NCBI RefSeq assembly: GCF_903853455.1
Contig: NZ_CAINTR010000114.1
Coordinates: forward strand, 1 to 64,000
Direction: 5' to 3'
Source: an uncultured Magnetospirillum sp.
GTDB lineage: Bacteria > Pseudomonadota > Alphaproteobacteria > Rhodospirillales > Magnetospirillaceae
DNA: 64,000 nucleotides
Numbering within the stretch: position 1 is the first letter of the stretch; each line of letters starts with the position of its first letter. The position numbers were made by a program, and so were the translations under genes. The notes under the pieces are model-generated. The model searched no databases. It was not told where the DNA came from and saw only the letters and a list, made by a program, of their open reading frames with translations. This document shows, one piece after another, positions 1-64,000 of the stretch.

Positions 1-1
1 G

Positions 2-70
2 GAGGTGATGACACCCCTGCCGGGGGCCAATGACAACACCGGCCTGGCCGATGACAAGGCCGCCGCATGA
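2..70 (+). CDS. C-terminal end of an unidentified protein (partial)
   Basis: An open frame enters from the left edge and ends at a TGA, giving a 22-residue tail ending LADDKAAA. The stop overlaps the ATG of the following HIRAN gene (ATGA arrangement), which is the main reason to believe this is a translated end rather than chance; the two genes are probably co-translated. Too little is present to name a function. Confidence 0.5.
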   Translation, partial: EVMTPLPGANDNTGLADDKAAA

Positions 71-501
71 GTGCCCACGAACGGCTGGAGCGGGAGATGG
101 CCATCGCCGAGGGCCGGGCTTGGTTGGAAACCAGGCCCGCGGCTTCCATGGCGACGGATCGGGTGGCCGGTGCGTTCTACTACCCCGGCGCCCACATGGA
201 CGGGGCCGGCTATGGCGACATCCTGCTGGCCATCCGCGAGCCGGACAATTCCCACGACGAGAACGCCATCGCCCTGTGCTCTGCACTGGCCCTGGTCGGG
301 CACGTCCCGGCCTGCGCGGCCGCCATGCTGGCTCCAGTGATGGATGCCGGGCATGCCCTGTGGGCGAGGATCGTCAGGGAGGTTACGGCGGACCAACCCA
401 GCACGGTGCTGGTGGAAATGTTCGGTCCGGCGGTGGAGGCCGGAAAAGCCGACAGCGAGGAGATCGGATGGCACGACGACACGGATGATATTCCGTTCTG
501 A
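67..501 (+). CDS. stand-alone HIRAN-domain protein
   Basis: A 144-residue protein. Residues about 30-110 fit the HIRAN pattern: VAGAFYYPGA, then LLAIREPDNSHDENAIAL, then LVGHVPACAAAML. HIRAN domains are known to bind DNA, including 3' ends at stalled forks, usually fused to SNF2 helicases; small stand-alone forms are common on phages and mobile elements. The ATG at 67 was chosen because it overlaps the upstream stop and gives the frame that contains the domain. The C-terminus is acidic (HDDTDDIPF). No helicase is in view, so its own role is unknown. Family assignment is from motif recognition only. It lies on the far side of the break that truncates the next gene, so it may belong to an inserted segment. 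Confidence 0.6.
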   Translation: MSAHERLEREMAIAEGRAWLETRPAASMATDRVAGAFYYPGAHMDGAGYGDILLAIREPDNSHDENAIALCSALALVGHVPACAAAMLAPVMDAGHALWARIVREVTADQPSTVLVEMFGPAVEAGKADSEEIGWHDDTDDIPF

Positions 502-553
502 TTCCCTTGCACTCGAGCGTTACCGTCGGAAACGACCTCGGGCTGGAATCAGG

Positions 554-598
554 ATGACATCACGCAAATTGGCGTTGTTTAATAGAACATGACATGGT
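554..598. mobile_element. possible IS end or excision scar at the receptor break
   Basis: The 7-bp sequence ATGACAT occurs at 554-560 and again at 589-595, flanking 28 bp that include GGCGTTGTTTAATA. This resembles the terminal repeats of IS5/IS903-type elements (GGCTTTGTTGAATAA type), recalled from memory. It sits exactly where the chemoreceptor loses homology to its family. No transposase is present. A solo IS end left by a deletion is the simplest reading, but the match is short and unverified. Confidence 0.3.
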
Positions 599-1843
599 AG
601 CGTTGAGCGCCAGCAGATTGGTCTGGCCGGCGATGTCGTTGATCAGGGTCACCACTTCGCCGATCTTGGCCGCCGCGGTGGTCAGGCCGCGAACCACCGT
701 GTCGGTCCGGCGCGCCGTTTCCACCGCCGATTTGGCGATGGTCGCGCTTTGCCCCACCTGCGAGGAGATCTCGCGGATCGAGGCGCTGAGTTCCTCGGCG
801 GCGGCGGCGACGGTCTCCACATTGGAGCTGGTCTGCTGCGCCGCCGCGGCAACCGCCTGGGTCTCGTGGGAGGCGCGATCAATGGCGGCCGACATGGTGG
901 TGGCAGTGGAACGCACATGCTCCGCCGACTGGCTGACGGTGATCGCGGTAGCCTTGACGCCGCGCTCCAACCCGCCGGCCAGGCCTTCCAAGGTGGCGTG
1001 ACGCTCGGTCTCGGCATGTCGGCGCGTCTCTGCCCGCTCGTCGGACATGCGCGACACGTCGAGCGAATGCTGGCGGAAGATTTCGGCTGCTGAAATCAGA
1101 TCGCCGATCTCGTCGCGCCGGCCGGCGTCGGGGAACACAACCGCCGTGTCGCCGTCGGCCAGTTTGCGGATCCCGTTGGTCACCCGCCCCATGCCGGTGA
1201 CAATGCCGGTCCCGATCCACCACGACACCAACAATACGCCCAATACAACGCCCCAAACGGCCCCCCCGAGGGTGACGAGCTTGGACTGAAATACAGCGTC
1301 GATGTCGTCGATGTAGATGCCGGAACCGACCAACCAGCCCCATTCGTCCACGCCCTTGACGTAGGACACCTTGGCGACAGGCTGATCAAAGCCGGGCTTG
1401 GGCCACAGGTAATCGACAAATCCGGCCTTGTCCTTGGCCACCGTCTCGATCATGGCGCTGAAGAATTTCTTGCCGCTGGGGTCGGCCATGTCGGCAAGTT
1501 GCTTGCCCTCCATGTCCGGCTTGATCGGATGCATGATCATCCGGGCGTTCATGCCGTTGATCCAGAAGTACTCGTTTCCGCCGTAACGGAGATCCCTGAC
1601 GGCGGAAATAGCGGCGGCCTGCGCCGCCTCGACCGTCATGCGGCCGGCTTGGGCTTCCTTGACGAAATGGAGGATGGCGCTATGGGCCGTCTCGACCACA
1701 TGTTGGGTTTTGAGCCGCCGGGCCTCCAGCAGTTCCTGCCGCAAATTTCCAACATTGACGGCGATGATCAGCCCCATGCCAACCAGAGACGCCGCCACTA
1801 TGAGGAGAATTTTTGCCTTAAAACGCCAATTATCAATGACCAT
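560..1843 (-). pseudogene. truncated methyl-accepting chemotaxis protein
   Basis: Residues about 10-30 form a membrane segment. A periplasmic single Cache-type sensor follows (about 40-185, with [19 protein letters not shown] and [16 protein letters not shown]), then a second membrane segment (about 192-215), a HAMP region and the signalling coiled coil. The conserved hairpin begins normally ([16 protein letters not shown]), but the usual continuation IEAARAG...GFAVVA is missing. It is replaced by [11 protein letters not shown] and a stop. The second half of the signalling domain, which carries the CheA/CheW contact tip and the C-terminal methylation helix, is therefore lost. The receptor should not signal and is called a pseudogene. 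The break is at about position 598, next to a possible insertion-sequence scar. Confidence 0.85.
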
Positions 1844-2085
1844 TGGTTCAAGAACCCCGGACTGCCGATACTAACGTCCCCCAACGCAGAAGCGCCGTTG
1901 TATGACGTTCGACTTAGAGACGTCAACACCTGTATACACAGAAGAAGTATTCCCCGCCAGCGACCGGAGGATTGATGCAAACGGAAACAGTTAAGAAACA
2001 AAACAAAATGACGCCAGAGGCATAAAACACGGACGGTTCTTCTACCGCGTAAGTTATCAGCCGATTTTATAGGGTGTTGCGAATC

Positions 2086-2109
2086 CCCCCCGCCTCCGAC
2101 GGCGGGGGG
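2086..2109 (-). terminator. hairpin after gltD
   Basis: A nine-pair GC stem (CCCCCCGCC / GGCGGGGGG, loop TCCGAC) lies 11 bases beyond the gltD stop. The T tract on the minus strand is poor, so it may be a weak or Rho-assisted terminator, or it may insulate both flanking genes. Confidence 0.45.
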
Positions 2110-2119
2110 AGAAAGACAC

Positions 2120-3538
2120 TCAGAACAGGGGCAGGTCGCTGCCCCCCATCAGAAACGTATCGACGGCATGGGCCGCCTGACGGCCCTCGCGAATGGCCCA
2201 AACCACCAGGCTTTGGCCACGACGGATGTCACCAGCGGCGAAAACCTTGGGATTGGAGGTCCGGTAGGACTGGGTGTCGGCCTTGACGTTGCCGCGCCCA
2301 TCCTTTTCCAGCCCCAGCCCATCGACAAGGCCCTCGTGAACCGGATGGACGAATCCCATGGCCAGCAGGACCAGATCGGCCTCCAGGGTGAACTCGGTTC
2401 CGGGAATCTTTTGGAACTTGCCATCCACCTCGAAGCAGTCGAGACCGGACAGCCGCCCCTGCTCGCCTCGGAAGGCGGCGGTGGACACAGACCAGCGACG
2501 CTCGCAGCCCTCGTCATGGGAGGACGAAGTCCGCAGGCGATTGGGCCACAACGGCCATGACAGGCCCTTGTCCTCCTTCGCCGGCGGCTTGGCCATGATC
2601 TCGATCTGGGTAACCGAGGCGGCCCCTTGGCGATTAGAGGTTCCGACGCAATCGGCGCCGGTGTCGCCACCGCCGATCACCACCACCTTCCTGCTGGTGG
2701 CCAGGATGTCGGCCACGTCCTGCGACTCGCCGGAATCCCGGCGGTTCTGCTGGGTCAGGAAGTCCATGGCGAAATGGACTCCGGCCAGGTCACGCCCCGG
2801 CACGGCCAGGTCGCGCGGCTTTTCCGAGCCGCCGGTCAGCACCACCGCGTCGAAACCGTCCAGCAGTTCCTGGGGCGAAACGGTGACCCCCACATTAGCA
2901 TTGGCGCGCAGTTCGACACCCTCGGCCGCCATCTGGGCCATGCGGCGGTCGATCACCGCCTTGTCCAGCTTGAAATCGGGAATGCCGTAGCGCAGCAAGC
3001 CGCCGACCTTGGCGTTCTTTTCGAACAGCACCACCGCATGACCGGCCCGGGCCAGTTGCTGCGCCGCCGCCATGCCAGCGGGGCCGCCGCCGACCACCGC
3101 CACCGTCTTGCCGGACTTGGGGCGCGAAGTGTCGGGCGTGATCCAGCCTTCGGACCAGCCCCGCTCGACGATGGCGTGCTCGATGGTCTTGATGGCCACC
3201 GCCTCGTCCGTGAGGTTCAGGGTACAGGACGCTTCGCACGGAGCCGGGCAGATCCGGCCGGTGAATTCCGGGAAATTGTTGGTGGAATGAAGAACCTCGA
3301 GGGCCTCCCGCCACCGGTTGCGGTACACCAGATCGTTCCAGTCGGGAATGATGTTGTTGACCGGGCATCCCTGATGACAGAAGGGAATGCCACAATCCAT
3401 GCAGCGCGCCCCCTGGCTGGCCAATTCCTCGTTGGTCAGCGGCTTGGTGAATTCGTGATAGTGGCGAACACGCTCCTCCGGCTTCTCATAGCCGGGAGTC
3501 TGGCGAGCGAATTCCTTGAAACCCGTCGGCTTGCCCAT
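2120..3538 (-). CDS. gltD: glutamate synthase (NADPH) small chain
   Basis: Beta subunit of GOGAT, 472 residues. It oxidises NADPH through FAD and passes electrons via iron-sulfur clusters to GltB, which makes glutamate from glutamine and 2-oxoglutarate. The N-terminal cysteine sets ([14 protein letters not shown], then CPAPCEASC) are the family's Fe-S ligands. The dinucleotide folds follow ([14 protein letters not shown] at about 148; [13 protein letters not shown] at about 290), then the late FAD motif [17 protein letters not shown]. The ATG at 3538 follows GGAGGG and lies one base from the gltB stop, so the two subunits are translationally coupled. An upstream in-frame ATG at 3601 would lie inside gltB and was not used. 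Confidence 0.95.
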
Positions 3539-3539
3539 G

Positions 3540-6500
3540 TCAGCGCCCTCCCCCGGCCACCAGTTTGGGTTCTTGCGCCTTTTGCATTTCGAGCAGGGCA
3601 CGCCGGTAGTCCACCGGCATCACCTTGACGAATTTGGGCACGTAGTACTCCCAGTTCAGCAGGATGTCGTGGGCGCGCTTGCTGTTGGTGTAGTGCTGAT
3701 GATTGCGCAACAGCGCCTGGATCCGCGCGGCGTCGTCACGGGTCATGTCGCCCATGAGTTCGACCAGGCCATGCCCCTCCAGATCACCCTTCTGGTTCTC
3801 ATAGCGGGAGTTGGCGTCTTCCTCGGCGGCGACCGGCTCCAGATCGACCATGGACAGGTTGCAGCGCTTGGCGAAATCTCCGGCCTCGTCCAGCACATAG
3901 GCGATGCCGCCCGACATGCCGGCAGCGAAGTTGCGGCCGGTGGCGCCGATCACCAGGACGACGCCACCGGTCATGTATTCGCAGCCATGATCGCCGACGC
4001 CCTCGACCACCGCGATGGCGCCGGAATTGCGCACGCCGAAGCGTTCGCCGGCGACGCCGCGGAAGTAGCACTCTCCCTCGATGGCGCCGTAGAGCACGGT
4101 GTTGCCGACGATGATGTTGTCCTCGGCGACGATCTTCGACGCCTTGGGCGGATAGATGACGATACGGCCGCCGGAGATGCCTTTGCCCACATAGTCGTTG
4201 GCCTCGCCCTCCAACTCCAGCGAGACGCCGCGCGCCAGGAAGGCGCCAAAGCTCTGGCCGGCGGTGCCGTCCAGCTTGACGTGGATAGTGTCGCCGGGCA
4301 GGCCCGAATGGCCGAAACGCTTGGCGACCTCACCCGACAGCATGGCACCGACGGTCCGGTTGACGTTGCGGACATGCTTGCGGATCCGCACCGACACGCG
4401 ATCATCCAGCGCCGCCTTAGACTCGGCGATCAACTCGCGGTCCAACACGTCGTCGATCTCGTGCTCCTGGGTCTCGCAATGGCGGATGGCGGTGCCCGCC
4501 TCGACCGGAACCTGGTGGAACAGCTTGGAGAAGTCGAGCCCCTTCGCCTTCCAGTGGTTGATGGCGGCATCGACGCCCAGCAGATCGGTACGGCCCGTCA
4601 ATTCCCCAAGCTTGCGCATCCCCAGCTTGGCCATCAGCTCGCGCACTTCCTCGGCGACGAAGAAGAAGTAGTTGATGACATGCTCGGGCAGGCCGACGAA
4701 CCGCTTGCGCAGCTCGGGGTCCTGGGTGGCGACGCCCACCGGGCAGGTGTTGAGGTGACACTTGCGCATCATGATGCAGCCGGCCGCGATCAGCGGCGCA
4801 GTGGCGAAGCCGAACTCGTCGGCCCCCAGCAGGGCGGCAATCACCACGTCGCGGCCGGTGCGCAATCCGCCGTCGCACTGCACCGCGATGCGGCCGCGCA
4901 ACTGGTTGAGCACCAGGGTCTGGTGGGTTTCGGCCAGACCGATCTCCCACGGTGAACCGGCATGCTTGATGGAGGTCAGCGGCGAAGCGCCGGTGCCGCC
5001 GTCGAAGCCGGAGATGGTGACGTGATCGGCCTTGGCCTTGGCCACGCCGGCGGCCACGGTGCCGACGCCGATTTCCGAGACCAGCTTCACCGAAATGCGC
5101 GCCGCCGGATTGACGTTCTTGAGGTCGAAGATCAGCTGGGCCAGATCCTCGATGGAATAGATGTCGTGATGGGGCGGCGGGCTGATCAGGCCGACGCCGG
5201 GGGTCGAGTGGCGAACCCGGGCGATGGTCTTGTCCACCTTGTGGCCGGGCAGCTGACCGCCTTCGCCGGGCTTGGCGCCCTGGGCCATCTTGATCTGGAT
5301 GTCGTCGGCATTGGTCAGATATTCGGCGGTGACGCCAAAGCGGCCCGACGCCACCTGCTTGATGGCCGAGCGCATGGAATCGCCATTGGCCATGGTCTGG
5401 AACCGTTCGGACTCCTCGCCGCCCTCGCCGGTGTTGGACTTGCCGCCGATGCGATTCATGGCGATGGCCAGGGTGGTGTGAGCCTCGGCCGAGATCGAGC
5501 CGAACGACATGGCGCCGGTGGCGAAGCGCTTGACGATGGCCGAAGCCGGCTCGACCTCGTCCAGCGGAATACCGTTACCGCCGATCTTGATCTCGAACAG
5601 GCCGCGCAGAAACAGCAGACGCCGGCTCTGGTCGTCCATGGCCCGGCTGAACTCGCGGAACTTCTCGGTGGAGCCGGATCGCACCGCGTGCTGCATGGAG
5701 GCGATGGTCTCGCTGGTCCAGGCATGGTCCTCACCGCGCAGGCGCACCGCATACTCGCCGCCCACGTCGAGGGCGTTGCGATAAATCGGCGCGTCGGAAT
5801 AGGCGATCTGGTGGCGGCGCACCGCCTCTTCCGCCACGCCGGCCAGCGAGATGCCCTCGATGCGGCTGCCGGTTCCGGCGAAATAGGTGCTGATGAACTG
5901 GCTGGACAGGCCGATGGCGTCGAAAATCTGGGCGCCGCAATAGGACTGGTAGGTCGAGATGCCCATCTTGGCCATGACCTTGAGAATCGCCTTGTCCAAC
6001 GCCTTGGTGTAGCGCTTCTGCACCTCGTAGGACGACAGTTGCTCCGGCAGGTTGGGGCGCATCTCCTCCAGCGTCTCGAACGCCAGATAGGGATTGATGG
6101 CCTCGGCGCCGTAGCCGGCCAGCACGCACATGTGATGGATCTCGCGCGCTTCGCCGGTCTCCACCACCAGCCCCGCCTTGGTGCGCAGACCTTCGCGGAT
6201 CAGGAAGTGGTGCACCGCCGACACCGCCAGCAGCGACGGAATCGGCACGTTGTCCGGTCCGACCGACCGGTCGGACAGCACGATGATGTTGTAGCCCTCG
6301 GCCACCTTGCCCTTGGCCTGCCGACAGATGCCGGCCACGGCCATTTCCAGCCCCTCCGCCCCTTCGGAGGCCGGCCAGGTGATGTCGATGGTCACCGCCT
6401 TGAAGCCGGAGCCGGGCAATTTCTCGATCCGGCGGATCTTCTCCAGATCCTCGTTGGAGAGAATGGGCTGACGCACCTCGAGCCGCTTGGCGTGCCCGCC

Positions 6501-8165
6501 TTCCTTGCCCAGACCCAACAGATTCGGCCGGGGACCGATCAGCGACACCAGGCTCATCACCGATTCCTCGCGGATGGAATCGATGGGAGGATTGGTCACC
6601 TGGGCGAAGCATTGCTTGAAGTAGTTGAACAACAGCTTGGGCTTGGACGACAGCACCGCGATCGGAGTGTCGGTGCCCATGGACCCCACCGCTTCCTGCC
6701 CGGTCACCGCCATGGGCTGGAGCAGGAATTTCACGTCTTCCTGGGTATAGCCGAAGACCTGCTGGCGCTGGAGCAGGGTGGCGGGGTCGGGCTTGGCCGG
6801 CTCGACCGCGATGTCCACGTCCTCCAGGATGATCTGCGACTGCCCGAGCCACTCGGCGTAGGGCTTTTCGTCGGCCAGTTGGGCCTTGATCTCGGCGTCG
6901 TCGATGATACGGCCCTGTTCCAGGTCGATCAGCAGCATCTTGCCCGGTTGCAGGCGCCACTTCTTCTTGATCCGCTCCTCGGGAATGGCCAGGACGCCCA
7001 TTTCCGACGCCATCAGGAACTTGTCGTCGGTGGTGACGAGATAGCGGGCTGGGCGCAGACCGTTACGGTCCAGGGTGGCGCCGATCTGACGGCCGTCGGT
7101 GAAGCACACCGCCGCCGGGCCGTCCCACGGCTCCATCAGGGCGGCATGGTACTCGTAGAAGGCCTTGCGCTTCTCATCCATCAGCGGGTTGCCGGACCAC
7201 GCCTCGGGGATCAACATCATCATGGCATGGGCCAGCGAATAGCCGCCCATCACCAGCAGTTCCAGCGCATTGTCGAAACAGGCGGAGTCCGACTGGCCTT
7301 CCGGAATCAGCGGCCACAACTTGGCCAGATCCTCGCCCAACACGTCCGACGACATGGTCTGACGCCGAGCGTTCATCCAGTTCAGGTTGCCGCGAAGCGT
7401 ATTGATCTCACCATTGTGGGAGATCATGCGGAACGGATGCGCCAGCCGCCAGCTGGGGAAGGTGTTGGTGGAAAAACGCTGATGCACCATGGCCAAGGCG
7501 CTGACCATGCGCTCGTCGGTCAACTCCTTGTAGAACACCCCCACCTGATCGGCCAGCAGCATACCCTTGTAGATCAAGGTCCTGGTGGACAGGGATGGAA
7601 TATAGAAATCGCGCTCCGATCCCACCGGGGCATGGTTGAACACCTGCTTGCGGATGATGAACAACTTGCGTTCGAAGGCGTTCTGATCGGCGATGGCGGC
7701 ACTCATGCCGATGAACACCATGCGCACCACCGGCACGGTGGGCAACACCGAATGGCCGAGGCTGGAACTGTCGGTGGGCACGTCGCGCCACCCCAACAAC
7801 ACCTGGCCTTCGGCCTTCACCAGACTCTCGAAATGCTCCTCGCAGGCGCGACGGATGGCAGCGTCCTGGGGCAGGAACACGCAGCCGGCGCCATAGGAGC
7901 CCTCCGGCGGCAAGGTGATGCCCAGCTTGGCGGCCTCGTCCCGCAGGAACGCGTCCGGCAATTGGATGAGGATGCCCGCGCCGTCTCCGGCTTTGGGGTC
8001 CGCGCCGACCGCGCCGCGATGGGTGAGATTGACCAAAATCTCCAACCCGTCCCTGACAATGTCATGGGATTTGCGGTTCTTGATGTCGACGATAAAGCCG
8101 ACCCCGCATGCGTCGTGCTCATGGCGCGGGTCGTAGAGCCCCTGTGCTTCAGGCAATCCGCTCAT
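3540..8165 (-). CDS. gltB: glutamate synthase (NADPH) large chain
   Basis: Alpha subunit of GOGAT, 1541 residues, full length. The class II glutaminase domain begins at the Cys of HDACGVGF, residue 20, so about 19 residues should be removed as a propeptide. The central FMN/2-oxoglutarate barrel carries [10 protein letters not shown], the [10 protein letters not shown] loop and the [3Fe-4S] ligands in [15 protein letters not shown]. The C-terminal beta-helix domain ([10 protein letters not shown], then GGRIVIYPP) is present. The start was set at ATG 8165, the nearest start before the propeptide. The frame stays open upstream to 8324, but that extension is not expected in the family. Together with gltD it assimilates ammonium with glutamine synthetase. 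Confidence 0.95.
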
Positions 8166-8536
8166 CTTCACTTCGGTTCCTTTTCGCCGCCGCCGGAATC
8201 CTAGGATTTCCGCGGCAAAATCCAATAACCCGCCCGACATAGGGGCACGACCGAACCCTTGCCCGATCACAAAGCCTGCGATCAGCCAAAGAAGCTTCAT
8301 ACGGCATTCCGTCCGCTTCGCCAAGTATGGGAAATGTTCCGGCCTGCTCCAGGCCTTCTCCGGGCCTTCTCCGGGAAGAGAGTTCGGTTAAGTTTCGCTT
8401 TCGCAACAGCGGTCGTACCGGTATCCTTCGAAACTAGAGGGCTTGGCCTTCCGGGGAACAGGAACGGTCGGGCCTGGGAAGGTTCGCCCTCGACGCGCGA
8501 AAAATTGGGCCGCGGCAAAGGACGATATACAGTCAA
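8166..8536. other. gltB / chemoreceptor divergent intergenic region
   Basis: 371 bp between two divergent genes. It must hold both promoters, but I see no confident -35/-10 pair. The only repeat noticed is a tandem 11-mer, GGCCTTCTCCG, at 8352-8362 and 8363-8373. The gltB frame stays open without a stop to 8324, which I take as chance in GC-rich DNA. No RNA gene is recognisable. Confidence 0.5.
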
Positions 8537-9979
8537 ATGAGCGACGATTTCGAACTCTTCGGCGACGAGCCGGCAGCGCCGAGCACGCCAGCAAACAAGG
8601 GTGGAGGCGATCTGTTTTTCGACGACGACGACGATCCCGCCGCCGCCGCCGCCCCCACCATGAGCATGAAGGAGCGCGTGGCGCAGAACCTTCAGCTGTT
8701 CTCGGTGGACGACACCGTCAACCACACCATTCGCGACGCCTCCGGCCAAGTGGTCCAGGCCATGGAAAGCCTGGTCGGCGACGCCTTGACCTGGGTCCAG
8801 CAGTTCCCCCCCTTCGGCGAGAAGCTGACCGCCGACGCCCGCACCACCCTGTCGGGGGTGCTGATCGAGCATTGGAGCAACCTGTATCGCGGCGAATTCA
8901 CCGCCGACTACAACGCCACCGCCCAGCAATTGGGCTTCATGCTGGCCTACATGGATCTTGGCGCCTCGTGGTATCAGGCCATGGCGGCGGCCGGCTCCAG
9001 CCGCGCGCTGTCCATGATCTTCCGCAACAAACGAGGATCGGAAATCGTCGCCACCGCGCTGCAACGGGTGGTGATGCTCGACATCTCGGTGGTCACCCAC
9101 GACTATTTCGCCGCCGCGACCCAGAATCGCGCCAAGGTCACCCAGGATCTGGCCAACGCGTTCGAGAAATCCATCAAGAAAGTGGTGGACGAGGTCGGGG
9201 CCATGGCCATCGACCTGAAAACCCATTCCGACGAGATGCTCAAGCGCCTGTCCCACATGGACTTCGAAACGGTCAACATGGCCGCCGCCGCCGAGGAAGC
9301 CTCGTACAGCGTCGACAATATCGCCGGCAACACCAACGAATTGGCCACGTCCATCGGCCATATCCGCGACAACGTGGTCCGCACCTCGGAAGCGGCGCAA
9401 CAGGCGGCCGAAGCCGCCCGCTCCACCGATGCCGCCATGCGGCAATTGCTGGGCGTGGCCAGCCGCATCGGCAAGATCGGCGAGACCATCGACACCATCG
9501 CGCGGCAGACCCGCATGCTGGCGCTCAACGCCACCATCGAGGCGGCACGCGCCGGCGCGGCCGGTCGCGGCTTCGCCGTGGTGGCCCAGGAAATCAAGAA
9601 CCTGTCGGAACAGACCAGCCGCGCCACCAAGGAGATCGCCCATTCGGTCAAGGAGGCGGTCGACGCCACCACCGAGGCCGTCACCACCATCAACCGGACC
9701 GTCGATGCGGTGGCGGGCATCAACGAAGTCGCCACCGAAGTGCGCCATTCGGTCGAGGCCCAGACGGGAGCCACCTCCACCATCGCCGGCCATGTGGGCG
9801 AAGCGGCCTCCGGCGCCAAGGCGGTGACCGCGTCGGTCAACAGCGCCATCGAGGCCTTGGGGGTCTCCAGCAGCGCCGCCAGCGAACTCAACCGTTCGGC
9901 CGACGCCCTGTCCATCAAGGCGGCGATCATGCGCACCGAGGTCGATCAGTACCTGGAACGCCTTCACAACATGGGCTGA
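8537..9979 (+). CDS. soluble chemoreceptor with a haem-less globin-type sensor
   Basis: A 480-residue methyl-accepting protein with no membrane segment, so it should act in the cytoplasm. A low-complexity head (five Asp, then five Ala, about residues 29-39) precedes a globin-coupled-sensor-like domain (about 50-190) with the family landmarks [17 protein letters not shown] and [10 protein letters not shown]. In haem-binding members a proximal His precedes the G-L-x-x-x-W-Y stretch; here the aligned residue (about 136) is Leu. The signalling domain (about 230-470) is intact, with the hairpin [28 protein letters not shown] split around its tip. Known non-haem globins (RsbR type) sense other inputs, so a ligand other than oxygen is inferred. 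The ATG at 8537 has only a distant AAAGGA upstream. Confidence 0.8.
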
Positions 9980-10091
9980 CCGTCCTTGAGCGGGCGTTCC
10001 CGAAGTGGAAATCCGTTTCCGCCATTAATTCGTGCCGCCGCCCATAGGGAAGCCTGGGTGCCCCATCCTCATTCGCAAGATATCCGCGTCC

Positions 10092-10113
10092 GCCTAAGGT
10101 CAAGCCCTTAGGC
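10092..10113. other. inverted repeat before the Liv operon
   Basis: A perfect eight-base stem (GCCTAAGG / CCTTAGGC) with a six-base loop and no T tract. It could be a weak terminator for the chemoreceptor gene or an operator for the Liv operon; the sequence does not decide. Confidence 0.35.
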
Positions 10114-10136
10114 TGCACCGCAGCTTTCAGCATGCT

Positions 10137-10166
10137 TTGACAGCGCCCGAAAATAGTGGCCTTATT
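10137..10166 (+). promoter_or_regulatory. candidate sigma-70 promoter of the Liv operon
   Basis: TTGACA at 10137-10142, followed after 18 bases by CTTATT (10161-10166). It lies 83 bp upstream of the livG start and just before two 16-bp direct repeats. The -35 is perfect and the -10 is poor. Confidence 0.4.
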
Positions 10167-10189
10167 TAAAGATAATAATCAGGGGGCAG

Positions 10190-10228
10190 GTACGGCGGCC
10201 TTTGGTGCCAATGTACGGTAGCCTTTGG
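10190..10228 (+). repeat. two 16-bp direct repeats upstream of livG
   Basis: GTACGGCGGCCTTTGG (10190-10205) and GTACGGTAGCCTTTGG (10213-10228) differ at two bases and start 23 bp apart. They lie between the candidate promoter and the livG ribosome site. The spacing suggests paired regulator binding in the leader, but no partner is known. Confidence 0.5.
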
Positions 10229-10248
10229 GAACACCGCGGGAGGTGTCC

Positions 10249-11004
10249 ATGGGAGATGACTTTATCGTCGAAACCCGCTCCTTGACCAAGGAGTTCAAGG
10301 GTTTCGTCGCGGTGTCCGACGTCAACCTTCGGGTTCGACGACATACGATCCACGCCTTGATCGGTCCCAACGGGGCGGGCAAGACCACCTGCTTCAATCT
10401 GGTGACCAAGTTCCTGACGCCGTCGCGCGGGCAGATCCTGTTCAACGGCCGCGACATCACCCAGACCGAACCCGCCGCCATCGCCCGCCAAGGCATGGTG
10501 CGCTCGTTCCAGATTTCCGCCGTGTTCGGACATCTGAGCGTAATGGAAAACGTGCGAGTGGCGCTTCAGCGCGTCCAGGGCACCTCGTTTCATTTCTGGC
10601 GCTCCGGCGCTTGCCTCGACAGCCTCAACCAGCGGGCGGAAGAACTGATCGAAGCGGTCGGCATCGGCCAATATCGCGACACCCCCGCCGGCGAACTGTC
10701 CTACGGCCGTAAGCGGGCCCTGGAAATCGCCACAACCTTGGCGCTCGACCCGGAAATGCTGCTGCTGGACGAGCCCATGGCCGGCATGGGCACCGAGGAC
10801 GTCAAGCGCACCGCCGAACTGATCCGCCGGGTCGCGGCCAATCGCACCATCCTCATGGTCGAACATAACCTGTCGGTGGTCGCCGATCTGTCCGACACCA
10901 TCACGGTGTTGAAGCTGGGCCATGTTCTGGCCGAGGGCAGCTACGCCGAAATCTCCGGCAATCCCGAGGTCATCGAAGCCTATATGGGGTCCGGACATGC
11001 CTGA
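10249..11004 (+). CDS. livG: Liv-type ABC importer, ATP-binding subunit
   Basis: ATPase of a branched-chain amino acid/amide-type importer, 251 residues. Walker A is GPNGAGKTT (about 37-45), the signature is ELSYGRKRALEIA in place of LSGGQ, as is common in LivG, and Walker B is MLLLDEPMAG. The ATG at 10249 follows GGGAGGTG; a start 24 bases upstream in the same frame lacks such a site. It overlaps livF by eight bases and begins the order livG-livF-binding protein-livH-livM-crp. The substrate cannot be read from the ATPase. Confidence 0.88.
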   Translation: MGDDFIVETRSLTKEFKGFVAVSDVNLRVRRHTIHALIGPNGAGKTTCFNLVTKFLTPSRGQILFNGRDITQTEPAAIARQGMVRSFQISAVFGHLSVMENVRVALQRVQGTSFHFWRSGACLDSLNQRAEELIEAVGIGQYRDTPAGELSYGRKRALEIATTLALDPEMLLLDEPMAGMGTEDVKRTAELIRRVAANRTILMVEHNLSVVADLSDTITVLKLGHVLAEGSYAEISGNPEVIEAYMGSGHA

Positions 11005-11707
11005 GCCTGAGATCCTTCTCTCCGTCCGGGATCTGAATGCCCATTACGGCGAATCCCACGTGCTGCACGGCATGAATTTCGACGTCCCCAAGGGCGAGGT
11101 GGTGACCCTGCTGGGCCGCAACGGCGTCGGCAAGACATCGACCATGCGCTCGATCATGGGCATCGTGTCCAAGCGCGCCGGCTCGATCCGCTATGGCGGA
11201 GTCGAAACCATCGCCATGCCCTCCAACAAGATCGCCCGCCTGGGCCTGGCCTATTGCCCGGAAGAGCGCGGCATCTTCTCGTCGCTGTCGGTGCGCGAGA
11301 ACATGGTGCTGCCGCCGATCATCAAGCCGGGCGGCATGCCGCTGGAGGAGGTTTACCAGTTGTTCCCGCGGCTGCTGGAGCGCGCCAACAGCCAGGGCAC
11401 CAAGCTGTCCGGCGGCGAGCAGCAGATGCTGGCCATTGCCCGCATCCTGCGCACCGGCGCCGAAATGCTGTTGCTCGACGAGCCCACCGAGGGCCTGGCC
11501 CCGGTCATCGTCCAGCATATCGGCGAGATTATCCGCGAGCTTCGCAAGAGAGGGTTCACCATCTTACTGGTGGAGCAGAACTTCCACTTCGCCGCCACCG
11601 TCGCCGACCGTCATTACGTGGTCGAGCACGGGCAGGTGATCGATATGATCCCCAACGCAGACCTGGCGGCGAACATGGATAAGCTGAAGACGTATCTCGG
11701 CGTCTGA
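10997..11707 (+). CDS. livF: Liv-type ABC importer, second ATP-binding subunit
   Basis: A 236-residue ATPase that pairs with LivG. Walker A is GRNGVGKTS, the signature is LSGGEQQMLAIAR, Walker B is MLLLDEPTEGLAP, and the switch region is LLVEQNFHFA. The start ATG at 10997 lies inside the end of livG (eight-base overlap), which implies translational coupling. Length and motifs are normal for the family. Confidence 0.88.
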   Translation: MPEPEILLSVRDLNAHYGESHVLHGMNFDVPKGEVVTLLGRNGVGKTSTMRSIMGIVSKRAGSIRYGGVETIAMPSNKIARLGLAYCPEERGIFSSLSVRENMVLPPIIKPGGMPLEEVYQLFPRLLERANSQGTKLSGGEQQMLAIARILRTGAEMLLLDEPTEGLAPVIVQHIGEIIRELRKRGFTILLVEQNFHFAATVADRHYVVEHGQVIDMIPNADLAANMDKLKTYLGV

Positions 11708-11739
11708 TCCAACCGGAACACTAACGGGAGGTATAACCA

Positions 11740-12951
11740 ATGATAATGAAGCGATTGCTGCTGAGTGCCGCCGCCTTGGCCCTGTCGGCAGGCATGGCCC
11801 AAGCCCAGTACAGCGACAACAAGGTCAAGATCGGCGTACTCACCGACCTGTCGGGAACCTATTCCGATCTGGCCGGCCAAGGCTCGGTGGAGGCCGCCAA
11901 GATGGCGGTGGAGGATTTCGGCGGCAAGGTCAACGGCACGCCCATCGAAGTCGTTTCCGCCGATCACCAGAACAAGGCCGACATCGCCTCCTCCATCGGT
12001 CGCAAGTGGTATGAGAACGAAGGCGTCGATGCCATTTTCGACCTAGTCACCACCGCCGCCGCCGTCGCGGTGCGCGAAGTGTCCCGCGAGAAAGGCAAGA
12101 TCGACATCAATTCCGGCGCCGCCTCCACCGTGCTGACCAACGCCCAATGTTCGGCCACCGGCTTCCACTGGACCTACGACACCTATGCCCTGGCCGTGGG
12201 AACCGGCACCGCCGTGGTCAAGCAGGGCGGCGACACCTGGTTTTTCCTGACCGCCGACTACGCCTTCGGCCAGAGCCTGCAGGCCCAGACCGAGCGTGTG
12301 GTCAAAGCCAATGGCGGCAAGATCCTTGGTGCCGTCAAGCATCCCTTCCCCAACTCCGACTTCTCGTCCTTCCTGCTGCAGGCGCAAGGATCGGGCGCCA
12401 AGATCATCGGCCTGGCCAATGCCGGTTCCGACACGATCAACGCCATCAAGCAGGCCAAGGAGTTCGGCATCACCCAGAGCGGCCAGAAGTTGGCCGGCCT
12501 GCTGGTGTTCATCTCCGACGTCCACTCGCTCGGCCTCGACACCGCCCAGGGCATGCAGTTGACCACCGGCTTCTACTGGGACATGGATGACGGCACCCGC
12601 GCCTTCGCCAAGAAATTCGGCGCCCGCATGAACGGCAAGATGCCCACCATGGTGCAGGCCGGCGTCTATTCCTCGGTGACGCACTACCTCAAGGCGGTGC
12701 AGGCGGCCAAGACCGACGAAGGCATCAAGGTCGCGGACAAGATGCGCGAACTGCCCATCGCCGACTTCTTCGCCAAGAACGGCAAGATCCGGGCCGATGG
12801 CCGCATGGTCCACGACATGTACCTGGCCGAAGTCAAGAAGCCGTCCGAGTCCAAGGGACCGTGGGACTATTACAAGATCGTGCGCACCATCCCCGGCGAC
12901 GAGGCCTATCAGCCGCTGGCCGAAAGCACCTGCGCGCTCGTCAAGAAGTGA
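11740..12951 (+). CDS. Liv-type periplasmic substrate-binding protein
   Basis: A 403-residue class I periplasmic binding protein. A signal peptide (MIMKRLLLSAAALALSAGMAQA) ends with an AQA cleavage site at about residue 22. The mature part starts with VKIGVLTDLSGTYSDLAG, the usual LivJ/K-type ligand lobe. It delivers ligand to the LivH/LivM permeases encoded just downstream. GGGAGG lies eight bases before the ATG. Some relatives in Rhodopseudomonas bind aromatic acids (CouP type), and nearby aromatic genes make that attractive, but the ligand is not determined here. Confidence 0.85.
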   Translation: MIMKRLLLSAAALALSAGMAQAQYSDNKVKIGVLTDLSGTYSDLAGQGSVEAAKMAVEDFGGKVNGTPIEVVSADHQNKADIASSIGRKWYENEGVDAIFDLVTTAAAVAVREVSREKGKIDINSGAASTVLTNAQCSATGFHWTYDTYALAVGTGTAVVKQGGDTWFFLTADYAFGQSLQAQTERVVKANGGKILGAVKHPFPNSDFSSFLLQAQGSGAKIIGLANAGSDTINAIKQAKEFGITQSGQKLAGLLVFISDVHSLGLDTAQGMQLTTGFYWDMDDGTRAFAKKFGARMNGKMPTMVQAGVYSSVTHYLKAVQAAKTDEGIKVADKMRELPIADFFAKNGKIRADGRMVHDMYLAEVKKPSESKGPWDYYKIVRTIPGDEAYQPLAESTCALVKK

Positions 12952-12960
12952 GTTGATCGC

Positions 12961-12993
12961 GTGAGGGGCGCCGGCCGGTCCGGCGCTCCTCAC
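12961..12993 (+). terminator. hairpin between the binding-protein and permease genes
   Basis: Two long arms, GTGAGGGGCGCCGG and CCGGCGCTCCTCAC, pair with one mismatch around a five-base loop. No T tract follows. Such structures often protect the binding-protein transcript so that it exceeds the permease message; that role is inferred. Confidence 0.5.
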
Positions 12994-13021
12994 GTGAGCC
13001 CATAGGGGAGCCCACCACGCC

Positions 13022-13909
13022 ATGATGACGTTTTTCGGCATTCCAACCCAGGCCCTGTTCGGGCAATTGCTGCTAGGGCTCATCAACGGCGCCTTCTACG
13101 CCATGCTCAGTCTTGGGCTGGCGTTGATTTTCGGCCTGCTCAACATCGTCAATTTCAGTCACGGCGCGCTCTACATGATGGGCGCCATGGTCGCTTGGCT
13201 GCTGCTGAACGTCCTCGGCCTGGGCTACTGGCCGGCTCTCATCGTCGCCCCCATCGTGGTCGCCATTTTCGGCATGATCATCGAGCGAACCATGCTGAGC
13301 CGGCTGTACAAGCTGGACCATCTTTACGGATTGCTGCTGACCTTCGGATTGGCGCTGATCATCGAAGGGGCGTTCCGCCAGCTTTACGGCATTTCCGGCA
13401 TGCCCTACTCGGTGCCCAAGGAACTGGCCGGCGGCTGGAATCTGGGTTTCATGTTCCTGCCGATCTATCGCGGCTGGGTGGTGGGGGCTTCGCTGGTGCT
13501 GTGCCTGGGCTCGTGGCTGCTGATCGAAAAGACCAAGCTGGGCGCCTATTTGCGCGCCGCCACCGAGAATGCCACCCTGGTCCAGGCCTTCGGCATCAAC
13601 GTTCCCATGATGGTGACCCTGACCTACGGCTTCGGCGTCGCCCTGGCCGCCATCGCCGGCGTGCTGGCCGCACCGATCTATTCGGTCAATCCGCTGATGG
13701 GGTCGAACCTGATCATCGTCGTGTTCGCGGTGGTGGTGATCGGCGGCATGGGCTCGATCCTCGGCGCCGTCATCACCGGCTTCATGCTGGGTCTGGTGGA
13801 GGGGTTGACCAAGGTGTTCTACCCCGAAGCGGCCAGCACCGTGATTTTCGTGGTGATGGCCATCGTCTTGATGATCAAGCCGGCCGGGCTGTTCGGTAAG
13901 CGGAGTTGA
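13022..13909 (+). CDS. livH: Liv-type ABC importer permease, LivH family
   Basis: A 295-residue inner-membrane permease with about eight hydrophobic segments. Family landmarks are LINGAFYAMLSLGLALIFGL at the start, NFSHGALYMMGA, and the late cytoplasmic EAA-like stretch followed by VVIGGMGSILGAVITGF. AGGGGAG precedes the ATG. It forms the channel with LivM, encoded four bases downstream. Confidence 0.88.
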   Translation: MMTFFGIPTQALFGQLLLGLINGAFYAMLSLGLALIFGLLNIVNFSHGALYMMGAMVAWLLLNVLGLGYWPALIVAPIVVAIFGMIIERTMLSRLYKLDHLYGLLLTFGLALIIEGAFRQLYGISGMPYSVPKELAGGWNLGFMFLPIYRGWVVGASLVLCLGSWLLIEKTKLGAYLRAATENATLVQAFGINVPMMVTLTYGFGVALAAIAGVLAAPIYSVNPLMGSNLIIVVFAVVVIGGMGSILGAVITGFMLGLVEGLTKVFYPEAASTVIFVVMAIVLMIKPAGLFGKRS

Positions 13910-13913
13910 TGCC

Positions 13914-14876
13914 ATGACCACCGTGACTTCAACCTCGTCCCGCGCCGTGTCGCCTCAGCTGCTGCTGGTGCTGGTGCTGATCGTCCTGGCGATGATCGCG
14001 CCGTTCGGAATCTATCCCATCTTCCTGATGAAGGGATTGTGCTTCGGACTGTTCGCCGCGGCCTTCAACCTGCTGCTGGGCTATGTCGGGCTGCTGTCCT
14101 TCGGCCACGCCATGTTCTTCGGCTTTTCCGCCTATGTCACCGCCCATGCCGCCAAGGAATGGGGCCTGACCCCGGAACTGGCGATCCTGGCCGGCATCGC
14201 CACCGCAGCAGTGCTGGGAGCCGTCACCGGCTGGCTGGCCATCCGCCGGTCGGGCATCTATTTCGCCATGGTGACCCTGGCCTTCTCGCAGATGATGTAT
14301 TTCGTGGCGGTGCAGGCGCCGTTCACCCATGGCGAGGACGGCATCCAGGGCGTGCCGCGCGGCCATCTGTTCGGCCTGATCAACCTGAACGACACCATGA
14401 CCATGTACTACTTCGTGCTGGCGATGTTCGTGGCCTCGCTGCTGGTCATCCACCGCATCGTCACCTCGCCGTTCGGCCAAGTCCTGAAAGCCATCCGCGA
14501 CAACGAGCCGCGCGCCATTTCGCTGGGCTATCAGGTCGACCGCTACAAGCTGCTGGCCTTCATCCTGTCCGCCTCCCTGGCCGGGCTGGCCGGTTCGCTC
14601 AAGGCGCTGGTCTTCCAATTGGCCTCGCTGACCGATGTTCACTGGCATGCCTCGGGCGAAGTGGTGCTGATGACCCTGCTGGGCGGCGTCGGCACCGTGT
14701 TCGGCCCGACGGTAGGGGCCTTCCTGGTGGTCGCCATCCAGAATTACCTGTCCGAGGTGGGGTCGTGGGTGACCATTATCCAAGGTTCCATCTTCGTGGT
14801 TTGCGTGTTGCTGTTCCGTAGCGGTATGATCGGCGTCATGACGCCGTGGTTGAAGCGGCGCGGCATCACCGGTTGA
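13914..14876 (+). CDS. livM: Liv-type ABC importer permease, LivM family
   Basis: A 320-residue permease partner of LivH. It shows the family stretches FNLLLGYVGLLSFGHAMFFG and the C-terminal ALVFQLASLTDVHWHASGEV with LLGGVGTVFGP. Multiple hydrophobic helices predict an inner-membrane location. It is separated by four bases from livH and sixteen from the following Crp-family gene, so all are likely one transcript. Confidence 0.88.
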   Translation: MTTVTSTSSRAVSPQLLLVLVLIVLAMIAPFGIYPIFLMKGLCFGLFAAAFNLLLGYVGLLSFGHAMFFGFSAYVTAHAAKEWGLTPELAILAGIATAAVLGAVTGWLAIRRSGIYFAMVTLAFSQMMYFVAVQAPFTHGEDGIQGVPRGHLFGLINLNDTMTMYYFVLAMFVASLLVIHRIVTSPFGQVLKAIRDNEPRAISLGYQVDRYKLLAFILSASLAGLAGSLKALVFQLASLTDVHWHASGEVVLMTLLGGVGTVFGPTVGAFLVVAIQNYLSEVGSWVTIIQGSIFVVCVLLFRSGMIGVMTPWLKRRGITG

Positions 14877-14892
14877 GGAGTTCCTTCCGTTC

Positions 14893-15594
14893 ATGACCGA
14901 AACCGTCCAACGGCGCCGCGAAATGCTGGCGAAGACGCCGCTGTTTTCCGCCATTCCACCATCGTTGTTGGATGAGCTGGCGATCAAGGCCAAGACCATT
15001 CGCGTCGATACCCGTGAAGTGCTGTTTTCCAAGGGAGACCCCGGCGACCGCCTTTATCTGGTGGCCAAGGGCCTGATTCGTATCGGCGTCCTGTCGGTGG
15101 AGGGCCGCGAAGTCACCTACGGCATGATCAAGCCGGGCGAGCTGTTCGGCGAAATCGCGGTGCTCGACGGCGGCGTTCGCTCGGCCGACGCCACCGCCAT
15201 GGAAACCAGCGAACTGCTGGCCTTGGAGCGCAGGGATGTCACCGCCTTTCTCCAGCGCCACCCCATCCAGGCGCTGCACCTGCTGACCGTGCTGTGCGAC
15301 CGGGTTCGTCGCGCCGACGATCTGCTGGAGGACGTGGTCTTCCTGTCGCTGCCGTCCCGCCTGGCCAAGCACCTGCTGATGCTGGACGCCACGCTCGGCA
15401 CCCGTGACCATCCCAAGGGTCCCGTCACCATCCGGCTGTCGCAGCAGGAAGTGGCCGACCATCTGGGCATCAGCCGCGAGAGCGTCAACAAGGTGCTGTC
15501 CAAATGGGAACAGGTGGGCATCGTCACCCTGGGCCGCGGCCAGATCACCTTGAACAAGACCGCCGCCCTGGAGGAGTTCGCGTCGCCGCCGTGA
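14893..15594 (+). CDS. Crp/Fnr-family transcription regulator
   Basis: A 233-residue regulator. The cyclic-nucleotide-binding fold covers about residues 15-130 (GDPGDRLYLVAKGLIRIG, PGELFGEIAVLDGG). A C-terminal winged helix-turn-helix follows (LSQQEVADHLGISRESVNKVLSKWE, about 185-210). The N-terminal cysteines of Fnr are absent, so it is not an oxygen-sensing Fnr. GAGGAG precedes the ATG and the gene closes the Liv operon, so control of that importer is plausible but not shown. Confidence 0.85.
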   Translation: MTETVQRRREMLAKTPLFSAIPPSLLDELAIKAKTIRVDTREVLFSKGDPGDRLYLVAKGLIRIGVLSVEGREVTYGMIKPGELFGEIAVLDGGVRSADATAMETSELLALERRDVTAFLQRHPIQALHLLTVLCDRVRRADDLLEDVVFLSLPSRLAKHLLMLDATLGTRDHPKGPVTIRLSQQEVADHLGISRESVNKVLSKWEQVGIVTLGRGQITLNKTAALEEFASPP

Positions 15595-15763
15595 GGGGCG
15601 ATTGGGACAACACCCCTTATGTGAGGATCTTCACAGACGCTGGAATCGTCCCCATCTACATTAGGCCTCGTCACGAACTGGAAGTCCGTCCCCTCCTCCG
15701 AACGAACGAACGGGACTTGAGACGGGCCCGAGGGTGACTTTTGGGGCACTACCTCTGGGCAAA

Positions 15764-15798
15764 AAGCCCCCCGGCGCCGTGCATGCGCCGGGGGGCTT
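15764..15798 (-). terminator. Rho-independent terminator of the pdh-lipA-ratA operon
   Basis: A 14-pair stem (AAGCCCCCCGGCGC with its complement, seven-base loop) is followed on the minus strand by a run of T. It lies 15 bases past the stop of the START-domain gene and closes the long minus-strand operon. Confidence 0.85.
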
Positions 15799-15812
15799 CC
15801 TTGTTTCGGAGA

Positions 15813-16244
15813 TCAGCCGTAAAGCTGCCTGGCGCGCTTCTCGAAGGCCGAGACCATCATCTTGACCGCCTCGTTGAACAGCGCCCCGATCAGGGTCTGG
15901 AGCAGCTTGGAGCGAAATTCGAAATCCACATAGAAGTCGATCTCGGTACCGCCATCGGGCAAGGGCTTGAAGACCCAGTGATTGTTGAGGTGATGGAACG
16001 GACCCTCGGTATAGGTGACGTCCACCCGCCCCGGCCGGCTCAGCGTCACCTTGGAGGTGAAGCGCTCGCGCACCATCTTGAAGCCGATCACCAGATCGGC
16101 GAAGAACACGTCGCCCTCGCGCCGACGGATGCGCGAGGCCACGCACCAGGGCAGGAATTCCGGATAGTGCTCCACATCGGCCACCAGCGCGAACAACTGC
16201 TCTTGGGTATAGGGCAGGACCCTCTGTTCGGCATGAGTCGGCAT
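15813..16244 (-). CDS. START-domain protein, RatA/Coq10 family
   Basis: A 143-residue single START/polyketide-cyclase fold. Typical family features are PYTQEQLFALVADVEHYPEFLPWC near the N-terminus and FEFRSKLLQTLIGALFNEAVKMM at the C-terminus. Members are annotated as RatA-type toxins in E. coli and as the ubiquinone-binding Coq10 in mitochondria. In alphaproteobacteria the gene usually follows lipA, as here with a two-base gap, which favours a Coq10-like respiratory role; that is inference. Confidence 0.8.
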   Translation of the reverse strand: MPTHAEQRVLPYTQEQLFALVADVEHYPEFLPWCVASRIRRREGDVFFADLVIGFKMVRERFTSKVTLSRPGRVDVTYTEGPFHHLNNHWVFKPLPDGGTEIDFYVDFEFRSKLLQTLIGALFNEAVKMMVSAFEKRARQLYG

Positions 16245-16246
16245 GA

Positions 16247-17188
16247 TCAGTCCTTGGTCTGACGGCGCAGACGCTCGGCCCGCAGCGCTTCGAAATCCCG
16301 GTCGGCATGGTGCGATGACCGGGTCAGCGGCGTCGCCGCCACCATCAGAAAGCCCTTGGCCATGGCCATGGCGCGATAGTCGTCGAACTCTTCCGGCGTG
16401 ACGAAACGATCCACCGCCACATGCTTGCGGGTCGGTTGCAGATACTGGCCGATGGTCATGAAATCCACCCCGGCCGAGCGCATGTCGTCCATCACCTGCA
16501 GCACTTCCTCCCGCGTTTCGCCCAGTCCGACCATGATGCCGGACTTGGTGAAGATGGACGGGTCGAGTTCCCGGACCCTTTGCAGCAGACGCAGGGATTG
16601 GAAATAGCGCGCGCCGGGACGGATGCCGGGATAGAGCCGGGGAACCGTCTCCAAATTGTGGTTGAACACGTCGGGCTTGGCCGTCGCCACCTTTTCCACC
16701 GCGTCGCCCTTGTCGCGGAAATCGGGGGTCAGCACCTCGATGGTACAGTCGGGCGAGGTGACGCGGATGCGCTCGATGCAGGCGACGAACTGGAAGGCGC
16801 CGCCATCGGCCAGATCGTCGCGATCCACCGAGGTGATCACCACATGCTTGAGGCCCATGGCCTTGACCGAGTCGGCCAGGTTTTCCGGCTCGGTCATATC
16901 GACGCCGCCGGGCTTGCCGGTCTTGACGTTGCAGAAGGCGCAGGCCCGCGTACAGGTGTCGCCCAGGATCATGAAGGTGGCGTGCTTGTGCTTCCAGCAT
17001 TCGCCGATATTGGGACAGGCCGCCTCCTCGCACACCGTGTGCAGGTTTTTGTCCCGCATCAGCCGGCGCACCTCGGCCGCCTCTTCCGAAGTGGGCGCCT
17101 TGACCCGGATCCAGGCCGGCTTGCGCGGGCTGGGATTGTCGGGCTTGTGGGCCTTCTCGGGGTGGCGGAGGAGTTGTTTGTCGCTCAT
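16247..17188 (-). CDS. lipA: lipoyl synthase
   Basis: A 313-residue radical SAM enzyme that inserts two sulfur atoms into protein-bound octanoyl groups. The auxiliary cluster motif is [12 protein letters not shown] (CX4CX5C) and the SAM cluster motif is CTRACAFC (CX3CX2C). The conserved arginine-serine C-terminus lies in SSHHADRDF. It belongs to the pdh operon, whose E2 and E1-beta subunits carry the lipoyl domains it modifies. Confidence 0.95.
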
Positions 17189-17281
17189 GGCCCGATATTG
17201 TCCTCTACGCCCAAGAGGTCAAGAAAAACCTCCCCCGAATCGAAAACGCGAACGTGACCGCCCGCGCTCCGACCAAGAACA

Positions 17282-18685
17282 TCACATGTGAACGGCACGT
17301 CCATAGGCGTCAAGCACCGACTCGTGCATCATTTCCGACAGGGTCGGATGCGGGAAGATGGTGTGCATCAGCTCGGCCTCGGTGGTTTCCAGGGTCTTGG
17401 CGACCACATAGCCCTGGATCATCTCGGTGACCTCGGCGCCGATCATATGGGCGCCCAGCAGTTCGCCGGTCTTGGCGTCGAACACCGTCTTGATCATGCC
17501 CTCGGTCTCGCCCAGCGCGATGGCCTTGCCGTTGGCCATGAAGGGGAAGCGGCCGACCTTGACGGCATAGCCTTTGGCCTTGGCCTTGGCTTCCGACAGG
17601 CCCACCGAGGCCACCTGGGGATGGCAGTAGGTGCAGCCGGGAATCTTGCGCATGTCCAGCGGATGGACGTCGGGCAGGCCCTTGATGGTCTCGACGCAGA
17701 TGATGGCTTCGTGGCTGGCCTTGTGGGCGAGCCAGGGGGCGCCAGCAATGTCGCCGATGGCATAGATGCCCGGCTCACCGGTGCGGCAATAGGGGTCGGT
17801 GACGACGTGGGTCTTCTCGACTTTGATCTTGGTACCTTCCAGGCCGATATTCTCCACATTGCCGACGATGCCGATGGCGGTGATGATTCGCTCGACGGTG
17901 ATCTCGTGAGTCTTGCCGCCGGCCTCGACCGAAACGGTGATGCTGGCGGCGGCCTTCGTGATCCCTTTGAGGGTGGCGGAGGTGAGGATCTTCATTCCCT
18001 GTTTCTCGAATGATTTCCGGGCTATAGCCGAGATTTCCTCATCTTCCACCGGAAGAACCCGATCCATCATCTCAACCACGGTGACATCAGCGCCCAATGC
18101 ATTGAAAAAGCTAGCGAACTCGATGCCGATGGCGCCGGATCCGATCACCAGCAGACGCTTGGGCATGGTGTCGGGTACCAGGGCTTCCTTATAGCTCCAG
18201 ATGAACTTGCCGTCGGGCTCGAGGCCCGGCAGGACGCGGGCCCGCGCCCCGGTGGCCAGGATGATATGGGGGGCGGAAATGGTGTCCTTGCCTTCGATGG
18301 CGACCTTGCCGCCGCCCTTGGAATCGAGCTGGGCCAGTTTAGCGGTGCCCTCGATCACCGTGACCTTGTTCTTCTTGAGCAGGTGCTTGACGCCGGCTTG
18401 CAGCTGGGCCGACACCCCGCGCGAGCGCGCCACCACCTTGGGAAGGTCGAACCCCACCTGCCCCGCCGATAGGCCGTAGGACTCGGCGTGTTGCATCTGG
18501 CGATAGACCTCGGCCGAGCGCAGCAGCGCCTTGGTCGGAATGCAGCCCCAGTTGAGGCAGATGCCGCCCAGATGCTCGCGCTCCACCAGCGCGGTCTTTA
18601 GCCCCAACTGGGCGGCGCGAATGGCGGCGACATAGCCGCCGGGGCCACCACCGATGACGACGAGGTCGAAGCTGTTATCGGCCAT
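17282..18685 (-). CDS. lpd: dihydrolipoyl dehydrogenase (E3)
   Basis: A 467-residue flavoprotein that reoxidises dihydrolipoamide with NAD. The FAD motif is VVIGGGPGGYVAA, the redox disulfide is GGICLNWGCIPTK, the NAD motif is LLVIGSGAIGIEFASFF, and the interface catalytic pair is in FPHPTLSE. The ATG at 18685 follows GGAGAG; a start 27 bases earlier gives an untypical extension. It serves the pyruvate dehydrogenase complex encoded in the same operon. Confidence 0.95.
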   Translation of the reverse strand: MADNSFDLVVIGGGPGGYVAAIRAAQLGLKTALVEREHLGGICLNWGCIPTKALLRSAEVYRQMQHAESYGLSAGQVGFDLPKVVARSRGVSAQLQAGVKHLLKKNKVTVIEGTAKLAQLDSKGGGKVAIEGKDTISAPHIILATGARARVLPGLEPDGKFIWSYKEALVPDTMPKRLLVIGSGAIGIEFASFFNALGADVTVVEMMDRVLPVEDEEISAIARKSFEKQGMKILTSATLKGITKAAASITVSVEAGGKTHEITVERIITAIGIVGNVENIGLEGTKIKVEKTHVVTDPYCRTGEPGIYAIGDIAGAPWLAHKASHEAIICVETIKGLPDVHPLDMRKIPGCTYCHPQVASVGLSEAKAKAKGYAVKVGRFPFMANGKAIALGETEGMIKTVFDAKTGELLGAHMIGAEVTEMIQGYVVAKTLETTEAELMHTIFPHPTLSEMMHESVLDAYGRAVHM

Positions 18686-18724
18686 AGGTTCTCTCCACCA
18701 ATCGGAATTCAAGTGCGTGGCGCG

Positions 18725-19192
18725 TCAGTCCGAGGCGCCGGGAAAGATCATGTTGAGGCGGCCCTCGATCTCGATGTCATACGCCTCGCCCAACCGCCAG
18801 ACATGCATGCCCAGCAATTCCCGGAAGGCTCCGAGCAACTGGTAGAACACGAAGGTCGGGATCTGGAAGCGCCGCCCGGTGCGGCGGTCCCAGGCCTCGG
18901 CCTCGATGATGTATTTGCGGCAGGCGCAACGCATGGCGGCCAGCAGATCCAGGGCGGGAGCGTCGGGCGGCAGCAATTCCGCCGTTCCGACGATCAGATG
19001 CTGGGCATCGACCACGGCGCGGTAGCAGCGCTCCTGCTCTTCCGGCAGGACGCCGCGATTACAGAAGGCCGGGTTGTTCTCGATCATGGCGATCAGGCCG
19101 GACAGTACCGAGCGATCGGCGGCGTTTCCCACCGGAAACGGCGTCACCGGCATGCCCGGCGGCCGTGGCAAGTCCCTGATCCGCAACCCCAT
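18725..19192 (-). CDS. uncharacterised protein in the pdh operon
   Basis: A 155-residue protein not recognised. It is soluble, with four cysteines (two in MRCACRKY) and a hydrophobic/aromatic C-terminal half (IPTFVFYQLLGAFRELLGMHVWRLGEAYDIEIEG). GGAGGGA precedes the ATG, and it lies 39 bases upstream of lpd in the same direction, which supports a real gene. A role around the pyruvate dehydrogenase complex is suggested only by position. Confidence 0.7.
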   Translation of the reverse strand: MGLRIRDLPRPPGMPVTPFPVGNAADRSVLSGLIAMIENNPAFCNRGVLPEEQERCYRAVVDAQHLIVGTAELLPPDAPALDLLAAMRCACRKYIIEAEAWDRRTGRRFQIPTFVFYQLLGAFRELLGMHVWRLGEAYDIEIEGRLNMIFPGASD

Positions 19193-19217
19193 TTCCGCTC
19201 CCTCCAGACGTTATTGT

Positions 19218-19799
19218 TCAGGCGCCGCTCAAGGGGCGCCAGGCTTGGTCGAAATCGAAATCCAGGTCGTGCTCGGCGACGTAGTGATGGACGAAGGCCT
19301 CGAAATCGCCATCGAATTGCGAGGCGATGAAGGCGTCGAAGGCCCGGATCTTGTCGCGGTACAGCGGCATCAGATCGAAACGCCAGCCGCCCCCGACCCG
19401 TTCCGCCGTGACGATGCTGCCCTCGTCCACACCGTCGAACAGGCAGTGGAGGCGCAAAGGATCCCCCTCGCCCGCTTCGACCGGTTCCCCCAACTCCCAG
19501 ACCTCCATCATCACGTCGAGATAGGGAAAGGCGGTGAAGGCCAGCACAAACCCCACCCCGGCCGGAGCCCCGGTCAGGTCGGCCGGAACCGGCATGCCGC
19601 GATAGCGCAGCACCCAGAATCGGGCCAAGGAATCCACCGCCTCCAATTCGGCGCGACCGCCGGTGCGAAACAGGCCGAGCAGGCTGTCGCCCCAGACCAG
19701 GGCCTCGCCCGCCAGCCGCCCCGCGACCACCGGAAAGCGGCCGTCGCGGAAATCGGCCTTAAGGCTGTCGAAAGCGGCCTTGACCGCGTTCAAAGGCAT
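19218..19799 (-). CDS. uncharacterised protein between pdhC and lpd
   Basis: A 193-residue soluble protein not recognised. It is rich in acidic and aromatic residues towards the C-terminus (SQFDGDFEAFVHHYVAEHD). It starts ten bases after the pdhC stop and ends 25 bases before the next unknown gene, so it is inside the operon. No signal peptide, membrane segment or catalytic motif could be seen. Confidence 0.7.
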   Translation of the reverse strand: MPLNAVKAAFDSLKADFRDGRFPVVAGRLAGEALVWGDSLLGLFRTGGRAELEAVDSLARFWVLRYRGMPVPADLTGAPAGVGFVLAFTAFPYLDVMMEVWELGEPVEAGEGDPLRLHCLFDGVDEGSIVTAERVGGGWRFDLMPLYRDKIRAFDAFIASQFDGDFEAFVHHYVAEHDLDFDFDQAWRPLSGA

Positions 19800-19809
19800 G
19801 ACGCGGCCC

Positions 19810-21078
19810 CTACAGCAGCATGGACAGCGGATCTTCGATCAGCTTTTTGAAGGCGGCGAGGAACTCGGCCCCCACCGCACCATCGACCACCCGATGATCC
19901 ACCGACAGCGTCACCGTCATCACCGTGGCGACGGCCAGGGCACCGGCCTTGACCACCGGGCGCTGCTCGCCGGCCCCCACCGCCAGGATGCAGCCCTGGG
20001 GCGGATTGATGATGGCGGCGAAGTTCTTGACCCCGAACATGCCGAGATTGGAGATGGTGAAACCGCCGCCCTGGAATTCCTCGGGCTTCAGCTTGCCGTC
20101 GCGGGCCTTGGCGGCCAGGGCCTTCATCTCGTTGGAGATCTGAGCCAGCCCCTTGTGGTCGGCGTGATGCACGATGGGGGTGATCAGGCCGTTGGGCGTC
20201 GCCACCGCCACCGAGATGTCCACATCGGTGTAACGCTTGATCGCCTCCTCGCCCCACGACGCATTGGCGGCCGGCACCTTCTTCAGGGCCAGCGCCACGG
20301 CGCGGACCACGAAGTCGTTGACCGACAGCTTGTAGGTGTCGGAGCGGGAGTTCAACTCGGCCCGCACCTTCAACAGGGTGTCCAGCTCGCAATCGACGGA
20401 CAGGTAGAAATGGGGAATGGTCGACTTGGCCTCGGTCAGCCGCCGGGCGATGACCTTGCGCATGGAGGAATTGGGAAGCTCCTCGAAGGCCGGCTCGAAC
20501 GGGCTGGCGGCAACGGGAGCGGCAGGCTTCGGCGCGGCGGCCGGAGCGGAAGCGGCAACCGGAGCCGGCTTGACCGGACCGGCGGCGATGGCGGCCTCCA
20601 CATCGGCTTTGACGATGCGGCCGTGGGGACCGGAGCCCTTGACCGCCTTCAGGTCCAGATTGCCGTCCTTGGCGATGCGCTTGGCCAGCGGGCTGGCGAA
20701 GACACGGTCGCCGGCGGGAGCGGCCTGGGCGGCCGGCGCGGCGGAAGGAATCGCAACCGGAACGGTCGCAACTGCGGCCGCAGGCGCCGGAGCGGCGGCG
20801 GGAACGGGAGCGGCCGAAATGGCCGAGGCATCCTCGCCGTCCAGCAACAGCACGGCGATGGGCTGGTTGACCTTGACCCCCGAAGTGCCGTCGGGCACCA
20901 GGATCTTGCCCAGCACCCCCTCGTCGGCGGCTTCGAACTCCATGGTGGCCTTGTCGGTCTCGATCTCGCACAGCACGTCGCCGGACTTGACGGCGTCGCC
21001 TTCGGCCTTGAGCCACTTGGCCAGATTGCCCTCGGTCATGGTTGGCGAGAGGGCGGGCATGAGAATTTGCACGGGCAT
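19810..21078 (-). CDS. pdhC: pyruvate dehydrogenase E2 (dihydrolipoamide acetyltransferase)
   Basis: A 422-residue core subunit. One lipoyl domain (about 1-78) carries the lipoylated Lys in [11 protein letters not shown]. An Ala/Pro linker follows, then the peripheral subunit-binding domain (FASPLAKRIAKDGNLDL, about 128-160), a second linker and the acetyltransferase domain with the catalytic VDHRVVDG near the C-terminus. It transfers acetyl groups to CoA. Confidence 0.95.
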   Translation of the reverse strand: MPVQILMPALSPTMTEGNLAKWLKAEGDAVKSGDVLCEIETDKATMEFEAADEGVLGKILVPDGTSGVKVNQPIAVLLLDGEDASAISAAPVPAAAPAPAAAVATVPVAIPSAAPAAQAAPAGDRVFASPLAKRIAKDGNLDLKAVKGSGPHGRIVKADVEAAIAAGPVKPAPVAASAPAAAPKPAAPVAASPFEPAFEELPNSSMRKVIARRLTEAKSTIPHFYLSVDCELDTLLKVRAELNSRSDTYKLSVNDFVVRAVALALKKVPAANASWGEEAIKRYTDVDISVAVATPNGLITPIVHHADHKGLAQISNEMKALAAKARDGKLKPEEFQGGGFTISNLGMFGVKNFAAIINPPQGCILAVGAGEQRPVVKAGALAVATVMTVTLSVDHRVVDGAVGAEFLAAFKKLIEDPLSMLL

Positions 21079-21093
21079 GGACAGTCCCCCCTC

Positions 21094-22455
21094 TTAACGG
21101 CGATAGCAGACGGCGCGAGCGGCCTCGACCACATGCTCGATCTGCGGCAGGGCCAGCTTTTCCAGATTGGCGGCATAGGGCATGGGCACGTCGGCGCCGC
21201 AGACCCGCACCACCGGCGCGTCCAGCCAGTCGAAGGCGTGCTCCATCATCACCGCCGCGATTTCCGAACCGATGCCGGCCACCGGCCAGCCCTCTTCCAG
21301 GCTGACGATGCGGTTGGTCTTCTTGACCGAAGCGACGATGGTATTGATGTCGAGCGGCCGGATGGAGCGCAGGTTGATGACCTCGGCCTCGATGCCCTCG
21401 GCCTTCAGAATCTCGGCGGCATCCAGCGCCACCTGCACCATGCGCGAATAGGCGGTGATGGTCACATGGGCGCCGGCGCGTTCGATCTTGGCCTTGCCGA
21501 TGGGAACGATGAAGTCGGGATCGTCGGGCACGTCGAAGGTGGAGCCGTAGAGCAACTCGTTTTCCAGGAACACCACCGGATTGGGATCGCGGATGGCGGC
21601 CTTGAGCAGTCCCTTGGCGTCGGCGGCGCTCCAGGGGGCCAGAACCTTCAAGCCCGGGCAGTGCGCGTACCACGAAGCGTAATCCTGGCTGTGCTGGGCT
21701 CCCACCCGCGACGCCGCGCCGTTGGGACCACGGAACACGATGGAGCACGGCTGTTGCCCGCCCGACATGTACAGGGTCTTGGCCGCCGAGTTGATGACGT
21801 GGTCGATGGCCTGCATGGAGAAGTTCATGGTCATGAACTCGACGATGGGCCGCAACCCGGCATAACCGGCACCGCAGGCGAGACCGGCGAAGCCCATCTC
21901 GGTGATGGGGGTATCGATCACCCGGTCGGCGCCAAATTCCTCCAACAGTCCCTGGCTGACCTTGTAGGCCCCCTGGTACTGGGCCACTTCCTCGCCCAAC
22001 AGGAACACGGACGGATCGGCCCGCATTTCCTCGGCCATGGCGTCGCGCAAGGCTTCACGCACCGTCTGGCGCTTGAAGCTGGCATAGACCTTCTCGTCGG
22101 GCGCGGCCGGCGGCAGCGGCACCGCTGCCGGAGCGGCGGCAGCCGGCGCGACGGCGACCGGGGCCGGAGTTGCGGTGATCGGAGCAGCGGCGGACAGTGC
22201 CGAGGCATCCTCGCCTTCGCCCAGCAGCACGGCGATGACGGCGTTGACCGCCACCCCCTCGGTGCCGGCGGCAACCACGATCTTGCCCATCACGCCGTCC
22301 TCGATGGATTCCAGCTCCATGGTGGCCTTGTCGGTCTCGATCTCGGCCAGGACGTCGCCCGACTTCACGGCATCGCCCTCGGCCTTGAGCCACTTGGCGA
22401 GCTTGCCCTCGGTCATGGTCGGCGACAGCGCCGGCATCAGAATTTGAATCGGCAT
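21094..22455 (-). CDS. pdhB: pyruvate dehydrogenase E1 beta with N-terminal lipoyl domain
   Basis: A 453-residue subunit. Residues 1-78 are a lipoyl domain almost identical to that of pdhC ([11 protein letters not shown]), joined by an Ala/Pro linker to the E1-beta body ([38 protein letters not shown]). This extra lipoyl domain is known in many alphaproteobacteria and is a useful taxonomic marker. The subunit pairs with PdhA to decarboxylate pyruvate. Confidence 0.95.
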
Positions 22456-22471
22456 CGGTTTCCCCCTCGCC

Positions 22472-23470
22472 TTACGCTTCGATCAGCACATCGGTCCACA
22501 GCTCGGACGGATCCGGCTCGGGACTGGCTTGCGCGAATTCGGCCGCCTCGGTGACCACGGCCTTGACCGCGCGGTCGACCTCCTTGAGGCCGGCATCGTC
22601 GAGCAGGCCGTCGGCCAGCAGCTTTTCCTTGAGATGGTCGATGGGATCGTGCTGCTCGCGCATCTTGGTCACCTCCTCCTTGCTCCGGTACTTGGCCGGA
22701 TCGGACATGGAGTGGCCGCGATAGCGGTAGGTCATCATTTCCAGGATGTAGGGCCCCTGGCCCGAGCGGGCATGCTCCAGGGCACGGACGGCGGCGGCGT
22801 GTACCGCGATGACGCTCATGCCATCGACCGCCTCGCCGGGAATGCCGTAGGCGGCGCCGCGCTTGTACAGCTCCTGACCGGCGGCATGACGCACCGACGA
22901 GGTGCCCATGGCGTATTTGTTGTTCTCGATCACGAACACCACCGGCAGCTTCCACAGCGACGCCATGTTGAAGCTTTCGTAGACCTGCCCCTGGTTGACC
23001 GCGCCATCGCCGCAGTAGACATGCGCGACGCCGTTGTCCTTGGTGTATTTATGGGCGAAGCCGAGACCGGTCCCCAGCGGCACCTGGGCGCCGACGATGC
23101 CGTGGCCGCCATAGAAGCGCTTTTCCCGGCTGAACATGTGCATGGAGCCGCCCTTGCCGTGGGAATAGCCACCGAAGCGTCCGGTGAGTTCCGCCATCAC
23201 CCCCTTGGGGTCCATGCCGCAGACCAGCATGTGGCCATGGTCGCGATAGCTGGTGATGCAGGAATCGGTCGGACCGGCCGCCGCCTGCATGCCCACCACC
23301 ACCGCCTCCTGACCGATGTAGAGGTGGCAAAAGCCGTTGATCAGGCCCATGCCGTAAAGCTGCCCCGCCTTCTCCTCGAATCGGCGAACCAGCAGCATCT
23401 CGCGATAGTACCGGACGAGCTCTTCGGGGGTAGGCTCCGACGCGCCCCGTTCCTTTTTCTTGGCAACCAT
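22472..23470 (-). CDS. pdhA: pyruvate dehydrogenase E1 alpha
   Basis: A 332-residue thiamine-diphosphate-dependent subunit. The ThDP motif runs from [18 protein letters not shown] to VIENN. The phosphorylation-loop region is recognisable by [17 protein letters not shown] precedes the ATG. It is the first gene of the operon that continues through pdhB, pdhC, two unknowns, lpd, lipA and the START gene. Confidence 0.95.
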
Positions 23471-23508
23471 GGTTCCTCCCGCGGGCCTGGATCATCGAAC
23501 TGCGACAA

Positions 23509-23537
23509 TAGGTAAACCAACCTTCCCTATTTTGCAA
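23509..23537 (-). promoter_or_regulatory. candidate promoter of the pdh operon
   Basis: On the minus strand TTGCAA is followed after 17 bases by TACCTA, 39 bases before the pdhA ATG. Both hexamers are four of six to the sigma-70 consensus. Other AT-rich stretches lie further upstream, so this is only the best visible candidate. Confidence 0.35.
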
Positions 23538-23738
23538 GAACTTCAAAACCATGAAACCCTTATGCTGCGCCGCACACAGATAGATTAACTTGATATTGGT
23601 TAATTGCGAATTTGTTGCTGCGGTGCAATATGAGGTTAGAATATCCCTCTGCCACGACGGCCGCCGGCCCCACCTGCTTGGGCGGGACGCGCTTCTGATG
23701 TGGGGAGGACAACGACAAATGGAAAGGGGGGAAAAGCC

Positions 23739-23948
23739 TCAGCCCTTCGGCGCCAACGGCAGGAAGGCGGCATGGATACGCGCGCAGGCCTCTCCCACCT
23801 CGCACTCGGCGGCACCGGGGCAGGCGCAGCTCTCCTCGATCATCCGAGCCATGACGCCCATCTCTCCCTGGTTAATCACATCCAGGAGAGCCTTGATCCG
23901 ACGAGGGAGGCAATTGACTTCACGGGTCACGGATAAGTCCGCCAACAA
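23739..23948 (-). CDS. possible small cysteine-containing protein
   Basis: A 69-residue frame in the 656-bp gap between pdhA and ftsB. The frame shows the G/C third-base bias of real genes here. Four cysteines cluster in CACPGAAECEVGEAC, which might bind metal. The listed start is TTG and has no clear ribosome site; an internal ATG after GGGAGAG, giving about 40 residues, is an alternative. Not recognised; it may be a chance frame. Confidence 0.4.
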   Translation of the reverse strand: MLADLSVTREVNCLPRRIKALLDVINQGEMGVMARMIEESCACPGAAECEVGEACARIHAAFLPLAPKG

Positions 23949-24126
23949 TGATCGCGCATCGAGGAGTTAACGGCGAGCATATCCCCACGGCAATCAGGCC
24001 AACACCTGATTTCGCTACCGGCGATTACGATTGCCACACGTATTGAGATTGTCGAAAAAAGCGGGGTCCGTTTCCCTTTTTAAGGGCGCAAGCGAAACAT
24101 CTATTGCCTGCCTTAGGTGGGGGAAG

Positions 24127-24438
24127 TTACCGCTTTTTGTCGAAGACGACCACTTCGCCGTCGCGGCCCATGTTGAGCATGATGCGGGCGCGCTCTTCCA
24201 GCATGTCGGGGTCGAGATGATCGGGCCGCAACAGCAGCACGCGATGCTCCATCTCCTGGCGCTCCGACGAAACCTTGGCCAGCCGCATTTCGGCGTCGAG
24301 GATTTCGTTGTGGAGACGCGCATAGGCCAGGACGCCGCGATCACCCTCCACCGTGTGGTAGGCGAAATAGGTCACGGCACTCAGCCCGATCAAGGGGCCT
24401 GCGATGTGACTGAAGCGGCGGCGAAGTTCCTGTAACAT
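24127..24438 (-). CDS. ftsB: septum formation initiator, FtsB/DivIC family
   Basis: A 103-residue bitopic protein. A membrane segment at about 12-29 (HIAGPLIGLSAVTYFAY) is followed by a coiled coil (about 35-70) and a short C-terminal tail ending MGRDGEVVVFDKKR. FtsB links FtsL and FtsQ in the divisome. The position beside the pdh operon is usual in alphaproteobacteria. Confidence 0.85.
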   Translation of the reverse strand: MLQELRRRFSHIAGPLIGLSAVTYFAYHTVEGDRGVLAYARLHNEILDAEMRLAKVSSERQEMEHRVLLLRPDHLDPDMLEERARIMLNMGRDGEVVVFDKKR

Positions 24439-24571
24439 GAGGCGGATAGAATCACAGCCGGATTCACGCCGTCAACAAGTACAGGCCGAACAGTTTCACT
24501 TTTTCAGTTCGCAAGTCTCGGATGTTGCAGAAATGACTCACATTTTGCCGCTTGTGTGACGACACTCACAA

Positions 24572-24583
24572 TTCACATGTGAA
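24572..24583. promoter_or_regulatory. palindrome upstream of ftsB
   Basis: TTCACATGTGAA is a perfect 12-bp palindrome within a stretch rich in TCACA/TGTGA words (24535-24595), between xdhC and ftsB. It could be an operator for ftsB; no regulator is identified. Confidence 0.3.
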
Positions 24584-24602
24584 CGTAATGTGAACTCAAT
24601 TG

Positions 24603-25628
24603 TTAGGGCTTCATACATCCTGTTCGCACTGAAATCTTGCCACGCCGGGCGGCGATGACCTCGGCCAGGATGGAGACCGCGATCTCCGCCGGTGTCTTGG
24701 CGCCGATGTCGAGACCGACCGGCGCCGAGATGCGGGCCAAGGCCTGATCGTCGAGGCCAAGGTCTCCCAGACGCTGGCACCGCTTGGCATGGGTGCGGGT
24801 GCTGCCCAGCGCCCCCACATAGAAGGCGGGCGAGGCCAACGCCATGCGCAACGCGGCATCGTCCAGCCGCGGCACATGGGTCACGCTGACCAGGGCGGTG
24901 CGGCGGTCCAGCTTCATCTCGGCCAGCACCTCATCGGGCTCGCCGCAGATCAGGGTGACGCCGGGAAAGCGCTCGGGCGCGGCGAAGGCCCGGCGCGGGT
25001 CGAGCACGGTGACGGCAAAGCCCACGGAGCGGGCCATGCCGGCCAGCACCTGCGAGATGTGCACCGCGCCGGTGATGATCATGCTCCAGGGCGCCTCGTG
25101 AACCCGCACGAACACGCCGCTGGACTCCTTGGCCCCCTCCGTATCCTTGGTCAGAGCGTCGATGGCCTCGTCGCCCTCCGCCAAGGTTTGCGCGCCGGTG
25201 GTCAGGTCCAACACCAGCGCCGAGGGAATCCGCTTGGCATGGCTGGCGACGATCCGCTCCAGCAGCTCCTTCTCGGACGGAAACACCGCCACCCGGATAT
25301 TGCCGCCGCAGGGCAGCCCCACAGCCCAAGCGGTTTCATCCTCGACTCCGAACGCCAGCAGACGGGGAGCGTCCCCGTCCTCCATCTCGCGGGCCTCGGC
25401 GATCACCGCCGCCTCGACACAGCCGCCGGAGACGGAGCCGGCGAAGGCTCCATCCCGACTGACCGCCATGTAGGAGCCTTGGGCACGCGGCGCCGAGCCC
25501 CAGGTGGACAGCACCACCGCCAGATTCACCGTCTGGCCCGCATTCAGCCAGCGCAGCGCCGTTTCCAGCACCTCGCCGTCATCGGCGGCCATGTCGGCGG
25601 GATCACAGCGGATGGCATCGACGCACAT
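24603..25628 (-). CDS. xdhC: XdhC-family molybdenum cofactor maturation factor
   Basis: A 341-residue protein. The N-terminal XdhC region has STWGSAPRAQGSYMAV and SVSGGCVEAAV; the C-terminal Rossmann-like half has VTHVPRLDDAAL and FYVGALGSTRTHAKR. XdhC proteins bind molybdenum cofactor, promote its sulfuration and hand it to xanthine-dehydrogenase-family enzymes. The ATG at 25628, five bases after the hcrB stop, was preferred over an in-frame TTG. Its client is almost certainly the HcrA subunit of this operon. Confidence 0.88.
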   Translation of the reverse strand: MCVDAIRCDPADMAADDGEVLETALRWLNAGQTVNLAVVLSTWGSAPRAQGSYMAVSRDGAFAGSVSGGCVEAAVIAEAREMEDGDAPRLLAFGVEDETAWAVGLPCGGNIRVAVFPSEKELLERIVASHAKRIPSALVLDLTTGAQTLAEGDEAIDALTKDTEGAKESSGVFVRVHEAPWSMIITGAVHISQVLAGMARSVGFAVTVLDPRRAFAAPERFPGVTLICGEPDEVLAEMKLDRRTALVSVTHVPRLDDAALRMALASPAFYVGALGSTRTHAKRCQRLGDLGLDDQALARISAPVGLDIGAKTPAEIAVSILAEVIAARRGKISVRTGCMKP

Positions 25629-25633
25629 GATGG

Positions 25634-26608
25634 TTACTTTCGGTTCCAAAGGTCGTCCACCAGTTTACGGCTGACCGCGAGCAACACCCGACGACGGTAT
25701 TTGACCCCGGCGACGGTGGTTTTCAAGACGTTGGAGGTCTTGCGCACCGTCTGGACCAGAGTCTCGGCCGCCGCGTCGTCCCAGCCCCCCCCCACCACCG
25801 CCTCGGTCGCCACCATCAGCGGCGCTGAATTGGTGCCGGTGATGGCCACACGCAGGCCGGCGATGGTGTCGCCGTCCCGCTTCAACGCCACCGCGATGCC
25901 AGCCAGGGGGAAGTCGATGGCGTCGCGGATGCGGACCTTGGCATAGCTAGCCTCCCACCCCGTGGCGGGAGGCACGATCACGGCAGCCAGCACCTCGCCC
26001 TTGTCCAGAGTCAGGTGGTCGGCCCCGCTTTCACGGAACAGCTGAGCCAGCGGCACCGTGCGCTTGCCCTTGGAGCCGACGATCTCGGCCTCGGCGCCCA
26101 GCACCATCAGGGCCGGGGCGACGTCGCCGTGATAGGTGGCGTAACAGCGGTCGCTCTTGACCACCACATGGCACTTGTCGCCGTCGTGCTTGAGGCAATA
26201 GCCGTTGCCGGACCGCCACCATTCGCTCTGATTGTAAAAGACGCAGCGGGTGTCCTGGCACAGATTGCCGCCCAGGGTCGCGGCCGAGCGATGGGTCGGC
26301 CCCGCCACCAGTTCCGCCGCCTGGGCGATGGCCGGCCAGCCGGCACGGAGGCCGGCATCCTCGACGATGGCCTCCAGGGTGGTGCCGGCGCCGATACGCA
26401 AGCTCCCGTCCGTGGCGATTCCGATGCCGGCCAGATTACCGATGCCGGTAAGGTCCACCAGAACCTCCGGCCGGCCGAGGCCGCGCCGCAGATTGGGCAA
26501 CAGGTCGGTGCCGCCGCCGATGGCCTGGGCGCCTTCGTTGGCCAGGGCGGCGACAGCCTCAGCCAGGCTGACGGGGCGAAGGGTGCGGAAATCGGGAAGG
26601 ATGTTCAT
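25634..26608 (-). CDS. hcrB: 4-hydroxybenzoyl-CoA reductase, beta (FAD) subunit
   Basis: A 324-residue FAD subunit. FAD-binding motifs are [12 protein letters not shown] and [12 protein letters not shown]. It has the loop that sets this enzyme apart from other xanthine-dehydrogenase relatives: Cys122, Cys138, Cys146 and Cys155 hold an extra [4Fe-4S] cluster, and these numbers equal those known for the Thauera enzyme. The cluster lets electrons run towards the substrate for Birch-like reduction. It overlaps hcrA by four bases (ATGA). Confidence 0.93.
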
Positions 26609-28914
26609 TCTGCGGCTTCCTTCGCATCAAGCAGTTCCACGATCTTGTCGGGGGTGAGCGGCAAGTCCAGGGGGCGGATTCCCACCGCCTCGTAGACGGC
26701 GTCCATCACCGCCGGCAGGAAGCCGGCCAGCATACCCTCCGACGCCTCCTTGGCGCCGAACGGCCCGTTGGGGTCGATGCTCTCGACGATGATCACCTCG
26801 ATATCGGGGCTTTCCGCCATGGTCGGCATGCGGTAGTCGAGGATGTTGCCGTGAAGCATGCGGCCGTCGTCATAGCGGGTCTCCTCTGACAGGGCTTGGC
26901 CCATGCCCATCCAGACGCCGCCTTGGGTCTGGCCCTCCACCGCCAGCGGATTGAGCGCCTTGCCCACATCCACCGCTACCCACACTTTGTGGGCGGTGAC
27001 CTTGCCGGTGACCTCGTCCACCGACGCCTCGACCACCTGGGCGGCGTAGCAGAAGCCCATGGTGGCGCCGATGGCGCTGCCCCGGATCTTCTTGTCACCC
27101 TGGTACTCGATGGGACAGGTGAAGGTCCCCTTGACGGTGATGGTGCCGCTGTCGATCAACGCCGCCTTGACCACCTCCTGGAAGGTCAGGCCGGGGTCCT
27201 GGCTGCCGGCCACCATGAAGACCTCGTCCATGACCTCGATATCCTCGGGCCTTGCGTCCAGCTTCTTGGCCGCCGCCTTGACCAGGACGGCCTTCAGGGA
27301 CTCGGCGGCGTCCAGCGTGGCGTTGCCGACCATGAAGGTGACGCGCGACGAATAGCTGCCATTGTCCTTGGGGGTCAGGGCGCTGTCGGCGGAGATCACC
27401 CGGATACGGCCGAGACTGACGCCCAGCACCTCGGCCGCCACCTGGGTGGCCATGGTGTTGGAGCCTTGGCCGATATCGGCGGCGCCGGTCAGCAGGGTGA
27501 TGCCACCGTCGAAGTCGAGCTTGAGGTTGACGGTGGCATGGGGCTCGCCGGTCCAGTGCTTGGGGGTCGAGGTGCCCGACACGAAGTGGGAGCAGGCGAC
27601 GCCGAGCCCCCTGCCCTTCGGCATGTTGCCGCGCCGCTGTTCCCAGCCCGACGCCGCCTTGACCTTCTCCAGGCATTCCGGCAGGCCGTAGCTCATGACC
27701 TTCTGGGCATACATGGTGGTGTAGGGAATCTGCTGGATCAGGTTGATCTGGCGGACTTCCAGGGCGTCGATACCCAACTCCTCGGCCATCTCGGTCAGCA
27801 GCGCCTCGAAGGCGGCGCGGGTATCGACCGTGCCATGGCCGCGCATGGCGCCGCAGGGCGGGGTATTGGTGTAGACCCGCCAGGCATCGTGCTTGATGGC
27901 GGGGACATGGTAGAGCCCATGCATCAGGGCGCCGGTATAGAGGATGGTGATGATGCCGTAGCCGGCATAGGCGCCGCCGGCCTGGGTCGCCTCCAGGGCG
28001 CAGGCGGTGATCTTGCCGTCCTTCTTGAGGCCCAGCTTCATCTTCACTTCGGTCCACGGCCGGCCGCGATGGGAGATGAAGGTTTCCTCGCGGGTCTGGA
28101 GCAGCCGCACCGTGCCCTTGGCCTTGCGGGCCAGCAGACCGGCGATGATCTCGAAGCTGAGGCATTCGGTCCGTGCCCCGAAGCCGCCGCCCAGGAACGG
28201 CTTGATCACCCGGATGCGAGCCGAGTCCATCTGGAGGCAAGCCGCCACCTTGAGGTGGACGTAATACGGCACCTGGGTGGTGGTGTTCAGCGTCAGCCAG
28301 TCGCGGACCGGGTCGTACTCCGCCAGGGTGGCGTTGAGTTCCATGTGGACGTGATTGACCTCGGCGAAAATGTAGGTCTTCTCGCGGATCAGGTCGGCCT
28401 CGGCGAAGCTAGCCTCGACGTCGCCGAACTCGGCATGGACCTCGCGCAGGACGTTGTTGGGCTTGTCGTCGTGCAGCGCCACCGCGCCGGGCTTCATGGC
28501 CGCCTTCGGGGTCATATAGGCCGGCAGCACCTCGTACTCGACCTTGATCAGGCTCAGGGCCTTCTCGGCGGTGATCTCGTCGATGGCGGCGACGGCGGCC
28601 ACCGGGTCGCCGCGATAGCGCACCTTGTCGCGCGCCAGGGGATACTCGTTCTCGGCGATGGGCAGCACGCCGAAGGGAACCGGCGTCTCGGCGCCAGTGC
28701 AGACGCAGACCACGCCGTCCAGCGCCTCGGCCGCCGAGGTGTCGATGGACAGGATCCGGCCATGGGCGACAGGGGAGCGCAGGATGCGCCCGACCAGGGC
28801 GCCCTGTACCACGATGTCAGCGGTGTATTTGGCCTTGCCGGTCACCTTCTCGACGCCGTCCACCAGGGGGGTGCGGGCGCCGATCTTGCCGTTTTTCGGG
28901 ATCTTGACGGTCAT
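26605..28914 (-). CDS. hcrA: 4-hydroxybenzoyl-CoA reductase, alpha (molybdenum) subunit
   Basis: A 769-residue molybdopterin subunit, the length of the characterised Thauera protein. It removes the phenolic hydroxyl of 4-hydroxybenzoyl-CoA to give benzoyl-CoA under anoxic conditions. Cofactor-binding stretches are [20 protein letters not shown] and [12 protein letters not shown]; the catalytic glutamate lies in [11 protein letters not shown]. The ATG at 28914 overlaps the end of hcrC (ATGA), so a longer upstream frame was rejected. It acts in the cytoplasm as part of an (alpha-beta-gamma)2 complex. Confidence 0.93.
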
Positions 28915-29393
28915 TCCGCGGCCTCCCGGCAGGAGCTGGAAGCGGCCGCCTCGACCGATTCGATGATCTTCACATAGCCGGTGCAGCGGCATAGATTGCC
29001 GGCCAGCGCCGCCTTGATCTCGTCGCGCGACGGATCGGGGTTTTTGCGCAACAGCGCCTCGGCCGCCATGATCATGCCCGGCGTGCAGAAGCCGCACTGG
29101 GTGCCCAGCTTCTCGTGGAAGGCCGCCTGAAGCCGCGAGATGGTGCCCTGGGTGGCGAGGCCCTCGATGGTCTCCACCACCTTGCCGGCCACCTGATGCG
29201 CCAAGGTGGAACAGGCCAGACGCGGCCGGCTGTCCACCAGCACGGTGCAGGCGCCGCACTCGCCGCCATCACAGCCCTGCTTGGAACCGGTCAGGTTGGC
29301 GATCTCGCGCAGATAGTCCAGCAACAGCATGTTGTCGGGGACCAGATCCTCGCGGGGCCGGCCGTTGAGGGTCAAACGTAGGATGCTTTTCAA
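28911..29393 (-). CDS. hcrC: 4-hydroxybenzoyl-CoA reductase, gamma (2Fe-2S) subunit
   Basis: A 160-residue protein with two [2Fe-2S] clusters. The plant-type ligands are [15 protein letters not shown] with a later Cys in LACSTLA; the second set is CGFCTPGM and CRCTGYVKI. It accepts electrons from ferredoxin and passes them to HcrA. It starts 34 bases after the marR stop and leads hcrC-hcrA-hcrB-xdhC, all joined by short gaps or overlaps. Confidence 0.93.
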
Positions 29394-29427
29394 GGTCGTC
29401 CTCCCATGTCCCGGAAGTTTTGTTTTC

Positions 29428-29895
29428 TTATGGATACAAGCGTTTGAGCAGGCTGATCAGGGTAGCGCGCTCGGCCGGCGACAGCGCCGCCGCGAAGTCG
29501 CGGTCCTGGCGCATCACCGCGTCCTCGATGCGCTTGAGCGCCCGCTTGCCGTCGGCGGTCATGCGCAGGCTATAGCTGCGCCGGTCGTTGGGCACCGCGT
29601 CGCGGCTGATCAGCCCCTTCTCCTCCAACTGGTTGACCACCTTGACGATGGAGGAGCGGTCCACGTCCATAGCCTCGGCCAGGGCGCTTTGGGTCAGTCC
29701 CGGATTGTTGGCGATCACCTGGATCATGCCGTAAAGGCCGGGCGTGATCCCCTCGGCGGCGGTCACGGTCTGGGCGAAATGCTTGAAGGCGGCCACCTGG
29801 GCGCGGCGCAGATGGAAGCCCAATTCCTCGGCCATGCAGCCTTGGGAAATTTCCGACTCCACCGTATCCACCAGCTTGGCCTGGGTAACCTTCAT
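29428..29895 (-). CDS. MarR-family regulator of the hcr operon
   Basis: A 155-residue winged-helix regulator. The DNA-recognition region is LTQSALAEAMDVDRSSIVKVVNQLEEKGL (about 75-103) with the wing DRRSYSLRMT. It is the first gene of the hcr transcript and has two palindromes directly upstream. MarR proteins commonly repress aromatic operons and release DNA on binding the CoA thioester or acid; 4-hydroxybenzoyl-CoA would be the logical effector, an inference. Confidence 0.85.
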   Translation of the reverse strand: MKVTQAKLVDTVESEISQGCMAEELGFHLRRAQVAAFKHFAQTVTAAEGITPGLYGMIQVIANNPGLTQSALAEAMDVDRSSIVKVVNQLEEKGLISRDAVPNDRRSYSLRMTADGKRALKRIEDAVMRQDRDFAAALSPAERATLISLLKRLYP

Positions 29896-29923
29896 GGCAA
29901 TCCCTCGATCTCGGTCCGGGGGA

Positions 29924-29942
29924 TTGTTTACCAGGTCAACAA
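29924..29942. promoter_or_regulatory. MarR-type operator 1
   Basis: TTGTTTACCAGGTCAACAA is a 19-bp palindrome with eight of nine arm pairs matching. It lies 29 bases before the marR start, between that gene and the divergent HbpS-like gene. Confidence 0.65.
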
Positions 29943-29956
29943 CTTTAGCAACAAGA

Positions 29957-29975
29957 TTGTTTACCTAGCAAACAA
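29957..29975. promoter_or_regulatory. MarR-type operator 2
   Basis: TTGTTTACCTAGCAAACAA repeats the left arm of operator 1 exactly and pairs at seven of nine arm positions. The two sites start 33 bp apart, about three helical turns, which suits side-by-side dimers. Confidence 0.65.
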
Positions 29976-30095
29976 TCGTGGCCGGGTGCCCCCGTGCCGG
30001 AGGCCCGCATTCGGCCCTGGTAACCTGCGGGGCGAGCCCCCATATGCCGCCTCATCGCAACGATTGCCACAAGTGCATCGATCGGGAGGCCGCCA

Positions 30096-30617
30096 ATGAA
30101 ACCCCTGGCTTCAACCATTCTCGTGATCTCCGCGACGCTGCTGCTCGGCAGCACCGCACAAGCCCAATCCCCCGCGCCGATGCCGGCGCCGATTCCAGAG
30201 ACGATGCCGTTCGAAATTCCGTTCGGCACGCCCATCACCCTTGACCACGCCAAGAAGGTGGGCGCCGCCGCCGAAGAAGAGATGAACCACCACGGCTGGA
30301 AGATGGCCTGCGCCGTGGTCGAGCCGACCGGCGACCTGGTCTATTTCATCAAGCATGACGGCACCCAATACGCCTCCATCGCCATTTCCCAAGGCAAGGC
30401 CCGCACCGCCGCCACCTTCCGCCGCCCAACCAAGGTGTTCCAAGATCTCATCAACGGCGGCCAGCCCGTCATCCTGTCGTTCCCCGGCATCGTGGCCACC
30501 GAAGGCGGCATTCCGTTGGTCGAGAACGGCAAGCTGATCGGCGCCATCGGGTGCAGCGGCGGCTCGTCGGCCCAGGACGGCGTGGTGGCCAAGGCCGCCG
30601 CCGACACCGTCAAGTAA
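30096..30617 (+). CDS. secreted HbpS/GlcG-family protein
   Basis: A 173-residue protein with a clear signal peptide (MKPLASTILVISATLLLGSTAQA). The mature part is one GlcG/HbpS domain: ITLDHAKKVGAAAEEEMNHHGWKMACAVVEPTG, then GKARTAATFRRPT and the glycine-rich GAIGCSGGSSAQDGVVAKAA. Members bind haem or small ligands, and a periplasmic location is predicted. GGGAGG precedes the ATG. It diverges from marR-hcr and shares the two operators, so it may answer to the same inducer; its function is not known. Confidence 0.8.
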   Translation: MKPLASTILVISATLLLGSTAQAQSPAPMPAPIPETMPFEIPFGTPITLDHAKKVGAAAEEEMNHHGWKMACAVVEPTGDLVYFIKHDGTQYASIAISQGKARTAATFRRPTKVFQDLINGGQPVILSFPGIVATEGGIPLVENGKLIGAIGCSGGSSAQDGVVAKAAADTVK

Positions 30618-30640
30618 TACCGTCGAGGACTCGACGGTAT
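30617..30640 (+). terminator. hairpin after the HbpS-like gene
   Basis: ATACCGTCGA and TCGACGGTAT form a perfect ten-pair stem with a four-base loop that begins at the last base of the stop codon. No T run follows; it may end the message with Rho or act as an operator for the pot operon downstream. Confidence 0.45.
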
Positions 30641-30734
30641 AAACCCCATGGCGATCAGCCTTCACGGTTGACAAGAGAGCGGCGTCAACCGAAATATCGG
30701 TCCCGTCTGGTCCAAGCACTTGAGGGGGCTGTCC

Positions 30735-31823
30735 ATGCGTATCGCCGCGATTCTGGGATTGGTGTTGTTGTCGTCGTCGGCCTGGGCCGCCGAAGAGAAG
30801 GTACTCAACGTCTACAACTGGTCGGACTATGTGGCGCCCGACACCTTGGAGAAGTTCACCAAGGCCACCGGCATCAAGGTCAATTACGACGTCTATGACG
30901 GCAACGAGATCCTGTCGGCCAAGCTCCAGGCCGGCAAGTCGGGCTATGACGTGGTGTTTCCCTCCGCCTCGCCCTTCCTGGCCCAGCAGATCAAGGCCGG
31001 CATCTATCAGAAGCTGGACCGCGCCAAGCTGAAGAATTACGGCAATCTCGACCCTCAGGTCATGAAGACCCTGGCCGGCGTCGCCGATCCCGGCAACCTC
31101 TATGCCGTTCCCTACCAGATCTCCGCCACCGGCATCGGCTACAACGTGGACAAGGTGGCCAAGGCGGCGCCCGGCGTGGCGCTGGGCAGTTGGTCGGTGC
31201 TATTCGACCCGGCCAATGTGGCCAAGTTGAAGAGCTGCGGCGTCAGCGTCCTCGACACCCCCACCGAGGTGTTCCCGGCGGCCCTGCTTTATCTCGGCCG
31301 CAATGGCGCCAGCCTCGCCACCGACGACCTCAAGGCGGCGGCCGAGGCGGTCGGCAAGATCCGTCCGTCGCTGAAATACTTCCACTCGTCCAAATACATC
31401 AACGACATGGCCAACGGCGACACCTGCCTCGCCCACGGCTATATCGGCGATCTGGTCCAGGCCCGCAACCGCGCCAACGAGGCCGGCAAGGGCGTCAAGA
31501 TCGGCATCTTCATTCCCAAGGAAGGCGCGGTGGTCAATATCGACACCGCCGCCATTCCCGCCGACGCCCCCCACCCCGACAACGCCCATGCCTTCATCGA
31601 TTTCCTGTTGCAGCCGGAGATCATGGCCGGCATCACCAACACCACCGGCTACGCCAATGCGGTGCAGTCGTCCAAGCCCTTCGTCAAGAAGGAGATCCTG
31701 GAAGACCCGGTGATCTATCCGCCGGCCGAGGTGGTGGCCAAGGAATTCCAGGTGCCGCCGGCCGAACTGGCCAAGGAGCGCGAGCGCACCCGCATCTGGA
31801 CCGCCGTGAAGACCGGCCACTGA
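30735..31823 (+). CDS. potF: polyamine-type periplasmic binding protein
   Basis: A 362-residue PotD/PotF-family protein. A short signal peptide ends at SSAWA (about residue 18). The mature start (EKVLNVYNWSDYVAPDTLEKF) and the stretch YDVVFPSASPFLAQQ are hallmarks of the family. The ATG at 30735, eight bases after GAGGGGG, was preferred over an upstream in-frame TTG. With the next three genes it forms a complete importer; putrescine or a related amine is the likely ligand, but the exact substrate is uncertain. Confidence 0.85.
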   Translation: MRIAAILGLVLLSSSAWAAEEKVLNVYNWSDYVAPDTLEKFTKATGIKVNYDVYDGNEILSAKLQAGKSGYDVVFPSASPFLAQQIKAGIYQKLDRAKLKNYGNLDPQVMKTLAGVADPGNLYAVPYQISATGIGYNVDKVAKAAPGVALGSWSVLFDPANVAKLKSCGVSVLDTPTEVFPAALLYLGRNGASLATDDLKAAAEAVGKIRPSLKYFHSSKYINDMANGDTCLAHGYIGDLVQARNRANEAGKGVKIGIFIPKEGAVVNIDTAAIPADAPHPDNAHAFIDFLLQPEIMAGITNTTGYANAVQSSKPFVKKEILEDPVIYPPAEVVAKEFQVPPAELAKERERTRIWTAVKTGH

Positions 31824-32953
31824 TGGCGTCTCCCACGCCCCATCAACCCTGGACCGACCCGCAGGCGGTGCCGCTGATCCGCTTCGAGGGGGTCTCGAAG
31901 CGGTTCGGCGATTTCGTCGCCGTGGAAAAGGTCGATCTGTCCATCTTCCGGGGCGAGTTCTTTTCGCTGCTGGGCGCCTCGGGCTGCGGCAAGACCACCC
32001 TGCTGCGCATGCTGGCCGGCTTCGAGACGCCCAGTAACGGCAAGATCTTCATCGACGGCGTCGAGATGACCGGCATTCCGCCCTATGAGCGGCCGGTCAA
32101 CATGATGTTCCAGTCCTACGCCCTGTTCCCCCATATGACCGTGGCGCAGAACGTGGGTTTCGGCCTCAAGCAGGACGGATTGCCCAAGGCCAGGATCGCC
32201 GACAAGGTCAAGGCCGTGCTCGATCTGGTGCAGATGGGCAAGTTCGCCACCCGCAAGCCGCATCAGCTGTCGGGCGGCCAGCGCCAGCGCGTCGCCCTGG
32301 CCCGCTGCCTCGCCAAGGAACCCAAGGTTCTGCTGCTGGACGAGCCGCTGGCGGCGCTGGACAAGAAGCTGCGCGAACAGACCCAACTGGAACTGGTCAA
32401 CATCCAGAACCGGGTCGGCATCACCTTCGTCATGGTCACCCACGACCAGGGCGAGGCCATGACCATGTCGTCGCGCATCGGGGTGATGAACACCGGCTTG
32501 ATCCAGCAGGTGGGAACGCCGGTGGACATCTACGAATATCCCGGCTCGCGCTTCGTCGCCGACTTCATCGGCGCCGCCAACATGTTCGAGGGCAGCGTCA
32601 CCGTCGATTCCCCCGACCACGTGACCACCACCTGTCCCGAACTGGAGCACGACCTCACCATCGCCCATGGTGACTCGGTGCCGGTGGGCAGCCCCGTCAC
32701 CGTCATGGTGCGGCCGGAAAAGATGGCGGTCAGCCGCGACAAGCCGGCCGAGGGTCTGAACTGGGCCAAGGGGGTGATCAGCGATATCGCCTATCTCGGC
32801 GACGTCTCCACCTACCATGTGCGGCTGGCCTCGGGCCGCAAGGTCCAGGTGTTGCAGACCAATCTGCGCCATACCGACGAGCAGCCCCTGACCTGGGACG
32901 ACCCGGTCTATCTCGGCTGGCACCCGGCCAACGCCCTGGTGCTGACCCGATGA
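31823..32953 (+). CDS. potG: polyamine-type ABC importer ATPase
   Basis: A 376-residue ATPase. Walker A is GASGCGKTT, the signature is LSGGQRQRVALARCLA, and Walker B is VLLLDEPLAALD. The C-terminal regulatory TOBE-like domain spans about 260-376. The ATG overlaps the potF stop (TGATG), and potH starts within its own end, so the four genes are tightly coupled. Confidence 0.9.
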   Translation: MASPTPHQPWTDPQAVPLIRFEGVSKRFGDFVAVEKVDLSIFRGEFFSLLGASGCGKTTLLRMLAGFETPSNGKIFIDGVEMTGIPPYERPVNMMFQSYALFPHMTVAQNVGFGLKQDGLPKARIADKVKAVLDLVQMGKFATRKPHQLSGGQRQRVALARCLAKEPKVLLLDEPLAALDKKLREQTQLELVNIQNRVGITFVMVTHDQGEAMTMSSRIGVMNTGLIQQVGTPVDIYEYPGSRFVADFIGAANMFEGSVTVDSPDHVTTTCPELEHDLTIAHGDSVPVGSPVTVMVRPEKMAVSRDKPAEGLNWAKGVISDIAYLGDVSTYHVRLASGRKVQVLQTNLRHTDEQPLTWDDPVYLGWHPANALVLTR

Positions 32954-33840
32954 CTCCACGCCTGGGCCGCTTTCTGGTGGGGCTGCCGCCCTATGCCTGG
33001 CTGGCGCTGTTCTTCCTGGTCCCCTTCCTGATCGTCCTCAAGATCAGCCTGTCGGAACCGGCCGCCGGCATCCCGCCCTATATGCCGCTATGGGAGTGGG
33101 GAGAGGGCGCCGCCCTGGAAATCCGCGCCACCCTGGCCAGCTATGCTGGCCTGTTCGGCGACGAGCTTTACGCCTACGCCTATGTCAACTCCATCCGCAT
33201 CGCCGGCATCGCGACCCTGGGCTGCCTGCTGATCGGCTATCCCGCCGCCTACGCCATCGCGCGGTCGCCGACGGCATGGCGGCAATCGCTGCTGCTGCTG
33301 GTGGCGCTGCCGTTCTGGACCTCGTTCCTGATCCGGGTCTATGCCTGGATCGGCATCCTCAAGACCGAGGGATTGCTGAACGCGCTGCTGCTGGGACTGG
33401 GAGTGATCACCGAACCGTTGCAGATCCTCCAGACCGATCTGGCGGTGATCATCGGCATGACCTATTCCTATCTGCCGTTCATGGTCTTGCCGCTCTACGC
33501 CACCTTGGAGAAGATGGACCTGTCGCTGCTGGAGGCCGCCGCCGATCTGGGCTGCAAGCCGCACCAAGCCTTCCTGGCGGTGACCCTGCCGCTGTCGGTC
33601 CCGGGCATCGTCGCCGGTTCGCTGCTGGTGTTCATCCCGGCGGTGGGCGAGTTCGTCATTCCCGACCTGCTGGGCGGCCCCGACACCCTGATGATCGGCA
33701 AGGTGCTGTGGGCCGAGTTCTTCGACAATCGCGACTGGCCCATGGCCTCGGCGGTGGCGGTGGCCATGCTGGTGGTGCTGGTGGTGCCGATCATGCTCAT
33801 CCAGAGCGCCCGCTCCAAGGCCGAGGAGAGCGAGGGATGA
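32950..33840 (+). CDS. potH: polyamine-type ABC permease, PotH/PotB family
   Basis: A 296-residue inner-membrane permease with about six helices. The first is WLALFFLVPFLIVLKISLSE and the EAA loop is LEAAADLGCKPHQAFLAVTLPLS. It overlaps potG and potI by four bases each (ATGA). Confidence 0.9.
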   Translation: MTPRLGRFLVGLPPYAWLALFFLVPFLIVLKISLSEPAAGIPPYMPLWEWGEGAALEIRATLASYAGLFGDELYAYAYVNSIRIAGIATLGCLLIGYPAAYAIARSPTAWRQSLLLLVALPFWTSFLIRVYAWIGILKTEGLLNALLLGLGVITEPLQILQTDLAVIIGMTYSYLPFMVLPLYATLEKMDLSLLEAAADLGCKPHQAFLAVTLPLSVPGIVAGSLLVFIPAVGEFVIPDLLGGPDTLMIGKVLWAEFFDNRDWPMASAVAVAMLVVLVVPIMLIQSARSKAEESEG

Positions 33841-34631
33841 TCCTCTACAGCCTGCTGGCCCTGGCCTATGCCTTCCTCTACCTGCCTATCGTGGTCATGG
33901 TGATCTTTTCGTTCAACGCGTCCCGGCTGGTGACGGTGTGGGGCGGCTTTTCCACCAAGTGGTACGGCGAGCTGCTCCATGACGAGAAGGTGCTGGACGC
34001 CGCTTGGCTCAGCCTGAAAGTGGCCATGACCAGCGCCACCATGGCCACCGTGCTGGGCACCCTGGCGGCGGTGGTGCTGGTGCGTTTCCATCGTTTCGCC
34101 GGCCGCACCCTGTTTTCCGGCCTGGTGACGGCGCCGCTGGTGATGCCGGAAGTCATCACCGGCCTGGCGCTGCTGCTGCTGTTCGTGGCCATGGAGCACA
34201 GCTTCGGCTGGCCGGCGGGGCGGTCCATGACCACCCTCGTCATCGCTCATGCCACCTTCAGCCTGTCCTTCGTCACGGTGGTCGTGCGCTCGCGGCTGGC
34301 CCAGATGGACCTTTCGTTGGAGGAAGCCGCCATGGATCTGGGCGCGCGGCCGCTGACGGTGTTCATGTCCGTCACCCTGCCGCTGATCGCGCCGGCCCTG
34401 CTGGCGGGCTGGCTGCTGGCCTTCACCTTGTCCATCGACGACGTGGTCATCTCGGCCTTCGTCTCCGGCCCCGGCGCCACGCCACTGCCCATCGTGATCT
34501 TCTCCAAGGTGCGCCTGGGCGTCAGCCCCGAGATCAACGCCCTGGCCACCATCGTGGTGGCGCTGGTCGGGGTCGCCATGGCCATCGCCGGCCGGGTGGC
34601 CCTCAACCGCGAACACGCCCGACCGGCATGA
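33837..34631 (+). CDS. potI: polyamine-type ABC permease, PotI/PotC family
   Basis: A 264-residue permease. The start (LLALAYAFLYLPIVVMVIFSFN), the EAA loop LEEAAMDLGARPLTVFMSVTLP and the following FTLSIDDVVISAFVSGPG are typical of PotC/PotI. It completes the potFGHI operon, which ends 73 bases before the PaaX-type gene. Confidence 0.9.
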   Translation: MILYSLLALAYAFLYLPIVVMVIFSFNASRLVTVWGGFSTKWYGELLHDEKVLDAAWLSLKVAMTSATMATVLGTLAAVVLVRFHRFAGRTLFSGLVTAPLVMPEVITGLALLLLFVAMEHSFGWPAGRSMTTLVIAHATFSLSFVTVVVRSRLAQMDLSLEEAAMDLGARPLTVFMSVTLPLIAPALLAGWLLAFTLSIDDVVISAFVSGPGATPLPIVIFSKVRLGVSPEINALATIVVALVGVAMAIAGRVALNREHARPA

Positions 34632-34704
34632 CAAATTCCTGGTTGCCCCAATTTCGCGCATGGTTAGGATGTGGCCTCGGAATCGCCCCATCCAGGCCAG
34701 CCTC

Positions 34705-35637
34705 ATGAACCGCCGCGTCGACGACATCGTCACCCAGATCTTCGAACGGCTTCGCCCCAAGGCGAAATCGCTGATCATCACCGTCTATGGCGACGCCATC
34801 CTGCACCATGGCGGCTCGGCCTGGCTGGGCAGCGTGATCAATCTGGTCGAGCCGTTGGGCCTCAACGAACGCATCGTGCGCACCTCGGTGTTCCGCCTGT
34901 CCAAGGAGGAGTGGCTGGCCTCCAGCCAGATCGGCCGGCGCAGCTATTACCGTCTGACCGATCTGGGCCGCCGCCGCTTCGAGGCCGCCAACAGCCGCAT
35001 CTATAACCACGTTAGCCAGCCCTGGGACGGCCGCTGGACCCTGGTCATCACCAATATCGCCCAGATCGACGCCGAAAAACGCGACATGATCCGCCGCAAT
35101 TTCGGCTGGATCGGCTTCGGACAATTGGCCAGCGGCGTCATGCTCCATCCCGACCCGGACAAGGCCGTGATGCGTCAGGTTCTGACCGACCTGGACGTGT
35201 CCGAACAGGCGGTGGTGATGACCGGCGGCATGGAGGCGGGATTTTCCACCGCCGCCCAGGATGCCATGATCCACAGTTGCTGGGACCTGGAGCGCCTCGC
35301 CGAGGATTACACCGAGTTCCTCGACATCTTCCGCCCGCTCTGGCAGGGCCTGAGCGCCAATGGTGGACTTGATCCCCAGCAGTGCTTCGTGGTTCGCACC
35401 CTGCTGATGCACGGCTATCGCCGCGCCTTGCTGCGCGACCCCATGCTGCCCGACGAGCTGCTGCCGGCCAATTGGCCGGGCACCTCGGCCAGGCTTCTGT
35501 GCCGCAACCTGTATCGCCTGGTTCAAGCGGCGGCCGAAACTCACGTCATGAGCATGCTGGAAACCGCCGAAGGGCCGGTGCCCGAAGCCCATCCCGGCTA
35601 CTACACCCGGTTCGGCGGGCTTCAGACCGCCGACTGA
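34705..35637 (+). CDS. paaX: PaaX-family regulator of phenylacetate genes
   Basis: A 310-residue protein matching PaaX along its length. Landmarks are KAKSLIITVYGDAILHHGGSAWLGSVINL, RIVRTSVFRLSKEEWL and GRRSYYRLTDLGRRRFEAA, then the C-terminal PaaX domain. E. coli PaaX (316 residues) represses the aerobic paa operon and is released by phenylacetyl-CoA. Here the next gene is padB of the anaerobic route, on the same strand 200 bp away. The ATG at 34705 gives the family's length; an in-frame ATG at 34660 is possible, and neither has a strong ribosome site. The assignment of its target is inference. Confidence 0.85.
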   Translation: MNRRVDDIVTQIFERLRPKAKSLIITVYGDAILHHGGSAWLGSVINLVEPLGLNERIVRTSVFRLSKEEWLASSQIGRRSYYRLTDLGRRRFEAANSRIYNHVSQPWDGRWTLVITNIAQIDAEKRDMIRRNFGWIGFGQLASGVMLHPDPDKAVMRQVLTDLDVSEQAVVMTGGMEAGFSTAAQDAMIHSCWDLERLAEDYTEFLDIFRPLWQGLSANGGLDPQQCFVVRTLLMHGYRRALLRDPMLPDELLPANWPGTSARLLCRNLYRLVQAAAETHVMSMLETAEGPVPEAHPGYYTRFGGLQTAD

Positions 35638-35677
35638 GGCGTCACCTTATTCACCAGATCACCAACAAGTTTTGTAT

Positions 35678-35699
35678 CGCTTTAGCATGGCCTAAAGCG
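35678..35699 (+). other. inverted repeat between paaX and padB
   Basis: CGCTTTAG and CTAAAGCG form a perfect eight-pair stem with a six-base loop, 40 bases after the paaX stop. No T tract follows. It may be a weak terminator for paaX or part of the padB control region. Confidence 0.35.
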
Positions 35700-35704
35700 G
35701 CTGA

Positions 35705-35729
35705 TGCCCCATGCCATCGTGACAAAGCG
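35705..35729 (+). promoter_or_regulatory. pad-shared 25-bp element, padB copy
   Basis: This 25-bp stretch contains CCCCATGCCA and GTGACAAAGCG and matches 43978-44002, upstream of padE, at 21 of 25 positions. It lies 33 bases before the candidate -35. A conserved binding site for a common pad regulator is the simplest explanation. Confidence 0.65.
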
Positions 35730-35762
35730 CCGCCCCTTCCCCAAAATCGTTACGCAAAAATT

Positions 35763-35792
35763 TTGACTCACATGCATAATTTGCAGTACATA
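35763..35792 (+). promoter_or_regulatory. candidate padB promoter with ATGCATAA repeats
   Basis: TTGACT (35763-35768) is followed after 18 bases by TACATA (35787-35792). ATGCATAA occurs at 35772-35779 and again at 35792-35799, exactly 20 bp apart, so a regulator bound at both would cover the promoter. The padB ribosome site GGAGGG (35825-35830) follows. Confidence 0.5.
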
Positions 35793-35839
35793 TGCATAAG
35801 AACGCAGTGCGCCAACGAGCGTATGGAGGGAATAACGCC

Positions 35840-38605
35840 ATGTCTAGCAAGGGCTTAGCCTCAAAAAAATCCATCCCGACATACTGCTACAACTGCGTCT
35901 CTTGACCTGACTTTATGTGCATCACGGTGGAGGACGGCGTCGCCACCACCATCGAGCCCAACCACGCCGGCAAAGGCATCCACCCCGCCGACGGGCGACC
36001 CTGCGTCAAGGCCTATGGCTTGTTGCAGAAGACCTACAACCCCAACCGCGTCCTGACCCCCATGAAGCGGACCAACCCCAAGAAGGGCCGCCACGAGGAC
36101 CCCGGTTTCGTGGCGATTTCGTGGGACGAGGCGCTGGACGAAGTCACCGCCAAACTGAACGACATCCGGGCGCGCGGCCTGACGGACGAGGCGGGACTGC
36201 CGCGCGTTGCCGCCACCTTCGGCCATGGCGGCACCCCGGCCAGCTATATGGGCACCCTGCCCGCCTTTCTCGCCGCCTGGGGCCCCATCGACTACAGCCT
36301 GGGCTCGGGCCAGGGCGTCAAGTGCACCCACTCGGAGCATCTCTACGGCGAATTCTGGCACCGGGCCTTCACCGTCTGCGCCGACACCGCCAATACCCGC
36401 TACATCGTGTCGTTCGGCGCCAATGTGGAAGTGACCGGCGGCGTCTGTGCCGTGCGCCGCCACGCCGACGCCCGCATCCGGGGCGTCAAGCGGGTCCATG
36501 TGGAGCCGCATCTGTCGGTGACCGCCGGCTGCTCGGCCGAGTGGGTTCCCATCAAGCCCAAGACCGACCCCGCCTTCATGTTCGCCATGCTGCACGTCAT
36601 GCTGTGCGAGGCCGAGCGTCAGCGGCTCGATCTTCCCTTCCTGCGCGACCGTACCGCCGCGCCCTATCTGGTCGGTCCCGACGGCTATTACCTGCGCGAT
36701 CCCGAGACGGGCAAGCCGCTGCTGTGGGACACCGTCACCCAGGCGCCGGTGCCGTTCGACACGGCCGACGCCGTCCCGGCGCTGGAGGGGGCGTTCACCA
36801 TCGCGGTCGCGGTCAGCCACCGGGCCGACGGCGAAGTCGCCCGGCACGACAATGTCGTCGCCGGCACCTCCTTCGCCGCCATGGTCGAAGCCATGCGGCC
36901 CTATACCCCGGACTGGGCGGCCACCGTCTGCGACGTCCCCGCCGCGACCATCCGGCGGGTGGCGTTGGAATATCTCGACAACGCCTGTGTCGGCCAGACC
37001 GTCGAGATCAACGGCCAGACCCTGCCCTTCCGACCGGTGGCGGTCACCCTGGGCAAGACCGTCAACAACGGCTGGGGCGCCTTCGAGTGCTGCTGGGCCC
37101 GCACCGTGCTGGCGACGGTGGTGGGTGCGCTGGAAGTGCCGGGCGGAACCCTGGGAACCACCGTCCGCATCAACCGTCCCCACGACAACCGCCTCGCCAG
37201 CATCAAGCCGGGCGAGGACGGCTTCATGAATTGCACCTTCAACCCCACCAGCAAGGAAGGGTGGTCGGCCAAGCCGACCGGACGCAACGCCCACCGCACC
37301 CTGGTGCCGCATGTGGGCAATTCGCCGTGGAGCCAGGCCCTGGGGCCGACCCATCTGGGCTGGATGTTCCTGCGCGAGGTACCGGACAACTGGCCCAAGC
37401 CGGCCATGCCGGAAATATGGTTCGCCTATCGCACCAATCCGGCCATGTCGTTCTGGGAGATCGAGCGGCTGACCGAAACCATTTCCATGATGCCGTACAT
37501 CGTGGCCTTCGCCTATACCATGGACGAAACCAACCACATGGCCGACATCCTGCTGCCGGAGGCCACCGATCTGGAAAGCACTCAGCTGATCCGGGTGGGC
37601 GGCACCAAGTTCATCGAGCAGCACTGGGATCATCGCGGTTTTGTTCTGCGCCAGCCGGTGGCTGAGCCCCAGGGCGAGGCCCGCGATTTCACCTGGATCG
37701 CCACCGAACTGGCCCGGCGCACCGGCCTGCTGCACAAGTACAATGAGAGACTGAACAAGGGCGCCGCCCTGGTGCCGCTGAAGGGCGAGGGATACGACTA
37801 CTCGCTGCCGCTGGACGAAGTGCCCCAGGTGGACGCCATCTGGGACGCTGTGTGCAAGGCAGCCACCGCCGAACTGACCGACGGCGCCGACATCAAGGAC
37901 CTGGAGTGGATGAAGGCCAACGGCTTCTTCGTGGTGCCCTATGCCCGCGAGGACTGGTACCTCTATCCCACCATGGTGGAACAGGGGCTGCGCTTCGAGC
38001 TGCCCTATCAGGAGCGGCTGCTGCGCATCGGCGAGGAGTTGAAGCGCCGGCTGCACGAGCAGGGCATCCACTGGTGGGACACCCAGTTGACCGAATACCG
38101 GGCCCTGCCCCACTGGGACGACGTGCCGGAACATTGGACCAAGGCGGTGCGCGCCTCCGACCGCGATCCCGACGATTTCCCGTTCTGGGGCATCACCACC
38201 AAGAGCATGCAGTACAGCACCGGCAGCAATTCCGGCATTCCGCTGATGAACGAGGTGGCCGGCAACATGCGCGGCCACGGCAAGGTCATCATGAACGCCG
38301 GCACCGCCAAGCGGCTGGGCATCGCCAAGGACGACTGGGTGGAGATCTCCTCGCCGGTGGGGGCCACCCGCGGCCGCGCCGAACCGGTCCAGGGCTGCCG
38401 GCCCGACACCATCGTCATTCCCAGCCAGTTCCAGCACTGGAAGACCCCCTACGCCAAGGATCTCGGTTATCCCTCGCTGAACGCCGTCACCCCCATGTCT
38501 GGCCCCACCCTGGAACTGACCGACGCCACCGGCTCGGGCGCCGACGTGGTCCGGGTGGCGCTGCGCCGCGTCGATGGCCCGCTTGAGAGGGGAGAAGCGT
38601 CATGA
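35840..38605 (+). CDS. padB: phenylacetyl-CoA:acceptor oxidoreductase, molybdenum subunit, with in-frame TGA at codon 22
   Basis: Large molybdopterin subunit of the enzyme that oxidises phenylacetyl-CoA to phenylglyoxylate. GGAGGG lies nine bases before ATG 35840. The frame reads ...IPTYCYNCVS, then TGA (35903-35905), then PDFMCITVEDG and on without interruption to residue 921. Cys16, Cys19, Cys27 and Cys55 fit a [4Fe-4S] set (C27 to C55 has the usual 27-residue gap), so the TGA lies inside the cluster motif. A likely molybdenum-ligand Cys sits at codon 162 in GQGVKCTHSEH. Reinitiation at ATG 35915 lacks a ribosome site and would lose two ligands. Either the gene is inactivated by one base change or the TGA is read through. 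fdhD, padC and padD follow with ATGA overlaps. Confidence 0.8.
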
Positions 38606-39438
38606 CCGCCATGCCGCGCATGGCGGCGGACACGGTGATGGTCGAGCGCTGGAGCGACGGCGTCGCCGAGACCGGCTCGGACATGGCCGCCGCCGAGATC
38701 CCGGTGAGCCTGGAGTATAACGGCATCTCCCACGCGGTGATGCTGGCCTCGCCCACCGACATCGAGGACTTCGCCACCGGTTTCAGCCTGACCGAGGGGA
38801 TCGTCGACCACCTCCGCCACATCCAGGACCTGGAGGTCGTCGAACGCGACGAAGGGCTTCAGGTCCGGATCACCATCGCCGCCGAGTGCTTCCACCGCCT
38901 CAAGCTGCGCCGCCGCAGCATGGCGGGGCGCACCGGCTGCGGGTTGTGCGGCACCGAGAGCCTGTCGCAGGTCTTCCGCCCCATCGCCCCGGTGACGGCG
39001 CGAAGCATGGTGGCCCCCAGGGACTTGCAGCAGGCCCTGGAGGATCTGGTGGCGTCGCAGCCATTGCAACACCTGACCGGCGCCACCCATGCCGCCGCCT
39101 GGCTCGACGGCGCCGGGCGCCTGACCGTCCTTCGCGAGGATGTGGGCCGCCACAATGCCCTGGACAAGCTGATCGGCTGCCTCGCCCGGACCGGCACCGA
39201 TTTTTCCACCGGCGCGGTGGTGATCACCAGCCGCGCCAGTTCCGAGATGGTTCAGAAGGCGGCGGCCATGGGAATCGGCGTTCTGGCGGCGATCAGCGCC
39301 CCCACCGTGCTGGCGATCCGCATGGCCGAGCAGTTGAACCTGACCCTGGTCGGTTTCGCCCGGCGCAATCGCCACGTTCTCTATGCCGGGGCGCAACGCA
39401 TCGCCGGCCACTCGACCCGTCAGGGAGCTGCATCATGA
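38602..39438 (+). CDS. fdhD: FdhD-family sulfurtransferase for molybdenum cofactor
   Basis: A 278-residue protein. The CxxC of FdhD is present in GRTGCGLCGTESL; other landmarks are LREDVGRHNALDKLIG and VITSRASSEMVQKAA. FdhD carries sulfur from IscS to the bis-MGD cofactor of formate dehydrogenases. Here it overlaps padB by four bases and padC by four, which suggests that PadB needs the same sulfido ligand; this client relation is inferred from position. No formate dehydrogenase gene is in view. Confidence 0.88.
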   Translation: MTAMPRMAADTVMVERWSDGVAETGSDMAAAEIPVSLEYNGISHAVMLASPTDIEDFATGFSLTEGIVDHLRHIQDLEVVERDEGLQVRITIAAECFHRLKLRRRSMAGRTGCGLCGTESLSQVFRPIAPVTARSMVAPRDLQQALEDLVASQPLQHLTGATHAAAWLDGAGRLTVLREDVGRHNALDKLIGCLARTGTDFSTGAVVITSRASSEMVQKAAAMGIGVLAAISAPTVLAIRMAEQLNLTLVGFARRNRHVLYAGAQRIAGHSTRQGAAS

Positions 39439-40088
39439 CCCGCTATGTCATGCTCGCCGATCTGCGCCGCTGCGTCGGCTGCCAGACCTGCACGGCGGCC
39501 TGCAAGGAAAGCAACGGCACCCCGCCCGGCGTCCAGTGGCGCCGCGTCCTTGACCTGGAGGTCGGCGAATACCCCGAGGTCAGCCGGGTGTTCGTTCCCA
39601 CCGGTTGCCAGCACTGCGACGACCCGCCCTGCATGGAGGTCTGCCCTTCCACCGCCACCAAGAAGCGGGCCGACGGCATCGTCACCATCGACTACGACAT
39701 CTGCATCGGCTGCGGCTATTGCGCCATCTCGTGCCCCTATGAGGCGCGCTACAAGGTCGATCACGCCACCTTCGCCTATGGTCCCACCCCAACCGCCACC
39801 GAACGGTCCCGGTTCGACGCCGCCAAGATCGGCGTCGTCACCAAGTGCACCTTCTGCGTCGATCGTATCGATGCCGGGGTGGCGGCCGGCAAGGTGCCGG
39901 GGGTCGATCCGCAAGCGTCGCCGGCCTGCGTCAATTCCTGCATCTCCGGGGCGCTGCGCTTCGGCGACCTGGACGATCCCGACAGCGGGGTGTCGCGGCT
40001 GATCGCCGAAAACCAGTGGTTTCGCATGCATGAGGACGAGGGCACCGGCCCCGGCTTTTATTATCTGTGGGACAAGGGGACACTATGA
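39435..40088 (+). CDS. padC: phenylacetyl-CoA:acceptor oxidoreductase, iron-sulfur subunit
   Basis: A 217-residue DmsB/NrfC-type protein with four [4Fe-4S] cysteine sets: CVGCQTCTAACKE, CQHCDDPPCMEVCP, CIGCGYCAISCPYEAR, and CTFC with ACVNSC. It wires electrons from PadB to the membrane subunit PadD and on to the quinone pool. Overlaps with fdhD and padD (ATGA on both sides) point to coupled translation. Confidence 0.9.
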   Translation: MTRYVMLADLRRCVGCQTCTAACKESNGTPPGVQWRRVLDLEVGEYPEVSRVFVPTGCQHCDDPPCMEVCPSTATKKRADGIVTIDYDICIGCGYCAISCPYEARYKVDHATFAYGPTPTATERSRFDAAKIGVVTKCTFCVDRIDAGVAAGKVPGVDPQASPACVNSCISGALRFGDLDDPDSGVSRLIAENQWFRMHEDEGTGPGFYYLWDKGTL

Positions 40089-40924
40089 AACAGATCGCGA
40101 CGGCACGGCGTCAGGGCTTTTGGGACCTGCGCGCGGCGGCCAATTTCATCGGCGGCGGCACCGGCACCGGCCTCATCGTGGCCTCGGCCATGGCGGCGGC
40201 GGCCGGCATGGAAGTGAGACTCGCCCTGGCGACCGGTCTTTGCTGCGTCATGCTGGGCCTGTCCATGGTCTGGCTGGAGATCGGCAAGCCTTGGCGGGCG
40301 CTGAACGTCTTCTTCCACCCCCAAACCTCGTGGATGACCCGCGAAGGCATCCTGGCCGCCCCGCTGGCGGCGGCGGCGGCCGGCTATGTGCTGTTGGGCC
40401 ATCCGGCACTGCTGGTCCCCATCGTGGTGCTGGCGCTCGGCTTCCTCTATTGCCAGGCCCGCATCCTCAAGGCGTCGCGCGGCATTCCCGCCTGGAAGCA
40501 GCCGGAGATCGTCGCCTTCATCATCGCCACCGGACTGGCGGAAGGAAGCGGCGCCGCGTTAGTGATCGGCGAGCCCTCGACCATGATGGCCGCCATCGCC
40601 CTGGTCGCCGGTCTGGGACGCGAACTGGCCTGGGCCCGCTACGGGCGCGGACTGAGACGGGATCAGGCGCCGCAGGGAACCATGGACTGCCTGGCATCGC
40701 CGCCCGCATGGGGTGCAAGAGTCGCGCAACTGGCGGCGCTGGCGCTGCTGGCTCTGGCGGTGGCGGGATATGCCCCGGCCGGAGTGGCCGGCGGGGCGCT
40801 GGCGATGCTGTCCGGCTGGGGAATCAAGGCGCTGTTGGTGACCCGCGCCGCCTTCACCCGTGGCCCTCGCATCACCCATACGCCGGTGCGGGGACGCGGC
40901 CTCAGCCGGCCGGTCGAGGCCTAA
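40085..40924 (+). CDS. padD: phenylacetyl-CoA:acceptor oxidoreductase, membrane anchor
   Basis: A 279-residue DmsC/NrfD-like protein with about eight hydrophobic helices. It should anchor PadBC and reduce quinone. FWDLRAAANFIGGGTGTGL at the N-terminus and WLEIGKPWRALNVFFHPQTSWMTRE between helices are typical of the family. The stop overlaps by four bases the stop of the convergent hemerythrin fusion gene. Confidence 0.85.
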   Translation: MKQIATARRQGFWDLRAAANFIGGGTGTGLIVASAMAAAAGMEVRLALATGLCCVMLGLSMVWLEIGKPWRALNVFFHPQTSWMTREGILAAPLAAAAAGYVLLGHPALLVPIVVLALGFLYCQARILKASRGIPAWKQPEIVAFIIATGLAEGSGAALVIGEPSTMMAAIALVAGLGRELAWARYGRGLRRDQAPQGTMDCLASPPAWGARVAQLAALALLALAVAGYAPAGVAGGALAMLSGWGIKALLVTRAAFTRGPRITHTPVRGRGLSRPVEA

Positions 40925-43536
40925 TACACGCCCTTGGAATTGAGATAAACCGCCGCCCGGTGATCGTCGGACAAGGTATGGCCGACGATCCATTCCTGGA
41001 GGAAGGTCAGCACCTCGACCTCGTTATATCCCTTGCCGTCGGCGATGGTGGCCTGAAGCTCCGTCAACTGCTCCAACAGCCGGGTATGACGCTCCTTGTG
41101 GCTGTGAAATTCCGGATACTTGTAGCGAATCATCAGCCCTTCTTCCTCGCCGAAATGGAAGCGGGCGTATTCGCGCAGCAGCCCCATGGTCTCGGTGATC
41201 TCCTCGTCGGAGCATTTGCGCTCCATCTGATCCAGCGCCGAATTGCCGATCTCGAACAGGCGGCGGTGGTGGCTGTCGATGCGCTGGACCCCGACCGAGT
41301 ATTCGTCGTGCCACTTGATCAGGACGCGGGCATGCTCGCCGGCCTCCATCATGGCCCGCGTCCGCTTGGTGCTGGCTTCGAACAGCTTCCAGCGAACCGA
41401 GGGAATATCGCGGAGCGTATGGGCGGGAACCAGGAACACCTCGCACGCCTCCAGCGCCCGGACCCGCAGCAGGCTGGGCGTTTCGAAGATGGCCACATCC
41501 TCGCCGAAGAAATCGCCGACCTTCAGGGTCTCGAACATGTGCTCGCCCAAGAAACGGCCGGCGCTGCCCGACTTGATCATGCAGACCATGTCATGGCCGG
41601 GCTCGATGACGCTGTCAGCCTTGACGCCGCAACTGGACATGCCCAGGGCGATGCGGTTGAGCGATTTCGATGACACCACCTCGCCGAACAGGCTGGTGCG
41701 CAGCAGGAATTCCCGATGCTCCAGCAGCCGCGAGACCCCCGAGAACACGTCGTTGCGCCGGACGAACTCGGAATAGAGCGAACACGGAATCGCCAGCGCC
41801 TGCACGAAGCTGGCGGCACGGTAGGTCTCGGACGCGGCGGCGCCGAACAGTCCCGACAACTCGCCGACCAGGGCGCCGGCCGACAGCACGGAGCGCATCT
41901 CGATCTCGATGGGGATCATTTCGACGCTGCCCGACAGCAGCAGGTAGATCTCGTTGTTGACCACCCGCTCCTTGACCAGGATGGTGCCGGGATTGAAGGT
42001 CACCACCGGATTGTTGAGTAGCACCCGGATCTGATGGCGCGGAATACCGGGGAAATAGGCGTCCAGCGCCTCATAGGCATAGGGCCAGATGAAGTCGTGG
42101 TTGGACGGGATCAGGACATCGACGGTGCCGAACGACGCCGACGAGCCGATGGCCTTCTGGGCGCGGGTGTTCCGCTGCGAGGTGTGCGCCAGGATGACCT
42201 TGTCGGAGGTGTCGTCGCGAAAATCGTAGGCGTCGCCGTGGATCATGCCACCGCCCACGTCGATCTTCTTGACCTGGGCCGGTTCCAGATAGTCGGCGGC
42301 AACCTGGTCGTACATGGCCTGGCTGATGCCCGGCGCCTCCGGGTCGCTGGTGATGAAGCTTTGCAGAACCGACAGCCGCGCGATGTCGGCCAGATGGGAA
42401 TAGGTGCGGTTGCCGCCTTCCCACATGGCGCGGAAATGCATGATGGTGGTCTCGACCGGATGGGGCGAGAACACCGGCTTCACCTCCAACCCGTCGATCA
42501 GGTTCCACTCGCCTTCCATCAGGGGACAGACGTCGAAATAGTCGGCGAAGGCGGCCTCGTCGATGGACAGCAGGGCCGAGACCTTCTTGGCCACCGACGC
42601 CCGGACCAGCGGTGTCGCATAGTATTTCAGCTTGTGGTCGGAACGGATCAGGGTGGTCAGGCCGGCGAAGTGGTCGTCGTGGGAATGGGTATGGAAAATG
42701 CCTTCGATCTCGTTGACGCCGATGCCCAGCGCGTTCAGCGAGAACAGGATATTGGGGCCGGCGTCGACCAGATAGACCTTGCCCTGAAACATGACGATGG
42801 AGGCCATGCTGGGCCGGTTGATGTCCCAGCCGTCACCCTCGCCGCAATGAATCACCGCGAAATATTCCCGCCGCAGCCGGTAGAAACCCAGCGGATACGG
42901 CGCTTCGTAGCTCTCGAAGGACGGCAGGTTGAGATCGACCACCGCCGTCTCGCCCTGGTAGGAGAACTCGAACACGTTGAACAGCATGCGCCGGACGAAG
43001 ACGCCGCCCCGGATCTCCACCGGATCGGTATCCACCACCAGGGTATCCAGCAACTCGGCGGGATGACGGATCTTGCCGAACGCGAATTTCAGCTTCATCC
43101 GCATCAATTCATGAGCCCGGCCGGGATCGACTCCGGCCTCGACCATTTCCTCTTCCGTCACCAGGCCGTAATTGCCGCGATAGATGTACTGCATCTGCGC
43201 CTGAACCTGATCGGCGCTGCCGATCAGCAACGGCTTGAGCCCGGTGTTGCCGGGATGGTCGGGCACGATCATGCCCTGGCGATAGAGCATCTGGAGGACG
43301 GGAAACTCAGCCAGATTGGAGAAGTTGCCGTTCTGGACCATGGCGTCCGACAGCAAGATGGCGTTCGGGCCGGTCTCGAACGGAATCCCGTTGCTTTCGG
43401 TGGAGACGATCAGGCCGCGCTTCATCAGGTGCTTGACCGAATCGGCCGGACAACCGCACAGAATGGACAAGCCGGCCTGGGGGGCCTCGATCCACCACAC
43501 ACCGGTGGTCACTTCGATCTTGCGAAGCAGCGGCAT
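40921..43536 (-). CDS. metallo-beta-lactamase / tandem cNMP-binding / hemerythrin fusion protein
   Basis: An 871-residue protein of at least four parts: an unrecognised N-terminal region (1-230); a metallo-beta-lactamase fold (about 230-480) with HTHSHDDH at 282-289; two cyclic-nucleotide-binding domains (about 505-595 with LVGELSGLFG; about 625-720 with GDFFGED); and a C-terminal bacteriohemerythrin (739-871). All seven di-iron ligand positions of the last look present (DSHHRRLF, RFHFGEEE, SHKERH, GHTLSDD). Hemerythrins bind oxygen, so an oxygen- or redox-gated sensor or effector is inferred. GGAGGGG lies before ATG 43536. The gene sits convergently between the two pad operons. No membrane segment or signal peptide was seen. 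Confidence 0.85.
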   Translation of the reverse strand: MPLLRKIEVTTGVWWIEAPQAGLSILCGCPADSVKHLMKRGLIVSTESNGIPFETGPNAILLSDAMVQNGNFSNLAEFPVLQMLYRQGMIVPDHPGNTGLKPLLIGSADQVQAQMQYIYRGNYGLVTEEEMVEAGVDPGRAHELMRMKLKFAFGKIRHPAELLDTLVVDTDPVEIRGGVFVRRMLFNVFEFSYQGETAVVDLNLPSFESYEAPYPLGFYRLRREYFAVIHCGEGDGWDINRPSMASIVMFQGKVYLVDAGPNILFSLNALGIGVNEIEGIFHTHSHDDHFAGLTTLIRSDHKLKYYATPLVRASVAKKVSALLSIDEAAFADYFDVCPLMEGEWNLIDGLEVKPVFSPHPVETTIMHFRAMWEGGNRTYSHLADIARLSVLQSFITSDPEAPGISQAMYDQVAADYLEPAQVKKIDVGGGMIHGDAYDFRDDTSDKVILAHTSQRNTRAQKAIGSSASFGTVDVLIPSNHDFIWPYAYEALDAYFPGIPRHQIRVLLNNPVVTFNPGTILVKERVVNNEIYLLLSGSVEMIPIEIEMRSVLSAGALVGELSGLFGAAASETYRAASFVQALAIPCSLYSEFVRRNDVFSGVSRLLEHREFLLRTSLFGEVVSSKSLNRIALGMSSCGVKADSVIEPGHDMVCMIKSGSAGRFLGEHMFETLKVGDFFGEDVAIFETPSLLRVRALEACEVFLVPAHTLRDIPSVRWKLFEASTKRTRAMMEAGEHARVLIKWHDEYSVGVQRIDSHHRRLFEIGNSALDQMERKCSDEEITETMGLLREYARFHFGEEEGLMIRYKYPEFHSHKERHTRLLEQLTELQATIADGKGYNEVEVLTFLQEWIVGHTLSDDHRAAVYLNSKGVY

Positions 43537-43698
43537 TGGCCCCTCCCTATGCGGCGGCAGTCTCTGGTGCGACCCCAGGGGGTTCCCGCCCACTCGGTCC
43601 ATACTGCTTGGATATATAGCATGGGTGAGTCCGCGAACCACCCCCTCCAGGGAGTAAAGTGCGGCGATTCTCTTCGTCTAGGACAAAAACCCGATGGC

Positions 43699-43872
43699 TC
43701 AGAGCTGAGCGGCCGCGAAGCGGGTGGGGGCGGGCTGAGGGTGCCACAGGCCGGCGGCGGGCGAGAAGGCCACGGCCACGGCGACGGCCCCCAGATAGAC
43801 CAGGCACAGCAAGGCACGGCGCAGGCCTTCTCCCGGCGGGGTCTGGGTGATGTCCTGGGTGAGCGTGGCCAT
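43699..43872 (-). CDS. small single-span membrane protein
   Basis: A 57-residue frame reading MATLTQDITQTPPGEGLRRA, then a hydrophobic stretch (LLCLVYLGAVAVAVAF), then a Pro/Ala-rich tail. Codons end almost always in G or C, as in neighbouring genes. No good ribosome site is visible. It is divergent from padE and lies upstream of the hemerythrin fusion on the same strand. The function is unknown. Confidence 0.45.
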   Translation of the reverse strand: MATLTQDITQTPPGEGLRRALLCLVYLGAVAVAVAFSPAAGLWHPQPAPTRFAAAQL

Positions 43873-43977
43873 GAAGATCTTACCCTAAAGTTTAATGCTG
43901 CTATGCGGTAGGAGTAATCTGCACATTCGGACCATTCGAATCCAGCGCTTTCTTATATGCCGCAAGTATATGGCCAC

Positions 43978-44002
43978 TGTCCCATGCCAAGGGGACAAAG
44001 CG
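43978..44002 (+). promoter_or_regulatory. pad-shared 25-bp element, padE copy
   Basis: This copy of the element found before padB contains TGTCCC and GGGACA as an inverted repeat eight bases apart, followed by AAGCG. It lies 16 bases before the -35 of the padE promoter. 21 of 25 positions match the padB copy. Confidence 0.65.
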
Positions 44003-44018
44003 ATACAGAGTTTGGGCT

Positions 44019-44047
44019 TTGACTTTTGAATCTGAATTAGGTATCTT
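44019..44047 (+). promoter_or_regulatory. candidate padE promoter
   Basis: TTGACT (44019-44024), exactly 17 bases, TATCTT (44042-44047): a good sigma-70 match. It lies 56 bases upstream of the padE ATG and shares its -35 sequence with the padB promoter. Confidence 0.6.
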
Positions 44048-44103
44048 GATGCCGAATTATGCCGCCACGCTAATGATGGCGGCGAGAGGGAGGATGAGAA
44101 GGC

Positions 44104-44676
44104 ATGCATGAGGTGCGCCTTCACGGCCGGGGCGGGCAAGGTGCCGTCCTGGCTTCGGCCATTCTTGCCGCCGCTTTGGTGGAAGAAGGTCGCCACGTCA
44201 TGGCCATTCCGGCCTTCGGCTTCGAACGCCGGGGCGCGCCGGTGGTGGCCTTCCTGCGTATGTCCGACCAGGTCATCCGCCGCGTCACCAACATCTATCA
44301 TCCCGACATCGTGGTGGTGATCGACCCCACGGTGGTCCGCGCGGTGGATGTCTACGCCGGCATGCCGGCGAACGGAACCCTGGTTCTGGCCACCAGCAAG
44401 CCGCATTCCGAATTGGGCCTGCCCGGCCATCTCGGGCGTGTCGCGATCTGCGACGCGGTCGGAATCGCCATGGAGATCTTCAAGCGGCAGATCACCAACA
44501 CCATCATGCTGGGAGCCTTCGCCAAGGCCACCGGGCTGGTGTCGGTGGAATCGCTGGAGAAAGCGCTGGAGCACACCGACTTCCGCGACGCCGGTTTGCG
44601 GCAGAACATCGAAGCGGTGCGGCGCGGTTATGCCGAGACCACCGTCATCGAGCTTGGCAAGGAACAGGCGGCATGA
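44104..44676 (+). CDS. padE: phenylglyoxylate dehydrogenase, gamma subunit
   Basis: A 190-residue member of the 2-oxoacid:acceptor oxidoreductase gamma family. Landmarks are LHGRGGQGAVLASAILAAAL and GFERRGAPVVAFLRMSD, the CoA-domain region. The complex converts phenylglyoxylate and CoA to benzoyl-CoA and CO2. It is the first gene of padEFGHI. The stop overlaps padF (ATGA). Confidence 0.9.
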   Translation: MHEVRLHGRGGQGAVLASAILAAALVEEGRHVMAIPAFGFERRGAPVVAFLRMSDQVIRRVTNIYHPDIVVVIDPTVVRAVDVYAGMPANGTLVLATSKPHSELGLPGHLGRVAICDAVGIAMEIFKRQITNTIMLGAFAKATGLVSVESLEKALEHTDFRDAGLRQNIEAVRRGYAETTVIELGKEQAA

Positions 44677-44948
44677 GCACCCACGGCCGGAACGTTCCCG
44701 ACAACCTGTGCCCCATCGCCACCGAATACACCACCATGCTGACCGGCGACTGGCGGGCGCTGAAGCCGGTGGTGGACCGCGACCGCTGCGTCAAATGCGC
44801 CACCTGCTGGCTGTACTGCCCGGTGCAATGCGTGGTCGAGCGGTCGGCCTGGTTCGACGTCGGCTACGACACCTGCAAGGGCTGCGGCATCTGCGCCGAG
44901 GAATGTCCTCACCGCGCCATCACCATGGTCGAAGAGGCGGAGGGTTGA
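44673..44948 (+). CDS. padF: phenylglyoxylate dehydrogenase, delta subunit (ferredoxin type)
   Basis: A 91-residue protein with two [4Fe-4S] motifs, CVKCATCWLYCPVQC and CKGCGICAEECPH. It relays electrons inside the complex. Length and order are as in the Azoarcus phenylglyoxylate enzyme. Confidence 0.9.
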   Translation: MSTHGRNVPDNLCPIATEYTTMLTGDWRALKPVVDRDRCVKCATCWLYCPVQCVVERSAWFDVGYDTCKGCGICAEECPHRAITMVEEAEG

Positions 44949-45022
44949 GATGAGCCACGCAATGATCGCCCCCCCGACCGAAGGGAGTTGCGGGCGAGGC
45001 CCGGCGCGCCTCATGGCGCGAA

Positions 45023-45068
45023 AGCCAAGCGAACGGAGTTCGCGCCCGGCGCCTGAGGGACAAAACCA
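45023..45068 (+). repeat. hairpin repeat abutting the padG start codon
   Basis: 46 bp ending at the base before ATG. GCGAA and TTCGC pair around the loop CGGAG, followed by CGCCCGGCG and TGAGGGACAAAA, which holds the ribosome site of padG. The same element, with compensatory changes in the stem, lies at 58014-58060 on the minus strand directly before a livG start. Confidence 0.65.
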
Positions 45069-46289
45069 ATGAACAAGATCCTCCATACCGCCAAAACCAT
45101 CGTCTGCGACGGCAACGAAGCCGCCGCCTGGGGCGCCTGCCTGTCACGCCCCGACATGGTGGCGGTCTATCCCATCACGCCGCAGAGTTCGCTGGTCGAG
45201 TATCTGGCCAAGTTCATCGCCGAAGGCAAGATGAGTGCCGACCTGATGGATGTGGAAGGCGAGCATTCGGTGCTGTCGGTGCTGCACGGCGCCTGCCTGG
45301 CCGGCGCCCGGACCTATTCCGCCACCTCGGCCCAGGGCTTGGCCTATATGTTCGAGCCCTATTTCCGTACCCCCGGTCTGCGCCTGCCCATGGTGGTGTC
45401 GCTGGTCACCCGCGACGCGGTATCGCCCACCTGCGTGTGGGGCGGCCAGCAGGACGCCATGACCGTCAAGGAGGTGGGCTGGATCCACATGTACTGCGAG
45501 ACCCAGCAGGAGATCCTCGACACCATTCCCATCGCCTACAAGGTGGCCGAGCATCCCGACGTGATGCTGCCGGTCAACGTCAACCATGACGGCAATTACC
45601 TGTCCTATGGTGTGGCGCGGGTCGAACTGCCCGATCAGGCGGTGGTCGATTCCTTCCTGGGCGAGAAGAACGTCAACTGGCACGCCTGCCTCGACCCCGA
45701 GCGCCCCATGGCGGTGGACCCGCTGACCGGAGGCGCCGGCGGCGTCGGTCCGGCCACCTTCGTCCGCTACCGCAAGGGCCAGTGTTCCGGCATGCAGACG
45801 GCGCTTCAGGTGATCGAGGACGCCCATGCCGACTGGGGCAAGCGCACCGGCCGACACTGGTCGCCGTTGATCGAGGAATACCGCATGGACGACGCCGAGG
45901 TGGCGCTGGTCACCATCGGCTCCATGACCGGCGCCGCCAAGGACGCGGTGGACGAGGCCCGCCTGGACGGCCACAAGGTCGGCATCGTCAAGATCAAGAC
46001 CTTCCGCCCCTTCCCTATCCAGCGCATCGCCAAGGCCCTGTCCAAGGTCCGCGCCATCGGCGTGGTGGATCGCGCCGTCAATTTCGGCTGGAACTGCGGC
46101 CCGGTGTTCCAGGAGGTGCTGGGGGCGCTCTACCACCTGCCGGTGCGCATTCCGGCCATGAGCTTCATCGGCGGCTTGGCCGGCGCCGACATCACCGTCG
46201 AGCACTTCACCCAGGCCATCGACCGCACCAACCGGCTGGCGGCGGGCGAGATGGCGACCCTGCCGGTCTGGCTGAACGAGAATGATTGA
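45069..46289 (+). CDS. padG: phenylglyoxylate dehydrogenase, alpha subunit
   Basis: A 406-residue pyrimidine-binding subunit of the 2-oxoacid:acceptor oxidoreductase family (VYPITPQSSLVEYL, then YSATSAQGLAYMFE). It builds the thiamine-diphosphate site together with PadI. A 120-base gap with the hairpin repeat separates it from padF; all other gaps in the operon are nine bases or fewer. GAGGGAC in that repeat is the ribosome site. Confidence 0.9.
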   Translation: MNKILHTAKTIVCDGNEAAAWGACLSRPDMVAVYPITPQSSLVEYLAKFIAEGKMSADLMDVEGEHSVLSVLHGACLAGARTYSATSAQGLAYMFEPYFRTPGLRLPMVVSLVTRDAVSPTCVWGGQQDAMTVKEVGWIHMYCETQQEILDTIPIAYKVAEHPDVMLPVNVNHDGNYLSYGVARVELPDQAVVDSFLGEKNVNWHACLDPERPMAVDPLTGGAGGVGPATFVRYRKGQCSGMQTALQVIEDAHADWGKRTGRHWSPLIEEYRMDDAEVALVTIGSMTGAAKDAVDEARLDGHKVGIVKIKTFRPFPIQRIAKALSKVRAIGVVDRAVNFGWNCGPVFQEVLGALYHLPVRIPAMSFIGGLAGADITVEHFTQAIDRTNRLAAGEMATLPVWLNEND

Positions 46290-46297
46290 GGTCGCCC

Positions 46298-47548
46298 ATG
46301 CCTGACGTGAAATATCTGTTGGTCGGCTCGTCTCACGCTGCTTTGGAGGCGCTCCGCTCCATCCGCCACTTCGACCCCGACGGGTCCATGGCCATGGTCA
46401 CCCGCGACGCGCAATTGCCCTATTCGCCGACCATCCTGCCCTATGTGGTGTCGGGACGGTCCAAGCCCGATGCGGTGCTGCTGCGCGACCAAGCCTTCTT
46501 CGAGGCCAATGCCTGCGCCTTCGTGCCCAACGCGACCGCCACCGGTCTGGATGCCAAGGCCAGATCCGTCACCCTGGCCAATGGCCAATCCTGGCGCTAC
46601 CAGCGCCTGCTCATCGCCACCGGAGCGGCGCCGGCCATCCCGCCGGTCAAGGGGATCGAGACCGTGCGCTTCCATGTGCTGCGCTCGCTGGACGACGCCC
46701 AGGGCTTGCGCTCCGCCATGGGTGGCTCGCGCCACGCGGTGGTGCTGGGAGCGGGATTGGTGGGGCTGCACGCCGCCGAGAACATGGCCGAGGCCGGCCT
46801 GTCGGTCTCGGTGGTGGAAATGCAAAGCCATGTCCTGCCCGGCTATTTCGACGCCAAGGCCTCGGAGCGCATCGAAGCCGCCTTCACCGCCCACGGGGTC
46901 AAGCTCCATCTCGGCTGCAAGGTGCTGGCGGTGGAAGCCCGCGACGGGGGCCATTCCTGCGCCGTTCATCTGGAAGACGGCAGGGTGCTTCAGGCCGACC
47001 TGCTGCTGGTGGCCACCGGCGTCAAGCCGGCCACCGACTGGTTGGCCGGCTCCGGGGTTCAGTTGGATCGCGGCGTACTGGTGGACGAAACCATGCGCAC
47101 CACGGTCGCCGATGTCTGGGCGGCGGGTGACGTCGCCCAGGCCACCGACTTCCACACCGGCAAGCCGGCGCTGATCGGCATCATTCCCACCGCCGTCGAG
47201 CAGGGCCGCATCGCCGGTCAGGGCATGGCGGGCGATCCCTATCTCAAAGCCTATCCCGGCGGTATTCCGATCAACACCTACCGCTTCTTCGGCCGGGTGG
47301 CGCTATCCATCGGCCAGGCCGCCGCCAGGGATGGAGTCGAGGTCTCGGAGAACGAGGACGACGGCTATCGCCGGCTGGTTCTGTCGGACAACCGTCTGGT
47401 GGGCTATGCCAGCATCGACGAGCCGTTCGACGTGGGAATCATGGGAGAACTGATCCGCCGCAAGGTCGATCTGTCCGCGGTCAAGGATTCGTTCATCGCC
47501 CGGCCGGTGGAAACCGGCCGTCGGTTGATGAGCGAGCAGTGGAGGTAA
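46298..47548 (+). CDS. padH: phenylglyoxylate dehydrogenase, epsilon subunit (NADH:acceptor flavoprotein)
   Basis: A 416-residue FAD/NAD-binding protein of the pyridine nucleotide-disulfide reductase fold: YLLVGSSHAALEALRSI, AVVLGAGLVGLHAAENM and VWAAGDVAQATDF. It lets the complex transfer electrons to NAD, a trait that sets phenylglyoxylate dehydrogenase apart from ferredoxin-linked relatives. GAGG precedes the ATG at 46298; the TTG upstream was rejected. Confidence 0.88.
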   Translation: MPDVKYLLVGSSHAALEALRSIRHFDPDGSMAMVTRDAQLPYSPTILPYVVSGRSKPDAVLLRDQAFFEANACAFVPNATATGLDAKARSVTLANGQSWRYQRLLIATGAAPAIPPVKGIETVRFHVLRSLDDAQGLRSAMGGSRHAVVLGAGLVGLHAAENMAEAGLSVSVVEMQSHVLPGYFDAKASERIEAAFTAHGVKLHLGCKVLAVEARDGGHSCAVHLEDGRVLQADLLLVATGVKPATDWLAGSGVQLDRGVLVDETMRTTVADVWAAGDVAQATDFHTGKPALIGIIPTAVEQGRIAGQGMAGDPYLKAYPGGIPINTYRFFGRVALSIGQAAARDGVEVSENEDDGYRRLVLSDNRLVGYASIDEPFDVGIMGELIRRKVDLSAVKDSFIARPVETGRRLMSEQWR

Positions 47549-47553
47549 GCCCC

Positions 47554-48966
47554 ATGGGTGCGGCATTCGACACCATCGCCTTCAAGGCGTCCCTGTGCGA
47601 CGGTTGCGGCGACTGCATGACCACCTGCGCCGAGGTCAAACAGGGCGCCAGCCGAATCGACATCGTCCCCGGGGCGACGGAGAACGCCTTCGAACTGGCC
47701 ATCTGCCGCCAGTGCGGCGATCCCAAATGCGCCATGGTCTGTCCCTCGGGCGCCCTGGCCAAGGATGGCGGCTCGGGGGTGATCGGCTGGGATTCCGACA
47801 AATGCGTCGATTGCCTGCTGTGCACCGCCGGCTGCGCCTTCGGCGGCATCGCGGTGGATCCTTCGGTGGCCCGCGTCGCCAAATGCGACCAGTGCGGCGG
47901 CGACCCGGCTTGCGTCAAATCCTGCCCCACCGGAGCGCTGGAATTCCGCAAGGCCGGCAGCCTCTACCGCGAATACGGCGACAAGGAAGACCTGTTCGTG
48001 CCCGGCCTGTCCGGCTGCCTGGGCTGCAACTCCGAACTGATCATGCGCCACGCCATGCGCAAGATCGGCCGCAACGCCGTGCTGGCGACGCCGCCCGGCT
48101 GCATCCCCGGCATGGGCTCGGTTGGCTATAATGGCAAGACCGGCACCAAGGTGCCGGTGTTCCACCCGCTGCTGACCAACACCGCCTCCATGCTGGCGGG
48201 CATCCGCCGCTACTACGACAAGATCGGCCGCAAGGACATCGTGGTCATGGCCCTGGCCGGCGACGGCGGCACCGCCGATTGCGGCTTCCATGCCGTGTCG
48301 GGCGCCGCCGAGCGCGGCGAGAAGATTCTTTATATCTGCGTCGACAACGAAGGCTACATGAACACCGGCATGCAGCGCTCGGGAACCACGCCCTACGGCT
48401 CGTGGACCTCCACCACCCCAGTGGGCGAGCATATGAAGGGCAAGACCCAGGACGCCAAGAATCTTCCCATGATCATGGCGGCCCATAAGTGCCGCTATGT
48501 GGCCACCGCCTCGACCGGCTACATGGAAGACCTTTACGACAAGCTGGACAGGGCCATCGAAGCGTCGTTCGAGGGCTTCGCCTATCTGCACATCTACTCC
48601 CCCTGCCCCACCGGCTGGCGCATTCCGTCCAACAAGGTGATCGACGCCTGCCGCATGAGCGTGGAGACCAACTTCGTCACCCTGTGGGAATACACCCCCG
48701 CGACCGGGATACGCTTCACCCGGTCGCCCGACAACGCCCTGCCGATCACCGCCTACGTCAAGATGATCGGCAAGTATCGCCATCTGTCCCAGGAGCAACT
48801 CGACCATATCCAGGCCAAGGTCGACGAGCAGGTGGCGCTGCTGCGAATCATGGCGGCGGAATCGCCGCCGCCCCCGCCGGCGCACCGGCCTCCGGCTCCC
48901 CTCTCCGCTCCGGCCGGCAGCGATTCGTCGCAACCGTCACTCCGTCGGGAGATCTCACGGAACTAG
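47554..48966 (+). CDS. padI: phenylglyoxylate dehydrogenase, beta subunit with polyferredoxin domain
   Basis: A 470-residue protein. The N-terminal 140 residues hold several [4Fe-4S] sets (CDGCGDCMTTC, CRQCGDPKCAMVCP, CVDCLLCTAGC, CDQCGGDPACVKSCP). The rest is the thiamine-diphosphate beta domain (ALAGDGGTADCGFHAVSG to VDNEGYMN). The last about 35 residues (ESPPPPPAHRPPAPL onwards) are Pro/Ser-rich and look unlike a catalytic fold. GGAGG precedes the ATG, and a terminator follows the stop. Confidence 0.9.
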   Translation: MGAAFDTIAFKASLCDGCGDCMTTCAEVKQGASRIDIVPGATENAFELAICRQCGDPKCAMVCPSGALAKDGGSGVIGWDSDKCVDCLLCTAGCAFGGIAVDPSVARVAKCDQCGGDPACVKSCPTGALEFRKAGSLYREYGDKEDLFVPGLSGCLGCNSELIMRHAMRKIGRNAVLATPPGCIPGMGSVGYNGKTGTKVPVFHPLLTNTASMLAGIRRYYDKIGRKDIVVMALAGDGGTADCGFHAVSGAAERGEKILYICVDNEGYMNTGMQRSGTTPYGSWTSTTPVGEHMKGKTQDAKNLPMIMAAHKCRYVATASTGYMEDLYDKLDRAIEASFEGFAYLHIYSPCPTGWRIPSNKVIDACRMSVETNFVTLWEYTPATGIRFTRSPDNALPITAYVKMIGKYRHLSQEQLDHIQAKVDEQVALLRIMAAESPPPPPAHRPPAPLSAPAGSDSSQPSLRREISRN

Positions 48967-48975
48967 ATATAAAGA

Positions 48976-49015
48976 CGCCGTCAGCCCTGGGGGGGGGTGA
49001 CGGCGCTTATTTTGT
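48976..49015 (+). terminator. Rho-independent terminator of padEFGHI
   Basis: CGCCGTCA and TGACGGCG pair around a G-rich loop, followed by CTTATTTTG. It lies ten bases after the padI stop. Confidence 0.85.
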
Positions 49016-49034
49016 CCGGAAAGGTGTCGCGGCC

Positions 49035-49244
49035 TTAAAGCCTTTCCACATCCACGTCATGGTGCCGATGGCCGTAATGGTCCAGCCAACCGGCATCGCC
49101 CAAACAAACGGGCTCCGTGGTATGCGCCTGCTCAGCCATGTGATGACGCACTTCCTTGACATCGTGGGGTGCGATCACCTGAAGAATATCCTTGGCGAGA
49201 TGGCTGCTGAGCGCCATTACAGCAGTGGTTGGGTTCTCGAGCAT
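49035..49244 (-). CDS. small His-rich protein of unknown function
   Basis: A 69-residue protein. The start ATG 49244 has an excellent ribosome site (GAGGAGG, six bases upstream), and a longer frame to 49409 was rejected because of this. The body is helical (AVMALSSHLAKDILQVIAPHDVKEVRHH); the tail DHYGHRHHDVDVE could bind metal. It is convergent with padI. Not recognised. Confidence 0.6.
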   Translation of the reverse strand: MLENPTTAVMALSSHLAKDILQVIAPHDVKEVRHHMAEQAHTTEPVCLGDAGWLDHYGHRHHDVDVERL

Positions 49245-49353
49245 ACCGTCCTCCTCTCCCAATGGGAGTTGACGTATTGTATGACAACAAAGCGTTAACC
49301 ACATCCCTTGGCCGCTGCATGGCAGCTTCCCAGGAAGCACAGCAGCATCGCTG

Positions 49354-50091
49354 TTAATCGGGAAGCCCGCGGCGGGCACGATCGGCCGACGCCAGGGCGG
49401 ATTCCGCATCCTCGCCCCCCTGCAGGACGTGGTAGCCGGCGAACATGGCGAAGCTGTGGGACTGTCCCTGCCACTGGTAAGGCTGAAGATTGATGCGCTC
49501 CATCACCTCGCGCACCTTTTCACGCGCGGCACCGAGCGCGGTGCCGGGAAGCAGGACAGCGAAATCGCTGCTGCCCAGCAGCCCCACCAGATCGGTGCTG
49601 CGCAACGCCCCCACCAGATTGGCGCAGATGTGGCGCAAGGCCCCGTCCCCGGCGACGAAGCCGTGGATCTGGCGGATATGCTCGATGCCGTTGATGTGGA
49701 GAACCACCAGGGTGCCGTCGCCGCTGCCGGTAATCAGCAGCGCCTCCAGCTCACGCATGAAGCCGCGGCGATTCAAGCCCGCCACCACGGGGTCATGGTC
49801 CGCCAACCCCTCCAGATAGGCTTGGTGGCGACGGTGCTGGCCGTCGAGCCAGCGCAACCGGTCGACCTCGGCCAGCATCCCGGTCACCAGCCGCAGCACC
49901 TCCGGCGTGACCACATCCTCGGGCAGGCCGAGGATCGACGCCACGTCGGAAACGGTGTGTTCGGTCTGGGGCGGCTGATTCGGGGGATAGGGCGACTGAT
50001 GGTGCCCGGCGTGATGGAAATCCTGATCGCGCACGTACTCGTTGACGTGCCCGACCGAGTAGACCGGATCAGTATGGAACTGGTTGGCCAT
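49354..50091 (-). CDS. degenerate GGDEF-domain protein
   Basis: A 245-residue soluble protein. A short N-terminal region rich in His/Pro/Gln (about 20-50) precedes a GGDEF fold (about 85-245) recognisable by DPVVAGLNRRGFMRELEALL, VVLHINGIEHI and a late SFAMFAGYHVL. The signature is GSSDF in place of GGDEF, so the metal- and GTP-binding glycines and the acidic pair are damaged; diguanylate cyclase activity is unlikely. It may bind a partner or GTP. The ATG at 50091 follows AGGGTG. Confidence 0.75.
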   Translation of the reverse strand: MANQFHTDPVYSVGHVNEYVRDQDFHHAGHHQSPYPPNQPPQTEHTVSDVASILGLPEDVVTPEVLRLVTGMLAEVDRLRWLDGQHRRHQAYLEGLADHDPVVAGLNRRGFMRELEALLITGSGDGTLVVLHINGIEHIRQIHGFVAGDGALRHICANLVGALRSTDLVGLLGSSDFAVLLPGTALGAAREKVREVMERINLQPYQWQGQSHSFAMFAGYHVLQGGEDAESALASADRARRGLPD

Positions 50092-50227
50092 CTCACACCC
50101 TGAATATGCTCCCGATCCTAACATGATCACGCGCTCATGTCCGATATTTCGGCAATCCGTCCTTGCTTCGCCGACGTCGTTCCCTATAATTCCGCCCTTT
50201 CTTCAACCACTTCGTCGAGGGTGACGC

Positions 50228-50745
<518 letters not shown>

Positions 50746-50749
<4 letters not shown>

Positions 50750-51858
50750 GTACCGAATCCCAGATCCGCCCGCTGCCGCCGGGCAGCACCATCGGTGTGA
50801 TCGGCGGTGGCCAGTTGGGGCGCATGGCGGCCATGGCGGCCGCCAAGCTGGGCTATCTCGTCCATGTCTTCTCGCCGGAGAAGAACGGCCCCGCCGCCCA
50901 AGTCTCGGCCGCCGCGACGGTGGCGGACTATTCCGACCAAGCCGCCATTGAGGCCTTCGCCTGTACGGTCGACGTGGTCACCTTCGAGTTCGAGAACATC
51001 CCGGCGGAAAGCGTCCGCCTGATGGCGGCCCATGCGCCGGTACGGCCGTGCTGGAGCGTGCTGGAGGTCGCCCAGGACCGCATCAACGAAAAGCGCTTCT
51101 TCGCCTCCATCGGCATCGCCACCGCTCCGTGGCGCGAAGTGGGAAGCCTGGCCGAGTTGACCGCCGCAGTGGCCGAGATCGGCCGTCCGGCGGTGTTGAA
51201 GACGGCGCGGCTGGGCTATGACGGCAAGGGTCAGGTCAAGATCGGCCCCGACACGGATCTGGCGGAGGCCTGGGCGGCGCTGGGCGCCGGCCTGGAGAGC
51301 GCCGGGGCCGGCGTGCTGGAAGGCTTCATCGACTTCGAAGGTGAGATATCGGTGATCGTGGCGCGCGGCCTCGACGGCGGCTGGGCGGCTTTCGACCCGG
51401 TGTGGAACGTCCATCGCGATCACATCCTCGACACCACCAGCGCTCCCGCCCCGATTTCGCGGGAGATGGCCGATGCCGCCATGGACATCGCCCACCGTGC
51501 CGCCGAGGCGCTGGGCGTCGTCGGGCTGCTGGCGGTGGAAATGTTCGTCACCAAGGACGGGCTGCTGGCCAACGAGATGGCGCCCCGGCCGCACAATTCC
51601 GGCCACTGGACCATGGATGCCTGCGTCACCGATCAGTTCGAGCAGTTCATCCGCGCCGTTTGCGGCCTGCCGCTGGGATCGCCGGAGCGCCACTCCGACG
51701 CCGAGATGAAGAATTTGATCGGCGGCGACGTCGATCAATGGCTGAGCATTCTGAGCGATCCCCACGCCAAACTCCACCTGTACGGCAAGGCCGAGGCCCG
51801 GCCGGGACGCAAGATGGGCCATGTCAACCGCATCCGGCCACGTTCGGACCGCGTCTAG
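50746..51858 (+). CDS. purK: N5-carboxyaminoimidazole ribonucleotide synthase
   Basis: A 370-residue ATP-grasp enzyme. It begins at GTG 50746 overlapping purE (GTGA); motifs are [26 protein letters not shown] and [17 protein letters not shown]. It uses ATP and bicarbonate to carboxylate AIR, feeding PurE. Confidence 0.95.
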
Positions 51859-51978
51859 AGGCGTTCCGAATCGACACGGGCGGTGACGATTTCGTAACCT
51901 CCGCATTTGGACGTTGACGCCCAACCCCTTATTGCCGGATTTTTGCTGGCGTTTTTCATTCCGTCCCCAGGAGCCCCT

Positions 51979-52599
51979 TTGGAAGAGCTCGTCGTTCACA
52001 TCCTGAAGGAATACGGCTTCCTGCTTTATCCGTTCATCTCCGCGTGGACTTTCGTCGAGGGCGAAACCGTGGTGATCGTCACCGGGGTCCTGGCGTCGGA
52101 AGGGCGCTTCAACGTCAGCGTCGAACTGCTGGCGTTGGCGGCTTTGACCGGAAGCTTCTTCGGCGACCAGCTCTACTACTACATCGGCCGCAAATACGGC
52201 TCGCCGCTGCTCAAGCGCTGGCCGAAACTCACCGGCAAGATGGAGTGGGCTTTCCTGGCGGTGAACCGGACGCCGGCCATGTTCATCCTGTCGTTCCGCT
52301 GGATCTACGGGGTCCGCAACGTCGCTCCTTTCATCGTCGGCATCGCCGGGGTTCCTCGCGTCAAATATCTGGTGCTGAACTTCATAGCCGCCGCCATCTG
52401 GGCGCACAGCTTCGCCTGGGGCGGCTACTACATGGGGCGCAAGCTGGAGGATTGGCTGGGCGACAGCAAATGGTTCGTCCTCTTCGGATTCGTCGCCTTC
52501 ATGATCGGCTTCGGCGTGTTCGGGGCATTGCGCGGCAAGCGCAAATCGGATGAAATCAGTGCCGCGCAAAATCCCCCCCCCAGCGAGGGTTCCTCATGA
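51979..52599 (+). CDS. DedA-family inner-membrane protein
   Basis: A 206-residue protein. Family landmarks are YPFISAWTFVEGETVVIVTG, GSFFGDQLYYYIGRKYG and FRWIYGVRNVAPFIVG, with about five membrane segments. DedA proteins are thought to be lipid scramblases or transporters. TTG 51979, six bases after AGGAG, is the likely start. The stop overlaps the ATG of the cNMP-binding gene. Confidence 0.8.
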   Translation: MEELVVHILKEYGFLLYPFISAWTFVEGETVVIVTGVLASEGRFNVSVELLALAALTGSFFGDQLYYYIGRKYGSPLLKRWPKLTGKMEWAFLAVNRTPAMFILSFRWIYGVRNVAPFIVGIAGVPRVKYLVLNFIAAAIWAHSFAWGGYYMGRKLEDWLGDSKWFVLFGFVAFMIGFGVFGALRGKRKSDEISAAQNPPPSEGSS

Positions 52600-53243
52600 T
52601 GGACGGCGTCCAGGCCCCCGAAACCACCGAGTTGAAGCTCGAGAAGCTTAGCCTGCCCTCTGGAACCGTGCTGTTCCGGCAGGGGGACACGGGCGACGCC
52701 GCCTATATCCTGGACAAGGGCAAGATCGTCATCTTCCAGCAGGTGGAGGGCCAGAGGGTCGAGTTGGATTCCATCAAGCCGGGGGAAATCTTCGGTGAAA
52801 TGGCGGTCATCGACCGCAGCGAACGCATGGCCACCGCCGTCGCCGCCGCCGACAGCGTCGTCACCCGCATTCCCGAGCCGCTGTTCGCCACCAAGCTGGA
52901 AGGCACCCACAAATTCGTCCGCGCCCTGGTCGCCATGTTCATCAAGAACATCCGCAGTTCGCACCGCATCTTCGTCCGGCGGCCGCGCAGCTTCCGTGAC
53001 AACATCAAGCTGATCCGCCACTTCTCCTTCAACATCAAGCGCTACGCCAACTTGATGGAGGATCAGCCGTTGGCCGAGGAGATGCTGAGCGTCCTGGCCC
53101 GGTTGGAGCAGTGCGTCGGCGACCTGGCCGAAGTCGGCCAGCGCGCCAAGGACAAGCGCCACGACCATATCGTCGAGGACGCCGAGCACAGCAACCTGGA
53201 CCTCAAGGCGGCCATGGGCACCGAAGGCCGCCGCACGCTGTAG
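52596..53243 (+). CDS. cyclic-nucleotide-binding-domain protein without DNA-binding domain
   Basis: A 215-residue protein. A cNMP-binding fold (about 20-115: FRQGDTGDAAYILDKGKIVIF, PGEIFGEMAVIDRSERMATAVA) is followed by a basic, helical C-terminus lacking a Crp-type helix-turn-helix. It overlaps the DedA gene by four bases, so it may tune membrane or lipid functions. The ligand is unknown. Confidence 0.8.
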   Translation: MMDGVQAPETTELKLEKLSLPSGTVLFRQGDTGDAAYILDKGKIVIFQQVEGQRVELDSIKPGEIFGEMAVIDRSERMATAVAAADSVVTRIPEPLFATKLEGTHKFVRALVAMFIKNIRSSHRIFVRRPRSFRDNIKLIRHFSFNIKRYANLMEDQPLAEEMLSVLARLEQCVGDLAEVGQRAKDKRHDHIVEDAEHSNLDLKAAMGTEGRRTL

Positions 53244-53253
53244 TCGGATCTGT

Positions 53254-54480
53254 TCAGATCAGACCGAATCCAGTCACGATCCGCGCCGCCCGCTCCCGCC
53301 AAGTATGGTTCTCCAGATAGACGTCCATGGCGTCGGCCGTCATGGCATCCAACCGGTCCGGTCTGGCCAGCAGTTCTCCCAACGTGTCGTCGGCGCTCTC
53401 CGGATCCTGGAGGAAGACGATGTTGTGGCCGTCCTCGAACGTTTCGGCCATGAAGTCGGACGGATCGGTCGCCACCAGCGACCCGCTGTGCATGCCGTAC
53501 CAGATCCGCTCGTGGGAGCCGCCGGGAAAGACTCCCACCGTGTTGAGGGTAATCCGCGCCCTGCGCATCAGGGTCAGCACTTCGCTGCCCCAGCGAAAGC
53601 CATAGGGAACCACCGTGTCGGGTAGGGTTCCGAAGAAGCCCTCGCCGATCTGGCCGACCAGATGGACCGGATGGCGTCTGATGGCGGAAAGCAGCCGGAA
53701 TCTCCGGTTGCTCTCGACCCAACGGGCGAGAATCTGCAGTAGGCCCAGGACATTGTCCTGTCCCAGGGCCGGCACGAGGTCCACGGAGCGCTGCAACGCC
53801 GCGAGCCGCAGCGCCGAATAAGGCTCGACCCCATCGCTGGCCATGTCCACCGCCGCGGCGAAGATTTCCCTGACCACCGCCGGGTTGTCGGCGCCGACGA
53901 CGGAGCGGATGTAGGCGCTGTCCGGCCGGCTGAGAAGATTTCCCACGAACAGGATCGGAACGTCGCGCTCGGCGGCACTCCTGACCGGCACCGTCGGGCG
54001 TGCGGACGGGCCGCCATGGGGCACGAAGACGCTGGGGTTCCTGATGCCGAAATCGCGTAGGAAATCGGTGTGGCCCAGATCCACGGTGGTCACGCCGGCC
54101 TGTGGCGAAAGGTTGCCGCGAAGTTCGGCAAGCTTCGAATAGGGCGCGTCGGTCAGCACGGCAATCCGCTGGAAGGGGGGATCGCGAAAAGCCAGGGCGG
54201 CATTCCAGTCCATGACGACCTCGCCGCCGTTCTCCAGGAACGCCCTGATCTCGGCGAAAACCGTCGACGCGGGAATCACCCGCCACCACGGTTCGTCGGT
54301 GAAGGCGAGAAACTTGCACGACACCGCCCGTTCCGGAATCTCGGCCGCGTCGCCGCCTTCCGCGATCAGCAGCAATGTGGCGTCAAGCCCTAGGTCACGC
54401 AATCCCGACACCAGATCCAGCGCCATCCGCGACACCAGGCACATCCCAGCGGCACTGGAAAAGAACAACACCTTCCGCAT
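53254..54480 (-). CDS. glycosyltransferase, CgeB-like
   Basis: A 408-residue protein of GT-B type. The C-terminal half carries GSEVLTLMRRARITLNTVGVFPGGSHERIWYGM and EDGHNIVFLQDPESADDTL, typical of the CgeB/YkvP glycosyltransferase group. No membrane segment is seen. The radical SAM gene lies 87 bases upstream on the same strand; a common pathway for a glycan or modified peptide is possible, but the acceptor is unknown. Confidence 0.65.
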   Translation of the reverse strand: MRKVLFFSSAAGMCLVSRMALDLVSGLRDLGLDATLLLIAEGGDAAEIPERAVSCKFLAFTDEPWWRVIPASTVFAEIRAFLENGGEVVMDWNAALAFRDPPFQRIAVLTDAPYSKLAELRGNLSPQAGVTTVDLGHTDFLRDFGIRNPSVFVPHGGPSARPTVPVRSAAERDVPILFVGNLLSRPDSAYIRSVVGADNPAVVREIFAAAVDMASDGVEPYSALRLAALQRSVDLVPALGQDNVLGLLQILARWVESNRRFRLLSAIRRHPVHLVGQIGEGFFGTLPDTVVPYGFRWGSEVLTLMRRARITLNTVGVFPGGSHERIWYGMHSGSLVATDPSDFMAETFEDGHNIVFLQDPESADDTLGELLARPDRLDAMTADAMDVYLENHTWRERAARIVTGFGLI

Positions 54481-54567
54481 GTTCCGTCGCCCCCTTCCCG
54501 CCCCGATGGTCCGTCACGGTCCACTATCTCGCACTTTCGTTAACGAGACCATGCGCCCCCGGCGAAA

Positions 54568-55401
54568 TCAGTCCGTCGGATCCGATGGTGGCGCGGTCTC
54601 GTCGGGACGGTGCGAAAAGAACTCCAATTGGACCGGACACATGCCGCAGATGCTTTCCGGTGCGAAATTGGCATTCAGGAACGTCTTGTACTGCTCTTTG
54701 GAGGAATGAACGTCGAGCCCGGCATAAGCCAGATAAGGCTGCCACTCCGGAACGGAATCCAAGCCGAATTTTTCAGAGACCAGACGGAGATAGGCGATGG
54801 GCGGACATTTCCACAGTCGCCCCCGGAACAGAGTCAGGCAGAACTTCTCGCAGCAGGCCGCCCAGGAGCGAGCGGGCGAACCGTCGTCGAAGGGACGCAT
54901 CGCCGCGCCCTCGCCTCGGTAGGTGCTGTAGAACAGGACGCGGTTTTCCCGCACGATCAGCTTCACCCCATGCTGATCCGCCATGGCCCGAGCCTTGGCG
55001 ATGGCGGCTCGATACTGGTCGGGCGGCTGGGTGTGGTGGCTGATCTGCAAGATGCTTCCCGTCGCCGCCAGGGTCGGCCACAGGTCGGGCTGGCGATCAA
55101 GCAGCAGACCGTTGCTGACCATGCCGCGCTCGATATCCGGCCAAAGCTCGCTGGCAAGCCACAGATAGTCGCACAATTGACGATTGAGAACCGGCTCTCC
55201 GCCAAGCAGATAGAACGTCTTCGGGCGGAGCCTCTTGCTGACCGCCGAAAGCCAGGGGATACCCTGTGCCAGCGGCACAACCCCCTTGAGGCCATAATTG
55301 GAATAGTGCGAGCAGTTCCGGCAATGAAGATTGCAGGCGTGGGCGATGTCCATCTCAATGCCGAACGGCAAATCGATGAGGTCGGACTCGCCCTCGGCCA
55401 T
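54568..55401 (-). CDS. radical SAM protein
   Basis: A 277-residue protein. The SAM cluster motif is CNLHCRNC near residue 24, followed by YLLGGEPVLNR. A C-terminal set of cysteines (CCEKFC, WKCPP, CGMC) resembles a SPASM/twitch auxiliary cluster. AGGAG lies eight bases before ATG 55401; the frame is open further upstream through the iron permease gene but without reason to start there. The substrate is unknown. Confidence 0.75.
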   Translation of the reverse strand: MAEGESDLIDLPFGIEMDIAHACNLHCRNCSHYSNYGLKGVVPLAQGIPWLSAVSKRLRPKTFYLLGGEPVLNRQLCDYLWLASELWPDIERGMVSNGLLLDRQPDLWPTLAATGSILQISHHTQPPDQYRAAIAKARAMADQHGVKLIVRENRVLFYSTYRGEGAAMRPFDDGSPARSWAACCEKFCLTLFRGRLWKCPPIAYLRLVSEKFGLDSVPEWQPYLAYAGLDVHSSKEQYKTFLNANFAPESICGMCPVQLEFFSHRPDETAPPSDPTD

Positions 55402-55604
55402 GGCACAACTCCTGGATCGGGCCTCGGACACCACCGCCCCGACAGGGCTTTCACCCGGCGAACCGCAGGATCTACCCGGCATGTCTAGGGGGTGGAGGAT
55501 CCACCCGGCTGCGTTCGATTCTAGCTCATTCAAGTCCGCAGGAGAACGACGGAAATCGATGACGGGCCGATCCGCCGGCTTCGTCGGAACGTTTGTGGCC
55601 GGCC

Positions 55605-56426
55605 TTAATTCGCCCCCGAACCGGTGGTCCGGCTGGCCATGCGGGTCAAGCCGGTGATGGCCAGCAGGGTGGCGCCGTAGGCGAGAATCTGGCCGGCGCT
55701 GGGGCGGTCCATGTATCCGACCAGGGTGTGGGCGATCCGGCCGGGAAGGCTGCCCTCGGACAGCAGCCCGGAGGTGTCCCACAACGGCTGGGTGGCGATC
55801 TCCAAGATTCCGGCGGCCGCCAGATAATTCACCGCCTGCGCCGCCATCCCGGCCGCCAACAGCGTCACCAGCCAGGAGGTCACGCTGAACAGATGGCGGG
55901 TCGGAATGATCAGCAGCCCGGCATAGAGGAGCGCGCCGACCGCCGCGCCCGCCGCCAGCCCCAGACCGAAGCCCAAAGCCGTCGCCATGACGCCGTCGCC
56001 GCCCGCGGCCGAAACGCCGTAGAGGAACAGGACCGTCTCGCCTCCCTCGCGCAGCACCGCCACCCCTACCACCACGGCCAGCACCGACAACGGCTTGGCT
56101 CCCATGGAAACCGCGTGACCGACCGTCTTCATATCCCGGGCCATCTCGCGGCCATGCGTGCTCATCCAGATCGTATGCCAACCCAGCATGACGACCGCCA
56201 CCAGCAGGACCGAAGCGTTGAAGACTTCCTGGCCCATACCGGCCAGAGCATCGGACAGGGCTTCGGCCGATCCCGCCAAAATCGCCGAGCCGATCAGACC
56301 AGCGGCGACGCCGGCGGCGATCCAGGCCCGGCTGCGGTCCACCCCCTTGGTGGCGGCCAGGACGATGCCGATGATCAGCGCGGCTTCGAGGACCTCGCGA
56401 AAAACGATAATGGCGGCAGCCAGCAT
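55605..56426 (-). CDS. FTR1-family iron permease
   Basis: A 273-residue membrane protein with about seven helices. The two REXXE motifs of FTR1/EfeU are present: REVLE near residue 10 and REGGE in the middle. It imports iron across the inner membrane. AGGGGG precedes ATG 56426. A palindrome 20 bases upstream suggests iron control. No EfeO or EfeB partner is adjacent. Confidence 0.85.
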   Translation of the reverse strand: MLAAAIIVFREVLEAALIIGIVLAATKGVDRSRAWIAAGVAAGLIGSAILAGSAEALSDALAGMGQEVFNASVLLVAVVMLGWHTIWMSTHGREMARDMKTVGHAVSMGAKPLSVLAVVVGVAVLREGGETVLFLYGVSAAGGDGVMATALGFGLGLAAGAAVGALLYAGLLIIPTRHLFSVTSWLVTLLAAGMAAQAVNYLAAAGILEIATQPLWDTSGLLSEGSLPGRIAHTLVGYMDRPSAGQILAYGATLLAITGLTRMASRTTGSGAN

Positions 56427-56445
56427 GGAAGGCCCCCTGAAACGC

Positions 56446-56466
56446 AATTGCGATGCACTCGCAATT
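56446..56466. promoter_or_regulatory. palindromic operator before the iron permease, Fur-like
   Basis: AATTGCGA and TCGCAATT are perfect inverted arms five bases apart. Size and place are those of a Fur box, though the sequence does not match the E. coli consensus closely. The right arm overlaps a CGCAATT-CGTACCG stretch that recurs before the Liv binding-protein gene. Confidence 0.45.
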
Positions 56467-56541
56467 CGTACCGCTTTACCGCCGCCTTGTAAAGCCCTTA
56501 CTCCCGAGGGGGGACTCCCCCCCCTCCCCGCCTGCTGGCGC

Positions 56542-57252
56542 CTACAGACCCAGATAGGCTTCCTTGACCCGGTCATTGGCCAGCAGGTTGGAGCCGATGT
56601 CGTTCAGCACCACCGAACCGGTTTCCAGCACATAGCCGCGATCAGCGATGGCCAGGGCGGCATAGGCGTTCTGCTCCACCAGGAAGATGGTGGTGCCGGC
56701 CTCCTTCAGGGTGACGATGGTGCGGAAGATCTCGGCCACCAGCAGCGGCGCCAGCCCCATGCTGGGCTCGTCCAACAGCAGCACGCGGGGGTTGGCCATC
56801 AGCGCCCGGGCGATGGCCAGCATCTGCTGCTGACCGCCCGACAGGGTCCCGGCCGGCAGCAGCCGCTTCTTGTACAGAATGGGGAACATCTCGTACATGC
56901 GGTCCATGTCGGCCTTGATGTCCGCGCCATGGCGTCGATAGGCCCCCAGACGGAGGTTGTCCTCCACCGACATGGGGCCGAACACCTGACGTCCCTCGGG
57001 CGACTGGCTGATCCCCAGGCCGACCCGGTGCTCCGGCGCCATCTTGGTGATGTCCTGTCCCGCGAAGGAGATGCTGCCGGCGGTCACCGACTGAACCCCG
57101 GAGATGCAGCGCAGCAAGGTGGTCTTGCCGGCGCCGTTGGCCCCGACCAGGGCGACCAGTTCGCCCTCCGATACCTTGACGTCGATGCCCTTCAGGGCCT
57201 GGATGCGGCCGTAATGGCTGGTCAAGCCGGAGATTTCGAGAAGCGTCGCCAT
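56542..57252 (-). CDS. livF: second Liv-type importer, ATPase F
   Basis: A 236-residue ATPase: Walker A GANGAGKTT, signature LSGGQQQMLAIARALM, Walker B VLLLDEPSMGLAP. ATG 57252 shares a base with the livG stop (TGATG); a GTG one codon earlier is possible. It is the last gene of the order binding protein-livH-livM-livG-livF. Confidence 0.9.
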   Translation of the reverse strand: MATLLEISGLTSHYGRIQALKGIDVKVSEGELVALVGANGAGKTTLLRCISGVQSVTAGSISFAGQDITKMAPEHRVGLGISQSPEGRQVFGPMSVEDNLRLGAYRRHGADIKADMDRMYEMFPILYKKRLLPAGTLSGGQQQMLAIARALMANPRVLLLDEPSMGLAPLLVAEIFRTIVTLKEAGTTIFLVEQNAYAALAIADRGYVLETGSVVLNDIGSNLLANDRVKEAYLGL

Positions 57253-58013
57253 CACGCATGTGCTCCCAGATAGGCGCTGACCACTTCGGGATTGGCCCGC
57301 ACCTGGGCCGGCGTGCCTTCCGCCAGCTTGCGGCCGTAATCCAGCGCGGTGATGTGGTCGGAAATTCCCATCACCATCTTCATGTCATGCTCCACCAGCA
57401 CCACCGTCACGCCGGTGGCGGCCACACGCTTGATGACCTCGTCGATCTCGCGGCTTTCGGTGGCGTTGAGCCCCGCCGCCGGCTCGTCCAGCAGCAGCAG
57501 CCGGGGCTTAGCCGCCAGGGCACGGGCGATTTCAAGCCGCTTCAGCGCGCCATAGGGCATGGAGGCGGCATCGGCGTCGAGATACTTGGCCAACCCCACG
57601 AACTCCATCAGCCCGGCACAGCTGGCGCGGCATTCGCGATCCAGCCGCGTCACCTTGGGCAATCGCAGCAGCGAAGGCAGGAACCGCCGGTCGAGGTGAA
57701 GATGGCTGCCCACCATGACGTTCTCAATCGCCTTCATGTTGAAGAAGATCTGAAGGTTCTGGAAGGTCCGGCTCATGCCCAAGGCCGCCAGTTCATAGGG
57801 CTTCATGCCCGAGACCAGGCGGTCCTGGAACAGCACCCGGCCCGAGCTCGGCGTGTAGACGCCGGTGATCAGGTTGAACAAGGTGGTCTTGCCGGCACCG
57901 TTGGGGCCGATGATCGAGTGGATGTGTCCGGCCTCGACCGAGAAGGTCAGGTCCTCGATGGCGTGAACGCCGCCGAACTCCTTGGACAGGCTTTCGACCT
58001 TGAGCAGGCTCAT
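57252..58013 (-). CDS. livG: second Liv-type importer, ATPase G
   Basis: A 253-residue ATPase: Walker A GPNGAGKTT, Walker B LLLLDEPAAGLN, signature MPYGALKRLEIARALA. The start codon is directly preceded by the hairpin repeat also found before padG, which supplies GAGGGAC as ribosome site. Confidence 0.9.
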   Translation of the reverse strand: MSLLKVESLSKEFGGVHAIEDLTFSVEAGHIHSIIGPNGAGKTTLFNLITGVYTPSSGRVLFQDRLVSGMKPYELAALGMSRTFQNLQIFFNMKAIENVMVGSHLHLDRRFLPSLLRLPKVTRLDRECRASCAGLMEFVGLAKYLDADAASMPYGALKRLEIARALAAKPRLLLLDEPAAGLNATESREIDEVIKRVAATGVTVVLVEHDMKMVMGISDHITALDYGRKLAEGTPAQVRANPEVVSAYLGAHA

Positions 58014-58060
58014 TGTTTTTGTCCCTCAGACGCCGGGCGCGTGCCTCCGCACGCTTGGCT
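58014..58060 (-). repeat. hairpin repeat abutting the livG start codon
   Basis: Second copy of the element at 45023-45068. On the minus strand GCGTG and CACGC pair around the loop CGGAGG, followed by CGCCCGGCG and TGAGGGACAAAA. Two stem pairs differ from the other copy on both sides, keeping the pairing. Confidence 0.65.
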
Positions 58061-58110
58061 CCTCCGCTGTGCTCCGGGTCGCTCAACGCTCCCGCGCTCG
58101 CTCCGCTCGC

Positions 58111-59058
58111 TCATCGTCCACCTCCCAGCCGCTTGACCGATGCGACGATGCTGGGCAGCAGGCCCTTGGGCATGAAGATCATGGTTCCCATCATGATGGC
58201 GCCGAGGATCATGGCTTCGTACTGTTCCACCGCCGCCAGCACCTGCGGCAGCAAGGTCAGGATCACCGCGCCGATCAGGGCGCCGAAGGTGGACGCCATG
58301 CCGCCCAGCACCACCATGGTCACCAGTTCGACCGAGTGGAAGAAGCCGGCGATGTCGGGGGTGATGAAGCCGTTCTTATGGGCGAACAGACTGCCGACGA
58401 TGGAGGCGAACACGGCGGACACCACGAAGACCAGCACCTTGTAGCTGGAGGTATCGACGCCGACCACCTCGGCCCCGACCTCGGAGCCGTGCACCGCCCG
58501 CAGCGCCCGGCCGACCGGCGAATCGATCAGGTTGAGCGCCAGCCACACCGTCAGGACCAGCAGCACGCCGGCCGTCCAGTACCACATGCGGTCGCCCACG
58601 ATGGAGAACCCCAGCACGCTGAAATTGCCCAGCGACATGCCGTCGGGACCGCCGGTGATCTTGGACTCGGTCTTCAGCACGATGTTGATGATGATGCCGA
58701 TGCCCAGCGTCGCCATGGCGAGATAGTGGCCCTTGAGCTTCAGAATGGGACGGCCGACCACGAAGGCCAGCAACCCCACCACCGCCGCCGACAGCAGCAT
58801 GGCCGCGAGGGGCGGCAGGCCGTAGGTGGAAGTCAGGATCGCCGAGCCATAGGCCCCCAACGCGAAGAACCCGGCATGGCCCAGGCTGATCTGGCCGGCA
58901 TAGCCGATCAGCAGGTTGAGCCCGACGCAGACGATGGCGTTGAACATGGCGTTGACGCCGACGTCGTAGAAATAGGTGTTGGTAAAGCCGATCGGAGCCA
59001 TGGCGATGATGATCGCCAGCAGCGCCAACCCTCCGGTCCGTGCGGTTTTGATGTTCAT
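58111..59058 (-). CDS. livM: second Liv-type importer, permease M
   Basis: A 315-residue permease: FNAIVCVGLNLLIGYAGQISLGHAGFFALGAYG and the late VVLGGMASTFGALIGAVIL. It begins six bases after the livH stop. A 97-base gap with the hairpin repeat separates it from livG. Confidence 0.9.
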   Translation of the reverse strand: MNIKTARTGGLALLAIIIAMAPIGFTNTYFYDVGVNAMFNAIVCVGLNLLIGYAGQISLGHAGFFALGAYGSAILTSTYGLPPLAAMLLSAAVVGLLAFVVGRPILKLKGHYLAMATLGIGIIINIVLKTESKITGGPDGMSLGNFSVLGFSIVGDRMWYWTAGVLLVLTVWLALNLIDSPVGRALRAVHGSEVGAEVVGVDTSSYKVLVFVVSAVFASIVGSLFAHKNGFITPDIAGFFHSVELVTMVVLGGMASTFGALIGAVILTLLPQVLAAVEQYEAMILGAIMMGTMIFMPKGLLPSIVASVKRLGGGR

Positions 59059-59064
59059 GGTTTT

Positions 59065-59940
59065 CTACACCCGGTCCGTGCCGCGCTTGCCGAACAAGCC
59101 ATTGGGCATGAAGAACAGCACGAAGAGAATGATCACGAAGGCGATGGCGTCCTTATAGGCCGAGGACAGGTAACCCGAGGCCAGCGCCTCGGCGATGCCC
59201 ACGATCAAGCCGCCGACGATGGCGCCGCCGCCATTGCCCAACCCGCCCAGCACCGCCGCGCTGAAGCCCTTGAGCCCCAGCATGATGCCGGCTTCGTAAT
59301 TGGTGAAGGTGATCGGCGTCACCACGATGCCGCCCACCGCGCCCAGCAGGGCCGACAGGGCGAAGCTGGCCATCAGCACCCGCTTGACCCCGATGCCGAC
59401 CAGACGCGCCGCCAGGCTGTTATGCGAGGTCGCCAGCATGGCCTTGCCGAACATGGTCCGGTTGAAGAACCACCACAGCGCCACGATCACCACCCCCGAC
59501 ACGCCGAACACCCACAGGCTCTGCGGCATCAGGGTCGCCCCGAAGATGGCGATGGGGCTTTCGCCCGAGAATGCCGGCAGCGAGTGGAACTCCTTGTCCC
59601 AGATCAGCTGGGCCGCGCCGCGCATGAAGATCGACGCGCCGATGGTGATGATGATGATGGTCACCACGTCGGAATTGCGCGCCGGCTCGATGGCGAATTT
59701 CTCCAAGGCGATTCCGGCTGCCATGGAAATCAGCATGGCAAGCGGGATCGCCAGCGGCATGGGCACACCGGACCCCACCAAGGTGGCCGAGGCCATGCCG
59801 CCGATCATGATGAACTCGCCCTGGGCGAAGTTGATCACGTGGCTGGAGTTGTAGATGATGGCGAAGCCCAGACCGGCCAGCGCGTAGATGGCGCCGGAGG
59901 TCAGCCCCGAAAACAGATACTGCAGGAATGCGGCGAACAT
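59065..59940 (-). CDS. livH: second Liv-type importer, permease H
   Basis: A 291-residue permease: LTSGAIYALAGLGFAIIYNSSHVINFAQGEFIMIGG and the late AAVLGGLGNGGGAIVGGLIVG. The ATG at 59940 follows GGGGGAAGC; a longer frame upstream was rejected. Confidence 0.9.
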   Translation of the reverse strand: MFAAFLQYLFSGLTSGAIYALAGLGFAIIYNSSHVINFAQGEFIMIGGMASATLVGSGVPMPLAIPLAMLISMAAGIALEKFAIEPARNSDVVTIIIITIGASIFMRGAAQLIWDKEFHSLPAFSGESPIAIFGATLMPQSLWVFGVSGVVIVALWWFFNRTMFGKAMLATSHNSLAARLVGIGVKRVLMASFALSALLGAVGGIVVTPITFTNYEAGIMLGLKGFSAAVLGGLGNGGGAIVGGLIVGIAEALASGYLSSAYKDAIAFVIILFVLFFMPNGLFGKRGTDRV

Positions 59941-60021
59941 GCTTCCCCCGGCCCTCGGTGAGACTGACCGGCGGCCCGCCCGCATGGCGCGGAAGCGGAC
60001 CGCCGGATAAAGCCTGCTGGA

Positions 60022-61176
60022 TCAGTCGCTCAGAACCCAACCGCCCTTGCGGATTTCCACCATGTGGAACGCCGACGGCGACAGGCCCATGTGGTCGGTC
60101 GCCGACATGGACACCAATCCGCCGGTGCCCACATAGCCCGAGGTCTTCTCGATCTCGTCCCTGACCTTGGCCTTGTCGGTGGAGCCGGCCCGGTTGATGG
60201 CGGCCAGCGCGATCTGCAGGCCGTCATAGGCATGACCGGCGAAGGTGGAGACGTCGGACTTGAAGGCTGCCTCGTAATCCTTCTTGAAGGCGGTCACCAC
60301 CGGCTTCTGCGGATCGGTGGCGGCCAACTGCTCGGGAACCACGATGCCGGCGGCCGGCAGGCGCACGCCCTCGGAGGCGTCGCCGGCCAGCTTGATGTAG
60401 TCCTTGGACGCGACGCCGTGGGATTCATACAGCGGCACGGCCATGCCGAGCTGCTTGAAGTTCTTGGTGACGATGGCCGGCCCCTGGCCGAAGCCGAAAT
60501 TGAACACCGCCTGAATTCCGGCGGCGTTCTTGATCTTGGTCAGCTGGGCGGTGACGTCGGGATCCTTGGGCGAGTAGACCTCGTCGGCGACGATCTCGAT
60601 CCCGAATTCCTTCACCACGGCCAGCGACTGGTCGTGGCCGGACTTGCCGAAGCCGGCATCCTCGGAGATCAGGCCGATCTTGGTGATGCCCCGCTTCTTC
60701 ATGTCGGCGAAGACTTTTTCGGCCGCCATGCGGTCGGTGTGGGGTGTCTTGAACACCCACTTCTTCACCGGCTCGATGATGTTGACCGCGCCGGCCAACG
60801 AGATGAACGGCGTCTCGTTGCGCTCGGCCAGCGGCACCGCCGCCATGGTGGCCGCGGTGGTGGAGCCGCCGATTAGAATATCGACCTTGTCGCTTTCGAT
60901 CAGGCGCTTGGTGAAGGTGGTGGCCTTGTCGCCGGCGCCGCCGTCGTCATAGACGATCAGCTCGACCTTGCGACCAAGAACGCCGCCACTCTTGTTGATG
61001 CGCTCCACATACATTTCCAACGTCTTCTTTTCCGGCTCGCCGAGAAAGGACGCCGGCCCGGTGACGGAAAGGATGGAGCCGATCTTGATGGGTTCCGCCG
61101 CACCGGCCACACCGGCGACGGGACACAGCCCAGCGGCGACGACAGCAGCCGCCCCCCACTTAACGAGGTTACGCAT
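60022..61176 (-). CDS. livK: second Liv-type importer, periplasmic binding protein
   Basis: A 384-residue class I binding protein. The signal peptide ends at AGVAGA (about residue 26); the mature part starts EPIKIGSILSVTGPASFLGEPE. GGGAGG precedes ATG 61176. It leads the minus-strand operon livK-H-M-G-F. The ligand is unknown; branched-chain amino acids, amides or aromatic acids are all seen in this family. Confidence 0.88.
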   Translation of the reverse strand: MRNLVKWGAAAVVAAGLCPVAGVAGAAEPIKIGSILSVTGPASFLGEPEKKTLEMYVERINKSGGVLGRKVELIVYDDGGAGDKATTFTKRLIESDKVDILIGGSTTAATMAAVPLAERNETPFISLAGAVNIIEPVKKWVFKTPHTDRMAAEKVFADMKKRGITKIGLISEDAGFGKSGHDQSLAVVKEFGIEIVADEVYSPKDPDVTAQLTKIKNAAGIQAVFNFGFGQGPAIVTKNFKQLGMAVPLYESHGVASKDYIKLAGDASEGVRLPAAGIVVPEQLAATDPQKPVVTAFKKDYEAAFKSDVSTFAGHAYDGLQIALAAINRAGSTDKAKVRDEIEKTSGYVGTGGLVSMSATDHMGLSPSAFHMVEIRKGGWVLSD

Positions 61177-61273
61177 TCTATTTCCTCCCAGAAGTAGCCC
61201 GCAGCTTGTGCCGCCGCGTAGCTTATCTAAGAACCTATTTAACCCGAGAGCAACGGCTTCCGCCACAAAAAAA

Positions 61274-61287
61274 TACGCAATTGCGTA
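61274..61287. promoter_or_regulatory. perfect palindrome upstream of livK
   Basis: TACGCAATTGCGTA is a perfect 14-bp palindrome 98 bases before livK. The stretch CGCAATT-CGTACCG-TTT also occurs before the FTR1 gene (56460-56477), in the same orientation relative to the gene. Confidence 0.45.
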
Positions 61288-61433
61288 CCGATTTGCTTAT
61301 TGAATTCCTTACCATCCGTATAGATGCGCACTTCACAATCGTAATAAGCTTGAAGCAAACCGTAACTTTTTGTAACGTTGGGCTGGGGAATTCCATCCCG
61401 GAAACGGGATAAGGATCGGGGGTCGTTGGAACC

Positions 61434-63119
61434 ATGGCGAATGGTGAACACTCACTTGTCGAAAAGCTGAAGCAACAGCGTGATCGCTTCATCGCCTTTG
61501 CTTTCGCCGGTGCCGACCTGCTTATCGAGATGGATGACGCGGATGTCGTCACCTATTCCGCCGGTGCCGGCGAAGCGCTGTACGGCATCTCCGACAGCGA
61601 GTTGCTGGGCAAACCCCTGGCCGAATTCGTCATCGCCCGTGATCGCAAGAAATTCACCGATTCCATTCAGCGCCTGCGCAACACCGGACGTCTCGACCAC
61701 ACCCAGCTGACCATGGTGGGCACCACCGGCGCCATGTCGCGCATGCGCATGGCCGGAATCAAGTTGCCGCAATTTCCCAAGGGCTACCATCTGGTTCTGT
61801 CCCGGATCTCGCCGGTGGCCGAGGCGGAAACAGAGAAGACCGCCACGTCCACCGATCCCCGGGTTCGTTTCGTCGAGATGGTGCAGCAGCGCCTGAACGA
61901 AGCCAACCGCATGGGCGAAGAGTACACGCTGACCCTGTTCGACCTGTCGGCGTCCAACTTCGGCAACTGCGAGCCGGCGCACCTGCAAAGCTTCTTCTCC
62001 ACCGTCCACCACACCCTCGAATCCTGTTCGGTGCGCCAGAGCTCGGCCGCGCCGCTGCATGACCGCGCCTTCGGCGTGGTCCACGACAACAGCGTCAGCG
62101 CGGGGGCGGTGCAGAAGAAACTGGCGGAGGTGGTCAAGCAGTTCGGCAGCAAGGTCAAGGGCGCCAATCTCAAGATGCATACCGCCACGCTGGAGATGGA
62201 CGACAAATCCCTGTCGGCCGAAGATATCGGCAAGGCACTGAATTTCATCGTCAACGGTTTCATCCGCGACGGCAGCCAATTCGCCATCAAGTCGCTGGCC
62301 GACGGGGCCAAGGTGGCGGTGGAAGACACCCTGGTGCGGGTGCGCAACTTCCGCAAGATGATCAAGGGCGACCGTCTGGTCTTCCTCTACCAGCCCATGG
62401 TCAACATCCACACCGGCGGCGTCATGGCCTACGAGGCGTTCGGCCGCATCTCCCACGACAAGGGCTATTTCAACCCGGCCCAGATCATTCCCTTCGCCAC
62501 CGACATGGGCGTAATCGGCGAGTTCGACCTGATCGCCGTCCAGAAGGCGCTGGCGACCATGAAGGCGGCCGCCGACATCTCGTCGTTGGCCAGCATCGCG
62601 GTGAACGTCTCGGGCACCTCGCTGGGCAATCCCGCCTTCTACCACGCGCTGCTCAAGATCCTGGAACTGAACAAGCCCATCCTGGCGCGGCTGGTGCTGG
62701 AAATCACCGACGCCGCCCGCATCTACAACCTGGACGAGGCCCGGCGGCTGCTGGCGCGGATCAAGCGGCTGGGCGTGCGCCTGTCGCTGGATGATTTCGG
62801 CTCCGGCGGCTCGGCCTTCGACATCCTGAAGATCCTGCCGGTGGACTTCGTCAAGATCGACTCCTCCTACGTCTTCGACGCGCGGGAAAAGCGCGGCCGT
62901 TCGGTGCTGCGCGCCCTGACCAGCCTGACCCACGACCTCGGCATGACCGCCATCGCCGAATGCGTCGAGGACAGCCACATGATGGCGGTCCTCAAGGATG
63001 TGGGCATCGACTATGCCCAGGGTTATTTCTTCGCTCCGCCGGCCCTCGATGCGGCGCGGCGGATCAAGTATTACAAGGAACACCTCAAGGTCGCCGACGA
63101 AACCGCCGCGGCGGAGTAG
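61434..63119 (+). CDS. PAS/EAL-domain protein, probable c-di-GMP phosphodiesterase
   Basis: A 561-residue soluble protein. A PAS-like sensor (about 20-130) and a middle region lead to an EAL domain (about 310-545). The signature reads EAF in place of EAL (YEAFGR), but the residues known to hold metal and substrate remain: the Glu of that motif, Asn in AVNVSG, Glu in VLEITD, the Asp pair in LDDFGSG, Lys in VKIDSS, Glu in AECVED and Gln in AQGYFF. Activity is therefore likely. It is divergent from livK across 257 bp. Confidence 0.85.
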   Translation: MANGEHSLVEKLKQQRDRFIAFAFAGADLLIEMDDADVVTYSAGAGEALYGISDSELLGKPLAEFVIARDRKKFTDSIQRLRNTGRLDHTQLTMVGTTGAMSRMRMAGIKLPQFPKGYHLVLSRISPVAEAETEKTATSTDPRVRFVEMVQQRLNEANRMGEEYTLTLFDLSASNFGNCEPAHLQSFFSTVHHTLESCSVRQSSAAPLHDRAFGVVHDNSVSAGAVQKKLAEVVKQFGSKVKGANLKMHTATLEMDDKSLSAEDIGKALNFIVNGFIRDGSQFAIKSLADGAKVAVEDTLVRVRNFRKMIKGDRLVFLYQPMVNIHTGGVMAYEAFGRISHDKGYFNPAQIIPFATDMGVIGEFDLIAVQKALATMKAAADISSLASIAVNVSGTSLGNPAFYHALLKILELNKPILARLVLEITDAARIYNLDEARRLLARIKRLGVRLSLDDFGSGGSAFDILKILPVDFVKIDSSYVFDAREKRGRSVLRALTSLTHDLGMTAIAECVEDSHMMAVLKDVGIDYAQGYFFAPPALDAARRIKYYKEHLKVADETAAAE

Positions 63120-63245
63120 CTTCGCGCCCCATTCCGCTGGACCGGCTCAATGGTTGTGGCTATTTTGCCATCCGTCGTCTTCGATGCGACTTGGTTCGAT
63201 CTGCGCGGGCCAAGTGGTATCGCTTCCTCGTGAGGGCACCCCGCC

Positions 63246-64000
63246 ATGCATGATCCGTTGAACGCTTTCGCCCTCGGTGGCGACGTCTATATCGATGGCG
63301 CCAAGACCGGCCCGCTGGCCGGGCTGACCTTTGCCGCCAAGGACGTCTTCGACGTCGCCGGCTATGTCACCGGTGCCGGCAACCCCGACTGGCGCCGTCT
63401 GGCCGAACCGGCTCCACGCACCGCCTGGGCGGTGGCCAGCTTGCTGGAATCCGGCGCCAGTCTGGTGGGCAAGACCCATACCGACGAGCTGACTCGCGGC
63501 ATCTTCGGCGACAACGCCCATTACGGCACCCCGGAAAATCCGCGCGCTCCCGGTCATGTGCCGGGCGGGTCAAGCAGCGGCTCAGCCTCGGCGGTGGCCG
63601 GCGGACTGTGCAATCTGGCGCTCGGCACCGACACCGCCGGCTCGACCCGCGTGCCGGCGTCGTTCTGCGGCATCTACGGCCTGCGTCCGACCCTGGGCTC
63701 GATCCCCACGGACGGCGTTCTCAGCCAATCCAACACCTTCGACACGGTCGGCATGCTGGCCGACGACCCCGACCTGCTGGGCAAGATGGCCGAAGTGCTG
63801 TTGCGCAAGAAGATCAAGGACGTCCGCCCCGCCAAGGCGGTGGTGCTGGAAGACGCCTTGGAAGCCTCGGACCCCGCCGTTGCCGCCGCCATCGAAGCGA
63901 TTCTGCCCCGCATCCAGGACGCGGTGGCCCCGGTGGTGCGCGGCACACGGATTTCGCCGGTTCCCCTGGTCGATTGGGTCGAACACCAGAACGCCATCCA
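63246..64000 (+). CDS. amidase-signature enzyme (5' part, runs off the window)
   Basis: 251 codons are in view. The amidase-signature catalytic set is present: Lys in FAAKDVF, the Ser of GGSSSGSASAVAGG, and the nucleophile region GTDTAGSTRVPASFCG. Such enzymes hydrolyse amides, indole-acetamide-type compounds or ureido intermediates; which applies here cannot be told. GAGGG lies upstream of ATG 63246. The 3' end lies beyond the window edge. Confidence 0.85.
   Translation, partial: MHDPLNAFALGGDVYIDGAKTGPLAGLTFAAKDVFDVAGYVTGAGNPDWRRLAEPAPRTAWAVASLLESGASLVGKTHTDELTRGIFGDNAHYGTPENPRAPGHVPGGSSSGSASAVAGGLCNLALGTDTAGSTRVPASFCGIYGLRPTLGSIPTDGVLSQSNTFDTVGMLADDPDLLGKMAEVLLRKKIKDVRPAKAVVLEDALEASDPAVAAAIEAILPRIQDAVAPVVRGTRISPVPLVDWVEHQNAI

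Follow-up and report, generated by a model that had tools for sequence, protein, structure and literature searches.

Two CouR repressors are among the known systems closest to the regulator considered here. In Rhodopseudomonas palustris, CouR locally represses a pathway for an aromatic acid that proceeds via CoA thioesters, and it is inhibited by p-coumaroyl-CoA (according to excerpts of PMC10458429). p-Coumaroyl-CoA also releases CouR of Rhodococcus jostii RHA1 from DNA, which neither the free acid nor CoA does, while PcaV, the second-best solved relative of our protein, binds protocatechuate and not an aryl-CoA (both as described in passages of PMC4737184). On the enzyme side, the R. palustris genes hbaA-D, encoding 4-hydroxybenzoyl-CoA reductase, rise strongly on 4-hydroxybenzoate (part of PMC6974649).

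For the hcr genes, which encode the same enzyme in the bacteria studied here, no description of a MarR regulator was found in the open-licence PMC literature, nor did we find in print there the hcr regulator-operator pair, its twin arrangement around the proposed promoter, or the possible link to a thiolase operon. Neither hcr nor MarR occurs in PMC6449761. HcrABC is named only as an enzyme in passages of PMC10715001, passages of PMC4268860 name no hcr regulator, and PMC1924859 and PMC2988823 show no word beginning with MarR. Passages of PMC5852087 place marR of Thauera aromatica and R. palustris together with genes for benzoate degradation and do not state that it controls hcr.

The marR-hcr locus

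The window, i.e., the whole stretch of 64,000 nucleotides analysed here, carries on its minus strand, in this order, marR, hcrC, hcrA, hcrB, and an XdhC-family gene. Two palindromes, hereafter O1 and O2, lie between marR and a divergent gene for an HbpS-like protein. The features are as follows, from the upstream neighbor to the end of the cluster:

30096 to 30617, plus strand: HbpS-like gene with a signal-like N terminus (by eye); PF03928, 111.6 bits
29957 to 29975, minus strand: O2, the upstream 19-bp palindrome, reading TTGTTTGCTAGGTAAACAA on the marR strand; 13/19 columns invariant in 14 genus loci
29946 to 29951, minus strand: TTGCTA, the proposed -35 box for marR-hcr; forms the best-scoring intergenic pair with the -10 box
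29924 to 29942, minus strand: O1, the promoter-proximal 19-bp palindrome, reading TTGTTGACCTGGTAAACAA on the marR strand; 14/19 columns invariant in 14 genus loci
29923 to 29928, minus strand: AACAAT, the proposed -10 box, overlapping the edge of O1, 17 bp from the -35 box; conserved geometry
29428 to 29895, minus strand: marR, presumed to encode the cognate regulator (155 aa); above cut-off for PF01047 and PF12802
28911 to 29393, minus strand: hcrC, 4-hydroxybenzoyl-CoA reductase gamma subunit; TIGR03193, 287.1 bits, cut-off 257.8
26605 to 28932, minus strand: hcrA, 4-hydroxybenzoyl-CoA reductase alpha subunit; TIGR03194, 1340.4 bits, cut-off 994.55
25634 to 26608, minus strand: hcrB, 4-hydroxybenzoyl-CoA reductase beta subunit; TIGR03195, 527.4 bits, cut-off 404.55
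24603 to 25649, minus strand: XdhC-family molybdenum-enzyme maturation factor; PF13478 and PF02625 above cut-off, both NCBIfam matches below cut-off

All three subunits, HcrA, HcrB, and HcrC, exceed their curated cut-offs, as expected of a 4-hydroxybenzoyl-CoA reductase operon, and the cluster is assigned to the anaerobic (oxygen-free) breakdown of 4-hydroxybenzoate. Judging the extent of the operon from gene spacing, the XdhC-family gene is probably the last gene of the marR-hcr operon. The MarR protein has a winged helix-turn-helix domain of the MarR type (PF01047, 51.9 bits for a cut-off of 24.6; PF12802, 52 bits for a cut-off of 27). Its closest solved chain is PDB 6c28 (E 7e-17), which we take to be CouR of R. 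palustris, followed by PcaV (4fht). On the other side of the palindromes, the start codon of the HbpS-like gene lies 120 bp beyond O2, and potF-type transporter genes come next on the plus strand (the first of them was scanned).

Two other regions of the window may touch on aromatic metabolism or its control. At 34660 to 39438, genes for PaaX (TIGR02277 above cut-off), an 896-aa molybdopterin oxidoreductase (no NCBIfam model above cut-off), and FdhD stand in a row, which we presume may be a phenylacetyl-CoA oxidoreductase cluster; PaaX- and FdhD-like genes are also found upstream of marR-hcr in several relatives. At 10922 to 15594, a branched-chain-type ABC transporter (ATPase, binding protein, and permeases) is followed by a CRP/FNR-type regulator, an arrangement that to us is reminiscent of the hba transporter and hbaR of R. 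palustris. FNR-like boxes (TTGATNNNNATCAA, at most 2 mismatches) number 25 in the window, compared with a mean of 11.9 and a largest count of 20 in 100 shuffles. None lies in the marR-HbpS intergenic region at that threshold, and an FNR box was rejected there.

Twin palindromes and the proposed promoter between them

The preliminary description had placed two nearly identical 19-bp palindromes with a shared sequence between marR-hcr and the HbpS-like gene, 33 bp apart, and this reading of the DNA proved correct. In the window sequence, O1 (TTGTTTACCAGGTCAACAA) has 8/9 and O2 (TTGTTTACCTAGCAAACAA) 7/9 complementary arm pairs. Their left arms (TTGTTTACC) are identical and 15/19 positions agree between the two sites, which are also inverted copies of each other; the 33 bp run from start to start and leave an intervening gap of 14 bp. 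The symmetric consensus TTGTTTACCNGGTAAACAA, searched at no more than 3 mismatches with the reversed pattern as control, met O1 and O2 only, both in the window (0 in 100 shuffles) and in the whole 5.18-Mb genome (reversed control, 0), and the genome-wide search called for earlier hence yielded no further place. Palindromes with at least 7/9 pairs are not rare by themselves (183 in the window; mean of 151.9 and largest count of 185 in 40 shuffles), but a pair of similar palindromes 19 to 60 bp apart is rare, occurring once in the window (mean of 0.075 and largest count of 1 in 40 shuffles). Judged from the sequences compared below, it is conservation that lifts the twin palindromes clearly above chance. 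A degenerate version of the pattern gave 19 forward matches in the own genome versus 26 for the control, with 0 mismatches at the twin, 2 at one other place (C150), and 3 at all the rest. In view of this lack of excess over the control, a wider regulon in the own strain was rejected.

Relatives were gathered in two sets: (i) named GTDB contigs, giving 10 loci, eight of them of the Paramagnetospirillum/Phaeospirillum/Magnetospirillum type or from an uncultured Rhodospirillaceae MAG and two from betaproteobacterial MAGs, and (ii) whole genomes, where 47/149 had a homologue at E 1e-20 and 30 came as loci. Eight repeats of set-1 loci were left out and two own-genome copies were dropped, the own locus (L013) being counted once. 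Upstream sequence was read for 22 hcr-linked marR genes and one further hcr-linked gene (L089), 23 altogether, and was compared with that of 10 marR homologues for which ~1.5 kb of retrieved flanking sequence contained no match to hcr; 14 regions of a CouR-like paralogue were also read.

Within the genus, site and regulator are inherited together: the palindrome (at most 3 mismatches) is present in 14/17 genomes, the same 14 that carry this marR and hcrA (above cut-off), and the other three (G004, G006, and G015) are devoid of palindrome, marR, and hcrA alike. Both palindromes and the 33-bp spacing are kept in 14/14 genus loci, which are related and not independent sequences. Named carriers of the twin include Paramagnetospirillum kuznetsovii, P. 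caucaseum, and P. marisnigri. The invariant columns of these loci amount to 13/19 in O2, 8/14 in the spacer, and 14/19 in O1, with 1/25 just upstream and 1/20 just downstream, a sharp footprint of conservation that, as far as these columns tell, ends at the palindromes. Across the 28 genus sites (56 half-sites), G3, T4, T5, and C8 are invariant, T1 is found in 55/56 and T2 in 45/56 (otherwise C). T or G occupies position 6, A (40), G (14), or C (2) position 7, and C or T position 9.

At least one palindrome at no more than 3 mismatches is found in 21/23 hcr-linked upstream regions versus 0/10 of the homologues without hcr nearby, where no site appears even at 5 mismatches. Genome G026, which has hcrA/hcr genes and no adjoining marR, shows no site at up to 5 mismatches in the 6.5 kb around hcr. 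Two sites at up to 4 mismatches occur in 18/23 hcr-linked regions; L011, L012, and L031 have a single site and L032 and L089 have weak sites only (5 mismatches), and the doubling of the operator is not universal among hcr-linked loci. The reversed control at up to 3 mismatches gave 10 matches in the 17 genus genomes compared to 31 for the true pattern, 26 of the 31 being at marR, while in the two betaproteobacterial records the true pattern gave 1 and 2 matches and the control 1 and 3. Thus, a lone 3-mismatch match means little, because the control also matches by chance, and it is the repeated position that counts.

The emphasis placed earlier on helical phasing needs to be qualified. The 33-bp distance, i.e., 3.1 turns, stands in 14/14 genus loci. 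Loci of other genera either have a single site or are spaced by 35 bp (L027), 36 bp (L032, weak sites), 34 bp (L033), or 23 bp (L030 and L034), corresponding to 3.33, 3.43, 3.24, and 2.19 turns, respectively. An exact phase is therefore not essential, and a rough same-side phasing may be favored, though neither exact nor universal.

A conserved TTGC lies between the palindromes, and TTGCTA-17-AACAAT scores best among the -35/-10 pairs of the intergenic region, with 8/12 bases of the sigma-70 consensus; it falls below the threshold of the promoter scan, which found no promoter on either strand. The more general pair TTGNNN-17/18-AAC(A/T)AT is present in 14/14 genus loci and in 5/8 hcr-linked loci outside the genus (the two betaproteobacterial MAGs, with the inner palindrome only, L027, L032, and L033; not found in L030, L031, and L034), as well as in 1/10 of the non-hcr homologues. 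The -35 box reads TTGCCA in 9/22 hcr-linked loci and TTGACG in L033. When the spacer was varied from 8 to 30 bp in the loci outside the genus, a distance of 8 was found in 4/8, 17 in three, 18 in two, 24 in one, and no other distance occurred; the spacer of 8 stems from the left arm of the palindrome itself. In 11/14 genus loci a spacer of 20 is found as well, because another TTG precedes the proposed -35 by 3 bp, and the box is not unique there. From this conserved geometry, we infer that TTGCNN and AAC(A/T)AT are the -35 and -10 boxes of the marR-hcr promoter, which would place the transcription start near 29916 on the minus strand. A palindrome of operator size (~16 to 20 bp) would then overlie the regulator's own promoter, with the -10 box at the edge of O1.

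A comparable layout was seen at L028, a marR homologue that adjoins an aldehyde ferredoxin oxidoreductase-type gene (PF01314). Its upstream region (L087, about 2970 to 3030) has a TTGCCA-17-AACAAT pair but a palindrome with a changed core, TTGTTGGATTATCCAACAA, and this marR may encode a sister regulator whose specificity has changed while the layout was retained. Farther upstream (L087, about 1100 to 2800) lies a CRISPR-like array of short repeats with differing spacers, in the translation of which 'CGRLSICYT' is repeated.

Proposed switch and competing explanations

We propose a model in which the twin is a double operator for the adjacent MarR, named here HcrR, which would repress its own synthesis at a single marR-hcrCAB promoter and be released by an aryl-CoA; on the strength of sequence comparison, we give this reading a probability of about 0.83. 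The model starts from what was observed directly, namely the two sites and how well they are conserved, the way they go together with marR-hcr, and a -35/-10-like geometry that is likewise conserved. We infer from these the identity of the promoter, binding by MarR, repression as the sign of control, cooperation of the dimers, and the ligand. A first MarR dimer on O1 would lie over the promoter spacer and most of the -10 box, and a second dimer on O2 would sit immediately before the -35 box, separated from the first by about three helical turns and on nearly the same face. Together, they would exclude RNA polymerase, and the regulator would in this way repress itself and the 4-hydroxybenzoyl-CoA reductase genes until an aryl-CoA, most likely the enzyme's own substrate 4-hydroxybenzoyl-CoA, releases it. 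Known relatives, namely both CouRs, are released or inhibited by an aryl-CoA, and 4-hydroxybenzoyl-CoA is a plausible candidate ligand of the MarR protein. In the single-site loci L011 and L012, the site retained is O1, over the -10 box, and O2 is missing; therefore, repression from O1 looks like the basic arrangement. The earlier prediction of MarR operators and of marR-hcr autoregulation is well supported, as a prediction, by the conservation of the sites and their joint occurrence with marR-hcr.

The main open alternative is a two-way regulator that represses from O1 and activates from O2 (near -50). The location of O2 just upstream of the proposed -35 box, the weakness of the promoter boxes (8/12), and the entry for BadR as a repressor/activator in excerpts of PMC10458429 would all suit such a regulator, but the two loci that retain O1 over the -10 box and dispense with O2 speak for repression, and we regard the two-way mode as improbable. 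It is very unlikely that the sites are bound by another regulator, e.g., the CouR-like paralogue encoded at C153, and that the adjacent marR is incidental. A look-alike site does stand beside this paralogue in 7/14 genus genomes, but in the other seven, among them the own genome, another palindrome, TTGTTGTTGCRCACAACAR, comes after the paralogue; the stretch GIDRSGAVILIDALE around the paralogue's recognition helix does not vary among the 14 despite the differing sites, and hcr sites are present in both groups of seven. Hardly credible, finally, is an action of the palindromes as RNA, with a hairpin in a leader or readthrough transcript serving as attenuator or terminator. O1 and O2 are inverted copies, the minus strand folds at -34.4 kcal/mol (z -4.87), and one of the two terminator-like matches in the region (shuffled mean, 0.3) is O2 on the minus strand; however, any two similar DNA palindromes fold as RNA, and this reading was rejected despite the good fold, given that the conserved -10-like box inside O1 would put the start downstream of both sites and that relatives with a single palindrome cannot form an O1-O2 hairpin.

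A further reading, taken from the preliminary description, is that the twin sites jointly control two divergent promoters, those of marR-hcr and of the secreted HbpS-like protein. The HbpS-like gene is indeed divergent, at the 120 bp from O2 given above, and CouR of R. jostii serves two divergent promoters from one inverted repeat (passages of PMC4737184). The best HbpS-facing promoter-like pairs reach 7/12 bases, one below the 8/12 of the marR pair, and one of them, GCAACA-17-AACAAT (29948 to 29976), uses the end of O2 as its -10 box. Against these points, the HbpS-like match (E 1e-15) is found in 1/17 genus genomes, and the upstream neighbor of the twin in the 14 genus loci is a divergent HbpS gene once (the own locus), a divergent potF gene three times (L004, L006, and L009), and a tandem gene ten times. 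The tandem genes are alpha/beta hydrolase-like in L003, MerR-like in L010, PaaX-like in L019 and L020, and FdhD-like in L022, L025, and L026 (all named by resemblance), with further ones in L005, L007, and L008 (by eye from the sequence); seven of the 14 loci are tandem by ORF call and these last three by eye, and L006 was assigned from its PotF match. Because both sites keep their form next to a tandem neighbor, O2 is not there for a divergent gene. No second gene is conserved with the site as a divergent operator would lead one to expect. On the promoter side, a TTG-type -35 is absent among the eight best HbpS-facing pairs of 16- to 18-bp spacing, the scan mentioned above was negative on both strands, and 29977 to 30095 is 71% GC, although this evidence against HbpS control is weaker than that from conservation. 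Joint control is, therefore, judged unsupported, with a low likelihood comparable to that of the two-way regulator. The HbpS-like gene looks like a recent insertion between marR and potF and is judged not to be part of the conserved switch; an incidental effect on it in this strain is possible, with no positive support.

The paralogue raises a question of its own, i.e., whether HcrR may reach further genes in sister genomes. It is also present in all 14 hcr-bearing genus genomes. In seven of them (G000, G001, G003, G007, G011, G012, and G014), it is followed by the palindrome TTGTTGTTGCRCACAACAR and an enoyl-CoA hydratase-type gene (an assignment scanned for the own genome only), and the fetched stretches of these seven hold no hcr-type site at up to 5 mismatches. 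In the other seven (G002, G005, G008, G009, G010, G013, and G016), it is followed by the site TTGTTKACYNRGTMAACTG and a thiolase-type gene. The look-alike lies at 5587 to 5605 of L060, followed by TTGT, and likewise in L059, L061, L062, L063, L080, and L085. It has 3 mismatches to the hcr consensus in four genomes, 4 in two, and 5 in one, deviating from it in one arm, at the two outermost positions; taken singly, matches as good as this lie at the chance level of the reversed control. The genes scanned in G002 (L060) encode a thiolase, a FadJ-like protein, and an ABC binding protein; the thiolase call in the other six is by eye from the protein start. Because GIDRSGAVILIDALE is the same in all 14 paralogues, it may be the hcr-linked MarR that uses the differing site. 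We thus advance, as a tentative and on balance doubtful extension of the model, that HcrR is a dedicated 4-hydroxybenzoyl-CoA sensor recognizing the half-site T-Y-G-T-T-K-R-C-Y and that a thiolase operon has been recruited via the hybrid TTGTTKACYNRGTMAACTG in half of the hcr-bearing genus genomes. If true, the steps from phenylpropanoids to 4-hydroxybenzoyl-CoA and the step consuming it would be induced by the same metabolite. The wider regulon in sister genomes is to be taken as a lead and not as a result.

Significance and relation to known systems

Our study provides a concrete predicted operator and promoter map for the control of 4-hydroxybenzoyl-CoA reductase in Paramagnetospirillum-like bacteria, in which cross-genome comparison separates the likely operator target, marR-hcr, from an accidental divergent neighbor, the HbpS-like gene. 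If tuned to 4-hydroxybenzoyl-CoA, the regulator would also be a useful biosensor part. In a tree rooted at its midpoint, the hcr-linked MarRs cluster together (3 label changes versus a shuffled mean of 15.9) without forming a single clean clade. A 94/94 branch sets them apart from the 14 CouR-like paralogues, from 8/9 non-hcr homologues, and from 6c28, whose branch, like that of PcaV, is long and its placement unsure. L029, which has no hcr on its 5.1-kb contig, is placed among the hcr-linked MarRs.

Among the known systems, HbaR and the hba genes of R. palustris concern the same enzyme, there under substrate-linked control. HbaR is an FNR-type activator, whereas at hcr a MarR protein is found here, next to an intergenic region without an FNR-like box at up to 2 mismatches. 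R. palustris CouR is the best solved match of the MarR protein (6c28, E 7e-17) and itself responds to an aryl-CoA; however, its own pathway is that of p-coumarate and the hcr-linked MarRs lie across the 94/94 branch, and the palindrome core of the CouR-like paralogue, TTGTTGTTGCRCACAACAR, differs from the hcr core, TTGTTTACCNGGTAAACAA. BadR of R. palustris is likewise a MarR regulator of anaerobic aromatic (benzoate) catabolism, but its listed ligand is 2-ketocyclohexane-1-carboxyl-CoA and it is described as a repressor/activator (in excerpts of PMC10458429). A parallel in operator design is CouR of R. jostii, a MarR dimer acting on a promoter-overlapping inverted repeat and released by an aryl-CoA, which uses one cATTGA-N5-TCAATg box over the -35, between divergent promoters (passages of PMC4737184), whereas the hcr twin has two 19-bp sites, one over the proposed -10 box and one upstream of the -35 box. 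Altogether, the switch proposed here is a clear example of an ordinary and already known kind, in which a MarR protein acts on palindromic operators of the catabolic operon that it belongs to.
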